Assembly: GCA_016181895.1 (NCBI GenBank)
Contig: JACOYL010000006.1
Location: 1 to 42,843, forward strand
Direction of reading: 5' to 3'
DNA length: 42,843 nucleotides
Source: Candidatus Pacearchaeota archaeon
GTDB lineage: Archaea > Nanobdellota > Nanobdellia > Pacearchaeales > GW2011-AR1
Numbering within the stretch: position 1 is the stretch's first letter; each line of letters starts with the position of its first letter. The position numbers and the translations under genes were made by a program. This document shows positions 1 to 42,843 of the stretch, in pieces. The notes under the pieces are model-generated. The model saw only the letters and a list, made by a program, of their open reading frames with translations. It made no database searches and was not told the origin of the DNA.

Positions 1-930
1 TGTCCCTGCGCCGTCAAACCACATCATCGTTATATTGCATGTATAGTTTGCAACGTTCGTGGCAACTTCATATTGATTGCAACTTGAGTTTTGCCTCAAC
101 GCCTCTCCATTTCTTGAGAAGTTTATTGTTGCTGTGGCATTGTTCATATTTGCAACCCCCTCTGCATCAAAAACAGAAAAGTTGATTATTATCGAAGTAT
201 TAGCTGGTCCTGCGCTTAATCCAGTACCAGCATTCCTTAAGGACGGACTGGTATCATTGTAAACATTCCTGATTTCAGGAGGATTGTTTGCTGATATTGA
301 AAAGTTTATCGTGCTTCTATTGTAATTTCCAGCAGAGTCATTCACCCATATTGTTACATTATGTATCCCAGAACTCCAAGTTATTGTTGTTATGTTCTCG
401 CAACTTGCAAGTGTTGTGTTTACCAAATATGTATCATTGGAGTACCAACAATTGAATAAACCTACTAAATCAGAACGCGTGTAATTAACATCTGCCCCTG
501 TATCGGAAACAACTGTGTTATTAAAAGGATAAGTTATGTTTATGTCCGGTTGTATTGTATCAACAGTAAAGCTAATGCTTGTGTAATTCAAATTTCCTGC
601 TGAATCATTCACATAAACAGTTACATTATGCAAACCTTCACTCCATGTTATGTTTGTAATGTTGAAATACGTTCCACCGCTTCCCAAACTTTTATTCGCT
701 CCAGCATGTGTATCATTGTTATACCAGACAGAATCTATTCCAAGAGAATCTGAAAATGTAAAATTTATATTTTGGTTTATGTTTGTTGTATTTGTATTGT
801 TCTGTGCGGGAGTTGTGATATTTAGGCTTGGAGCAACAGAATCAATCGTGAATGAAATTGTCGCAAAATTGTAATTTCCAGCAGAATCATTTGCCCAAAT
901 TGTAACATTGTGCTTTGCATCACTCCACGT
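1..930 (-). pseudogene. Out-of-frame 3' continuation of the Ig-repeat surface protein, running off the window
   Basis: The minus strand is open from base 930 to base 1, with no stop that I can find. It encodes four or so more Ig/cadherin-like modules of the same kind as the gene at 930-3839 (HNVTIWANDSAGN, WYNNDTHAGANKSLG, HNVTVYVNDSAGNLN). It has no start codon of its own: it begins within a repeat at TWSDAKHNVT, one frame away from the upstream ORF, whose TAA stop lies at 930-932. The two are most simply one gene broken by a deletion of about 103-106 bases, which removed the middle of one module. A real lesion, a phase-variable state and an assembly repeat collapse all remain possible. The product would be extracellular and rich in N-x-S/T sequons. 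The C-terminus lies outside the window. Confidence 0.7.
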
Positions 931-3839
931 TAAATAAAGTTTACATTGAGAGTATTGGTGCCGTTGGAATTATTTACGGTTGGAAAAGCGATTGAAATTG
1001 TCGGTTGGATTGTGTCAATCGTGAAACTCACAGAAGTTTTGTTTATGTTTCCGACAGTGTCGTTTGCATAAATCGTGACATTGTGCTTTCCCTCGCTCCA
1101 AGTTATGTTTGTTATGTTGAAGAAAGTCCCGCCTTCTCCCAATGATCTGTTAACTGTTCCCGTGTCGTTTGAATACCATGCGGCAACAACCTGAGTAAAG
1201 CTGTCTGAAAAAGTGAAATTGATGTTTTGAGCCGTGTTTGTCGTGTTTGTGTTGTTCACTTCGGGAATTAGGATTGTCAAGTCAGGGTTTGTAGTGTCAA
1301 CAGTGAAGCTAATTCTTGACTGGTTCACATTTCCAAACGTGTCGTTCACGTAAACAGTCACGTTGTGCTTTCCTTCGCTCCATGTAAGGTTTGTAATGTT
1401 AAAGAAAGTTCCGTCCGAACCGAGAGAGCGATTGATTAGATTTGTATCATTTGAGTACCATATGTTGAAAATTCCGTTCAAATCTGAAAAAGTGAAGTTG
1501 ACATTTTGAGCTGTGTTTGTCGTGTTTGTGTTATTCACAGTCGGAAATTGTATTTCAACGGCAGGAAGTATTGAATCAACCATGAATGTAACAGTAGTAT
1601 AATTTTCATTTCCTGCCGTATCATTCACCCAGACAGTTACATTATGAATTCCCTCGCTCCAAGTTATGTTTGTTATGTTGAAAAAAGTTCCTCCAGAGCC
1701 GAGAGAGCGATTGATTAGATTTGTATCATTTGAGTACCATACAGCAGAAATTCCTCCAGCGTCGGAATATGTTGCATTAACATCAAGATTGTTGTTTGTG
1801 GTGTTTGTCAAGTTTGTTGGAAAAGCGATTGAAATTGCTGGTTTTGTCGCGTCTGCTGTAACAGTAACAGTAAAAATGGGACTTACCAAATAAGGCCCGT
1901 CTTGGTCTTGTGCTCCGCATCTTAATTGATATGTTCCTCCGGTGTTTCCCGTTACAATCTGCCCAAAATTCTCATCAGTTCCTGCAGTGCTGGCAAATTG
2001 CCCGTTTGCATCATCTCCTGTTAAATCTGTTGTTCCAGTAGTTACAGCAATATTTGGCGTGCAAGAAGTTCCTACACAATAAGTCCAGTTTCCGTCCAAC
2101 GTAGTTCCGGCATTATTTCCAGTTCCAAAATCAACAGTGCAATTATAATTAAAATTTCCCCCCTGGGATATTGAAGTTTGATTTGTTGGAGATGTCAAAG
2201 AAATAGAGAGCAATTGCCTTGCATCGTGAATATAATCATATTCAATATCCCCATTTAAAGATTTAAGATCAAACGTATCCTGACTCTCCGACAAATTCAG
2301 TTCGGTAAAATAAAACCCTTCTCCAGAAATTTCTATATTTCCAACCATTACATCAGAATTTTTCTCATAAACTCCAATTGTTCCGCTATTGCTTTTAACA
2401 TATATATCAATAAAATCTCCTTTTGTAAGATTTGTTATGAAATAAGCCCTTGCATATTCGTTTTCAGGAATTGTGTAGGTAATATTGTCTGTTTCATTAA
2501 CATAATCATAAATATCTGCAACAAAATCCCTGTTTGAATCCAAATGTTCCGCCGCGATTATTACAATTTCAAAAGTTTGTTCTGACAAAGATGGAATAAT
2601 CCATTCAAGATAGTCATAAACCCCGTTTGAATCTTTATCTTCAATAGAAATCGGAGTAATGTAAGAATTGTCTTCAATCCATTTTATTTTTATCTTGCCC
2701 GGATTTTTCACCTTCAGATTTTCATTCAAATTAGTATAAGCAAGAACGTCTTGATAATGAACATCGTCGGGACCGAAGACTTTTATTCTTTTTCCTGCAG
2801 AAATGTCTTCTTCAACAGAATAAGGCGCGGGCGTTTCATACTCGATTTCATATTCAACGCTTGTGTCATTGATATCAACTTCAACTTCTGTGTAAGTCGG
2901 AATATTTTCGTCAACAACTCTTCCAGTGATTGCTCCTAAAATCCGAGACAAAAATCTGAAAATGAAATTTCTTTGGCTTCCAATAATTCCTCCTGTAATT
3001 GTTGTTCCCCCAGTTACATCCCTTTCAACCTCATTTTCTGTTTTGTTTATTTTTATGTTTTTTGAATTCTCTGGAATTGCAATTTTCAAAATTCCTGTTT
3101 CTTCGCTTGTAATTGTCTTTCTCCATTTTACATTTTGATTCAAAACAGCTTGGAATTGAATTGTTTTTATTGTCGCATTTTCAATGAATGTGATATTCTC
3201 TAAAATTGTCTGATTAATTTCCGTGATATTTGTCACGGTTTCATTAATTGGAATTTCAATTTGCGTTTCATTTTGGATTTCTTCAGGAATTATTTCAGTT
3301 ATGTTTTCTTTTTGAGATGTTTCATTTTCAGTAATATTGAATTCAGGAATTGTCGTTTCCGTCTTATTAACAATAGAAATATTTTCTTCAGAAGTTTGGA
3401 GAGGTTCTTGTTCTGGGAGGGAATTATTTTGAACCTCTCCTGTTATTTCTTCTGAATATGATTCGTTTGCAGAAATATTTTCTCCTTCCTGAACTGCAAA
3501 ACCGATGAATTTCGGCTGGAAATAAAAAATTGGAAGAATTAAAACCGAGACAAAAATCAGCGAGGCAAAAACAAACACAAATTGCGTTTTCAAAAGAACT
3601 CTTCTTTCCCTGTTGATTTGTTTTCTGCATTGTTGTATGTAATCTTCAAAATGCTCAATCCATTCCCGGACATTCATGCCGTTTCTTTTTTGATAGAATG
3701 TTTCGAGAAAAAAAGAATGGGAAATTTCTCCTTTGTTGTACCTTGATTTCAGTTCATTGAGAAAATTGGAGAATTCGTTTTTTTTCTGCTGCGCATGGGA
3801 GATTTTTTTCTTAAGCTCTGCTATTCTAGTTCTAGCCAT
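930..3839 (-). CDS. Large cell-surface Ig-repeat glycoprotein with cytoplasmic coiled coil and one membrane anchor (frame broken at its 3' end)
   Basis: About 969 residues. I choose the ATG at 3839 (MARTRIAELKK), not the ORF-track start at 3857, because GGGAGGG lies 6 nt upstream of it. Residues 1-85 are charged and helical, probably cytoplasmic. A transmembrane helix follows at about 86-107 (FVFVFASLIFVSVLILPIFYF). Next comes a long Asn/Thr/Glu-rich stalk dense in N-x-S/T sequons, a middle region with an EYDYIHD-type segment, and near-identical 75-residue Ig-like modules built on WYSNDTNLINRSLGSGGTFFNIT and TWSEGKHNVTVYVND. Such proteins are common on DPANN surfaces, and adhesion to a host cell is a reasonable inference. 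The frame stops at 930 in the middle of a module although the array continues. A TATA element (CATTTATAAGG on the minus strand) lies upstream, divergent from glyS. Confidence 0.85.
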   Translation of the reverse strand: MARTRIAELKKKISHAQQKKNEFSNFLNELKSRYNKGEISHSFFLETFYQKRNGMNVREWIEHFEDYIQQCRKQINRERRVLLKTQFVFVFASLIFVSVLILPIFYFQPKFIGFAVQEGENISANESYSEEITGEVQNNSLPEQEPLQTSEENISIVNKTETTIPEFNITENETSQKENITEIIPEEIQNETQIEIPINETVTNITEINQTILENITFIENATIKTIQFQAVLNQNVKWRKTITSEETGILKIAIPENSKNIKINKTENEVERDVTGGTTITGGIIGSQRNFIFRFLSRILGAITGRVVDENIPTYTEVEVDINDTSVEYEIEYETPAPYSVEEDISAGKRIKVFGPDDVHYQDVLAYTNLNENLKVKNPGKIKIKWIEDNSYITPISIEDKDSNGVYDYLEWIIPSLSEQTFEIVIIAAEHLDSNRDFVADIYDYVNETDNITYTIPENEYARAYFITNLTKGDFIDIYVKSNSGTIGVYEKNSDVMVGNIEISGEGFYFTELNLSESQDTFDLKSLNGDIEYDYIHDARQLLSISLTSPTNQTSISQGGNFNYNCTVDFGTGNNAGTTLDGNWTYCVGTSCTPNIAVTTGTTDLTGDDANGQFASTAGTDENFGQIVTGNTGGTYQLRCGAQDQDGPYLVSPIFTVTVTADATKPAISIAFPTNLTNTTNNNLDVNATYSDAGGISAVWYSNDTNLINRSLGSGGTFFNITNITWSEGIHNVTVWVNDTAGNENYTTVTFMVDSILPAVEIQFPTVNNTNTTNTAQNVNFTFSDLNGIFNIWYSNDTNLINRSLGSDGTFFNITNLTWSEGKHNVTVYVNDTFGNVNQSRISFTVDTTNPDLTILIPEVNNTNTTNTAQNINFTFSDSFTQVVAAWYSNDTGTVNRSLGEGGTFFNITNITWSEGKHNVTIYANDTVGNINKTSVSFTIDTIQPTISIAFPTVNNSNGTNTLNVNFI

Positions 3840-3959
3840 TCGAGTCCCTCCCATCACTTATCTTGTATGTATTTTTCCTTATAAATGTATGTACTTTTTA
3901 ATTAATACTTATTATTTATGTATTATTTAATTTAAGGAGATTATGGGGAGAAATGAAGC

Positions 3960-4004
3960 AAAATTTAAAAGCAGTAGTGCCTAAAATATATTTGGAGGTT
4001 TTAT
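3960..4004 (+). promoter_or_regulatory. glyS promoter and strong Shine-Dalgarno
   Basis: An AATTTAAAAG TATA-like element near 3961-3970 is followed by TTTGGAGG ending about 8 nt before the ATG at 4005. GlyRS is one of the few genes here with a clear ribosome binding site; most others look leaderless. Confidence 0.6.
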
Positions 4005-5702
4005 ATGACTTTTATCGTAAAAAAGAACATCAAGGGAAGGGAATATTACTATTTGAACGAGAATAAAAGAATCGATGGAAAAGTAAAAACAAAAACTCTT
4101 GCATATCTTGGAAAAAACAGGAAGGATGCGGAGAAAAAGGCGAGGGAGATTATTGAAAAAATAAATAAAAACAAAATGTTAATTGAAAATTCTTTAGGGG
4201 TGGGTGGCGAAAAATTTGAAAACACAAAAATCTCCATTGAGGAACTCGCTGCTTTTTGCAAGAGAAAGGGATTTGTCTATCCTTCCTCTGAAATTTATCA
4301 TGGGTTTTCGGGATTTTGGGACCTGGGACCTCTTGGAACAGAGTTATTCAACAACATAAAGCAAAGTTGGTGGAAGTTTTTTGTCCAGCAAAGAAAAAAC
4401 ATGGTTGGCTTGGATTCCTCAATAATTTCAAATCCCAAAACATGGGAAACCTCTGGGCATCTGGAAAATTTCTCGGACGTTTCCGTCAGATGCAAGAAAT
4501 GCAAGAAATACAACAAAGTCGACAAGAGTGAACTTGCTCATGCAAAATGCGGATTTTGCAACGGGGAATTGGAAAAAGAAACGGCCAAGGATTTGAATCT
4601 TATGTTCAAAGTTCAGGTAGGCCCGATAGAAGAAGATTCGACAGTTTCCTATCTCCGTCCCGAAACCGCGCAGGGAATGTTTCTCAATTTCAAAAACGTA
4701 GCAAACACTTCCAGAATGAAACTTCCCTTCGGAATCGCTCAAATCGGAAAATGTTTCAGGAATGAAATCGCTCCAAGAGATTTTTTGTTCAGAAGCCGGG
4801 AATTCACAATCGCCGAATTTGAATTTTTCACAAATCCGGGCGAGGAAAAATGCGAAATTCTCGAGAAAAAACATCTTGATTTGAAAATAAGAATTCTCGA
4901 CGCTGAAGCGCAATTCGAGGGAAAAAAAGATTTGAGAAAAGTCGCGATTGGGAAAATACTCGAAGAAAAAAAACTCGGAGAATGGCATGCATACTGGCTT
5001 GCGGAACAAATTTTATGGCTGAAAAATCTTGGCTTGGATTTAAACAGGATAAAAATAAGAGAACACATGAAAGATGAATTAAGCCATTATTCTTCCGCGA
5101 CTTTTGACATTGATTATGAATATTCCTTCGGAAGCAGGGAAATCGCGGGAAATGCAAACCGCGGTGTTTTTGATTTGTCACAACATCAGGAGGAAAGCGG
5201 CGAAAAACTGGAAATTTTCGACGAGAAAATTCAAAAGTCGGTTATTCCAAAAGTGATAGAACCCACGTTTGGAATGGAAAGAATTTTTCTCGCAATTTTA
5301 AGTCAGGCATACTTCTATGATGAAAAAAGGCAGAATGTTGTCCTGAAATTGAATCCGAAACTTTCTCCGATTAAGGCTGCGATTTTCCCGATTGTGAAAA
5401 AACCAGAATTTGAAAAAATCGCGAAAGAGGTTTATGATTCCCTAAAAGAAGAATGGAATGTTTCATATGATGAATCGGGAAGCATTGGAAAAAGATACTC
5501 AAGAAATGACGAAATAGGAACTCCTTTTTGCATTACTATCGACGGAGATTCCAAAAAAAGGCATGATGTAACGATAAGGGAAAGAGACAGTGGAGAGCAA
5601 ATAAGAGTCAAGACAAATGATTTAAAAAAGATTTTGGGAAAATTAATAGGCGGCGAAGATTTTTTTAGATTTGGGAAAAAGATAAATACGCGAAAAAAAT
5701 AA
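4005..5702 (+). CDS. glyS: Glycyl-tRNA synthetase (class II, archaeal/eukaryotic homodimeric type) with an added N-terminal domain
   Basis: 565 residues; charges tRNA-Gly in the cytosol. The recognisable GlyRS core starts near residue 75 (ISIEELAAFCKRKGFVYPSSEIY). It shows the zinc-type cysteine pairs C163/C166 and C182/C185, the family signature RPETAQG (218-224), motif 2 FRNEI (251-255) and a motif 3 region EPTFGMERIFLAIL near 430, then an anticodon-binding C-terminal domain. Residues 1-58 (MTFIVKKNIKGREYYYLNEN, then GGKV-like and YLG words) are not part of normal GlyRS and resemble the N-terminus of IS1634/IS4-type transposases. A Gly-rich linker (NSLGVGGEKFE) encoded by a GGGGTGGGTGG run joins the two. 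The start is fixed by GGAGG 8 nt upstream. The core assignment is secure; the role of the extension is unknown. Confidence 0.96.
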   Translation: MTFIVKKNIKGREYYYLNENKRIDGKVKTKTLAYLGKNRKDAEKKAREIIEKINKNKMLIENSLGVGGEKFENTKISIEELAAFCKRKGFVYPSSEIYHGFSGFWDLGPLGTELFNNIKQSWWKFFVQQRKNMVGLDSSIISNPKTWETSGHLENFSDVSVRCKKCKKYNKVDKSELAHAKCGFCNGELEKETAKDLNLMFKVQVGPIEEDSTVSYLRPETAQGMFLNFKNVANTSRMKLPFGIAQIGKCFRNEIAPRDFLFRSREFTIAEFEFFTNPGEEKCEILEKKHLDLKIRILDAEAQFEGKKDLRKVAIGKILEEKKLGEWHAYWLAEQILWLKNLGLDLNRIKIREHMKDELSHYSSATFDIDYEYSFGSREIAGNANRGVFDLSQHQEESGEKLEIFDEKIQKSVIPKVIEPTFGMERIFLAILSQAYFYDEKRQNVVLKLNPKLSPIKAAIFPIVKKPEFEKIAKEVYDSLKEEWNVSYDESGSIGKRYSRNDEIGTPFCITIDGDSKKRHDVTIRERDSGEQIRVKTNDLKKILGKLIGGEDFFRFGKKINTRKK

Positions 5703-6130
5703 AGTGTAAGGTAAAAATCAAACAAATTACATTGGAAGATTTAATGCAATTGTCTTCTGGAGTGGGCAACTTCTCAAGAGAAATTGATATTCAATAGAAA
5801 AAGATTAATGCAAAAATATTTATCGTCAGTTAATAGTTGCGCAAAGCGTTAAAGTTGTTTATCGTTAACATTGATTTCTAGGGGTGGACAAACGCTTTGA
5901 TTTTGACTATCTTTAAAAATTAATGACAAAATCTGGGCGTGAGTAGGGTGGGACAAATTAACTAAAAGAAAAAATTCTCAACGAGCATTATTGAATAAAA
6001 TTGGAAAATTCTTTATCATTAACGTTTAAGATTTCTTTGGTAAGAAACTTCGCGAGAATTATTGTAAAAGATTAATATGCCCCCTTAGATTATATTGATA
6101 AAAATTTGTTTAAGGGTTAACATTGATTTC
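5703..6130. repeat. Gene-free intergenic region with degenerate dispersed repeats
   Basis: No credible ORF or RNA gene is visible here. The stretch at 5830-5880 (TTAATAGTTGCGCAAAGCGT...) matches 22091-22140 with roughly 80% identity. The words around 5804-5840 also resemble 35609-35650. G-run words occur at 5880-5887 (GGGGTGG) and 5946-5952 (GGGTGGG). The region looks like several decayed copies of the same AT-rich element placed end to end. Confidence 0.6.
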
Positions 6131-6132
6131 TT

Positions 6133-6147
6133 GGGTGGGCGGGTGGG
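6133..6147 (+). repeat. G-quadruplex-type G-run motif, copy 1
   Basis: GGGTGGGCGGGTGGG: four G3 tracts with single-base loops, preceded by a T-rich lead (GATTTCTT) and followed by AAC. The same core occurs at 22350-22364 and in shorter form at 17503, 20505, 33649 and 4197, always with the G-run on the plus strand. Confidence 0.8.
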
Positions 6148-6260
6148 AACGCGGATTTGCGAATTAGAGAGATGAAATTAAAAAAGATTTCAAAAAATAA
6201 TTAATCAAAGAGTTTTTAAATAAAAAAAACTTAATTTATTCAATTAAAATTGAGGTGAAC

Positions 6261-6446
6261 ATGGCATTAAAAACACCAAAGCAGATTGCCGGAAAGATAA
6301 AATCCCTTAAGAAAGAGATTTCGCTTCTTGAAAAGGCAAAAAAAGCCGAGATGAAGGCAAAGCGTGCGGTAAAAACTGCAAGTAGGTCAATGCACAAGTC
6401 AAAGGGAAAGAAAAGGGCAGCTCGGTACAGAAGAAAAAAAAGATAA
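6261..6446 (+). CDS. Small very basic protein, probable nucleic-acid binding
   Basis: 61 residues from the ATG at 6261. The ORF-track start at 6255 is a GTG that forms part of the ribosome binding site GAGGTGA. The protein is lysine/arginine-rich: a predicted helical part (PKQIAGKIKSLKKEISLLEK) followed by an unstructured basic tail (KSKGKKRAARYRRKKR). No catalytic motif or cysteine is present. It resembles small chromatin-like or ribosome-associated basic proteins of archaea, but I do not recognise a family. It stands alone between a repeat-filled gap and the HIT gene and ends just before an oligo-T terminator. Confidence 0.75.
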   Translation: MALKTPKQIAGKIKSLKKEISLLEKAKKAEMKAKRAVKTASRSMHKSKGKKRAARYRRKKR

Positions 6447-6476
6447 ATTTTTTAACCTATTTTTTTTATTTTTATT
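6447..6476 (+). terminator. Oligo-T terminator
   Basis: Runs of 6 and 8 T separated by AACCTA directly after the stop codon of the small basic protein, as expected for archaeal transcription termination. The HIT gene ATG follows at once. Confidence 0.6.
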
Positions 6477-6884
6477 ATGAATGATTGTATTTTTTGCAAA
6501 ATCATAGAAGGGAAAATACCAAGTGTGAAGATTTACGAGGATGATTCCATGCTGTCTTTTCTTGACATCAATCCTGTAAACTTTGGACACGTGCTTATTA
6601 TCCCAAAAAAGCACTATCAATGGATGACTGACGTTCCTAATGATTTGCTTGAAAAAATTTTTGTTAAATCAAGGGATTTAATGAAAGCGATTAAGAAAAC
6701 AATGAAGGCGGATTATGTCGCCCTCTCCGTGATAGGAACGGACGTGCCGCATTTTCATATTCACTTGATTCCCAGATTTTTTAATGATGGTTTGTCCAAT
6801 TTTTGGCCCACTAAAAAATACAAGGAAAATGAAGCTGAAAAAATCGCGAAAAAAATAAGGGAAAATTTGAAAACTATTGATTAG
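6477..6884 (+). CDS. HIT-family nucleotide hydrolase
   Basis: 135 residues, full length for the histidine triad family, which hydrolyses nucleoside phosphoramidates and dinucleotides in the cytosol. The N-terminal zinc pair is C4/C7 (DCIFCKII), with H46 and H92 as likely further ligands. The triad HxHxH lies at 92-96 (VPHFHIHLIPR), the nucleophile being the middle histidine. The start lies directly after a T-tract, so the mRNA is probably leaderless or nearly so. The 3' end overlaps the convergent VanZ-like gene by 11 nt. The substrate cannot be told from sequence. Confidence 0.93.
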   Translation: MNDCIFCKIIEGKIPSVKIYEDDSMLSFLDINPVNFGHVLIIPKKHYQWMTDVPNDLLEKIFVKSRDLMKAIKKTMKADYVALSVIGTDVPHFHIHLIPRFFNDGLSNFWPTKKYKENEAEKIAKKIRENLKTID

Positions 6885-7254
6885 CCTTTTTTGAAATAAA
6901 AACAGATATGAGAAGCGAGAGGCTCAATCCAATGAAATCAATAAAAACATCATTGATGCTCGGACTTCTCAACGGCACAAATGCCTGGTGAATCTCGTCG
7001 AGAGTCGCATAAATTAATGCAAATAAAAGCGTGAGCATGATGTGATATGGATTGGCTTTTTTCTCTCCCTTGATGAGAAAAAATAAAAAAAAACCGAAGA
7101 GAAAAAATACAGAAAAATGATAAATTATCGGAATCAATGGAAATCCCGATGGAGCTTTTGAACCTGGAATGGATGAAATATAAAAAATTTCCAGCGCAAT
7201 CAGAAGAAACATAATCAAAGAAAAATATCTCCTCTTTTCCACCCAGAAAGCCAT
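6874..7254 (-). CDS. VanZ-like family membrane protein
   Basis: 126 residues with four hydrophobic segments. The VanZ signature is in the second half: ATLDEIHQAFVPLRSPSINDVFIDFIG, with the acidic D-E-x-x-Q and R-S/D-x-x-D residues typical of the family. The molecular role of VanZ-like proteins outside teicoplanin resistance is unsettled. A TATA element (TTATTATAAACC) about 25 nt upstream of the ATG suggests a leaderless transcript. It converges on the HIT gene with an 11-nt overlap at the ends. Confidence 0.85.
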   Translation of the reverse strand: MAFWVEKRRYFSLIMFLLIALEIFYISSIPGSKAPSGFPLIPIIYHFSVFFLFGFFLFFLIKGEKKANPYHIMLTLLFALIYATLDEIHQAFVPLRSPSINDVFIDFIGLSLSLLISVFISKKANQ

Positions 7255-7326
7255 GAAATTTTTATTTGGCTTTGGTTTATAATAATTTGTTTGATTTGTT
7301 ATGAGGTTTGTAAAATAACTTTTGAA

Positions 7327-7461
7327 TGTCTCCAGGGAGTGCTGACCTCCCGACCTCGGCCTGTCTCAAATTTCCTCATGGCTGGAATCAGAGATTCCGC
7401 CGATGAACGCCGAAGCGTCGTCATTCATGAGAGCCGCGCTCTACCGCTGAGCTATGGAGAC
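7327..7461 (-). tRNA. tRNA with CAU anticodon (Met or Ile2), interrupted by a 63-nt intron
   Basis: The acceptor stem GTCTCCA/TGGAGAC is perfect over 7 bp, and the D arm GCTC-AGCGGTA-GAGC is canonical. The anticodon stem CGGCT/GGCCG closes the loop CTCATGA after removal of an intron at 7363-7425, at the canonical 37/38 position. Around the splice sites CTCA pairs with TGAG, leaving 3-nt bulges TG|A and AC|A, as in a bulge-helix-bulge. The intron holds its own hairpins (ACGCTTCGGCGT and GGAATCTCTGATTCC). The mature form is 72 nt with discriminator A and no encoded CCA. The T loop reads GTCAGCA instead of TTCRANN, which is unusual. G1-C72 argues against the initiator. Elongator Met and Ile2 cannot be separated. 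Confidence 0.85.
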
Positions 7462-7516
7462 GAAACTAGAAGAAAATAATTGTTTAAAAAGTATGCGAAG
7501 TTCAAAAAACTAAATT

Positions 7517-7822
7517 TTACAAAGGCTTTCCAACCTTTTTATAATTTTTGCATCTATACCATTCGCTGCTTCCGTGTTCTCTTAAATATTCCACAGACTT
7601 AAAAGATTCCACAGACTCGGATCTCGCTCCGTAAGTAACATTTAATCTCATAAGTTCATGATCTCTTGGATAAGGTCCTCCAACACCACTATTCTGTTCT
7701 ACTTTAATCCACAATAGTTTTACAGGAGGCAAAGAATCCAATATCCCTCCTAAATCTCTCGTCAAAAATCTAAACCCCTTTAGTGTAATTCTCCTGTTCG
7801 CTTTGGTTGATTTGTAAACCAT
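7517..7822 (-). CDS. Hypothetical protein, 101 aa
   Basis: I do not recognise this protein. It is 101 residues, basic, without membrane segments or an obvious motif (RITLKGFRFLTRDLGGILDS; C-terminus WYRCKNYKKVGKPL). Support for a real gene is a TATA element (TTTATAAAAT on the minus strand) about 28 nt before the ATG, as in other leaderless genes here, and the absence of a better ORF in the region. It is divergent from tfb, and a 7-bp inverted repeat lies between the two starts. Confidence 0.55.
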   Translation of the reverse strand: MVYKSTKANRRITLKGFRFLTRDLGGILDSLPPVKLLWIKVEQNSGVGGPYPRDHELMRLNVTYGARSESVESFKSVEYLREHGSSEWYRCKNYKKVGKPL

Positions 7823-7860
7823 TAGTTAAAAATAATAGATTATATTTTATAAAAATATGT

Positions 7861-7888
7861 GTGATGATATTCCATATATTTTCATCAC
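7861..7888. promoter_or_regulatory. Inverted repeat between divergent genes, possible operator
   Basis: GTGATGA at 7861-7867 and TCATCAC at 7882-7888 form a perfect 7-bp inverted repeat with a 14-nt AT spacer. It lies upstream of the tfb TATA boxes and of the start of the 101-aa gene. Function is inferred from position only. Confidence 0.35.
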
Positions 7889-7912
7889 TCTTGCAAAACT
7901 ACAGAAACAATA

Positions 7913-7943
7913 AGCTTTATAAAGGCGAAAACTTTATAAACCT
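7913..7943 (+). promoter_or_regulatory. Tandem TATA/BRE elements of tfb
   Basis: Two similar elements, GCTTTATAAAGG and CGAAAACTTTATAAACC, lie about 50 and 33 nt before the tfb ATG at 7969. The second is spaced for a start a few bases before the ATG. The doubling may allow promoter competition, which is inference. Confidence 0.6.
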
Positions 7944-7968
7944 TACGTTAAAAATTTCATTCTAAAAA

Positions 7969-8898
7969 ATGGCCTTTGTGAAAAAATGCCCCGAATGCGG
8001 AAGCGTCAATTTGACTTACGATGCAAACCTTGGGGAAGTCATCTGCAATGATTGCGGTCTCGTCGTCGAGGAAAAAATGGTTGACACCGGCATCGATTTG
8101 TCCGGAAAATTCGACAAGGCCGAAAAAAAAGGGCGCGGAGGCGCTCCGATTTCAATTCAAAAATTCGACAAGGGACTTACAACAAACGTCGGAGAAATAT
8201 CTGATATTTACAAATTGGAAGCGGGACAAACAAGAAAATTTCTCAGGTTGAAAAAATGGCAGGAAAGAGTTTCAACTTCCATTGAAAGAAATCTCAGGCT
8301 TGCAATGGCTGAATTAAGAGTTATTGCTTCTTATTTGAATCTGCCGAACGTCGTCAGAGATGAGGCGGCAAGGGTTTACAATTATGTTCTTCAGCGTGGA
8401 TTGGTCCGTGGTCGTTCAATGGAATCCGTGATCGCAGCCTGTTTGTACACCGCTTGCAGAACTTACAACATTCCAAGAACTCTTGATGAAATGGCGACAG
8501 CATCCGACGTCGAGAGAAAGGAAATCGGAAGAACCTACAGATTCATCATAAGAAAACTCGGGATAAAAGTCAAACAATCGTCGCCAAAAGATTACATCGC
8601 AAGGTTTTCTTCCGTCTTGAAACTTTCTCCAAAAACGCAAAACGACGCCCTGAAAATTTTGAGAAACGCTGAAGAGGTTGAATTAACTTCTGGCCGCGGC
8701 CCAGCGGGAATCTCCGCAGCCGCTTTGTATGTCGCCGCCCTGATGAACGACGAGAAAAAAACTCAAAGGGAAGTCGCGGATATTGCCGGAATCACGGAAG
8801 TCACGATAAGAAACCGTTACAAGGAATTGATTGAGCGCCTGAAATTAGAGGACAAAATCAGGCAGAAGGAAAGAGAACTCGCGGCAAGAGGAAGATGA
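7969..8898 (+). CDS. tfb: Transcription initiation factor TFB (TFIIB)
   Basis: 309 residues, normal for archaeal TFB, which bridges TBP-bound promoters and RNA polymerase. The zinc ribbon has C7, C10, C26 and C29 (CPECGSVNL...VICNDCG). A B-reader/linker region follows, then two cyclin repeats at about 110-200 and 205-300 (ESVIAACLYTACRTYNIPRT and GISAAALYVAALMNDEKKTQ). The C-terminal helix-turn-helix (TQREVADIAGITEVTIRNRYKEL) contacts the BRE. The gene stands alone behind two TATA elements with a short or absent leader. Confidence 0.98.
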   Translation: MAFVKKCPECGSVNLTYDANLGEVICNDCGLVVEEKMVDTGIDLSGKFDKAEKKGRGGAPISIQKFDKGLTTNVGEISDIYKLEAGQTRKFLRLKKWQERVSTSIERNLRLAMAELRVIASYLNLPNVVRDEAARVYNYVLQRGLVRGRSMESVIAACLYTACRTYNIPRTLDEMATASDVERKEIGRTYRFIIRKLGIKVKQSSPKDYIARFSSVLKLSPKTQNDALKILRNAEEVELTSGRGPAGISAAALYVAALMNDEKKTQREVADIAGITEVTIRNRYKELIERLKLEDKIRQKERELAARGR

Positions 8899-9252
8899 TT
8901 TTGGATTTAAAATTTTGACTCGGAAAAAATAAGTTAATTTTTAACTAATTATCAACTTGTAAAATTTTGATTGCACGTTAAAATAATTCAAATAAATTTC
9001 TCAAGAAACCGGTGTTAACTCACAAAACAAATTCATCAACTATTAATCTGCGTTATAAAATTTCTTTGCGTTAACTTTTTCTTACAGGCGAAAAAATCCG
9101 GCGGAGCCGATTTTGTAGCACATCAATATAGCGAGCCGAGTGTTTTGACTTTAGCAAATTTATTTTATTAATATAAAGTCGGGGCACGAGTTAGAAGGCG
9201 AACCCAAATTAATTCCAAACATTTAAAACTTATTTCTAATTTCCTTTTTCAA
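8899..9252. repeat. Intergenic region with dispersed repeat copies
   Basis: No gene is seen between tfb and tRNA-Leu. AGCACATCAATATAGCGAGCC at 9117-9137 recurs in inverted orientation at 17791-17811 (20 of 21 bases). GGGCACGAGTT at 9182-9192 recurs inverted at 17818-17828. The words GCGGAGCCGATTTTG and AGCGAGCCGA at 9100-9140 also resemble 37618-37672 in direct orientation. Confidence 0.65.
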
Positions 9253-9336
9253 GCGGGTATGCCGGAGTGGTCAAACGGGCTGGATTAAGGCTCCAGTAGC
9301 TTAGTGCTTGCGAAGGTTCGATCCCTTCTACCCGCA
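9253..9336 (+). tRNA. tRNA-Leu, anticodon read as AAG
   Basis: Type II tRNA of 84 nt. Acceptor GCGGGTA/TACCCGC is perfect, the T arm GAAGG-TTCGATC-CCTTC is canonical, and there is a long variable arm between TCCAG and the T stem. The anticodon stem CTGGA/TCCAG is perfect and encloses the 7-nt loop TTAAGGC, so positions 34-36 read AAG. The loop equals that of eukaryotic tRNA-Leu(AAG); archaea normally use GAG for CUY codons. Shifting the stem to give TAA destroys the pairing. Discriminator is A and CCA is not encoded. Confidence 0.92.
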
Positions 9337-9441
9337 CTTGCTGTTGGGCAAAATGAAATAACATTGGATCGAACATAATAAGTTTAAATTGATAGGAAAG
9401 GTTAAGCCGAGCAATTTTGCGAGACAAATTGCTAAACTCAC

Positions 9442-9461
9442 AACGAGCGGGGTTGCGAGTT
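9442..9461 (+). repeat. 20-nt dispersed repeat word, copy A
   Basis: AACGAGCGGGGTTGCGAGTT is identical to 18026-18045. A weaker relative (GCGAACGGGTTTGCGAGTGAG) lies near 32475-32495. It sits in the gene-free stretch between tRNA-Leu and the end of the giant exported protein gene. Confidence 0.75.
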
Positions 9462-9533
9462 AAAGGAAAACGCCGATGCTAAATTCGTAAGAATTTACTT
9501 TGGTTTGAGTTGTCCTCACACTTTTACCAGCAT

Positions 9534-12500
9534 TCAGGGTTTGATTATTATATCCTGCCCTTGATTTGCTATGTAATAATCTCCTTCCGGGACGGAATTG
9601 AGATATTTTTTATTTGCGTCCAAAAATGCGTTTTTGTTTCCAAAATTCTTTTTAACATCCTCAATATCTTTATCCCAAACAGCATCAAGATTGCAATTCC
9701 TTGGACTCAAAACATAATACACTTTCGGCAAAACGCTCGTGTCGCATTTCCATATTTTATCTTTAAGCTTTAAACCGTTTTCATAATCAAGTATTTCTTG
9801 TGCTTGAGGACCCAAATTCGTTCCATACAATTTATTATTTTTTCCACTGTCTATTGAAAATCCAATTGGAACTCCTTTATCATCTATGTAAATTATCGTA
9901 TTATCTTCAATGTATTTCTTCACATAATTCTTGCCATCTATCTGACCTTGTTCTGATTCGGTAATATAACTATTATCTCCTATTTTAACAGTTTTAGAAA
10001 TTCTTATCTCTTCTTTTCCTATTCTCTCCACGACAATTTCCGCATAAGCATCCGCGCGAAGCATTATCAATTCTGCTTTTTGGCTATTCAAGAAAGCCTT
10101 TGCAATCAAGTCTGTTGTTATGGAACTTATTTTGATATTGTTATCAAGGTTCTTCAATTTTTCAAAATCTCTTTTGAAATCCTCGAAATATTGTCCTTCC
10201 TCTGTCATTTGTTTAACAAAATTCTCTCCTGTTGCTTTCAGCGTCGCATCTTCAATTTCCGTCGATGTGATTGCTTTTTTTACGCTGTTTTGATCAAGAT
10301 AGCATTTCAAGTTTCCTGAACTGTCGCATTTCCCGACTCTAACCCATCTGCTTCCCTCTCCGTCTGCTTTTGCATCAGTGCCTCTTCCCGGATTGTCTGT
10401 CGAGCAAACCCGAACAATTTGCTGCGCATAAAGATTTGGATCGACATATTGTTGCAATCCTGATTGCAAGTTTGGATTTGCAAAACTGTAAAGGCTTGGA
10501 GTTCCGGAAACACATTCTGATTCTGTTTTTATGTCTGTCTGTTCTCCTTGTTGTTTGGAATACAAGTCCTGCAAATAATCCAATCCAAAATCAGTGCTTA
10601 CTCTGTTGAATCCGCATTCTTCCTGCCCGTTGACATTGATGCACAATTGCTGGTATCCGCTTGGAGCTGTGAAGTCTCTTGTCTCACTCGCGAGTTCTCC
10701 AGGAGGAATGAATCCGTCGGCAATTTGTATTGTCTGCGCGTAATTGAAAAACGAGCCTGTTTGCGGAGTTTTCAAATAAACGCGATAAAAGACTCCGGCA
10801 TTTCTCACACCGCTTGTCTGAAGCGTCCCCTCTCCTGCAAAAATGTGATAAAACACTTTGTATCTTGAAATCGGCGGAACAGTTGATGTTGTGTAAGGGC
10901 TTTCGGAAAACCATGCAGTATATTGCGGCGGCGACTCGGGCTCTATCAACGAATCAAAGAAATTCACATCGGGATAACTTGCGGAAACAAAATTTCTGCA
11001 GACAGCTTGTCCCACCTCTCTTATTATTCCCGTCTTGAACGCCTCGAAGGAAGCCGCGCCGTAATAATTTGTCATGTAATCAATCGACCTTTGAGCATTC
11101 TCCCATGAGGAAGCAACTCCCAAATACTCGCCTCCTCCTCTTCCTGTTTGTCCTCTTATTATTTCAAATATTTTCGGGACAATCACGCCTGCGACAGGCT
11201 GCGCCTGGCTCCAGAAGAAATCACACAGGTAAATGCTGTGAATCTCGTCGCAGATTCCGACTGTTTTTCCTGTTTCCAAATTTGTCTGCAGGCAATCTCG
11301 ATAATTTTTCTGCACAGAGACAAATCCGTCGATTCCAGCTTTTATTCCCGACAAGCATACTGGAACTGCAATATTTTCCCTTGCATTCGGCAAACATAGA
11401 GCCGCGCTTCCGATGATTCCGGATTGAATCACGTCGGGAACAGTAAATGTTCCTCCCAAATTACAACGGCTTGAAGGACAAACAACAGGGTCGCATGCAT
11501 TGAACAAAATCAAGCATTCTTTCGGCGACATGAAATCTTGGCATTGAATGTCAGGCACTCCAATGCTTGGTTCCCCGACGGAAATAAATTCATTCAGTAT
11601 GCTTACTCTGCTGACTCCCTGCGAATGCTGCCTCGTCGCATCCTGAACAGCTTCCATCGCGTTTGAAACCAGTCGCGATGTTTCGCTTGGATTCAATCCA
11701 GGAAATGTTCCTTGAACTTGTTGCAAACCAGGATTGAAATTTCTGCAGATGTCGTCTTTCAATTCGGAATAAAATTCCTCCCTTCCGTTTTTGCCGACGT
11801 TGCAAATGTAGAAACTTCTTATCTGTCCCGATTCGTCGTAAGCCCTTATTCCCCCTTTGTCTGTCAAAAGTCTCGCAGCCGCGCCGGGAATCAATTGCTT
11901 TGTTCCGACATACCATCCGTTGGATGTATCAAAGGGAACAATCGCGGGCAATCCTGCATAAGGCGAAGTCTCAAAATATCTTACCTTTGGTTCTTTGAAT
12001 TTGTTCTCGTAAGAAGTTCTGTCGAATTGAATGAATTGTGAATAAGAGCCTTTTATTTCCTTGAAAATTTCTTCGCTCTCTTGGATTTCAACGATTCCTT
12101 TTTCATCAAAAATCTTGTCTATACTGAATCTTTTATCACCTATTGTTTTCAGTGTTACAAGATATTCCTTGTTGTTAAAGCTGATTGGCTGAAAAAAAGT
12201 ATTTGCAGGAATAGAGTTAAAATTTCCGGCGGAAGTTTTCAATCCATCATAAACCTCTTCTATTTGCCTTTCTCTTGTATGAACCCTGTACGAAAAGTCC
12301 TCGAAACCGCTTTTTTCCAAATTCTCCTGCGCCTTCTGAAGTTTTGCAAAATTTTCCGAATTTGCTTTTATATCCGACAAAAGGGCATATCTCTTCTTCT
12401 CGGCAAGTTTTTTCATTTCACCGCTTGGATTTGAACTAATAATCTGATTCAATCTGTCAATATCTCTTGCCTGGCTTAAAGTTATTCCTCCGTCGTCATA

Positions 12501-15473
12501 ACCTTTTTGTGTAAAAGCAGCCCCAACATCCCCTGAAATGTCAATGAACTCTTTTCTATTCTCTGGATTTTCTATCGTTGTTCCCAAATCTTTTTTAATG
12601 TCTCCAAGCCTGACTTCGATATTCTTTCCAGTAATATTTTTCTGATTGCTTATTATCCCCGCAAACAAATCAACGTCCCTTTCAATATCATCATTTTTTT
12701 CGGCAAGGCATTTGTCAATTGTTGAATATGTTTTTGCATTCACGGCATCCTTGCAAAAATCAAACCATCCTCCTGGGCTTCTCATTACTTCCTGCCTTGC
12801 AATAGCCCTTCCATCGAAATTCTGGAAAAGATTTTTTATTGTCAATCCTGTTCCAACAGCCAAGCAGACGGCGTTGAATGTTTTCACAACCTCTCCTACT
12901 TTGTCGGAAGTGTCTTCCCATTTTTCAATCGATTCGTTCAGCGTGTCTATCCTTTCCTGGATTTTATCCGGAGAAAGTTGAATCAATCTTTTTTCAATCC
13001 CCAAGGTAAAGCTGAAGTTTGTTTCTGTTCCAGTGTTTCTTATGCTTGGAATTATTGAAACGCGGGCGACTTTTTTCAGGTTTATTTTTGTGACTGTGAA
13101 AATGTAATCTCCGTATTGCTCATTGACGTTTCTTCTCATCACAATTTCAGAATCAATGCTTCCGCTTCTGATGTGAAGTTTTATCCTTGCCGAATTTTCC
13201 GTCAAGTCAAGAAGTTGGATGAAATCGTTGCTTTGTGTGTTTGGAATTTTTTCTGTTCCGAAATCAAAAAATCCTATTTTTATTTTTCTATTCGTCAAAA
13301 TCTCATCGCCTTGAGCAAGAGTTTTTCCTTCAAGTTGCTCTTTTAAAAATTTAGCATCTTTTTCCGACAATGATTTTCCTTCGTAAGCCTTGGTGTTGCT
13401 TTTTTCAATTGTTTTTTTGCCAACTTCCATCCAATTTTTATTGCCCGTTAAATCTGCTGACCATAACCATTTTCCTCCAAAAAATCCAAGATAAATTTCA
13501 TTTACAGAAATCACATCAGATACGGGTATTCCTTCCTCAAGCCTGATTTTATAGATAAATTCAGGATTCTCGTTCAAGGTGATGATTTCATTCTTTGTAA
13601 GGAAATATCCTTCCGGTTCTTTGTTTGGCCTTTTTATTGTGATTTCCGCGCTGAAATCATCCAAAGAAGGTTCCACAACATCCTCGAGGAAAACCGTTTT
13701 CGCCCTTCCGTTGATTACAATTCCCGAAACATGAACGCCTTCGCTTGAAATCTTGAACTTGCTGCATTTTTCCTCGACTTGTTTTGCGTCATTAGGATAT
13801 TTCTCCCTGAATTCCTCGCACAATTTTGAAGCGTCTTGTTTTTGTCCTGTTCTGGTTGAAAGCCCGATTGATTTTATCAAAGCCTCTTTTCCAAAAGTTG
13901 TATTCTGTATGTTTAATGGTTTCTCGCCCGCGAACTTGTCAATTATTTCCCTGTAGTCTTTCATTGCATTCTCATAATATTCCCCTGCTGTTTCATCGGA
14001 GAATTGAACATTTCCGGATTGTACAAGTCCGACTAAAGTTATTTCCTTGCCGAATTTTGTTGACGATTTTCCAATTCTGACATCATCCCATGAATCTCCG
14101 ACAATGAGATATTTTGCGAGCCTGTTTGAATACCCCACAAATCTTTGGGTCCATCGCGCCAAAGCTGCAACTCCTCTTTCCCCGCTTGTTCCAGGGGTTT
14201 CCATAGCCCTCACTAAAAAACTCGCGGAATCAAGCTCGTCTTCCGTCAGACTTTCTTTATGTGTCGGTGTTGCAAGGAAATAAACAAACAAATCTTCAAC
14301 ATTCTCTGTATTTTTGTCTGTTCCGACATAAGCAAGGTAAACGCTTTTTTCATTTCCAGAAGTCGTGAATAATCTCTCGCCCAACTTTACATTTCTTTCA
14401 ACTCCGTCAATGCTCAATTTTATCTTCGGACTTATTTCAAAATTCAGCGTTTCAGCTCCATCATCTGTTCGGCATCTGATTTCTGTTTTTTTCGTAAGCC
14501 CTTTTTTCTCGACATCTCTCACGACGCAATTGTTGTCGAAAAATCTTTCGCCTTCCGCGACTTCAAAAACCTCTCCGTTGATGTTAAGCCTTGCCCTTGT
14601 ATCCGGGCTTTTGACTTCGTCCAACCTTACATTCAATGCGGCGCGGCAATAAAATCCGGGAAGATAAACATCTCCCGAAACCTGTCCTTTGTCAAGGTTG
14701 AAAGTTGAAACCTTGTTTTCAGCGTCGGAATAAATTGAAACAACGGCGCCGTTTTCATCGATTCCCTCGACTCTTAAAAATCCGCGCCCGTCCCAGAATC
14801 CGTATTGCCTGTAATTCTCGTTCCATTCATCGTCGGTAATTTCAGGGATTTGCCTTCCTACTGCTCCAACTCCGAATGCATTTTGAATGTCGTATCTTAT
14901 CTTTGCCGTGAGGTTTCCGGAAACAAAATCAGGCATTGAAGACTCGTTTGGATTTTGTTTCAAGACAATTACCGCATATCCTATGTTCTGGATTACAGGA
15001 GAATTGAGAAGCGTTGTCGTCGTGCTTCTCACCGCCGCGTTTGCCGGATGGAATCCTATTCCCGCGATTTCGTTTGGATATTCTCCTTCAAAGGAAATGA
15101 AATCAATGGCTTCGACGTCGATAAGGGGATTTATTTTCGTCGCATACAACTGGCAAAAGACAGGAACATTCTGCTCTTCAAGCAAATCGCTTCTTACTAC
15201 GCTCGGAGTGCAGCCGAAAGGCGCGATTTGAATTATGAAATCATTTCCCAATCCGCATTGATTCGGATTGAAAATCGGAAATGCGTTGACTCCCTGCCTT
15301 CCCAAATAAGAAAATGAATTTGCTCCCGGAGCTGTAAGTTGCGGGCTTGAAAATGAAACAGCCGAAATGAAAATCGCGAATGAAAAAAATAATGTTAAAA
15401 CAAGTCCCATAAGTAAAATTTTTTTGTTGACACCAATGCCCGTCTTGTCTAACCCATTATAAGTATTTTTCAT
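9534..15473 (-). CDS. Giant exported Cys-containing protein, 1979 aa, DPANN-type, function unknown
   Basis: N-terminal signal/anchor helix at about 18-38 (ILLMGLVLTLFFSFAIFISAV) after a basic start, then an entirely extracytoplasmic chain. I see no known catalytic domain. Visible parts are a conserved-looking N-terminal region with cysteines (NPNQCGLGNDFIIQIAPFGC), a charged helical, coiled-coil-prone middle at about 920-1090, a Cys-rich segment near 1390-1530 (CDPVVCPSSRC) with hydrophobic stretches, a fibronectin-like beta segment near 1640, and a further Cys-rich region before a charged C-terminus. Many cysteines point to disulfides outside the cell. A GGAG lies 14 nt upstream of the ATG, further than usual. 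The gene follows the 613-aa pilin-like gene and a 32-aa ORF in an ATGA-coupled operon. A surface machine or scaffold is inference only. Confidence 0.85.
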   Translation of the reverse strand: MKNTYNGLDKTGIGVNKKILLMGLVLTLFFSFAIFISAVSFSSPQLTAPGANSFSYLGRQGVNAFPIFNPNQCGLGNDFIIQIAPFGCTPSVVRSDLLEEQNVPVFCQLYATKINPLIDVEAIDFISFEGEYPNEIAGIGFHPANAAVRSTTTTLLNSPVIQNIGYAVIVLKQNPNESSMPDFVSGNLTAKIRYDIQNAFGVGAVGRQIPEITDDEWNENYRQYGFWDGRGFLRVEGIDENGAVVSIYSDAENKVSTFNLDKGQVSGDVYLPGFYCRAALNVRLDEVKSPDTRARLNINGEVFEVAEGERFFDNNCVVRDVEKKGLTKKTEIRCRTDDGAETLNFEISPKIKLSIDGVERNVKLGERLFTTSGNEKSVYLAYVGTDKNTENVEDLFVYFLATPTHKESLTEDELDSASFLVRAMETPGTSGERGVAALARWTQRFVGYSNRLAKYLIVGDSWDDVRIGKSSTKFGKEITLVGLVQSGNVQFSDETAGEYYENAMKDYREIIDKFAGEKPLNIQNTTFGKEALIKSIGLSTRTGQKQDASKLCEEFREKYPNDAKQVEEKCSKFKISSEGVHVSGIVINGRAKTVFLEDVVEPSLDDFSAEITIKRPNKEPEGYFLTKNEIITLNENPEFIYKIRLEEGIPVSDVISVNEIYLGFFGGKWLWSADLTGNKNWMEVGKKTIEKSNTKAYEGKSLSEKDAKFLKEQLEGKTLAQGDEILTNRKIKIGFFDFGTEKIPNTQSNDFIQLLDLTENSARIKLHIRSGSIDSEIVMRRNVNEQYGDYIFTVTKINLKKVARVSIIPSIRNTGTETNFSFTLGIEKRLIQLSPDKIQERIDTLNESIEKWEDTSDKVGEVVKTFNAVCLAVGTGLTIKNLFQNFDGRAIARQEVMRSPGGWFDFCKDAVNAKTYSTIDKCLAEKNDDIERDVDLFAGIISNQKNITGKNIEVRLGDIKKDLGTTIENPENRKEFIDISGDVGAAFTQKGYDDGGITLSQARDIDRLNQIISSNPSGEMKKLAEKKRYALLSDIKANSENFAKLQKAQENLEKSGFEDFSYRVHTRERQIEEVYDGLKTSAGNFNSIPANTFFQPISFNNKEYLVTLKTIGDKRFSIDKIFDEKGIVEIQESEEIFKEIKGSYSQFIQFDRTSYENKFKEPKVRYFETSPYAGLPAIVPFDTSNGWYVGTKQLIPGAAARLLTDKGGIRAYDESGQIRSFYICNVGKNGREEFYSELKDDICRNFNPGLQQVQGTFPGLNPSETSRLVSNAMEAVQDATRQHSQGVSRVSILNEFISVGEPSIGVPDIQCQDFMSPKECLILFNACDPVVCPSSRCNLGGTFTVPDVIQSGIIGSAALCLPNARENIAVPVCLSGIKAGIDGFVSVQKNYRDCLQTNLETGKTVGICDEIHSIYLCDFFWSQAQPVAGVIVPKIFEIIRGQTGRGGGEYLGVASSWENAQRSIDYMTNYYGAASFEAFKTGIIREVGQAVCRNFVSASYPDVNFFDSLIEPESPPQYTAWFSESPYTTSTVPPISRYKVFYHIFAGEGTLQTSGVRNAGVFYRVYLKTPQTGSFFNYAQTIQIADGFIPPGELASETRDFTAPSGYQQLCINVNGQEECGFNRVSTDFGLDYLQDLYSKQQGEQTDIKTESECVSGTPSLYSFANPNLQSGLQQYVDPNLYAQQIVRVCSTDNPGRGTDAKADGEGSRWVRVGKCDSSGNLKCYLDQNSVKKAITSTEIEDATLKATGENFVKQMTEEGQYFEDFKRDFEKLKNLDNNIKISSITTDLIAKAFLNSQKAELIMLRADAYAEIVVERIGKEEIRISKTVKIGDNSYITESEQGQIDGKNYVKKYIEDNTIIYIDDKGVPIGFSIDSGKNNKLYGTNLGPQAQEILDYENGLKLKDKIWKCDTSVLPKVYYVLSPRNCNLDAVWDKDIEDVKKNFGNKNAFLDANKKYLNSVPEGDYYIANQGQDIIIKP

Positions 15474-15483
15474 GTTAACTTAA

Positions 15484-15582
15484 TCATCTCCTTCTTTTTG
15501 TTAAATTCTTCTCATTTTTATTTTCTGTTTTCATTTTTTCCTCGGAACAATGCGTGGTTTTTTCAGCATCACATCTCTTCAT
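15484..15582 (-). CDS. 32-aa ORF linking the two large exported-protein genes
   Basis: Starts at an ATG that overlaps the TGA of the 613-aa gene (ATGA). It encodes a 32-residue, highly charged peptide starting MKRCDAEKTTHCSEEK and ending in KRRR, and stops at a TGA that itself overlaps another ATG. That ATG opens a 5-codon frame (MIKLT) whose TGA overlaps the ATG of the 1979-aa gene. The whole 105-nt spacer is thus bridged by stop-start overlaps. Too short for the ORF track. It may be a real micro-protein or only a translational relay. Confidence 0.4.
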   Translation of the reverse strand: MKRCDAEKTTHCSEEKMKTENKNEKNLTKRRR

Positions 15583-17420
15583 CTGAATGTTATCGCAAGT
15601 TTTTTGTCGTCGAACAAAAGATAGTTTTCCTGAAGCTGGTCTATTGAATTTGGAATTGGAAGACTTTCCCCGCTTATTTCAATCGTGTTTGAATTCTGCA
15701 ATTCTGATTCCAGGATATAATAATTCTGCGTTCCCCCGCCGGCAAGCGCGTTTGAAACAATCTGGCTTGGAAATTCAATGTTGTAGCAGTTTTCCTTTGT
15801 GAATCCGAAAAATCCTCCGATTCCTGTTTGGGGAACATCAACGCAATAATTGCTTGTCTTTGTTCCGATGTTCAAATTTGAATTCCTGTACATGTGAATT
15901 TGAACCTCGTACTGCCCCTCGCTGAGTTTTATTTTTTTCTGCTCGGGATATGCGATTACTCTTGAATTTCCGTCGTCTTTTACGAAACTCACCGTTGCCT
16001 GTCCGTCATAATTTGTTCCATCAAGTTTCAATTGAACATTTTTCTCGTAAATTTTCTCGAGGAAAACATCAACTGCCCCTTGCTGCAAAACAGAATATTG
16101 CTGTTTTCCTTCTTCATATCCTTCGGTTCTAGCAATCACGTTTCCGTTGACGCATTGGGGGAAATTTTCTTTTATGATTCCGTTTTTTGTTTTTCCAATT
16201 TGACAAATTGTTCCCGAGCATTCGTAGGAAACGTCCGCTTCAATATTTCCAAAGTTTGAATCAAAAACGCGGATTTCCGTCATCGTGTTTTTCTGCCCGC
16301 ATAATTCGGGAATTTCAATCGCAACCGCATCCGTTTCCAATGCCTTTCTCGGCTTGTTTCCCTGTATGACAACTGCAAGGGGAAATTGAAATACTTCGTT
16401 CCTTCCTGAAATCTGCACGAGAACAGGGTACTTTGCATCATAAACAAAATGATATGGAACATAGCAGAATCCCAAGATTCCCAAGCCTGGCTGTGTTCCA
16501 ACAGGAGTGGAAATCAAAATTTCCTCTTTAGAGGGATTTATTTCAAAACTTCTGCTCCAGTTTCTTGAATTCAAAAATCTGATTTCATGTTCTGTCGGCA
16601 AATCCAAGTCAAAATACTTGTTGTCAACCATGTTTATGGCAAGAGTGTTGTCCTCGATTGCAGCGCTCAAATTGTTGAAAATCTCGTTTGCGTTCCATGT
16701 CAAGGGCGAGCATGTCAATTCAACGCCGTCGACAGGCGCGTAAATCCTCAATGTATCAATCCCGAGATTTTCCAGGAACAGGTTTTCCTGCTCGTAGTCG
16801 TAAATGTCCCTTGCGGAATCGTATAATTCTCCGATTTCGGAATCGACAGAAACATCGTGGCTGGAAACAACAACGCTTTCCTCTCCTTTCTTGATTGTCA
16901 AATCGGAGTTCAATGAAACATCAACCCTTGTGTTGAGAATTCTTGCGTTTGCATTTCCTTCATCGAGGAAAATCTCAAATCCTTCCTCATGATAAGAATC
17001 AAAAACGCAGTTTCTTATTTTCTCCTCGACAAAATTCCCCAATTGTTTTTCCATCTCATTTTTGCCAGGAATCTGTTCCCTTTCCAAATTGTTTCCGGAG
17101 ACATAATACCAGTATGGAACGGGATTCCCGAGAAAATCCAACTGCGATGAAAACGGCATGAAATCGCTTCCGGGTTCAAATGCAGGAAGTTCAATGTATC
17201 CCGCCCGGCTCTCAAGAATGTCAATTCCTGCAAGAACGTCTTCTTCCAGGCATGAAAGAAAAGTTGTGTAAACAGGTTCCAAACTGCTCGGGATTTGGGA
17301 AACAAAAATATTCTGCCTGATTAAAAAAAACAGTGCAACGCCTGCAACAAGAATTATCGCAATGATTATGAAAACAGTCAATTGCCCCTTTTTTCCGGAA
17401 ATCATCCCTCTAAAAATCAT
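15579..17420 (-). CDS. Exported protein with type-IV-pilin-like N-terminus, 613 aa
   Basis: The N-terminus MIFRGMISGKKGQLTVFIII has a short basic leader with a GKKGQ-type site directly before a hydrophobic helix (LTVFIIIAIILVAGVALFFLI). This resembles class III (pilin/archaellin) signal peptides and is frequent in DPANN. The remaining 575 residues are extracytoplasmic, beta-rich, with scattered cysteines (C53, the NCVF, LTCS, FCYVP and ELCGQ segments, and a C-terminal NYCVDVP pair). No catalytic motif was found. A strong TATA (CTTTATATATATAA on the minus strand) about 28 nt before the ATG supports a leaderless start at M1; M6 is an alternative. It is the first gene of the operon with the 32-aa ORF and the 1979-aa protein. 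Confidence 0.85.
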   Translation of the reverse strand: MIFRGMISGKKGQLTVFIIIAIILVAGVALFFLIRQNIFVSQIPSSLEPVYTTFLSCLEEDVLAGIDILESRAGYIELPAFEPGSDFMPFSSQLDFLGNPVPYWYYVSGNNLEREQIPGKNEMEKQLGNFVEEKIRNCVFDSYHEEGFEIFLDEGNANARILNTRVDVSLNSDLTIKKGEESVVVSSHDVSVDSEIGELYDSARDIYDYEQENLFLENLGIDTLRIYAPVDGVELTCSPLTWNANEIFNNLSAAIEDNTLAINMVDNKYFDLDLPTEHEIRFLNSRNWSRSFEINPSKEEILISTPVGTQPGLGILGFCYVPYHFVYDAKYPVLVQISGRNEVFQFPLAVVIQGNKPRKALETDAVAIEIPELCGQKNTMTEIRVFDSNFGNIEADVSYECSGTICQIGKTKNGIIKENFPQCVNGNVIARTEGYEEGKQQYSVLQQGAVDVFLEKIYEKNVQLKLDGTNYDGQATVSFVKDDGNSRVIAYPEQKKIKLSEGQYEVQIHMYRNSNLNIGTKTSNYCVDVPQTGIGGFFGFTKENCYNIEFPSQIVSNALAGGGTQNYYILESELQNSNTIEISGESLPIPNSIDQLQENYLLFDDKKLAITFR

Positions 17421-17424
17421 TCAG

Positions 17425-17460
17425 AAAACATGCTAATTATATATATAAAGTTTATCGGTT
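17425..17460 (-). promoter_or_regulatory. Promoter of the giant exported-protein operon
   Basis: On the minus strand, AAACTTTATATATATAATTAG lies about 25-30 nt upstream of the ATG at 17420, a textbook archaeal TATA position for a leaderless mRNA. Confidence 0.65.
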
Positions 17461-17502
17461 TTGGCGTTGTCTAAAATTTGGATATGATATTAAAATTTTA
17501 TT

Positions 17503-17514
17503 GGGGGTGGGTGG
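17503..17514 (+). repeat. G-run motif, copy 2
   Basis: GGGGGTGGGTGG preceded by TTTTATT, in the gap between the exported-protein operon promoter and the end of the 63-aa membrane protein gene. Same type as 6133 and 22350 but with fewer complete tracts. Confidence 0.65.
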
Positions 17515-17541
17515 TTCGGGGTTGTAAAGGAAGGGCAAATT

Positions 17542-17733
17542 TCACTTTGGCATATGGGGCGCGGATTTCAAAAAATTGATGGAAGCCGCGAGAATCAAAA
17601 TCCCGCCGATGAGAACAATCCATGAATTGTAATTCGTGATGATTTCCGGAATCTCGACGAAATTAAAAGGATAGTTCACGAAGTAAAATCCGAAAACAAG
17701 ATACAGTGCAAATATCAGTAATTTGTTCGCCAT
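17542..17733 (-). CDS. Small two-helix membrane protein, 63 aa
   Basis: Residues 4-20 (KLLIFALYLVFGFYFVN) and 37-53 (SWIVLIGGILILAASINF) are clear transmembrane helices joined by a short loop with an NYPFNFVEIPE segment. The family is not named, but the composition and two-helix layout are typical of short DPANN membrane proteins. An AT-rich promoter stretch (TTTAAATATAATG on the minus strand) precedes the ATG. Confidence 0.7.
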   Translation of the reverse strand: MANKLLIFALYLVFGFYFVNYPFNFVEIPEIITNYNSWIVLIGGILILAASINFLKSAPHMPK

Positions 17734-18135
17734 GATTAAAGATGTAAAACATTATATTTAAATATTTTCAAAGACGATGTTCGCCCGATGGGCTCGCAAT
17801 ATTGATGTGCTCAAAACAACTCGTGCCCTGATTTAATATTAATATAATCTAGTCTAAGCAAAACACTCGCTTCGTCAGGTTTTTCGCCAGTCGGGAAAAT
17901 ATTAACTCAAAATCCATTTTATCGCTTGGTTTATAGTTGATGAAGTTGATTAAAATCTGTTTGCGCGTTAACACTGATTGCAAGGATGGGCGAGCAGCTT
18001 CACGAGGGAAATTTGTTAAATCAAAAACGAGCGGGGTTGCGAGTTGGACGGGAAACAAATTAAAAGATTTTTAAATACCTCTCTTTTGTAATTTGAAGGG
18101 AAGATTACGCGAAAGAAACCATAGGTGTCTTCGCT
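17734..18135. repeat. Intergenic region made of dispersed repeat words
   Basis: No gene is seen. 17791-17828 carries inverted copies of words at 9117-9192. 17905-17954 (AATCCATTTTATCGCTTGG, then TTTATAGTTGATGAAG) matches 21190-21220 and 21312-21336. 18026-18045 is identical to 9442-9461. The ORF at 17849-18058 is only the translation of this repeat. Confidence 0.65.
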
Positions 18136-18207
18136 GGTCCTGTTGTCCAATGGCTAAGACGCGTCCTTGACGTGGACGAGACCGCGGTTCAATTCCGCGC
18201 AGGACCA
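18136..18207 (+). tRNA. tRNA-Val (GAC)
   Basis: 72 nt. Acceptor GGTCCTG/CAGGACC and T arm CGCGG-TTCAATT-CCGCG are perfect. Anticodon stem CGTCC/GGACG encloses TTGACGT, giving anticodon GAC. Discriminator A, no encoded CCA. The stop codon of the convergent reductase gene lies 3 nt downstream. Confidence 0.93.
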
Positions 18208-18209
18208 TT

Positions 18210-18698
18210 TCACTTTTTCACTTTATAATGCAATTGAATTATTCCTTCAGAAAGTTTTTTGGTTTCAATTAAATCCAATTTTTTCTCAAACTTCCCTTCG
18301 GCAAAAATATTGATGCCTTGCCCTATAATCGCGGGTTCAACATTAAGGATAATTTCATCTATCAAATCTTGTTCAATAAAAGAGGTGTTTAATTTGCTTC
18401 CTCCCGTCAAAAGAACTTTATCAAATCCAAGTCTTTTGACTGTTTCAATGGCTTCTTTTGGGGATTGAACCTCTCTTGATTTTGAAACGATTATCATTTT
18501 CGCATCAATATCTTCAAAAGAATAATTCTCCCACTTACTCACGACATCGTAGGTTTTCCTTCCGATAATAAAACATCCAATTTTCTCCGCCAATCTTTTA
18601 AAAGTATACCAATTTTCATCAGAAAGAAAATCCTCATTTCCATTTTCATCAGCGATAAAACCGTTAAGGCTTTGGGCCATAAACAAAATGACTTTCAT
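18210..18698 (-). CDS. Dihydrofolate reductase-like protein (RibD C-terminal family)
   Basis: 162 residues from the ATG at 18698 (MKVILFMAQSLNGFIADENG). The extra 24 residues in the ORF track lie across the promoter and into the divergent eL42 gene, so I exclude them. Family features: the N-terminal strand with SLNGFIA, CFIIGRKTYDVV near 45, ILTGG-like LLTGGSKLNTSFIEQ near 95, and DEIILNVEPAIIGQG. These fit an NADPH-dependent reductase of the DHFR/RibD superfamily. Whether the substrate is dihydrofolate or a pyrimidine intermediate cannot be seen. Converges on tRNA-Val. Confidence 0.88.
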   Translation of the reverse strand: MKVILFMAQSLNGFIADENGNEDFLSDENWYTFKRLAEKIGCFIIGRKTYDVVSKWENYSFEDIDAKMIIVSKSREVQSPKEAIETVKRLGFDKVLLTGGSKLNTSFIEQDLIDEIILNVEPAIIGQGINIFAEGKFEKKLDLIETKKLSEGIIQLHYKVKK

Positions 18699-18748
18699 AT
18701 TCAAATTTAGGCGATAACCTTTAAAAACATAATTTTGTCTATGTTTCA

Positions 18749-19066
18749 ATGAAAATCCCGAAAACAACAAAAAGATTTTGCCCGTATTGTAAGAAGAAAA
18801 CAGAGCAGAAAATCAAGCTGGTTTCAACAGGTTTCAAGCGTGGTACCCTGACTCGCGGTTCTATAGCAAGGGCGAAAATGCGCGGACAAGGAAGAGGAAT
18901 TGGAAACAAAGGAAAGTGGGGTTCCAAGCCCGCTGTTTCAAAATTCAAAAGAAAATCAAAGACGACAAAAAAAACAAACATAATGTACACTTGCTCTGTC
19001 TGCGGAAAATCAAAATACCGTCAAGGAAGAAGAAATAAACGTTCGGGAAAGCAATTGCAGGAATAA
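18749..19066 (+). CDS. rpl44e: Ribosomal protein eL42 (L44e)
   Basis: 105 residues. Starts with the family N-terminus MKIPKTTKRFCPYCKKKTEQ. The zinc ribbon ligands are C11, C14, C82 and C85 (CPYC...CSVCGKSKYRQG). The middle is long, basic and glycine-rich (KMRGQGRGIGNKGKWGSK). It is a large-subunit protein near the E site. A TATA-like CTTTAAAAAC lies about 30 nt upstream, divergent from the DHFR-like gene. The MazG-like gene follows after 1 nt, so the two are co-transcribed. Confidence 0.92.
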   Translation: MKIPKTTKRFCPYCKKKTEQKIKLVSTGFKRGTLTRGSIARAKMRGQGRGIGNKGKWGSKPAVSKFKRKSKTTKKTNIMYTCSVCGKSKYRQGRRNKRSGKQLQE

Positions 19067-19067
19067 A

Positions 19068-19427
19068 ATGGAATTGAATGAAATACAGGAAAAAATAAGG
19101 AAATTCAATGACGAGAGAGAATGGAGCACTCTTGAACATATGAAAGACCTGCTTCTCAACATGACTGAAGAAGTTGGAGAAATGTGGAATTTGATAAAAT
19201 GGATTGACGCTGAAAAGCAGCAGGAAATGATAAGGAAAAATAAAGAAGAAGTGGAAAATTTTGTCGGAGACATTCTTTATCTTATCCTCAAAATAGCATA
19301 TTTAAGCGATGTTGATTCCGAAAAAGGAATAATGGATGTTTTGGAAGAATATGAAAAAAGATTTCCGATAGAAAAAGTAAAAGGCAGTCACGCCAATGTA
19401 AGAGCAGGGGGTTTTGACGATAAATAA
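19068..19427 (+). CDS. MazG-like nucleotide pyrophosphohydrolase
   Basis: 119 residues, all-alpha. The MazG-type metal motif is visible: EEVGEMWNLIKW near 35-46 and EEVENFVGDILYLILK near 60-76, i.e. ExxE followed by ExxxD. Members hydrolyse (d)NTPs to monophosphates and PPi and help clean nucleotide pools. It begins 1 nt after the eL42 stop, so it is translated from the same mRNA. The exact substrate is unknown. Confidence 0.85.
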   Translation: MELNEIQEKIRKFNDEREWSTLEHMKDLLLNMTEEVGEMWNLIKWIDAEKQQEMIRKNKEEVENFVGDILYLILKIAYLSDVDSEKGIMDVLEEYEKRFPIEKVKGSHANVRAGGFDDK

Positions 19428-19539
19428 AAATGGAAATAACTAATAAACTAATTTGCAACTCTATAAATCATAATAAAAGTGGTTTTCGCATTAACACTTT
19501 CAAATTAAATTCTGCGAAGCAGGCAATTTTCCCATAAAA

Positions 19540-20076
19540 ATGGCAGTCGCAAAAAGAAAAAAAAGATTTTTCGACGTCGAGATTCCTATAATAAAAAAGG
19601 AAACGCAGTTGCAGGCTTTTGAAATTCCCGAGTTGGAAGGAAGATTGATAACTTATGACTTGACTCGTTTTTTAAAAGGGAAAAGCGCGATTTTCCAATT
19701 GATGATAAAAACAAAAGGAGATGAAATAATCGCTATCCCAAGACAGATAAAAGTTCTTCCTTACTTTTTGAAAAGAATGATAAGAAAGGGAACAAATTAC
19801 GTTGAGGATTCCTTTTCAACAGAATGCAAGGATTCGGTTTTAAGAATAAAGCCTTTTTTTGTCACGAGAAGAAAAGTCTCGAGAAAAATCCGAAACGCTT
19901 TGAGAAAAAAGGCGAAGGAGGAATTGACCAATTACGCAAAGGAAAGAAAGTCAGAGGAGATTTTCGAGGACGTTGTAAGGGGCGACATTCAAAAATATCT
20001 CAGCTCAAACCTGAAGAAAATTTATCCCTTGTCGCTTTGCGAAATCAGGATTCTGAAAGTCGAGAAGGAGAAATAA
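19540..20076 (+). CDS. rps3ae: Ribosomal protein eS1 (S3Ae)
   Basis: 178 residues, close to the archaeal size. Recognised from MAVAKRKKRFFDVEIP, the GRLITYDLTRFLKGKSAIFQ segment, the RRKVSRKIRNALRKKAKEEL helix and the C-terminal IYPLSLCEIRILKVEK. It is a small-subunit protein at the platform near the mRNA exit. It probably starts a two-gene unit with the 62-aa zinc-binding protein, 33 nt downstream. The upstream 100 nt contain repeat words of the GCGAAGCAGGC type. Confidence 0.92.
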   Translation: MAVAKRKKRFFDVEIPIIKKETQLQAFEIPELEGRLITYDLTRFLKGKSAIFQLMIKTKGDEIIAIPRQIKVLPYFLKRMIRKGTNYVEDSFSTECKDSVLRIKPFFVTRRKVSRKIRNALRKKAKEELTNYAKERKSEEIFEDVVRGDIQKYLSSNLKKIYPLSLCEIRILKVEKEK

Positions 20077-20109
20077 GAAATCTTTTATAGCTCTTTTCCA
20101 TATATTTTT

Positions 20110-20298
20110 ATGGATATGGAAGAAATTGAAATCAATCCGGAAGACACAATCGATTTAAATCATAAAATAGTCATTCACAAAAAGTGCGGCAAAAAGCACA
20201 TCGACGCGGATAAGTTCAAAACATTCAACCACAGAAAGCATCTCTGCTATTACTGCAACGAGTTTTTCTATGATGATGAAAGAGGAATTGGGGTTTAA
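20110..20298 (+). CDS. Small probable zinc-binding protein, 62 aa
   Basis: Acidic N-terminus (MDMEEIEINPEDTID) followed by likely metal ligands C26, H30, H41/H44, C46 and C49 (KKCGKKH and HLCYYCNEFF). The pattern suggests a single zinc knuckle. I do not recognise a family. The TATA-like stretch CTTTTCCATATATTTTTATGG directly before it could give it its own leaderless transcript, although it also follows eS1 by 33 nt. The next gene, tRNA-Thr, is convergent. Confidence 0.7.
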   Translation: MDMEEIEINPEDTIDLNHKIVIHKKCGKKHIDADKFKTFNHRKHLCYYCNEFFYDDERGIGV

Positions 20299-20336
20299 AA
20301 AAGCCCCACAACATCTTTTCGTAGAAAAGTGGCGCT

Positions 20337-20355
20337 GGCTTTGCGAAGCAAAGCC
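20337..20355 (-). terminator. Hairpin overlapping the tRNA-Thr 3' end
   Basis: GGCTTTGCGAAGCAAAGCC is a perfect 8-bp stem with a GAA loop. Its last three bases are the last acceptor-stem bases of tRNA-Thr. It could be a processing signal, a terminator, or one more copy of the local repeat words. Confidence 0.4.
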
Positions 20356-20423
20356 TCTAGAGGGATTTGAACCCCCGACCCCCGGTTTACAAAACCGATG
20401 CTCTGCCACTGAGCTATAGAGGC
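20352..20423 (-). tRNA. tRNA-Thr (UGU)
   Basis: 72 nt on the minus strand. Acceptor GCCTCTA/TAGAGGC, D arm GCTC-AGTGGCA-GAGC, T arm GGGGG-TTCAAAT-CCCTC. Anticodon stem TCGGT/ACCGG with a U-G closing pair encloses TTTGTAA, anticodon TGT. The discriminator is T, which is known for archaeal tRNA-Thr. No CCA encoded. Confidence 0.92.
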
Positions 20424-20504
20424 GTATAAAATTTAACAAAATCGCTTATTTAAAAGATTTCTTATAAAGTCAAAATGCATTTTTCAATTATCCTTTTTCG
20501 TTTT

Positions 20505-20515
20505 GGGTGGGTGGG
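20505..20515 (+). repeat. G-run motif, copy 3
   Basis: GGGTGGGTGGG followed by AACAAAT and preceded by CGTTTT, between tRNA-Thr and the end of the Gins51 gene. Flanks match those of the copies at 6133 and 22350 (T-rich lead, AAC after). Confidence 0.65.
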
Positions 20516-20535
20516 AACAAATTTTTTTAGATTTT

Positions 20536-21081
20536 TCACAACACCAAATCCGCCTTCCTGTCCTCTATAAGTATTTTCGCAATCTCTCCCTGCAACTCGA
20601 CTTTGTCCCCTTTCTTGAAAGGGCCAATCATCTCCCCGTTTAAGTCAATGAATTCAGAGACGTCTTCTGTGAAAACAACAGGCTGTTTTTCATTCCCGAC
20701 GCCTCCATTGTTGCTGAAAAAACCGTTGACTTGTTTTTCCGTTGAATCAAGGCATTTTATCATTTCATCGAACATTTTTTTCTCGAAATCAAGCATGTTC
20801 TCGAAATCCCTTTTTGAAGCCCCTGTTTCCGTGGAAATTAAAATAAGGTTGAAAATCTTTTTTCTTCTTCTCAATATCAATTCTTTGAACAGGGTCCTTG
20901 CATTTTCCAATTGTTTTTTCGACTTTATTCCTTCTTCTGAAAAATCCTCGGCTTTCGATGAGAATTCCTTTTTTTCCCTGAAATAGACGGCAACTTCGTC
21001 GAGAAAATCTTTCGGAAGTTGCTGGAGTTCCTCGCTTCTTTCCTTCCTCACGGCTTCGTAAATGTCGTTGTAAGTAATCAT
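20536..21081 (-). CDS. GINS replication complex subunit Gins51
   Basis: 181 residues. The helical A domain comes first (MITYNDIYEAVRKERSEELQ, through ENARTLFKELILRRRKKIFN) and the small beta B domain last (DVSEFIDLNGEMIGPFKKGD, ending in LIEDRKADLVL). The A-B order marks the Sld5/Psf1-like archaeal Gins51 rather than Gins23. GINS joins MCM and Cdc45/RecJ-like protein in the replicative helicase. Between the domains is a flexible Gly/Asn linker (FFSNNGGVGNEKQ). No Gins23 gene is visible nearby. Confidence 0.9.
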   Translation of the reverse strand: MITYNDIYEAVRKERSEELQQLPKDFLDEVAVYFREKKEFSSKAEDFSEEGIKSKKQLENARTLFKELILRRRKKIFNLILISTETGASKRDFENMLDFEKKMFDEMIKCLDSTEKQVNGFFSNNGGVGNEKQPVVFTEDVSEFIDLNGEMIGPFKKGDKVELQGEIAKILIEDRKADLVL

Positions 21082-21308
21082 AAAACACGGAATAAAGGGA
21101 CATTTTTAAGAATTTTCGTGATAAAATACACTCGGCTTCGCCTCGCTAAAATCAGCTCATTGCTTCGCAACTCGCATTTTGAGATAAATATTAATACAAA
21201 ATTCAATTTTATCGCTTGATGCAACTTATGATTTCTATGAGAGAGAATTTTATTATTAAAATCTGTTTTTTAGGGGGAACAAATTAATATGAAAAAAATT
21301 TCTAACAC
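21082..21308. repeat. Intergenic repeat stretch between Gins51 and phosphoglycerate mutase
   Basis: No gene seen. 21190-21220 (AATTCAATTTTATCGCTTG) resembles 17905-17930. 21272-21283 has a truncated G-run with the usual AACAAAT flank (TTAGGGGGAACAAATT). The repeat extends into the 3' end of the mutase gene. Confidence 0.55.
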
Positions 21309-21998
21309 CTATTTATAGTTGATAAAGTTGATTAAAGTTTTTATCGAATATTCGTAATATTTATCATAGGGGATTTTCCATTTTGTCGTTTCTTCCTTTG
21401 TCGCATTTTCCATGATTTTCCTGAAAAGCCTTATCGAGTTTCCATGCGAGGAAATTGCAACATTGACTTTTTCTTTTTTCATGATTTTCTTCAAATCTTT
21501 TATGAAACTTGCAACGCGTTTTTCAACCATCGCAAAACTTTCTCCCTTCGGAGGAGGAATATTGTAGCCTCGATGGATTGCCCTGTATTCTTCCTCGCCG
21601 AGAAATCTCTCAGTTTTTTTCCTGCATTCTTTGCTCATGTCGCAGATAAAATCTCCCTCGATTTCCAGTTTGTAAAGTTTCTTCCCCATTTTTTTTATGA
21701 AAGCCTCGTGACTCGTTCCATTGAGGATTCCGTAATTCCTCTCAATCATCCTGTCGTCTTTTATCAATTTCTTGCATTCGGGATGAAATTTCAAAACTTC
21801 TTTCAATGTGTCTTTGGACCTTGAGAGACGGGTGTAAAAAGCAATCTGGAATTTTTTGTTTTTCAGCTTTCGCGCCAAAACTCGGGCAGATTTTATTCCC
21901 TTCGGACTCAATCTGGAATCCTTCCATCCTGTGAAAATCCCTTTTTCATTGTAAAAAGTTTCCCCGTGCCTGAAGAGATACACCTTCTTCTTTTCCAT
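21309..21998 (-). CDS. gpmA: 2,3-bisphosphoglycerate-dependent phosphoglycerate mutase
   Basis: 229 residues; interconverts 3- and 2-phosphoglycerate in glycolysis/gluconeogenesis. The histidine-phosphatase fold is clear: phosphohistidine H11 in LFRHGET (8-14), R60 region, catalytic E86 in ERNYG, RGYNIPPPKGES (143-154) and second histidine H185 in SSHGNSIR. The dPGM type is unusual in archaea, most of which use the cofactor-independent enzyme, so bacterial transfer is plausible. The last nine codons (TLINFINYK) coincide with a dispersed repeat also present at 17930-17954, suggesting that a repeat replaced the native C-terminus. Confidence 0.9.
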   Translation of the reverse strand: MEKKKVYLFRHGETFYNEKGIFTGWKDSRLSPKGIKSARVLARKLKNKKFQIAFYTRLSRSKDTLKEVLKFHPECKKLIKDDRMIERNYGILNGTSHEAFIKKMGKKLYKLEIEGDFICDMSKECRKKTERFLGEEEYRAIHRGYNIPPPKGESFAMVEKRVASFIKDLKKIMKKEKVNVAISSHGNSIRLFRKIMENATKEETTKWKIPYDKYYEYSIKTLINFINYK

Positions 21999-21999
21999 G

Positions 22000-22349
22000 C
22001 CGAATTAAAGCCGCGGATGTTTTTAAGTTTTGGCAAAGATTTTCCGGGAGAATTGTCCAAGAAAATGAATGTATAAAAGTTTTATTGAGATTAATAGTTG
22101 CACAAAGCGTAAAGGGGTTTATCATTAAAATTAGTTTGCGGAGCAGACGAGTAAATTCTAAGGAGATTAATGTGCAACCATGATTTTAAAGTTGAATAAA
22201 ACTGATTTATCTGTTGATATTGGGTTTTTCTTAGAGGCAGGCAAACAGCTTCGAGAGAGAATTTTATCTGAATCAGGTTAACATGTAAAAGTTCCTTATC
22301 ATTAATTAATCAGTTTCTCAAAATCGGATTTGTCATTAATCTGGATTTT
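22000..22349. repeat. Intergenic region with several degenerate repeat copies
   Basis: No gene is visible in the roughly 350 nt upstream of the ftsY promoter. 22091-22140 (TTAATAGTTGCACAAAGCGT, then GTTTATCATTAA) matches 5830-5880. 22220-22260 (GGCAGGCAAACAGCTTCGAG) resembles 17985-18010. The block ends in the G-run motif. Confidence 0.6.
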
Positions 22350-22364
22350 GGGCGGGCGGGTGGG
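22350..22364 (+). repeat. G-quadruplex-type G-run motif, copy 4, next to the ftsY promoter
   Basis: GGGCGGGCGGGTGGG: four G3 tracts with 1-nt loops, ending about 10 nt before the ftsY TATA element. Together with 6133-6147 it is the best-formed copy of the motif in the window. Confidence 0.8.
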
Positions 22365-22372
22365 AACTTCAA

Positions 22373-22384
22373 AAATTTATAAAT
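22373..22384 (+). promoter_or_regulatory. ftsY TATA element
   Basis: AAATTTATAAAT lies about 25 nt before the ATG at 22404, indicating a leaderless or nearly leaderless transcript. Confidence 0.6.
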
Positions 22385-22403
22385 CTCTGCATTTTCTAAT
22401 TGT

Positions 22404-23453
22404 ATGTTCAAATTTTTCAAGGAAAAGATAAAAAGCTGGGCTTCAAAAATCTCAAAAGACAAGAAGGAAGAGACGAAAGAGATAGAAGAAAAATCAGGGA
22501 AACGCGCAAAAAAATTAAAAAAAGAGAAAAAAATCCAGATTCCCGAGGAAGTTGAAGGGGAAGAGGGAAAAAGTTTCTTCCAAAAAATCGGTGAAAAGAT
22601 TTCAAAAATTCGGATTTCGGACAAGGAATTTGAAATATACAGTGAAGAACTGAAAATGCTTCTTCTTGAAAATAATGTCGCCTTTCATGTTGCGGAAAAA
22701 ATAATAGGGGATTTGAAAAAGAAAATCGTAAATCAGGAATTTTTGAAAAAGGAAGTTGAGGAACAAATCAAAGAGGCATTGAAAGACATAATAGAGGACA
22801 TTTTGATAGAACCTTTCGACGTTGTGAAAAAGATAATGGAAAAGAAGGAAAAGAAAAACGAGCCTTATGTGATTTTGTTCTGCGGTATAAACGGAAGCGG
22901 AAAAACAACCACGATTGCAAAAATCGCCGAGCATTTGAAAAAAAGATATGTCTCTGTCGTTCTCGCCGCGGGCGACACATTTCGCGCGGCTTCAATTGAG
23001 CAATTGCAAAAACATGGAGAAAGAATCGGAGTGAAAGTCATCTCGCATGATTACGGCTCTGATCCTGCTTCTATTGGATTTGACGCGATAAATTACGCGA
23101 AAAAAAATAATGTCGAAGCTGTCTTGATTGACACCGCTGGAAGAATGCATACGGCGAAAAATCTTCTTCGCGAAATGGAAAAAATCACAAGGGTTTGCAA
23201 GCCTGATTTGAAAATTTTCATAGGGGAATCAATTACGGGAAACGATGCTGTCCAGCAAGCCGAGGCTTTCAATGAGGCGATTGGAATTGACGCGATTGTT
23301 CTCACAAAAGCAGACATCGACGAGAAAGGTGGAACGTCTTTAAGCATTGGTTATGTTTTGAGAAAACCGATTCTTTTCCTCGGCACGGGACAGGAATACG
23401 ATAAAATAGAAGTTTTCGACAAGAAAAAGTTTGTTGAGAGATTGGGGTTATAA
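22404..23453 (+). CDS. ftsY: Signal recognition particle receptor FtsY
   Basis: 349 residues; membrane-associated GTPase that docks SRP54-bound ribosomes at the translocon. A charged, Lys/Glu-rich N-terminal A region spans 1-60, the helical N domain about 60-150, then the G domain: P-loop GINGSGKTTT (161-170), GDTFRAASIEQL, DTAGRMHTAKNL and the TKAD-type specificity element, ending with GTGQEYDKIEVFDKKKFVER. The last 27 or so bases plus stop are duplicated 800 bp downstream, beyond vapBC. Its partner srp54 is 3.3 kb away on the same strand. Confidence 0.97.
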   Translation: MFKFFKEKIKSWASKISKDKKEETKEIEEKSGKRAKKLKKEKKIQIPEEVEGEEGKSFFQKIGEKISKIRISDKEFEIYSEELKMLLLENNVAFHVAEKIIGDLKKKIVNQEFLKKEVEEQIKEALKDIIEDILIEPFDVVKKIMEKKEKKNEPYVILFCGINGSGKTTTIAKIAEHLKKRYVSVVLAAGDTFRAASIEQLQKHGERIGVKVISHDYGSDPASIGFDAINYAKKNNVEAVLIDTAGRMHTAKNLLREMEKITRVCKPDLKIFIGESITGNDAVQQAEAFNEAIGIDAIVLTKADIDEKGGTSLSIGYVLRKPILFLGTGQEYDKIEVFDKKKFVERLGL

Positions 23454-23454
23454 A
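23427..23454 (+). repeat. 28-bp direct repeat, left copy (ftsY 3' end)
   Basis: Begins AAGTTTGTTGAGAGATTGGG and covers the last codons and stop of ftsY. Identical over 28 bases to 24234-24261. The two copies enclose the vapBC pair. Confidence 0.92.
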
Positions 23455-23526
23455 ACCCGATTATTATAATTATAGATAAATTTATATAAACAAAACATTT
23501 AAATATATTAGAAATGTAAATTAATT

Positions 23527-23766
23527 ATGGCTACGATAACTATTAATCTTGATGATGAACTAAACGAAAAATTTAGGGACATTATTAAACAAAAAATAGG
23601 GGAAGGCAAAGGCACAATTGGCAAGGCGGTAGAAGAAGCCATAGTTTCCTGGATTGAAGAAAAAAAGCAGGCGGAAATAGCACACGAAATGATGAATCTG
23701 ATGGAAAAGGGTTTTGAAATGGGAAAAATAAAAGTAAAAACAAGAGAAAGCCTGCATGAAAGATAA
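23527..23766 (+). CDS. vapB: VapB-type antitoxin, ribbon-helix-helix-like
   Basis: 79 residues. The N-terminal strand ATITINLDDELNEKFRDIIK and the helix GTIGKAVEEAIVSWIEEKKQ fit a ribbon-helix-helix DNA-binding fold. The C-terminal part (EMGKIKVKTRESLHER) would wrap the toxin. It overlaps the PIN toxin gene by 11 nt. An AT-rich promoter region (ATAAATTTATATAAAC) lies about 40 nt upstream. The pair probably represses its own promoter, as VapBC systems do. Confidence 0.82.
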   Translation: MATITINLDDELNEKFRDIIKQKIGEGKGTIGKAVEEAIVSWIEEKKQAEIAHEMMNLMEKGFEMGKIKVKTRESLHER

Positions 23767-24187
23767 GATATCTTTAATTGATTCAAACATTCTGGTTTAT
23801 GCTTTCGATTCTTCTGAAAAGTCAAAACATAAAAAAGCAAGAGAATTGTTGAAGAAATGCTGGAAAGGAGAGCAAAAATTTGCGGTATCCACGCAAAACC
23901 TGTCCGAATTTTTTGTGAACGTAACAAAAAAAATAGAAAAGCCAATCTCAAAAGAAGACGGAGCAAAGATAGTAAACAGCATATTGGAGTTTGAAGGATT
24001 TCTAAAACTGGAGCCAAAAAAAGAAACGATATCAAAGGCGATGATTATTTCCATAAGAAACAATATGAACTATTGGGATTCGCTGATAACAGCCACAATG
24101 ATAGAAAATGAAATTTTTAGTGCTTACACGGAAAATGCAAGGGATTTTAAAATTGACGAGGTAAAGATAATAAATCCTTTTTTATAA
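23756..24187 (+). CDS. vapC: VapC-type PIN-domain toxin RNase
   Basis: 143 residues, standard PIN length. Likely metal-binding acids are D9 (ISLIDSNILVYAFD), E51 (LSEFFVN), D108 (YWDSLITA) and E126/D130 near AYTENARDF. Members cut tRNA or rRNA when free of antitoxin. It overlaps vapB by 11 nt and is intact. The module lies between 28-bp direct repeats derived from the ftsY 3' end, which marks it as an insertion. Confidence 0.88.
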   Translation: MKDKISLIDSNILVYAFDSSEKSKHKKARELLKKCWKGEQKFAVSTQNLSEFFVNVTKKIEKPISKEDGAKIVNSILEFEGFLKLEPKKETISKAMIISIRNNMNYWDSLITATMIENEIFSAYTENARDFKIDEVKIINPFL

Positions 24188-24233
24188 TATGTAGAATCTG
24201 CAAAACCTGTTTCTGTTGATTAGAAATAAAAAG

Positions 24234-24261
24234 AAGTTTGTTGAGAGATTGGGGTTATAAA
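24234..24261 (+). repeat. 28-bp direct repeat, right copy
   Basis: Perfect copy of 23427-23454, here outside any coding frame. Flanking bases differ on both sides, so the match is sharply bounded. Confidence 0.92.
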
Positions 24262-24289
24262 TCATCCTGGACCAACACCTGGAAATTAA

Positions 24290-24436
24290 ATGAAATATGA
24301 TTATGTTCCAACTTCAATTCCTTTAGATAATTATCATCATCCCTCTCCTCATTCAGAGAAACCAATTCCATTATCTGATGAAAATAAAAAAGATAAACAA
24401 AATTCTAAATTAACTTCATTAATTTGGGAAGATTAA
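24290..24436 (+). CDS. Possible small protein, 48 aa
   Basis: ATG ORF of 48 codons just after the right direct repeat: MKYDYVPTSIPLDNYHHPSP, then a Lys/Ser-rich part ending SLIWED. It is polar and Pro/His-containing with no recognised motif, too short for the ORF track. Codon use is not obviously random and it fills the gap, but it may be non-coding. It converges on the ATP-grasp gene with 42 nt between the stops. Confidence 0.3.
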   Translation: MKYDYVPTSIPLDNYHHPSPHSEKPIPLSDENKKDKQNSKLTSLIWED

Positions 24437-24478
24437 CTTAATTTCATCAATTCTCCCAAATTTTTTATAATCGCATTT

Positions 24479-25438
24479 TTAGTAAGATGTAATTTCACTG
24501 TATCTGATTATTTTTTCCAAAGTCTCTTCCAAAGACATTCCGCTTTCCTTTGCTGCCGCGATAAAACCGGAATCCTCCCCAATTCCCGGATTTGGATTTA
24601 CTTCCAAAACATAAGGATTCCCTTTTTCATCAACCCTGAAATCAACCCTCATATAACTTCTTGCCTCAAAAATCCTCCAACATTGTTTTGATATTTCTTC
24701 GAGTTTCATTAAAAGCGACTTGTCAGAATCAAGTGGATTAAAGGTTCTCACGGTTTGTCTTGATTCCCAAGAATTTGCATCAAATTTTGCGGCTTCGCTA
24801 ACCAATTTCGGCAAATGTTCGGGCCAATTTATAAATTTCATTTCAGGAATCGGCAAAATCTCGCAGTTTCCAACAGGACCGATGCAAGAAGCATTAAATT
24901 CCCTTCCTTCAATGTATTCTTCTGCAAAAAAATCATATTTGGATTCAAGAACCCTCTTAATTTCTTCTAAATTATCATAAATCTTTAATTCCAATCCTTT
25001 GGAAGCATTGTCGGTATTTGACTTTATCACAAACTTTTTTTTAAGAGTCTTTTCTTCTTTAAGGGTTTTCCGTGTTTCATAATCTGGCGTCGGTATTCCC
25101 TCTCTTCTCATTAATTCTTTTGCTACAATTTTTGTCTCGGATTTTTTAAAAGTTTTTGAAGGGCATCCTGTGTATAAAAACCCAAACATTTCAAAAATCT
25201 CCGGTGCCAAACAAGCCCACTTGTCCGTGCCTCCTATCGCCTCAATAAGATTAAATATCAAATATGAAGATGCTTCTTCCTTGATATATCTTGGATTAAG
25301 TCTGAAAGGCAGTTTTTTTACATCATATCCCAAATTAGTCAGCCCTTTGGCGACAAATTCAGCCTGTTTAAGAATTTCTTCCGCGCTTACCGAAGGCTCT
25401 TCTGCAGGATTAGTATAATAAATTAACACCTCTTTCAT
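24479..25438 (-). CDS. ATP-grasp ligase of the D-Ala-D-Ala ligase type
   Basis: 319 residues. An N-terminal Rossmann-like domain (MKEVLIYYTNPAEEPSVSAE) is followed by the ATP-grasp region: KKKFVIKSNTDNASKGLELK (lysine and Gly-rich loop), FFAEEYIEGREFNASCIG, and the metal-binding MRVDFRVDEKGNPYVLEVNPNPG. The closest well-known family is Ddl. Archaea of this type lack peptidoglycan, so the product may be another dipeptide or amide, possibly a surface polymer or cofactor. The neighbour is an MFS transporter in the same direction 52 nt upstream, so the two may form an operon, and export or import of the product is conceivable. Confidence 0.85.
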   Translation of the reverse strand: MKEVLIYYTNPAEEPSVSAEEILKQAEFVAKGLTNLGYDVKKLPFRLNPRYIKEEASSYLIFNLIEAIGGTDKWACLAPEIFEMFGFLYTGCPSKTFKKSETKIVAKELMRREGIPTPDYETRKTLKEEKTLKKKFVIKSNTDNASKGLELKIYDNLEEIKRVLESKYDFFAEEYIEGREFNASCIGPVGNCEILPIPEMKFINWPEHLPKLVSEAAKFDANSWESRQTVRTFNPLDSDKSLLMKLEEISKQCWRIFEARSYMRVDFRVDEKGNPYVLEVNPNPGIGEDSGFIAAAKESGMSLEETLEKIIRYSEITSY

Positions 25439-25490
25439 AAAAAGACCATCCTTTTCTTCTTTAAAAGAATTTATTCAATTAAGAATATAT

Positions 25491-26678
25491 TCATCTTCTC
25501 CATCCGTCCTTCACAAAGCACAGCAAAATCAAAGAAACAAATGCGACAAATGAAAGGTACATGAACATTACCTTTGGATTAAAGTCCCATAAAATCCCTG
25601 CCGTCAATCCTCCCAAAATTCCCGCAAAGCCTGTCGCCGTGTGAAAAGTTCCAAATGCTGTTCCTTTCATTTCCTTTGACAAATCGGAAACCAGGGCTCT
25701 TTGGCTTGAATAAGTCAATGCATAAACAATCCCGTAAAGCGCGAACAAAATCGCAATGTGAAAAATATTGGAATAATAAACAAACCCCAAAGCCACAATT
25801 AAAAACAGCAAATATCCGACGAATAAAATACTTTTCCTGCCGATTTTATCTGAAAGGCTCCCGAAAGGAATAAGGAAAACCGCATATGCAATGTTGAATA
25901 ATATGTAAAAAAATATCGGCGTCACAAAATTGTTCGTGGCTTTTTGTGCTATGAGAATCATGAACATGTACAAACCGAAGTTTGCAAAGGCAAAAACAGA
26001 GGAAACAAGTATGAAATATTTCAGCCTTGGATTTAAATCATGAAGGCTCCTGTAAAGGCTTCTCTTTATTGCCTTCAGCCTCGGTTCCCTGACAAAAAAC
26101 AACGGCAGAAGGGAAAGAATGGAAATTCCGGCCGCAATGAAGATTATTTTTTTAATCTCAAAATTCAATTTCCAAAACAAAAGCAAAACGAGCAGCGTTC
26201 CCAAAATCCCGCCGACAACGTCGAGCATTTGCACGATTCCGAAATTTCTTCCGGTGACTTTTTTCGAATATGAAATTACCGCATCCCTCGGAGCATCGCG
26301 AAATTTTCCAAGTCTTTCGAGGGAAACAAATGCTATCACGGATTGCCACGCGCTTGCAAAACCGATGAAAAATTTGAAAATCGTTGAAAGAAAATATCCC
26401 AAAAAGATGAACGCTTTTCTTTTTCCTGTCCTGTCCGAAAGCCAGCCCCCGAAAATTTTAAACAAGCTCGAAAGTCCTTCCCTTAAACCAGAAGCCAGCC
26501 CTATTGCAACTCCAGAGCCTCCGAGAGCTGTTATGTAAAATGGAAGCAATGGCACAATCATCTCGCTTCCAACATCATTGAAAAAACTTGCAAAACCGAG
26601 AGACCAGACGTTTCTTGCATGCCCGTCGCGCCTCTTTCCCTTATGGGAAGCGGGTGAACTTGTGAAACTCTTTTTCAT
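25491..26678 (-). CDS. MFS transporter
   Basis: 395 residues, about 11-12 transmembrane helices. MFS loop motifs are visible: GGWLSDRTGKRKAFIFLGYF between helices 2 and 3, and its C-terminal-half equivalent FGSLSDKIGRKSILFVGYLL, with ERLGKFRDAPRDAVIS between. The N-terminal 28 residues (MKKSFTSSPASHKGKRRDGH) are polar, and their DNA shares a 22-nt word with the start of the adhesin gene at 31164. Substrate unknown. Likely co-transcribed with the downstream ATP-grasp gene. Confidence 0.9.
   Translation of the reverse strand: MKKSFTSSPASHKGKRRDGHARNVWSLGFASFFNDVGSEMIVPLLPFYITALGGSGVAIGLASGLREGLSSLFKIFGGWLSDRTGKRKAFIFLGYFLSTIFKFFIGFASAWQSVIAFVSLERLGKFRDAPRDAVISYSKKVTGRNFGIVQMLDVVGGILGTLLVLLLFWKLNFEIKKIIFIAAGISILSLLPLFFVREPRLKAIKRSLYRSLHDLNPRLKYFILVSSVFAFANFGLYMFMILIAQKATNNFVTPIFFYILFNIAYAVFLIPFGSLSDKIGRKSILFVGYLLFLIVALGFVYYSNIFHIAILFALYGIVYALTYSSQRALVSDLSKEMKGTAFGTFHTATGFAGILGGLTAGILWDFNPKVMFMYLSFVAFVSLILLCFVKDGWRR
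26654..26675 (-). repeat. Shared 5'-coding word, copy in the MFS gene
   Basis: GTGAACTTGTGAAACTCTTT... (plus strand) matches 31129-31150 at 21 of 22 bases. In both places it encodes the first residues of an unrelated membrane protein. Confidence 0.6.
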
Positions 26679-26720
26679 GAATAAAGAAAATAAATTTTGT
26701 TTATAAATCTATAACCAAAA

Positions 26721-26732
26721 CTCTATAAATAT
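26721..26732 (+). promoter_or_regulatory. srp54 TATA element
   Basis: CTCTATAAATAT about 25 nt before the ATG at 26751, with no Shine-Dalgarno, indicates a leaderless mRNA. Confidence 0.6.
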
Positions 26733-26750
26733 TAACGGCTTTGAATAAAA

Positions 26751-28127
26751 ATGCTCGAAAAACTTTCCGAGGTTCTGCGAAAAGCCACAAACAAGATAGC
26801 AAACGCCATATTTCTCGACAAGGACTTGGTTGACTCGATAATTCGCGATTTGCAAAGGGCTTTGATAGAAGCGGACGTCAATGTCTCCCTTGTCAAGGAT
26901 TTAAGCGATAAAATAAAAAAAGCCGCGTTTGACGAAAGAGTTAAAGGAATTGAAAAAAAAGAGCATCTTGTCAAGGTTTTGCATGATGAACTCCTCGGGA
27001 TTTTGGGAGAATCCAAAAAATTGGTTTTGCAAAAAGGACAGAATAAAATCATGCTCCTTGGTCTTTATGGAGCGGGAAAAACAACAACCGCGGCCAAGTT
27101 GGGAAATTATTTCGCCAAAAGGGGGAAAAAAGTCGTCCTTCTCGGATTGGATGTCCATCGTCCAGCAGCCTCTGAGCAATTAAAGCAGCTCGCGGAAAAA
27201 AATCACTTGAATTATTTCATTGACTTGAATGAAAAAAATCCAAACAAAATTTGGAAAAATCATGAAAAACAGATCAAGGAATATGATGTCGTGATAATCG
27301 ACACGGCGGGAAGGCACAATCTTGACAATGAACTTGTCAGGGAAATAAAATCCCTTTCCAAAGAAATTTCTCCGACAGAATCAATTCTTGTGATGCCCGC
27401 GGACATAGGGCAGGCTGCGAAAAAACAAACTCAAGAATTTAAGGAAGCCGTAAGGATTTCGGGAGTGATAATTACCCGCATGGACAGTACTGCAAAAGGC
27501 GGTGGAGCTTTAACAGCTTGCGGGGAACTTGGAAGCGGCGCGGGAATTTATTTCATAACAACAGGAGAAAAAATAAATGACATTGAGGAATTCAATCCAA
27601 AACAATTTCTCTCAAGGCTTTTGGGAATGGGTGACTTGGAAACCCTGCTTGAAAAAGTAAAATCAGTTGCCGATGAAAGCAAACAGAAAAAAATTCAGGC
27701 CGGGATTTCGGAAGGAAAACTGAATCTTGAGGACGTTGTTGAACAAGTAAAATCCATGAATGCAATCGGCGGTTTTGAAAAAATAAAGTCAATGATTCCG
27801 GGCTTTTCAAAAATTGAAGGAAAAATTCCCGAGAACCTTATGGAAAATCAGCAGGAAAAGATTTCAAAATGGGAGCATATTTTGAAATCAATGACGCCTG
27901 AAGAAAAGGAAAATCCGGAATTGCTTGAAAGGCAAACCTCTAGAATCCAGAGAATTGCAAGAGGTGCTGGAGTGAATACTTCTGAAATCAGAAGTTTGCT
28001 GAAGCAATACAAGATGCTGAACGAGTTGGTTAAATCTGGAAGTTCGATGGACTTGGATTCTGGAATGCTAAACCAAAAGCAAATGCAGAAACTCATGAAA
28101 AAATTCGGAAGAAAAATTAGGTTTTGA
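26751..28127 (+). CDS. srp54: Signal recognition particle 54 kDa protein
   Basis: 458 residues, full length. N domain 1-95, then the GTPase domain with P-loop GLYGAGKTTT (104-113), LDVHRPAASEQLKQLAEK, DTAGRHNLDNELV, and a TRMD-type specificity element (ITRMDSTAKGGGA). The M domain, about 300-458, has the Met-rich and SRP-RNA-binding helices (RIQRIARGAGVNTSEIRSLL, then QMQKLMKKFGRK). It binds signal sequences and 7S RNA. No 7S RNA gene was seen in the window. Together with ftsY it serves export of the large surface proteins. Confidence 0.97.
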   Translation: MLEKLSEVLRKATNKIANAIFLDKDLVDSIIRDLQRALIEADVNVSLVKDLSDKIKKAAFDERVKGIEKKEHLVKVLHDELLGILGESKKLVLQKGQNKIMLLGLYGAGKTTTAAKLGNYFAKRGKKVVLLGLDVHRPAASEQLKQLAEKNHLNYFIDLNEKNPNKIWKNHEKQIKEYDVVIIDTAGRHNLDNELVREIKSLSKEISPTESILVMPADIGQAAKKQTQEFKEAVRISGVIITRMDSTAKGGGALTACGELGSGAGIYFITTGEKINDIEEFNPKQFLSRLLGMGDLETLLEKVKSVADESKQKKIQAGISEGKLNLEDVVEQVKSMNAIGGFEKIKSMIPGFSKIEGKIPENLMENQQEKISKWEHILKSMTPEEKENPELLERQTSRIQRIARGAGVNTSEIRSLLKQYKMLNELVKSGSSMDLDSGMLNQKQMQKLMKKFGRKIRF

Positions 28128-28148
28128 AAATTAATAAAAAGTCTAAGT

Positions 28149-28529
28149 TTATTTCTTTAATTCAATAACACTAAAACCAAATTTTTCATAGATGCTGTCT
28201 GAACTTATTATTTGGTCATTTTCTGAACAAAAAGACATTAACAGGCTATCAAATATAGTGGCTCCTTTCTCCATAAAATTACAGGCTCTGAAAAAGATAC
28301 CCCAGGAGAAATTTTCCAATTTTGCAATTCTTGAAATCTGCGCCAAAGTCTCTTTTACCGGAATTTCTTCTCTTTTGCATATCATCATAATTTCTGTTAT
28401 AGTAAAAGGAGAAACAAATAGATTTTCTTTATTTTTCTCATAAATTCTTTTGGCTTTTTCTTTTAGCCAGTCTGAATCTTTCATCAAAGCCAGAAAGAAA
28501 TCAGTATCCGCGTATATTTTTTGTGGCAT
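28149..28529 (-). CDS. vapC: PIN-domain toxin
   Basis: 126 residues. The PIN acids are probably D8 (IYADTDFFLALMKD), E46 (FTITEIMMI), D94 (ATIFDSLLMSF) and D111 (IISSDSIYEKF). It overlaps the AbrB-type antitoxin gene by 29 nt, the antitoxin being upstream. Unlike the vapC at 23756, this one has no direct repeats around it. It converges on srp54 with 21 nt between the stops. Confidence 0.85.
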   Translation of the reverse strand: MPQKIYADTDFFLALMKDSDWLKEKAKRIYEKNKENLFVSPFTITEIMMICKREEIPVKETLAQISRIAKLENFSWGIFFRACNFMEKGATIFDSLLMSFCSENDQIISSDSIYEKFGFSVIELKK

Positions 28530-28758
28530 TTTTTTCTATTTCTGCTCTGGCTTCTTTTTTGAGTTGAGTTATTGGCTTTCCTTTTAATTTGTCTTTTCCC
28601 AATTTAGAAAGGGATTCTATGGGGTCTTCCTCTATTGGCTGAAGATACAATCCTTTTCCCTGAAATCTGGCTATAAATGTTTTAAACTGCAAATATTTTC
28701 TTAACTCTTCGGGAAGGTAAAGTCTTCCCTGTTTGTCAAAAGTTAATATTTTTTCCAT
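28501..28758 (-). CDS. vapB: AbrB/SpoVT-type antitoxin
   Basis: 85 residues. The N-terminal swapped-hairpin DNA-binding domain reads EKILTFDKQGRLYLPEELRK, matching the AbrB pattern of D-x-x-G-R-[IL]-x-[IL]-P. The C-terminal tail (PITQLKKEARAEIEKNATKN) would neutralise the PIN toxin whose gene overlaps by 29 nt. Probably autoregulated. Confidence 0.82.
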   Translation of the reverse strand: MEKILTFDKQGRLYLPEELRKYLQFKTFIARFQGKGLYLQPIEEDPIESLSKLGKDKLKGKPITQLKKEARAEIEKNATKNIRGY

Positions 28759-28856
28759 GAATATTTAATAATACCATTATTTATAAATTTTTCCATTAAG
28801 AAATTTCAGGAAGAAAGACGGGGTTTTGAAAGTTCGGAAGAAAAATGGAAAATAGA

Positions 28857-29239
28857 TTAACACTTAATTAATTTGTTTAAATCCATTTCTTCTCTTTTCA
28901 ATAAGTCTCGCAAGGATATTTTTCCTTCTTCTGTTTTTTCCAAAGAACTGTAAAAATTTTTAGCCATTTCAAACCGGGAATCTATAAATCTTGTTTGTTG
29001 TTTGCTCCATTTTTTCTGTTTTTTATAAAACCCATTCGGTTGCTTTTCTTTTTTAATAAATTTCTTGAATTTTGAATCTGCGAATCTATCAAAACAGCCT
29101 GTTGTTTGCTCCATTCTTTGTCAGAATGTTTTTTCATGTAATCAATCCAAAACTTGATAAAATCCAGCCTGTCCTTGAAATTTCTTTTTTTAAATTCCCT
29201 CAACTCCTTCAGATTAATTTTTATATCTTCAGCTTTCAT
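28857..29239 (-). pseudogene. Frameshifted partner of the nucleotidyltransferase, with internal duplication
   Basis: Two overlapping frames (28982-29239 and 28857-29114) together make one plausible protein. The first part reads MKAEDIKINLKELREFKKRN, then FIKFWIDYMKKHSDKEWSKQ. The second continues KKWSKQQTRFIDSRFEMAKN and ends KREEMDLNKLIKC. The element WSKQQ..(L/F)IDS(Q/R) occurs in both frames, so the gene holds a tandem partial duplication with a +/-1 shift, most easily placed in the A-rich run near 29055-29075. The ATG at 29239 overlaps the upstream stop by 11 nt (the ORF track uses an upstream TTG). Possibly an inactivated antitoxin-like partner, or a sequencing indel. Confidence 0.6.
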
Positions 29240-29858
29240 CTTCAATCCATTTCATTTTGTTTTCAATTTTTAATCTCTTTAAAAGTGCAGACAATTCTTC
29301 TTTATTAATTTTATCCTTGAACAAGAGATAAAGATGTTTCGCATCTTCAATATCCTTGTCAGAACTTAATTCTTCAAAATTTCCGTCTGCAGCCAAAAAC
29401 AATTTGTAAGCAATTTGCATTTCCAAAGGAGAAATAAATAAAGTTTTTTCTCTTAATCTTGCTTTTATTCTGTTTTCAAAAGAGTACTTGTCAAGGTCTG
29501 TTTTTATAATCTTAAATTCAATATTTGGTCTTGGGGCGCCTTTTTTGAAGAATCTAACCGCAAAATCATCCAGCATTTCATATGCCTCGTTAACATTCAT
29601 GGTATTTGCGCATTCATATCCTGAATTGATTAATTCCTTGAATAATTTGCCAAACTCCGCAAATTTTATTTCCGGCACCAACAAATCCACGTCTTCTGTC
29701 GCCCTTGTTCTTCCAAGAAGAATTGAAACATATCCGGAAACAATGACGTAATCTTTGAACTTTTCAAGGATGTTGATGAAATCAATGACGAATTTGTCAA
29801 GCTCATTTAAAACTTTCCCGTCCAAAATTATTTCCCTTTTTTCGGGATTGTATTCCAT
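29229..29858 (-). CDS. Nucleotidyltransferase, probable toxin-type or defence-type
   Basis: 209 residues. The Pol-beta-like core is at 38-62 (VIVSGYVSILLGRTRATEDV, then DLLVPE): G-[GY]-x7-R-x-T-x-D-x-D, with D56 and D58 as metal ligands, though the usual GG/GS is GY. A further acid is likely in PNIEFKIIKTD. This layout fits the nucleotidyltransferase families found in two-gene toxin-antitoxin or abortive infection modules. The downstream partner overlaps by 11 nt but is frameshifted. The region also holds a PIN/AbrB pair and an AbiEii remnant, i.e. a small defence-like cluster. Confidence 0.8.
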   Translation of the reverse strand: MEYNPEKREIILDGKVLNELDKFVIDFINILEKFKDYVIVSGYVSILLGRTRATEDVDLLVPEIKFAEFGKLFKELINSGYECANTMNVNEAYEMLDDFAVRFFKKGAPRPNIEFKIIKTDLDKYSFENRIKARLREKTLFISPLEMQIAYKLFLAADGNFEELSSDKDIEDAKHLYLLFKDKINKEELSALLKRLKIENKMKWIEDES

Positions 29859-29913
29859 AAAAACTCAAATAAATTCTGGTTTTTATATCTTTCAAAAATG
29901 AAGGAAAAGAGAG

Positions 29914-31164
29914 TTATCCAGATACAGTAAGACAATTATATTTTCTCCATGTTGCATCGTTAGTTAAACCGCCACAATGATTAATATCTTCCTCAGTACC
30001 AACCGCTTTACAGTGTAATAAGCCCACACCCCTTAACCCCCTTGCAGGGTTGTTCTTTGTATCATAATAATTTGCAAGAACACCATGAATATACACACCA
30101 CATTCTCCCAAGTTATCAGCATCACTATCATTTGGAGGGTCATTAAAACCCCAATAATACGCGCCCAAATTGTTAGTATAAAGAGCTGCTGTTTTCTCAT
30201 ATATTGTTAAAGAACCAGTCTTTAATTCCCCACCAAAAGCAATATTTCCCTTTACCCTCAAATTACCTGAACCAATAGAGCTAACTCCATCCGCGTATTG
30301 TCCGATTATTACGCCCCCATTCCAAAACATCCAGTTATTGTCTCGGTTAATTAAACTCAGGCTACCTGTGTCAGGAACTGCTTCAGTATCAAAGTCTCGA
30401 ATTCTCACATATTTAGACCCAATTATAGAATTACCATATACATCTAATGTTACTCCTGTAGATGGAATCGTCGTTCCGATGCCGACACTGTCACTTGTTG
30501 ATGTCACATAAACATTTGAACCGCTTTTGGTCCATCCCACACCAACTGGCGCAGTAGTCTGAATTGTTCCATCTGGAAACTTGATTCCTCCCGAGAGAGA
30601 CTCAATGATGCCGTTGACCGTGAGTTTTTGCCCCGGATCCGTCGTCGTCCCGATGCCGACGTTGCCGGTTGTACCATCCATAAATAAAACACTTGTTGGA
30701 TTTCCTCCCGCTACCTTTGTCATAAAATTTATATCGCCACTTCCTGTTCCTTGGTCAAAAGTAAAAGTATTATCACTCGCAACATACAAAGAAGCTGAAG
30801 TTGAACCATCCGCTCTCTTCAATCCTATTTGACCCGACCCGGAATTATATTTTATTGTCAGAGGATAATTCGGGCTTGTTGTCCCTATGCCGACTTTGCC
30901 ACTAACAGATAAACCCCCGCTTGGAATAACAAAATTTCCCGAATCAAAGCTTCCTGAAGTTACCTGACTTGCCGGATGATATCCTTTTGTCGTATCAACA
31001 GCATAAACCCCCACTCCAATAATTGCCAAAATCAAAATCGCAATTAAGGTGTATGCAACTTTGTTTGACAAAAAGATATTAACATTAATTCCATGTGAAC
31101 CCCTTTTCCGAGCCTGTGAGGAGAACGAGTGAACTTGTGAACCTCTTTTTGTTTTCATCTTCAT
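29914..31164 (-). CDS. Surface adhesin/tail-fibre-like protein with VGIGTT repeats
   Basis: 416 residues. After a basic N-terminus there is a membrane anchor at about 34-55 (VAYTLIAILILAIIGVGVYA). The exterior carries at least three (V)GIGTT-x-(S/D)P repeats (KVGIGTTSPNYPLTI, NVGIGTTTDPGQKLTVNGII, SVGIGTTIPSTGVTLDVYG), which in other proteins form beta-rich fibres of tail-fibre or adhesin type. The C-terminal 120 residues form a Cys-containing domain (NLGECGVYIHG...CGGLTNDATWRKYNC). The N-terminus has an extra 14-residue stretch (KRGSQVHSFSSQARKRGS) carrying a duplicated KRGS and the shared 22-nt DNA word. Role in attachment is inference. Confidence 0.82.
   Translation of the reverse strand: MKMKTKRGSQVHSFSSQARKRGSHGINVNIFLSNKVAYTLIAILILAIIGVGVYAVDTTKGYHPASQVTSGSFDSGNFVIPSGGLSVSGKVGIGTTSPNYPLTIKYNSGSGQIGLKRADGSTSASLYVASDNTFTFDQGTGSGDINFMTKVAGGNPTSVLFMDGTTGNVGIGTTTDPGQKLTVNGIIESLSGGIKFPDGTIQTTAPVGVGWTKSGSNVYVTSTSDSVGIGTTIPSTGVTLDVYGNSIIGSKYVRIRDFDTEAVPDTGSLSLINRDNNWMFWNGGVIIGQYADGVSSIGSGNLRVKGNIAFGGELKTGSLTIYEKTAALYTNNLGAYYWGFNDPPNDSDADNLGECGVYIHGVLANYYDTKNNPARGLRGVGLLHCKAVGTEEDINHCGGLTNDATWRKYNCLTVSG
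31129..31150 (-). repeat. Shared 5'-coding word, copy in the adhesin gene
   Basis: Matches 26654-26675 in the MFS gene at 21 of 22 bases. A partial further copy (GTGAACCCCTTTT) lies at 31095-31107. Together they frame the apparent 42-nt in-frame insertion in the basic N-terminus. Confidence 0.6.
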
Positions 31165-31182
31165 GTAAAAATCTCTATATTT

Positions 31183-31512
31183 TTAAATGTTGTGTGGATG
31201 TTTATATTGTGGTTGTCTTAATTTTCTCAATAAAAGGATTATGAAAACAATCAAGACAGTAATAATAGATGCAATTACCAATATTATCAATTTGTTCTTT
31301 TGAAATATTCCAGGACTCGTTATTAGTTTATTGTCTTTATTTTCGTTGTCGTTCAGAAAAGCGTTTATTTCGTCTTCTGTAAATTCAGAAACAGATTCAT
31401 TGTTGTTTAGAAAAGCGTTTATTTCGTCTTCTGTAAAACCTTGGGATAAAACAGAACCTGTAATGAATACTACAATCAGGGAAAAAGCTAAAAAAATCAC
31501 TTCTTTTTTCAT
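31183..31512 (-). CDS. Small membrane protein with tandem FTEDEINAFLN repeat, 109 aa
   Basis: Signal peptide or first helix at 5-22 (VIFLAFSLIVVFITGSVLS), then two copies of FTEDEINAFLN(N/D)NE spaced 18 residues apart, a short linker, and a transmembrane helix at about 73-93 (LIILVIASIITVLIVFIILLL) with a basic cytoplasmic tail. The DNA repeats are nearly identical, so copy number could change easily. Family not recognised. It lies 18 nt upstream of the adhesin gene in the same direction and is likely co-transcribed with it. Confidence 0.7.
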   Translation of the reverse strand: MKKEVIFLAFSLIVVFITGSVLSQGFTEDEINAFLNNNESVSEFTEDEINAFLNDNENKDNKLITSPGIFQKNKLIILVIASIITVLIVFIILLLRKLRQPQYKHPHNI

Positions 31513-31548
31513 ATTTTTAAATGAACATTTAGTTTAAATTATTTTTCT

Positions 31549-31725
31549 TTAATAGACAAAAGGCTTTTTAAATATTATATTTCCCTGACAACATCTCCAA
31601 ATAGCAGTTCCGCCATGAAAAACAGCCTTGTTAAATTTATTATAAAGTTCTTCAATAATTAAATCTTGGGCTCCTGCTATTTCTTTATGTCTCATTCTTT
31701 TGATTCTTAAATGTAAAGACATCAT
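31549..31725 (-). pseudogene. AbiEii-like nucleotidyltransferase remnant
   Basis: A 58-codon ORF too short for the track. It contains AQDLIIEELYNKFNKAVFHG followed by GTAIWRCCQGN, which resembles the start of AbiEii/AbiGii-type nucleotidyltransferases (long helix, then F-x-GGTA-[LI]-W/k). The family would continue with a (R)FSEDIDF motif, but here the frame turns to IIFKKPFVY and stops. I read it as a truncated remnant. Function as a peptide is unlikely. Confidence 0.55.
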
Positions 31726-31912
31726 TTTATCAGATTAACCAAAGTTATATATATCCATAATTTTTGTTTATTTTAAATCTTGGGTTTAAATTATAACTAA
31801 TGGAAAATTCATCCAAGAAAAAATTTTATGTCTTATTTTAACCCGCATCTTTTATTTTAGACGTTTAATCAACACAAAAAAATTATTTAAATCTAATTTT
31901 TAATATGATATA

Positions 31913-32326
31913 ATGAAAAACACTAAAAACATCTTGCTGCTGATTTTGCTTTTGATTGCCTTGACAAGTTCCGCAATCCTCTCGTTCAAGCCTTTATCGG
32001 AAATCTGCAACATTGAGGAAGGTTGCGAGCTTGTTCAGAATTCGGTTTATGCCCATACTTTTGGGATAAAAAACAGTGTTTACGGCGTCGGCATTTTTGT
32101 TTTCCTGTCTGTTTTAACATTGGTTCAAATTTACAGGCATTCGGATAAAATAGAAAAGTTTCTCAAATTTTCATTGATATTGGGCTCTGTGACAGCAGTA
32201 TATTTCCTCATACTGCAGGTGCTTGTCCTCGAAGCTTATTGCAAATATTGCATTGTTGCTGATTTGTCAGTGATTTTGGCATTGCTTGTAATTTATTTCC
32301 CGAAAAGAAAAATAAGTTTTGTTTGA
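31913..32326 (+). CDS. VKOR-family disulfide-forming membrane protein
   Basis: 137 residues with four transmembrane helices. VKOR features: the loop cysteines C32 and C38 (SEICNIEEGCELV), the conserved N-S-x-Y-G segment (KNSVYGVG, 53-60) and the active-site CxxC C110/C113 (EAYCKYCIVAD). VKOR oxidises partner thiol proteins using quinone, forming disulfides outside the membrane. There is no fused thioredoxin domain. A TATA-like TTATTTAAAT lies about 28 nt upstream. It would serve the Cys-rich exported proteins encoded in this window. Confidence 0.92.
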   Translation: MKNTKNILLLILLLIALTSSAILSFKPLSEICNIEEGCELVQNSVYAHTFGIKNSVYGVGIFVFLSVLTLVQIYRHSDKIEKFLKFSLILGSVTAVYFLILQVLVLEAYCKYCIVADLSVILALLVIYFPKRKISFV

Positions 32327-32627
32327 AGACGGCTGTATCCCAAGGACATGCTTTGTTTAATGAGCGACATATATTTGAATTTGAAATCCAAGTCAAGTTT
32401 GGCTCGCATCTGCTCGCGATTAATCAGAATGATAACCATAAATCCACTGTTTTATGTTAATATCCGCATTAATGCGAACGGGTTTGCGAGTGAGACAATT
32501 TGTTTATTCAACGACTCGCAATGCGTATGCGTAATCGCTTGTTTGATAAGTCAAAGTAATTCCAGATTTTTTTAAACAAAACCCAAGGAACAGCAAAATT
32601 ATTAAACGAGAATTCGAGAATTAGTAT
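32327..32627. other. Gene-free intergenic stretch with a repeat word
   Basis: About 300 nt without a credible gene. GCGAACGGGTTTGCGAGTGAG near 32475-32495 resembles the AACGAGCGGGGTTGCGAGTT word at 9442 and 18026. The ORF at 32348-32575 reads through this and has no support. Confidence 0.5.
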
Positions 32628-33134
32628 ATGGCTGAAAATACAACCATTGTCACATTGATAATAGGGTTTCTCGGAATAATTTTGGGGACTTTTTTAAGCC
32701 CTTACTTGAATCACAGGCTTAATGCGAAATATGAAAGGCGGGAGATTTTTTTTAAAAAGAAACTGGAGTATTTTGAGGAAATCGCAAAAAATCTCGAGGA
32801 AAACATAAAAATATACAAAAATATCATGGGCGGAACAACGGAAATCAAGAATAAAAAAGAGTTTGTAAAAATTCTGAACGAATTGAAAAAAAGACGGAGA
32901 AAATTCAGGATAATGGCGAGCCCCCTTTATTTTAACACGAATCTTCTTGCCGAAAAAGTTCTAAGGTTCATAAATCTTGAAAAGAGGATTTTTACAGGGC
33001 TTAAAAAAATGATTGAATCCGGGATTGCGGACGAAAAAATCACAAGTGACTTGAAAGCCGTCTTGGATGAATTAAAAAAAACAGGAAGTGAAGTCATAAA
33101 TGAAATGAAAAAAGAATTGCATGTAAAATCATAA
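32628..33134 (+). CDS. Membrane-anchored coiled-coil protein, 168 aa
   Basis: One N-terminal transmembrane helix (TIVTLIIGFLGIILGTFLSP, 6-25) followed by about 140 residues of charged helix, probably cytoplasmic coiled coil (RREIFFKKKLEYFEEIAKNL, then KILNELKKRRRKFRIMASPL). No cysteine or catalytic motif. Family not recognised. It ends 2 nt before bud32, so the two are in one operon. Confidence 0.75.
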   Translation: MAENTTIVTLIIGFLGIILGTFLSPYLNHRLNAKYERREIFFKKKLEYFEEIAKNLEENIKIYKNIMGGTTEIKNKKEFVKILNELKKRRRKFRIMASPLYFNTNLLAEKVLRFINLEKRIFTGLKKMIESGIADEKITSDLKAVLDELKKTGSEVINEMKKELHVKS

Positions 33135-33136
33135 AA

Positions 33137-33907
33137 ATGGAAAAAATAATCCAGCTCGGCGCGGAGGCGGAAATAATTCTCAGCAGAAATAAAATAATCA
33201 AACGCCGCGTTCCAAAATTCTATCGGCTTAAAGAACTGGATGAAAAAATCAGGAAATTGCGAACACGCTCTGAAACAAAACTTCTGGAAAAAGCATCAAA
33301 AATAGTTAATGTCCCAAAAATATTAAATATTAATGTTAAAGATTTATCCAAAATGTTGGAGGTTGGAGGTTGGAAGGAGGGGATAAAGAAAAACAATTTT
33401 GAAATTCAAATGCAATTCATCAAAGGAAAAAGGCTTTCTGAAAATCTTGACAAATTTCCATTGAAAAAGCAAAAAGAAATCTGCAGAAAAATTGGAGAAA
33501 ACATTTCAAAACTTCACGATTCAAATATAATCCACGGAGATTTGACGACAAGCAACATGATTTATTTTGAAAATTTTAATAAAGAAAAAAATAAAAACAA
33601 CAAATCTAAAAACAGCTTAAAAGAAGTGTTTAGAGATAATAATTCCTTGGGGGTGGGTTGGTGGGAAAAAGGTTCTTTCAGTGTTTTCTTCATCGACTTC
33701 GGCTTGGGATTCATAAGCCATAAAATAGAGGACAAAGCCGTGGATTTGCATCTTCTCAAAGAGGCACTTGAAGCAAAACACTTTCAAAACTGGAAAATTC
33801 TTTTTAATGAAGTTCTGAAAGGATATAAAGTCTCAAAACATTGCGAAAAAGTCGTAGAGCAAATGAGGAAAGTCGAATCAAGGGGGAGATACAAGGAAAA
33901 GTATTAG
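33137..33907 (+). CDS. bud32: KEOPS complex kinase/ATPase Bud32 with two internal insertions
   Basis: 256 residues, longer than the roughly 200 usual for archaeal Bud32. It works with Kae1, Cgi121 and Pcc1 in making t6A in ANN-decoding tRNAs. Core motifs: QLGAEAEI (6-13), RRVPKFYR, the IKGKRL segment (95-100), catalytic loop IIHGDLTTSNM (131-141), DFGLGF (187-192), and the basic C-terminal SRGRYKEKY. Two stretches are extra: about 64-88 (NINVKDLSKMLEVGGWKEGI) and 145-180, rich in K/N and ending NSLGVGWWEKG. Both are encoded by G-run DNA like the intergenic elements. No fused Kae1 domain. The gene follows the coiled-coil protein by 2 nt. Confidence 0.93.
   Translation: MEKIIQLGAEAEIILSRNKIIKRRVPKFYRLKELDEKIRKLRTRSETKLLEKASKIVNVPKILNINVKDLSKMLEVGGWKEGIKKNNFEIQMQFIKGKRLSENLDKFPLKKQKEICRKIGENISKLHDSNIIHGDLTTSNMIYFENFNKEKNKNNKSKNSLKEVFRDNNSLGVGWWEKGSFSVFFIDFGLGFISHKIEDKAVDLHLLKEALEAKHFQNWKILFNEVLKGYKVSKHCEKVVEQMRKVESRGRYKEKY
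33649..33665 (+). repeat. G-run motif inside bud32
   Basis: GGGGGTGGGTTGGTGGG with the flanks AATTCCTT and AAAAAGG, encoding LGVGWWEK. It matches the intergenic copies in form and strand. A second G-rich block (GTTGGAGGTTGGAGGTTGG) lies at about 33355-33373 in the same gene. Confidence 0.65.
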
Positions 33908-33942
33908 AAACCCTTATAAAATATTTTTCTGTTTCTTCTTAA

Positions 33943-34015
33943 AGCCCTGTAGTATAGCGGTCAAGTATGAAGGCCTTTGGCGCCTTAGACCCAGGTTCGA
34001 ATCCTGGCAGGGCTA
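33943..34015 (+). tRNA. tRNA-Gln (UUG)
   Basis: 73 nt. Acceptor AGCCCTG/CAGGGCT and T arm CCAGG-TTCGAAT-CCTGG are perfect. Anticodon stem AAGGC/GCCTT encloses CTTTGGC, anticodon TTG. Archaeal tRNA-Gln commonly begins AGCCC. Discriminator A, no encoded CCA. The ORF at 33939-34289 on the other strand is an artefact over this gene. Confidence 0.92.
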
Positions 34016-34092
34016 TTTTGAAATGCCTGTAAAAAAAGAAGATATCAAAAAAAGAATTATGATTCGGAAGCAATTTTTGGTGTAATTTATTT

Positions 34093-34323
34093 ATGTCACC
34101 AATTGCATATTTTTTAACATTTCCAACATTTTTAATACTAATTATCTCAATGTATTTCTTTATAAATTTCATAAAGTTCAATGAAGTATTTTCCTTAATA
34201 ATTGCAATAATTTTACTTACTTTTGTTATAACAGAAATTTCCTTCAGAATTTTTAAGAAAAAAGATTTTTTATTGATTAGTGATTTCATCCAAAAACCCT
34301 GTGATAATAAATCTCTCTGTTGA
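34093..34323 (+). CDS. Possible small two-helix membrane protein, 76 aa
   Basis: Two hydrophobic segments (AYFLTFPTFLILIISMYFFI and VFSLIIAIILLTFVITEISF) followed by a basic stretch and a short tail ending KPCDNKSLC. The last 38 nt overlap the 3' end of the convergent MinD/ParA gene. AT-rich DNA easily gives such hydrophobic ORFs, so this is moderate support only. Confidence 0.45.
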   Translation: MSPIAYFLTFPTFLILIISMYFFINFIKFNEVFSLIIAIILLTFVITEISFRIFKKKDFLLISDFIQKPCDNKSLC

Positions 34324-35089
34324 TGTCCTGCCTCTTCGGCGGAATCTTTAGAAGATTCCTGGCTTTGTTCAGCCAGCTTGTATCAAGGTATTTCTCTCCT
34401 GAAAGAATTCCCGCAAGTTTCCTGAATTCAATGCTTGCTTTTGATTTTTCTTTGTATTGGGTTGTCGGCTTGAATTCCGAAAGCGATTTTTGAAAATTTA
34501 TGTCATATGGGATCACGGCAAGAACAGGAATTCCAAGGGTTTCCTCGATTTCTTCCAAGGACAAATCAAAATTCTTGTTGTTTGCCTTGTTGATTACAAC
34601 CCCGAGAATTGGAATCTCCCTTCTTTTTGCGATTCTTTCCATTTTTAACACGCTGCTTAAGGAAGGAATGTCGGGGGTTGTCATGATAATTATTCCGTCG
34701 GAAGCCAACATAACCGCGAGGGTTTCCTCGTTCAAGGAAGGAGAAGAATCAATCAGAATGGCATCGTATCTTTTCTTCAACGGTTTTATTCTGTCCTTCA
34801 TTTCAAGCGGATTCAGTTTCAAGTTGTTGAAAATAGAGGAGGGAATAATGTCAAATTTCCCCAGCTTGTGAATTGAATCCTTTACATGCGTTTTTCTCGC
34901 GAGAACATGATTCATTGTAACTTCCGGATCCACAATGTTAAGATGCAGTCCGAGGTTCGGCGCCGAGAAATTCCCGTCGACAAGAAGGACTTTTTTTCCG
35001 AAATCGGCCATTGCGTCCCCCAATGCAACAACACTGGAAGTTTTTCCGACACCTCCTTTTAAGCTCAGCACTCCTATAATTTTCCCCAT
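34286..35089 (-). CDS. MinD/ParA-family ATPase
   Basis: 267 residues. Deviant Walker A LSLKGGVGKTSS (9-20) with signature lysine K11, switch I VDGNFSAPNLGLHL, and Walker B/switch II ILIDSSPSLNEET. The rest follows the MinD fold (TTPDIPSLSSVLKMERI, GVVINKANNKNFDLS). The C-terminus is basic and Pro-containing (NLLKIPPKRQDINREIYYHR) without an obvious amphipathic membrane-targeting helix. It may position membrane or surface structures or segregate DNA; no ParB or MinE partner is nearby. A TATA (ATTATTTAAATCC on the minus strand) precedes it. Confidence 0.9.
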   Translation of the reverse strand: MGKIIGVLSLKGGVGKTSSVVALGDAMADFGKKVLLVDGNFSAPNLGLHLNIVDPEVTMNHVLARKTHVKDSIHKLGKFDIIPSSIFNNLKLNPLEMKDRIKPLKKRYDAILIDSSPSLNEETLAVMLASDGIIIMTTPDIPSLSSVLKMERIAKRREIPILGVVINKANNKNFDLSLEEIEETLGIPVLAVIPYDINFQKSLSEFKPTTQYKEKSKASIEFRKLAGILSGEKYLDTSWLNKARNLLKIPPKRQDINREIYYHRVFG

Positions 35090-35174
35090 TTATTCCTGAA
35101 ACAATCTGGATTTAAATAATTTTAGAAAATCAAAAATCAACAAATTTAAAAAGCAATTTTCACAAAATAATACA

Positions 35175-35543
35175 ATGCCCAAAAAATCTGAATTAAAGAA
35201 AAAAACAGAAGAAAAGAAAAAAGAAATCGTTTCCAAAAAAATTTCAGCCCCTGAATTTGAAAAAATGATTCTTGAACTTTCGGAAAAGGGATTGACATCT
35301 GAAAAAATCGGCGAAACTTTAAGAAAACAGGGAATTCATTCAAAAGAACACGGGAAAAAAATATCAAAAATTCTTAAGGAAAAGGGAAAATACGAAAATC
35401 CCGACATGAAAAACATCCGGACAAAATTGGAAAAAATATTGAAGCACATTGAGAAAAACAAGCAGGACAAAAGAGCCATGAGGGAAAAGGACCGGATTTT
35501 CGCGCAACTCAGGATTTTAAAAAAACATTTTCAAGTTCAATAA
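35175..35543 (+). CDS. rps15: Ribosomal protein uS15 (S15P/S13e)
   Basis: 122 residues; archaeal uS15 is usually about 150. The core is recognisable: EFEKMILELSEKGLTSEKIG, GIHSKEHGKKISKILKEKGK, and the helical C-terminus IRTKLEKILKHIEKNKQDKR leading to RIFAQLRILKKHFQ. The usual MARMHxRKRGKSGS N-terminus is absent, replaced by a Lys/Glu-rich helix (MPKKSELKKKTEEKKKEIVS). It binds the 16S rRNA central domain. Standing alone with an AT-rich promoter. Confidence 0.85.
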   Translation: MPKKSELKKKTEEKKKEIVSKKISAPEFEKMILELSEKGLTSEKIGETLRKQGIHSKEHGKKISKILKEKGKYENPDMKNIRTKLEKILKHIEKNKQDKRAMREKDRIFAQLRILKKHFQVQ

Positions 35544-35795
35544 AAAATAGAAATTTCAGTAATAAAGCCGATTTGCGAGAAGAGCAAATTCACAGGATTA
35601 TTTGAAAGAAATCAATGCAAAAATTTACCTCCCAGTTAATATTTGATGAACCGTGGTTTTATTATTAATTATTAAATTGTTTCTAAATTAAAGCACTGAA
35701 AAATTTGGAAGAATTCTTGGGATAGAAGATGGGATTGAAAGGTTGCGGATTTGGCAGGGAATTAATGGAAAGTATGGAAAATTAATTTTAAGAAA

Positions 35796-35806
35796 CCTTT
35801 AAAACG
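35796..35806 (+). promoter_or_regulatory. aIF2-alpha TATA element
   Basis: CCTTTAAAACG about 25-30 nt before the ATG at 35827, with no ribosome binding site, as for other leaderless genes here. The preceding 250 nt (35544-35795) hold only degenerate repeat words like those at 5804-5840. Confidence 0.55.
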
Positions 35807-35826
35807 GATTTTCTTTTAAGATTTGA

Positions 35827-36540
35827 ATGAATTTGGAAACAGGAGACAATGTTCTCTGCACCGTTGAAAGAATAGAAGGCACTGTTGTATTTGTAAAAGT
35901 CCTCGCGAACGGAAAAGAAATCGACGGAAGTATCGTCACGTCTGAAATCGCTCCCGGAAGAATAAGAAATCTGAGGGATTACGTTGTTCCGAAAAAGAAA
36001 ATCGTCTGCAAGATTTTGAGGATTTCTGAAAAAGGAAACGTGGAACTTTCACTAAGGCGTGTTTCTGCCAAGGAAAGAAAAGGGGTCATGGACATATACA
36101 ACCAGGAAAGGGCTTATCTTAGCATTCTGAAAAAAGTTCTCGGGGAAAAAACAAACGGCATTGTGGAAAAAATCTTGGCTGAAGGAACCATCTCCGATTT
36201 CGTGTCGGAAGTCAGGGAAAATCCGAAAAAACTTGAAAATCTTATCGGAAAAGATTCCAAAAAAATCATGGATATGCTGAATTTCCAAAAAGAAAAAAAA
36301 GTTGTTTTAAAAAAAGAAATTCTTCTTAAATCGGAACTTCCAAACGGAATTCAAATAATTAAAAAGGTTTTGGAAAATGTAAACGGGAGTGAAATAAGAT
36401 ATCTTGCCGCGGGAAAATATTCCATAAAAACAGAATCCAACGACGTGAAAAAGGCAAGCGTCGTATTGAGAAATGTTTTGGAAGAAATTGAAAAAAAAGC
36501 GCGGGAAAATCGCATGGATTTTAGCATTAGAGAGAAGTAA
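35827..36540 (+). CDS. eif2a: Translation initiation factor aIF2 subunit alpha
   Basis: 237 residues, slightly short of the usual 260-275. The S1/OB domain spans about 6-80 (GDNVLCTVERIEGTVVFVKV, SEIAPGRIRNLRDYVVPKKK, ISEKGNVELSLRRVSAKERK). A helical domain and the C-terminal alpha-beta domain (AAGKYSIKTESNDVKKASVV) follow. aIF2 brings Met-tRNAi to the small subunit. Nop10, which often neighbours aIF2-alpha in archaea, lies 0.9 kb downstream on the same strand after two inserted genes. Confidence 0.95.
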   Translation: MNLETGDNVLCTVERIEGTVVFVKVLANGKEIDGSIVTSEIAPGRIRNLRDYVVPKKKIVCKILRISEKGNVELSLRRVSAKERKGVMDIYNQERAYLSILKKVLGEKTNGIVEKILAEGTISDFVSEVRENPKKLENLIGKDSKKIMDMLNFQKEKKVVLKKEILLKSELPNGIQIIKKVLENVNGSEIRYLAAGKYSIKTESNDVKKASVVLRNVLEEIEKKARENRMDFSIREK

Positions 36541-36617
36541 AAGAGAGAAAAGTTTTTCTGCCATTTTCCCGATGATTTTATCACAACCTTTAAAAAAGAA
36601 AATCTCTGTTAAAGACC

Positions 36618-37049
36618 ATGGCTGGGATTGGTCAGTTGATAAACAAAGAGGCGCCGTTGAACCTTGCTCTTGGTGTTGTATTCGACACCGAAAGAAAAAA
36701 AGTTCTGATTGCAAAGAGGAAGAAACAGGCGCAGATTTCCGGATTGAAGTGGTGTTTTCCCGGAGGAAAAATAGAGTATGAAGACGATTTGGAAGAAGCA
36801 ATTAAAAACAAGATAAAGGAAAAGACCGGCTTGAGGGTTGAAAGTCTCGGCTCGATATTCGCCGAAACCCATTTTAGAAACGAGGGAAAAATGTTTTCAA
36901 TATATTATCTGTGCGAATTAATCGACGGAAAAGAAAAACCGTCCGAGGATTTTGAGGAAATGAAATGGGTTTCTCCAGGTGAAGTCGAGGATTATTTCAA
37001 AACAGAACTTCATCCATCTTTAAGGGAATATTTGAAAGATTTGGGATGA
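36618..37049 (+). CDS. Nudix-fold protein with degenerate Nudix box
   Basis: 143 residues. The fold is clear: LNLALGVVFDTERKKVLIAK, GLKWCFPGGKIEYEDDLEEA, ending MKWVSPGEVEDYF. In the catalytic REUxEE segment the protein has NKIKEK (about 64-69), so the RE pair and one of the two Mg-binding glutamates are missing. Hydrolase activity is doubtful, and it may bind nucleotide as a sensor. A TATA-like ACCTTTAAAAAAG lies about 25 nt upstream of the ATG. It lies between aIF2-alpha and nop10. Confidence 0.85.
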   Translation: MAGIGQLINKEAPLNLALGVVFDTERKKVLIAKRKKQAQISGLKWCFPGGKIEYEDDLEEAIKNKIKEKTGLRVESLGSIFAETHFRNEGKMFSIYYLCELIDGKEKPSEDFEEMKWVSPGEVEDYFKTELHPSLREYLKDLG

Positions 37050-37076
37050 AAATATAAGCGGTAAAATATGACAATC

Positions 37077-37088
37077 CTTATAAATATT
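37077..37088 (+). promoter_or_regulatory. TATA element of the 96-aa gene
   Basis: CTTATAAATATT about 22-28 nt before the ATG at 37108; textbook position for a leaderless archaeal gene. Confidence 0.6.
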
Positions 37089-37107
37089 AATTTTAATTAC
37101 AACGAAT

Positions 37108-37398
37108 ATGGGAACCAACTCAGATTTTATAAGAGAAGAGTTTTATCCTTCAAAAGCACTTAGTGTACAACCTTATTGTCTTGCATGTACAAGTTGCAAC
37201 TATGGAGGTCCTGATTCTGTTGAGCCGGTTTGCCACGACGATGATGTCACGAGGACATTAGGAGGGCATCAAGAATATGGGCTTAACATTACAATAGCGA
37301 GAATGTCTGAGAATTCACCATGCGGAATAGAAGGAAAATTATTTGAACAACATCCCAAGAGAGATTCTAATGGAAGAGTAGTATTGGACAAAGAATAA
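37108..37398 (+). CDS. Small Cys-rich hypothetical protein, 96 aa
   Basis: Cysteines C24, C27, C30, C42 and C72 (QPYCLACTSCNYGG and EPVCHDDD) suggest a zinc site or Fe-S cluster. The rest is polar and probably cytosolic. Not recognised. It has its own TATA element and is followed after 24 nt by nop10, so the two are probably on one transcript. Confidence 0.65.
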   Translation: MGTNSDFIREEFYPSKALSVQPYCLACTSCNYGGPDSVEPVCHDDDVTRTLGGHQEYGLNITIARMSENSPCGIEGKLFEQHPKRDSNGRVVLDKE

Positions 37399-37422
37399 AT
37401 AATACAATTAATTCTATTCTAA

Positions 37423-37569
37423 ATGAAACTTCGTAAATGTTCTCATTGTAGCACTTACACTCTGAAAGAAATTTGCCCAAAATGCTCTTCAAAAACAAAA
37501 GATGCGCACCATAAATTTCTGAATTTTGGGAAACCAATGAAAATTACAGAAAAAAGTTTATCATCATAA
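37423..37569 (+). CDS. nop10: H/ACA RNP protein Nop10 (short form)
   Basis: 48 residues, below the ORF-track cutoff. MKLRKCSHCSTYTLKEICPK matches archaeal Nop10, with zinc ligands C6, C9, C18 and C21, followed by KTKDAHHKF in place of the usual KTKxAHPPKFSPEDPY. The C-terminal part that contacts Cbf5 and RNA is shortened. Nop10 with Cbf5, Gar1 and L7Ae makes pseudouridines in rRNA and tRNA. Linkage to aIF2-alpha is conserved in archaea and supports the call. Confidence 0.85.
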   Translation: MKLRKCSHCSTYTLKEICPKCSSKTKDAHHKFLNFGKPMKITEKSLSS

Positions 37570-37688
37570 ATTATTATTATTATTATTAAAAGTGGTTTTA
37601 CACATTAAATTTTCTTAGCGAAAAATTCAGCGGAGCGAATTTTGAGCCATCAAACAGCGAGCCGAAGGCGAGCGTACAAATTATAAGA
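37570..37688. repeat. Intergenic repeat copy
   Basis: 37618-37672 (GCGAAAAATTCAGCGGAGCG, ATCAAACAGCGAGCCGA) resembles 9087-9145. AAAAGTGGTTTTACACATTAA near 37588 also resembles 19473-19495 upstream of eS1. Confidence 0.55.
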
Positions 37689-38186
37689 TTAGATTATTTT
37701 TAGTTTTTTCAATCTCTTCAAAACATCTGATTCATCAATATCAGACCTTCCGGATTTTTTCCCCTGTTCTTTCATTTTAGGAATAAGAAAATCAGCAGAT
37801 TGCCATTCGATTTTAGTCTTTCCCTCAACATCATTAATATCCCTTAGATTTAAATCTTGGCTTTGATATCTGCACAAAAAATAAATAGTTGTTTTCTCAA
37901 TCATTGTTCCATTACTCGGAAATTTGCTTTTGATTGAACCAAGATAATCAATAAGTATAGCTTTAATTCCAAATTCTTCTTCTAACCCCCTATGAAGTGC
38001 TTCTTCAAGAGTTTCATCAGGATTTACAGTCTCTCGCATCAGTAAGTAGAAATCAACAACCTTATCTTGTAATGGATAATTTAAGAAATGATGGATACAT
38101 ATTTCATTTTTATTATTTAATACAACAGCTCCTACGGAAAGATGTTGTGGATGTTCATTATTTCCTATGAAATAATTCTTACTCAT
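37689..38186 (-). CDS. Nudix-fold protein with altered Nudix box
   Basis: 165 residues. Recognised from HLSVGAVVLNNKNEICIHHF, the DETLEEALHRGLEEEFGI helix and the IEWQSADFLIP end. Compared with GX5EX7REUxEExGU, the first Gly is Glu and the RE pair is RG, while the EE pair of RGLEEE is kept. Activity may remain with a changed metal site. Substrate unknown. It stands alone downstream of the receiver-like/EndoQ pair. Confidence 0.82.
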   Translation of the reverse strand: MSKNYFIGNNEHPQHLSVGAVVLNNKNEICIHHFLNYPLQDKVVDFYLLMRETVNPDETLEEALHRGLEEEFGIKAILIDYLGSIKSKFPSNGTMIEKTTIYFLCRYQSQDLNLRDINDVEGKTKIEWQSADFLIPKMKEQGKKSGRSDIDESDVLKRLKKLKII

Positions 38187-38259
38187 AGATTTTAATCACA
38201 AAATCTACTTTAAAAGGTTTTTAATATCACAAAACAACTTCCCTCTCGCTGAAAGATAA

Positions 38260-38643
38260 TTAAATGTTTTTGAAAAAATCCCTTCTCCATTCTTCTATGG
38301 AAATTGGTAATTTACATCTTGTTAGGCTCCTACTTTCTCTTGCATATCCGATGTTAATCAATGTTGTAAGCATTGCCCAGCGCCCGTCATCGTTATGAGT
38401 ATGTAATTCAACAATGTAAGGAAGATTGTTTCTATTTTTATCCAGCCATGCAACAACATCATAGCCGGTTCCATAAATGACTCTTTCCATTTGCGTAAAT
38501 CCCAAATCAAAATCCAGACTCAGATGTTCAACAATATTATGTTTCAGAAATTCTATTGCTTCATCTGATGTTTTAACGCAATGCCATGATTTATCGTCGC
38601 CAGGCACCCAAGAATCATCCAGCCAGAGTTTCTTTTCCGACAT
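38260..38643 (-). CDS. Cyclic-phosphate processing receiver-like domain protein
   Basis: 127 residues. LWLDDSWVPGDDKSWHCVKT, SDEAIEFLKHNIVEHLSLDF followed by DLG, GTGYDVVAWLDKN and a C-terminal ELHTHNDDGRW match the receiver-derived family predicted to process cyclic phosphates (cREC). Acids D9/D10 and D44/D46 and the H-x-H at about 81-83 would form the site; the usual HSANPVGRE is HTHNDDGRW here. It begins 1 nt after the endonuclease Q stop codon, so the two are co-transcribed. The function of the family is predicted, not proven, to my knowledge. Confidence 0.75.
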   Translation of the reverse strand: MSEKKLWLDDSWVPGDDKSWHCVKTSDEAIEFLKHNIVEHLSLDFDLGFTQMERVIYGTGYDVVAWLDKNRNNLPYIVELHTHNDDGRWAMLTTLINIGYARESRSLTRCKLPISIEEWRRDFFKNI

Positions 38644-38644
38644 C

Positions 38645-39874
38645 TCAAAACAATTTCCCCTGGATTTCTCCGGGCAAAACCTTTCCGTATTCCCCGTCGA
38701 AACCCGGCTTGACTTTTATTTTTCCTTCTCTGTTTTTTAAAATCAAATCAATCAATTTGGCATCGATTTCTTTTCTGACAAATTCCTCTCTTGAAACTTT
38801 AAGCAAAATATTGAATTCATTTCCAAAATTTTCAATCATTCTGTTGTAAATTTCCCATGATTTTCTTGAAGCCATCGGAGTTCCATGCAAAACAGAAATC
38901 AGTTCATGCAACGGAATTATGTGATGAAAAGGCTTTGCATTTTCCGGCTTGAATCCTTTTTTTTCTTTTGCTATTTCTTCAACCCTGTAATCAACCCCGA
39001 TAATCAACGGTTTTTTGCAGACAGGACAAATTCCTTTTAGTTTTTTTGTTTCCTCCGGAGAAGAGGAAAAGTTGCAGTTTCGATGCCCGTCATAATGATA
39101 TTTTCCGTAGGCTGGCGGGGTTTCTATCGTGGATTTCAATCCTTCTCCTGTTCGTATTGCTTTTATTATATTGTCATAACTAAGTTCGGGAATTTCAAAA
39201 ATCGTTGCCTCTCTCCCGATTCTCCAAGGCCAAAAACTGTGCGCGTCTGAAAAGGAAACCACATTTACTTTGTTTTCTGCAACTTCCTCAAATCTCCAAA
39301 GCATTGCGGGATCAGCAGACATGCCTGATTCAATAGCGTAAATCTTTCCTACCTGTGAACGAAAGCATTCTTTCAAAGAATCAAATCCTGATTTGCTTCC
39401 AAACAAGCCGAACCATGGAGTCATGCAGTGCGCGGGAATTATCTCGATTTTGTCGTCGATTTCCTTTAAGTCCTTTGTAAAATTCTCGCACGTCATTCCA
39501 AAAATAGGCCTGCCGTCGTAATCAATTCTTCCTTTAGTCAAAAGATATTTTGTGAATGCGTCGGCTGTTTTTCTGTTCGGAACAAAGACAAGCAAATGCA
39601 CAGCCCTTCTTTTCCCGTCCTGTGAAAACATCAGGCTTATTTCTGTCTGCCACAAAAACGGAAATCCTTTCTCTGTCCAAAGAATTCCCTTGTCGTCTTC
39701 CTTCAGTTTCTCGTCGATTTCCTTTCTCCAAAGCGGATGCTGGAAATCCCCTGTTCCTATGATGTCCAGTCCTTTTATTTTCGCCCACTTTTCAAGATTG
39801 TCTATCGTGATGTCCTTGCTTGTGGCTCTCGCAAACCGCGAATGAATTTGAAAATCGGCAATCACCTCAATCAT
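38645..39874 (-). CDS. endoQ: Endonuclease Q (PHP-domain DNA repair nuclease)
   Basis: 409 residues, near the size of Pyrococcus EndoQ, which cuts 5' of deaminated bases such as uracil and hypoxanthine. PHP-domain metal residues are visible: DFQIHSRFARATSKD (D7, H11), GTGDFQHPLW (D43, H46), QTEIS (E78), PAHCMTPWFGLFGSKSG (147-163) and SFSDAHSFWPWR (207-218). The zinc finger has C267, C283 and C286 with H264 (GHRNCNF...GICPVCKKP). A helical C-terminal domain follows (PFHHIIPLHELISVLHGTPM). First gene of a two-gene unit with the receiver-like protein. Confidence 0.92.
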   Translation of the reverse strand: MIEVIADFQIHSRFARATSKDITIDNLEKWAKIKGLDIIGTGDFQHPLWRKEIDEKLKEDDKGILWTEKGFPFLWQTEISLMFSQDGKRRAVHLLVFVPNRKTADAFTKYLLTKGRIDYDGRPIFGMTCENFTKDLKEIDDKIEIIPAHCMTPWFGLFGSKSGFDSLKECFRSQVGKIYAIESGMSADPAMLWRFEEVAENKVNVVSFSDAHSFWPWRIGREATIFEIPELSYDNIIKAIRTGEGLKSTIETPPAYGKYHYDGHRNCNFSSSPEETKKLKGICPVCKKPLIIGVDYRVEEIAKEKKGFKPENAKPFHHIIPLHELISVLHGTPMASRKSWEIYNRMIENFGNEFNILLKVSREEFVRKEIDAKLIDLILKNREGKIKVKPGFDGEYGKVLPGEIQGKLF

Positions 39875-39924
39875 TAATAAAATCAGAGAATTAAGTTTTT
39901 AAGAATTTTGTAATTTTTTAAGAA

Positions 39925-40590
39925 TTATTTTCTATGAGCCATATAATCTATAATTCTCGTTATTGATTCTATATCTCCTTTGGAAGTGTATTTTTGAATT
40001 CTCTCCACTTCTCCCTTAACTAAATCAATTCTTCTTCCAATTGTCGTTCCCTGAGAATGTCGGACAACTTTATCCCAATCTTGTTCTTCTCCAGGATATG
40101 CAAAAAAGTTAATGTCTGGATTCTCTCTAATAACAACACTGGAGGCAGTCATAAATGCTCTTAATAAATGAAATTGCGGAGCAATTAAGTACAATAAACT
40201 TAAGTCATTCTTGGAAGAGTATCTAATATATTTAACCAATGCCTCTGATTCATTCAAAGTATTTATTCCGATATTGTCTGAAAAGTCAATTGGCAAAAGA
40301 GTTATGTTGTATTTTATTTTAAGATTGTTTGACCAACTGTCAAAACCCGGATAACCATTTCCCTTTGGCGCGCTGGAAGCAAAAACACACTCAGTTAATC
40401 CTTTATCCAAAAGTTTTCGTGCAGATAAAAAATTGGCTTCTTCATTGTCAGAGGTTTCTCCAAAAAGGTACAAATCATTCATCTTTCTTAATTTTTCTTC
40501 GCGGCTATCTTCCCTCATTAAATCATAAAACTCTACTAAATCCACAATCGAGCGTAATTTTACCAATTCATTTCTTAATGTATCTGACAT
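39925..40590 (-). CDS. DUF218/YdcF-like protein
   Basis: 221 residues. LYLFGETSDNEEANFLSARK and ECVFASSAPKGNGYPG are followed by GINTLNESEALVKYIRYSSK and LYLIAPQFHLLRAFMTASSV, which correspond to the DUF218 elements (N-T-x-E-N/S-A and h-x-H-x-x-R-A). Unlike SanA/YdcF it lacks a transmembrane helix, so it is cytosolic. The biochemical role of the family is poorly defined. It stands alone between endoQ and the surface protein gene. Confidence 0.65.
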   Translation of the reverse strand: MSDTLRNELVKLRSIVDLVEFYDLMREDSREEKLRKMNDLYLFGETSDNEEANFLSARKLLDKGLTECVFASSAPKGNGYPGFDSWSNNLKIKYNITLLPIDFSDNIGINTLNESEALVKYIRYSSKNDLSLLYLIAPQFHLLRAFMTASSVVIRENPDINFFAYPGEEQDWDKVVRHSQGTTIGRRIDLVKGEVERIQKYTSKGDIESITRIIDYMAHRK

Positions 40591-40643
40591 AATTCAAGAT
40601 TGAAAAAAGCCTTTAAAAGAATTATTGTTATTAATTTGAATTC

Positions 40644-42479
40644 TTACTGCTGTCCTTTTTTCTTCTTCCAGGCAATTCCGCCGCCGATGATTACCGCAAG
40701 AAGTATTATTGCAATGACAATCCACAACAACTTGCTGCTCTTTTCAGAAATTGGCGTTGTCGTCGTTACTTCCTCTTCAGCGGCTTCAACAACTTTTTCT
40801 CCGATTGCAAAGTAACTGAATGAACTTACTTCTGAAGTATAATAATAATAGGTATCGTCTTCGCTGTCATAAGTTGTCGTTAATTCATTCCACAACTCAG
40901 AATCGTCGTCAAACTTGAATACGGCGACATCGTCTTTGTCCTCAACATTCGAGGAAACCCACGATTTTTCAACCTGCACTTTTACAGTTGCCTTGTCCAG
41001 TTTTCCGTCAAGATTTGTAGCCTCTATCTGCAAGTATTTGTAAACACTTCCTTCTCTTGCTACGGAAACCGCCGCAGGCTTTCCGTCGTGCTTTGTGACG
41101 GTGATTTCAACATTCTGCGCTTCATTGTTGACTTCTATTGAAATTTCCTTTACTCCGGCATCCGTGTTAAAATCAGATTTTATCGCAGCTGCTCCCGGAG
41201 TTATCTTTGCAAACGTATGAGATTTTTCAGTGCTTGCTGTCTCTGTTTGTGTCACGGGAACCTGAACGCTTGATGTTGCTCCAGAAGTTGTTGTTGTCCC
41301 TGTTCCAGATTGCTCAACAGTGTATTGTGCTGTTGTTGATGCAGTATTTCCAGCCTTGTCTGCAAAAGAACATGATTCTGTAAATGTTCCCGTATTCACT
41401 GTTGAAGGATTTGCAGTAATTGACGTTGCACTGCTATTCACCCCAGAAAGGGTATCACTTGGACTGCATGTACAAGTAACAGTATTTCCCGTATTTACTT
41501 GTGAAGGAGAACAAACAGCAGATGCTGTTGGCTTTGTGTTGTCGAATGTAACATTAGAACTGGAAGCGCTGCTGTTTAAATTATTGCTTGTATCATTAAC
41601 CCAAACACTAATATTATAAATTCCATCGGGATATTGCTTTGTGTTTATTGTAGCATTCCAATAATTCCCAGATACATTTGAAAGTGTAATTGTTGCATTT
41701 TGCTGACCAGAAGAGTTTGTGATATTAATAAATACCCTTACCCCAATGGTTGAAATTCCCGCCCCTGTAAGATAATTATCTAAAACAGAAGCATTAAAAT
41801 CTACCGAACCCGAATAATTACCATTTGCCCAAATTCTTCCTTTACTAGTATTTGTAATATTAATTTCATAGGGAGCGGTAGTATCATTAACCTTAATACT
41901 TATATTTGTTTCATTATAAAATGCTGATTTATTATGTTGAAACCTAATAGTAAGGTTAAAAAGCCCAGGTGTCCAAGCAGTTGCATTAAACGTAAAGAAA
42001 GAATAGTTTTTGCTAGTTACTGTAGCACTAGTTATTGTAGCATTAGTGTAAACAACAACACTGGTAAGATTTGTTGCATTCCAAGTTAGAGTACTACTAA
42101 TATTAGAGAAATAAATACAAACGTCACAAGAATAATCAGGACCAAATCGAGTATCACTAATATTTCCTGTACGATTACTTTTAATAGTGAAATTAGAATC
42201 CGTCCAAAGACTAACATTTACCTGAGTTAGATTCGAGGGACCACCTTCAGAAGTATGATTAATGGTTAAATTATAAATATATTGGACATCTTCATTAATA
42301 GTAAGGTATACCGGACCATTTGTTCCACTTTGATTAGTTATGTTAACAGTAGCAGTTGTTTTTCCGTAAGCATCCGTAAAATTCATCACAAAAACAATCG
42401 CAACCGCAAAAACCAAAATCAATGCCAAATGAAAGGCATTACTTTTCATCAAACCTCTTGTGTCAAAATTCATCTTCAT
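40644..42479 (-). CDS. Surface glycoprotein with PGF-pre-PGF-like domain and C-terminal anchor
   Basis: 611 residues. An N-terminal signal helix (AFHLALILVFAVAIVFVMNF, 16-35) is followed by Asn/Thr-rich Ig-like modules with many N-x-S/T sequons (YNLTINHTSEGG, WVNDTSNNLNSSASS), a Cys-containing module (SAVCSPSQVNTGNTVTCTCS), and the PGF-pre-PGF-like domain near 430-560 (HTFAKITPGAAAIKSDFNTD, VEKSWVSSNVEDKDDVAVFK, SEVSSFSYFAIGEK). It ends with a transmembrane helix and basic tail (LLWIVIAIILLAVIIGGGIA, KKKKGQQ). In related archaeal proteins the domain precedes a sorting signal. Promoter: TTTATAAA about 60 nt upstream, with an inverted repeat between. Confidence 0.85.
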   Translation of the reverse strand: MKMNFDTRGLMKSNAFHLALILVFAVAIVFVMNFTDAYGKTTATVNITNQSGTNGPVYLTINEDVQYIYNLTINHTSEGGPSNLTQVNVSLWTDSNFTIKSNRTGNISDTRFGPDYSCDVCIYFSNISSTLTWNATNLTSVVVYTNATITSATVTSKNYSFFTFNATAWTPGLFNLTIRFQHNKSAFYNETNISIKVNDTTAPYEINITNTSKGRIWANGNYSGSVDFNASVLDNYLTGAGISTIGVRVFINITNSSGQQNATITLSNVSGNYWNATINTKQYPDGIYNISVWVNDTSNNLNSSASSSNVTFDNTKPTASAVCSPSQVNTGNTVTCTCSPSDTLSGVNSSATSITANPSTVNTGTFTESCSFADKAGNTASTTAQYTVEQSGTGTTTTSGATSSVQVPVTQTETASTEKSHTFAKITPGAAAIKSDFNTDAGVKEISIEVNNEAQNVEITVTKHDGKPAAVSVAREGSVYKYLQIEATNLDGKLDKATVKVQVEKSWVSSNVEDKDDVAVFKFDDDSELWNELTTTYDSEDDTYYYYTSEVSSFSYFAIGEKVVEAAEEEVTTTTPISEKSSKLLWIVIAIILLAVIIGGGIAWKKKKGQQ

Positions 42480-42497
42480 CCTCTTTTATCCCTCAAT

Positions 42498-42513
42498 AAC
42501 AATTAATATTGTT
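42498..42513. promoter_or_regulatory. Palindrome in the 5' region of the surface-protein gene
   Basis: AACAATTAATATTGTT, 6-bp arms (7 with flanking T/A) around TAAT, between the TATA element near 42533-42546 and the ATG at 42479. The place is right for a repressor site or a 5'UTR hairpin. Confidence 0.35.
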
Positions 42514-42603
42514 AATTATGTAAAATTATCAGGGGTTTATAAATGTTTTTTTTTGAAAATGTCAGAGAGAAGAATTTAAAAATTGCTTTTTCAACACATC
42601 TTT

Positions 42604-42843
42604 ATGGAAGAACGAACTCTTGTTTTGATAAAACCCGACGGTGTCAAAAGGGGAATTTCAGGAAAAATAATCTCAAGATTTGAAGACGCGGGATTGAAAA
42701 TAATCGCATTGAAAATGATTTATGCGGACAAGGAATTGGCAAAGAATCATTATTTTCTCGACGAGGTTTGGGCGAAAAAAGCTTTTGAAAAAAACAAAGT
42801 GGCGTATGAAAAAGAAGGGAAAAAATTCAGGCACAAAAATCAT
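42604..42843 (+). CDS. ndk: Nucleoside diphosphate kinase (5' part, cut by window end)
   Basis: 80 codons seen, open at the right edge, hence missing from the ORF track. [20 protein letters not shown] is the classical NDK start. It continues with [20 protein letters not shown] and a stretch ending [12 protein letters not shown], which is the insertion seen in some archaeal NDKs. The active-site histidine lies beyond the window. It transfers gamma-phosphate between NTPs and NDPs. A TATA-like TTTAAAAATT sits about 25-30 nt upstream, divergent from the surface-protein gene. Confidence 0.93.

Follow-up and report, generated by a model that had tools for sequence, protein, structure and literature searches.

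What do two large, adjoining genes of a small archaeal genome build outside the cell, and do their products work together? The genes, here called A and GIANT, lie on the minus strand of the window (the whole 42,843-nt stretch of DNA that was analysed), which belongs to a Pacearchaeales (Nanoarchaeota) genome, a 736-kb MAG in 24 contigs; most of its named relatives are Candidatus Pacearchaeota/Nanoarchaeota MAGs. A preliminary description took them for an operon of exported proteins under one strong leaderless promoter, forming a surface structure for host contact or uptake. The observation behind that description is confirmed here and its interpretation is partly supported. The two open reading frames, of 613 and 1979 residues, are real genes, because 37 relative genomes carry intact homologues (an A-family match in 37/37 and a GIANT match in 35/37). 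The TATA-like element upstream of A is present and is compatible with a leaderless archaeal promoter for the A transcript, but the word "strong", like the transcription of both genes from this element, goes beyond what this compatibility supports. No second TATA-like element was found by eye in the 105-nt spacer between A and GIANT.

Features of the A–GIANT locus, read 5' to 3' along the minus strand (window positions; residue numbers are those of each protein)
Feature	Position	Strand	Basis
TATA-like element TTTATATATATAA (also given as ACTTTATATATATAA), ~25 nt 5' of the A ATG	17437..17449	-	sequence
Gene A, 613 aa, ATG start; membrane-tethered, pilin-like N-terminus plus ectodomain	15579..17420	-	ORF and homologues
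A, prepilin-peptidase-like site KKG↓QLTVF, residues 10-17, Phe at +5	17370..17393	-	127-member tally
A, hydrophobic helix, residues 12-37	17310..17387	-	AF2 model, hydrophobicity
A, alpha/beta domain, residues 48-230, common to the ~260-aa paralogues	16731..17279	-	homologues, AF2
A, C-terminal beta domains, residues 231-613, Ig/CnaB/transthyretin-like; in long A preceding GIANT	15582..16730	-	AF2, Foldseek
A–GIANT spacer, 105 nt; purine-rich AAGGAG ~14 nt 5' of the GIANT ATG	15474..15578	-	sequence
GIANT, 1979 aa, ATG start; exported	9534..15473	-	ORF and homologues
GIANT, signal-peptide-like N-terminus, ~residues 1-39	15357..15473	-	orthologues, hydrophobicity
GIANT, N-terminal Cys domain, residues 60-345, motif C..xQDFIxQIxPxxCxPxVVRSDLLEEQNVPVFC	14439..15296	-	conservation
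GIANT, core, residues 1150-1745, CDPVxCPSSRCxLGG motif	10239..12026	-	mean column identity 48%, 23 genomes

The preliminary description had staked its reading on the co-occurrence of the two genes in relatives. The pairing proves close to absolute: a long A is followed by GIANT in relatives wherever the contig continues. In a set of 80 named loci, fetched independently, 76 have GIANT as the next same-strand gene after A, and the remaining four run into a contig end within 2-710 nt. The two genes are at most 350 nt apart in 70 of the 76 paired loci, many with overlapping frames. The A family matches 115/186 sampled genomes of the class and 241/279 genomes of a phylum draw, and a search with a profile built from the short A proteins gave nearly the same set (117 genomes, of which two are marginal). 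The GIANT core matches 71/186 of the sampled class genomes, some through the CDPVxCPSSRC region only, and is present in one copy per genome in nearly all. One genome, G073, is a probable contamination, as it has Pacearchaeales-like A matches and a sister genome that lacks them.

The N-terminus of A is the first clue to what the pair might be. A class III signal peptide has a basic residue, then Gly, Ala or Ser at −1, and leads into a hydrophobic helix; ordinary filament subunits carry Glu at +5. The GKKGQLTVF start of A is conserved in 60 orthologues, and a prepilin-peptidase-like start, with Gly, Ala or Ser at −1 and a Q-x-T-x-F pattern from +1, is found in 127/127 A-family N-termini, with Gln at +1 in 125, Thr at +3 in 107 and Phe at +5 in 121; Glu at +5 occurs in none of the 127. 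A hydrophobic helix lies behind the cleavage-like site in A. Two features of the GspK/PilX tip pilins, a hydrophobic +5 residue and a large ectodomain, are present in A. The Pfam model Pilin_N does not match A, and of 30 short A proteins it picks up two, both weakly (best E 0.043), and the type IV pilin fold is absent among the best 50 of the 589 Foldseek matches of A. On these two grounds we do not file A as a pilin; at best it resembles a tip pilin in its workings, with no assignment to that class. A plain signal-anchor would likewise bear a KKGQ-type start, which counts against the pilin reading.

Sequence searches with A returned no significant match in Pfam, NCBIfam, PHROGs or the PDB, and a profile of A did no better; a HisF-like match of the profile (E 0.007) was judged to be chance. 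All 10 cysteines of A are invariant in the 60 orthologues. An AF2 model built on 60 sequences has a mean pLDDT of 85, and in it the hydrophobic helix breaks near residues 38-47. After about residue 230 the best Foldseek matches are Ig/CnaB-type surface and pilus proteins of Gram-positive bacteria and SlaB of the SlaA/SlaB assembly (E 7e-5, TM ~0.15, alongside many Ig-like proteins), all at low TM-score. The model therefore suggests that this part of A is a beta-sandwich stalk, a match that pins down no particular family. The preliminary description gave neither protein a known enzymatic or Ig-type domain; as to the Ig type this is wrong for A, in view of the predicted Ig/CnaB-like domains. In GIANT, Pfam recognises no catalytic domain.

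GIANT, too, is without a significant sequence match in Pfam, NCBIfam, PHROGs or the PDB, with the profile again no better, and it varies from about 1600 to 3250 residues in relatives. Its export and cysteine content are borne out. It has a single N-terminal hydrophobic, signal-like stretch and no further TM-like segment, and among 54 orthologues there is none past the N-terminus in 46 and one extra in eight; if GIANT is retained at the surface, it therefore needs a holder there. Of its 32 cysteines, 28 recur in 90% or more of the 54 orthologues, and the even count together with the secreted location makes disulfides the natural reading of these residues. The AF2 model of residues 776-1760 (pLDDT 70.8) gave no fold match at E ≤ 0.001, the PilY1 beta-propeller included, and Pfam likewise finds no such domain in GIANT. 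Residues ~740-850 of the model show a weak likeness to CARDB/ApaG beta sandwiches, and TPR-like helices were seen by eye around residues 500-570.

A belongs to a larger family that the preliminary description did not mention. Proteins of ~260 residues match the N-terminal ~210 residues of A and occur in 2-5 or more copies per genome. Counting a region fetched twice only once, there are 68 distinct short A genes, 61 of which precede a same-strand partner of at least 300 residues. Nearly all of these partners have an N-terminus that is hydrophobic, and the distance is at most 100 nt in 54 of the 62 raw cases. The partners comprise a large Cys-rich family, a set with a common repetitive region and variable C-termini, and singletons. 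Pfam finds an APH-type kinase (L083), DUF4846 (L193), and weak PG-binding (L231) and GNAT (L211) domains among them, L192 and L222 show HExxH motifs, and in some partners the enzyme-like regions sit downstream of the common region. When mapped on a tree of the N-terminal regions of 69 A-family sequences, partner type requires 8 changes, where the minimum is 5 and the mean of the shuffles 37.6 (0/200 as low); such a small number of changes indicates that adaptors and their cognate partners stay together. The GIANT branch consists of the long A, which has the additional beta domains (SH-aLRT 100). The data thus establish a phylum-wide family of adaptor/partner modules, in which A and GIANT are intact, exported, cognate and conserved genes.

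The source genome encodes a prepilin peptidase (Peptidase_A24; G000 C22) and two type-IV-pilus-like loci. The classical locus has a 523-aa ATPase, T2SSF proteins of 441 and 279 aa and Glu5 pilins; the second has a 762-aa T2SSE ATPase, a divergent tandem platform of 767 aa, six pilin-like genes, an SLT-domain protein and prepilin peptidase. The Glu5 pilins of the genome sit in these pilus-like loci, and in the neighbourhoods examined A or GIANT is never inside a pilus locus. By hand tallies from the tables, Peptidase_A24 is present in 112/115 A-bearing genomes, but also in 68/71 A-lacking ones, and because it is nearly universal we dropped it as a discriminating argument. The tandem ~720-aa platform (E ≤ 1e-150) occurs in 111/115 A-bearing versus 3/71 A-lacking genomes, an association confounded by phylogeny since the A-lacking genomes cluster in certain families. 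T2SSF is lacking in 14 of the 115 A-bearing genomes; the tandem platform is still found in 13 of these, and the peptidase likewise in 13. The missing T2SSF in these genomes, together with the absence of Glu5, led us to drop the reading of A as a classical pilus subunit.

We favour, with a probability of roughly 45%, that A, once processed, serves as a pilin-like adaptor of the tip type and displays GIANT in the manner of PilX or GspK with PilY1; the likeness to a tip-type pilin lies in its Phe in place of Glu at +5, its bulky ectodomain and the secreted partner dedicated to it. A would be made with a short class-III-like leader and placed in the membrane, where the prepilin peptidase of the genome would probably trim it between Gly12 and Gln13. 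The trimmed helix might then stay in the membrane or end a short pilin-type filament. GIANT would leave by its ordinary signal peptide, fold as a disulfide-rich multidomain protein without an anchor of its own, and be held at the surface through contact with A, as minor pilins hold PilY1. The other A paralogues would bear other partners, one adaptor family thereby serving interchangeable cargoes, and the GIANT pair would be its conserved form with one copy per genome, whose most likely use is to touch other cells or surfaces. That A and GIANT are subunits of one extracellular structure is plausible; the uptake role first proposed for them is not supported.

The precedents fit in part. In the bacterial T4aP tip complex a PilX-type minor pilin lacks Glu5, and PilY1 is a soluble protein whose signal peptide is of the ordinary kind (PMC7541494). 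A and GIANT resemble these in having adjoining or clustered genes, an adaptor without Glu5 and a large soluble partner with a signal peptide; they differ in that the bacterial complex has four minor pilins whereas A is single, in lying outside a pilus operon, and in giving no match to a PilY1 beta-propeller or to a pilin domain. The GspK family of T2SS tip pseudopilins has a hydrophobic +5 residue and exceeds ordinary pilins in size (PMC5207764). A shares both properties but has no sequence or fold match to GspK, its ectodomain consisting of alpha/beta and Ig-like beta domains. The logic of the pair is that of PilX/GspK with PilY1, or of SlaB with SlaA, and the defining features of each are seen in it incompletely.

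A broader proposal, which we consider possible though doubtful, is that these modules make up a new surface apparatus found across the phylum, in which Phe+5 tip-type adaptors display interchangeable secreted partners and are served by a divergent tandem-platform machine in order to contact or act on cells. With similar reserve, the partners would be GIANT, the Cys-rich proteins and the kinase- or peptidase-bearing proteins, and the machine the type-IV-pilus-like one with the ~720-aa platform. For some nanoarchaeal pilus ATPases the cognate pilins were reported as not identifiable (PMC4858521), and Pacearchaeota-specific modules without function have been reported (PMC8204110). Among DPANN-specific secreted proteins, cls.004306 (NEQ255) often stands beside arCOG02487 and S-layer-like proteins (Makarova 2019, PMC6393860). 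By its description it resembles A in being a DPANN-specific secreted family beside large surface proteins, and may be the A family; the earlier literature offers labels only (PMC6393860, PMC8204110), which may or may not denote the A or GIANT family. The SPEARE proteins are giant exported proteins of Nanohaloarchaeota (DPANN) with a proposed role in host contact (PMC9563170); they belong to a different phylum, and GIANT differs in showing none of the recognised domains, in its length of 1600-3200 aa and in having a fixed adaptor partner. The A–GIANT pair and its paralogous modules are concrete candidates for how episymbiotic DPANN archaea attach to or draw on partner cells, and the cognate code of adaptor and partner can be approached by structure prediction and biochemistry, with no need to grow the organism.

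The main competitor to a tip-type adaptor is a two-component envelope without any pilus, in which A would be a membrane-anchored stalk and GIANT an outer layer, like SlaB and SlaA of the Sulfolobales. The pair is indeed like SlaA/SlaB of Sulfolobus in joining an anchored, Cys-stabilised beta-domain protein to a giant secreted one that has no anchor, SlaB is among the Foldseek matches of A, and nearly all genomes have a single GIANT. S-layers are marked by high abundance and a crystalline lattice. The SlaB match is one of many to Ig-like proteins at a TM-score that marks a weak fold likeness, the very high conservation of the core and the 28 fixed cysteines are atypical of S-layer proteins, and a GIANT core match is absent in ~115/186 sampled class genomes. 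An envelope would also leave the paralogous modules with enzyme-like partners unexplained, and SlaA/SlaB has no counterpart to them. We regard this account as unlikely.

Those enzyme-like partners lend themselves to another reading, that large exported proteins acting on neighbouring cells, GIANT among them, are tethered by the A family or released with its help, A itself being a simple signal-anchor carrier and not a pilin. The APH-type kinase, the HExxH motifs, DUF4846 and the weak PG-binding domain all agree with it, as does the way partner type tracks A type. Polymorphic toxin and effector systems combine a variable C-terminal toxin domain with an immunity gene. GIANT, however, lacks any recognisable catalytic domain, and its single copy and strong conservation set it apart from polymorphic effectors; in the neighbourhoods of relatives no immunity-like or other small gene recurs around A or GIANT; and a simple anchor would not need the strict Q-x-T-x-F motif. 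An effector carrier is improbable, a shade more so than an envelope.

The flanking genes are housekeeping ones (a ProRS-like synthetase, TFIIB, ribosomal S3Ae, GINS, SRP54 and FtsY-like GTPases), and their order is partly conserved in relatives, with TFIIB downstream and SRP receptor, GINS and S3Ae upstream. That A and GIANT adjoin merely through conserved gene order in small genomes, with no joint function, is very improbable and was rejected on the changing flanks and the agreement of partners with the A tree: the flanking genes vary among relatives while the pair persists, also in distant families of the class, and the same adaptor/partner layout recurs at unrelated loci with matching types.

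The window's own genome encodes a pilus-like locus with a 762-aa T2SSE ATPase, a 767-aa divergent tandem platform, a ClpP-like SDH protease, six pilin-like genes, a protein with an SLT transglycosylase domain and a prepilin peptidase. Family relatives keep a locus of this type (L232-L235), and the divergent tandem platform is near-universal in the class. Murein-like lytic proteins have been reported from Pacearchaeota (PMC8204110), and the SLT/LysM protein, encoded here by an archaeon, fits these reports.

Further modules pair a gene of the type of A, the 613-aa pilin-like adaptor, with a large partner. The partner in genome G002 carries the His and Cys motifs FTGHHY and YTSSCHS, which, as seen by eye, are suggestive of a caspase-like fold. 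Pacearchaeales-like A genes also occur on contigs C12 and C18 of G073, and a same-genus relative lacks them; their presence there is probably contamination of the G073 MAG.

The preliminary description mentioned ordinary surface glycoproteins at both window ends, and the Big-domain protein is indeed of that kind. None of the three consecutive genes matched Pfam; the first two also occur in genome G001 (as F30 and F31).

Features in the window and in other loci (L positions counted within the locus)
Feature	Position	Strand
535-aa SLT transglycosylase/LysM protein	L173:2-1606	-
Pilus-like locus	L173 (G000 C22:19000-38000), 1831-15090	
Short A (~260-aa A paralogue), then 1015-aa exported protein with APH-type phosphotransferase domain	L083:2178-6008, own genome C11	-
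Second A-type module (417 aa + 699 aa), immediately after GIANT (the large exported partner of A, 1979 aa in the window) in G002	L047:251-3600	-
975-aa surface protein, bacterial Ig-like (Big) domains	window 930-3857	-
256-aa protein, weak similarity to Pkinase and RIO1	window 33137-33907	+
Three consecutive genes (409, 221, 611 aa)	window 38645-42479	-
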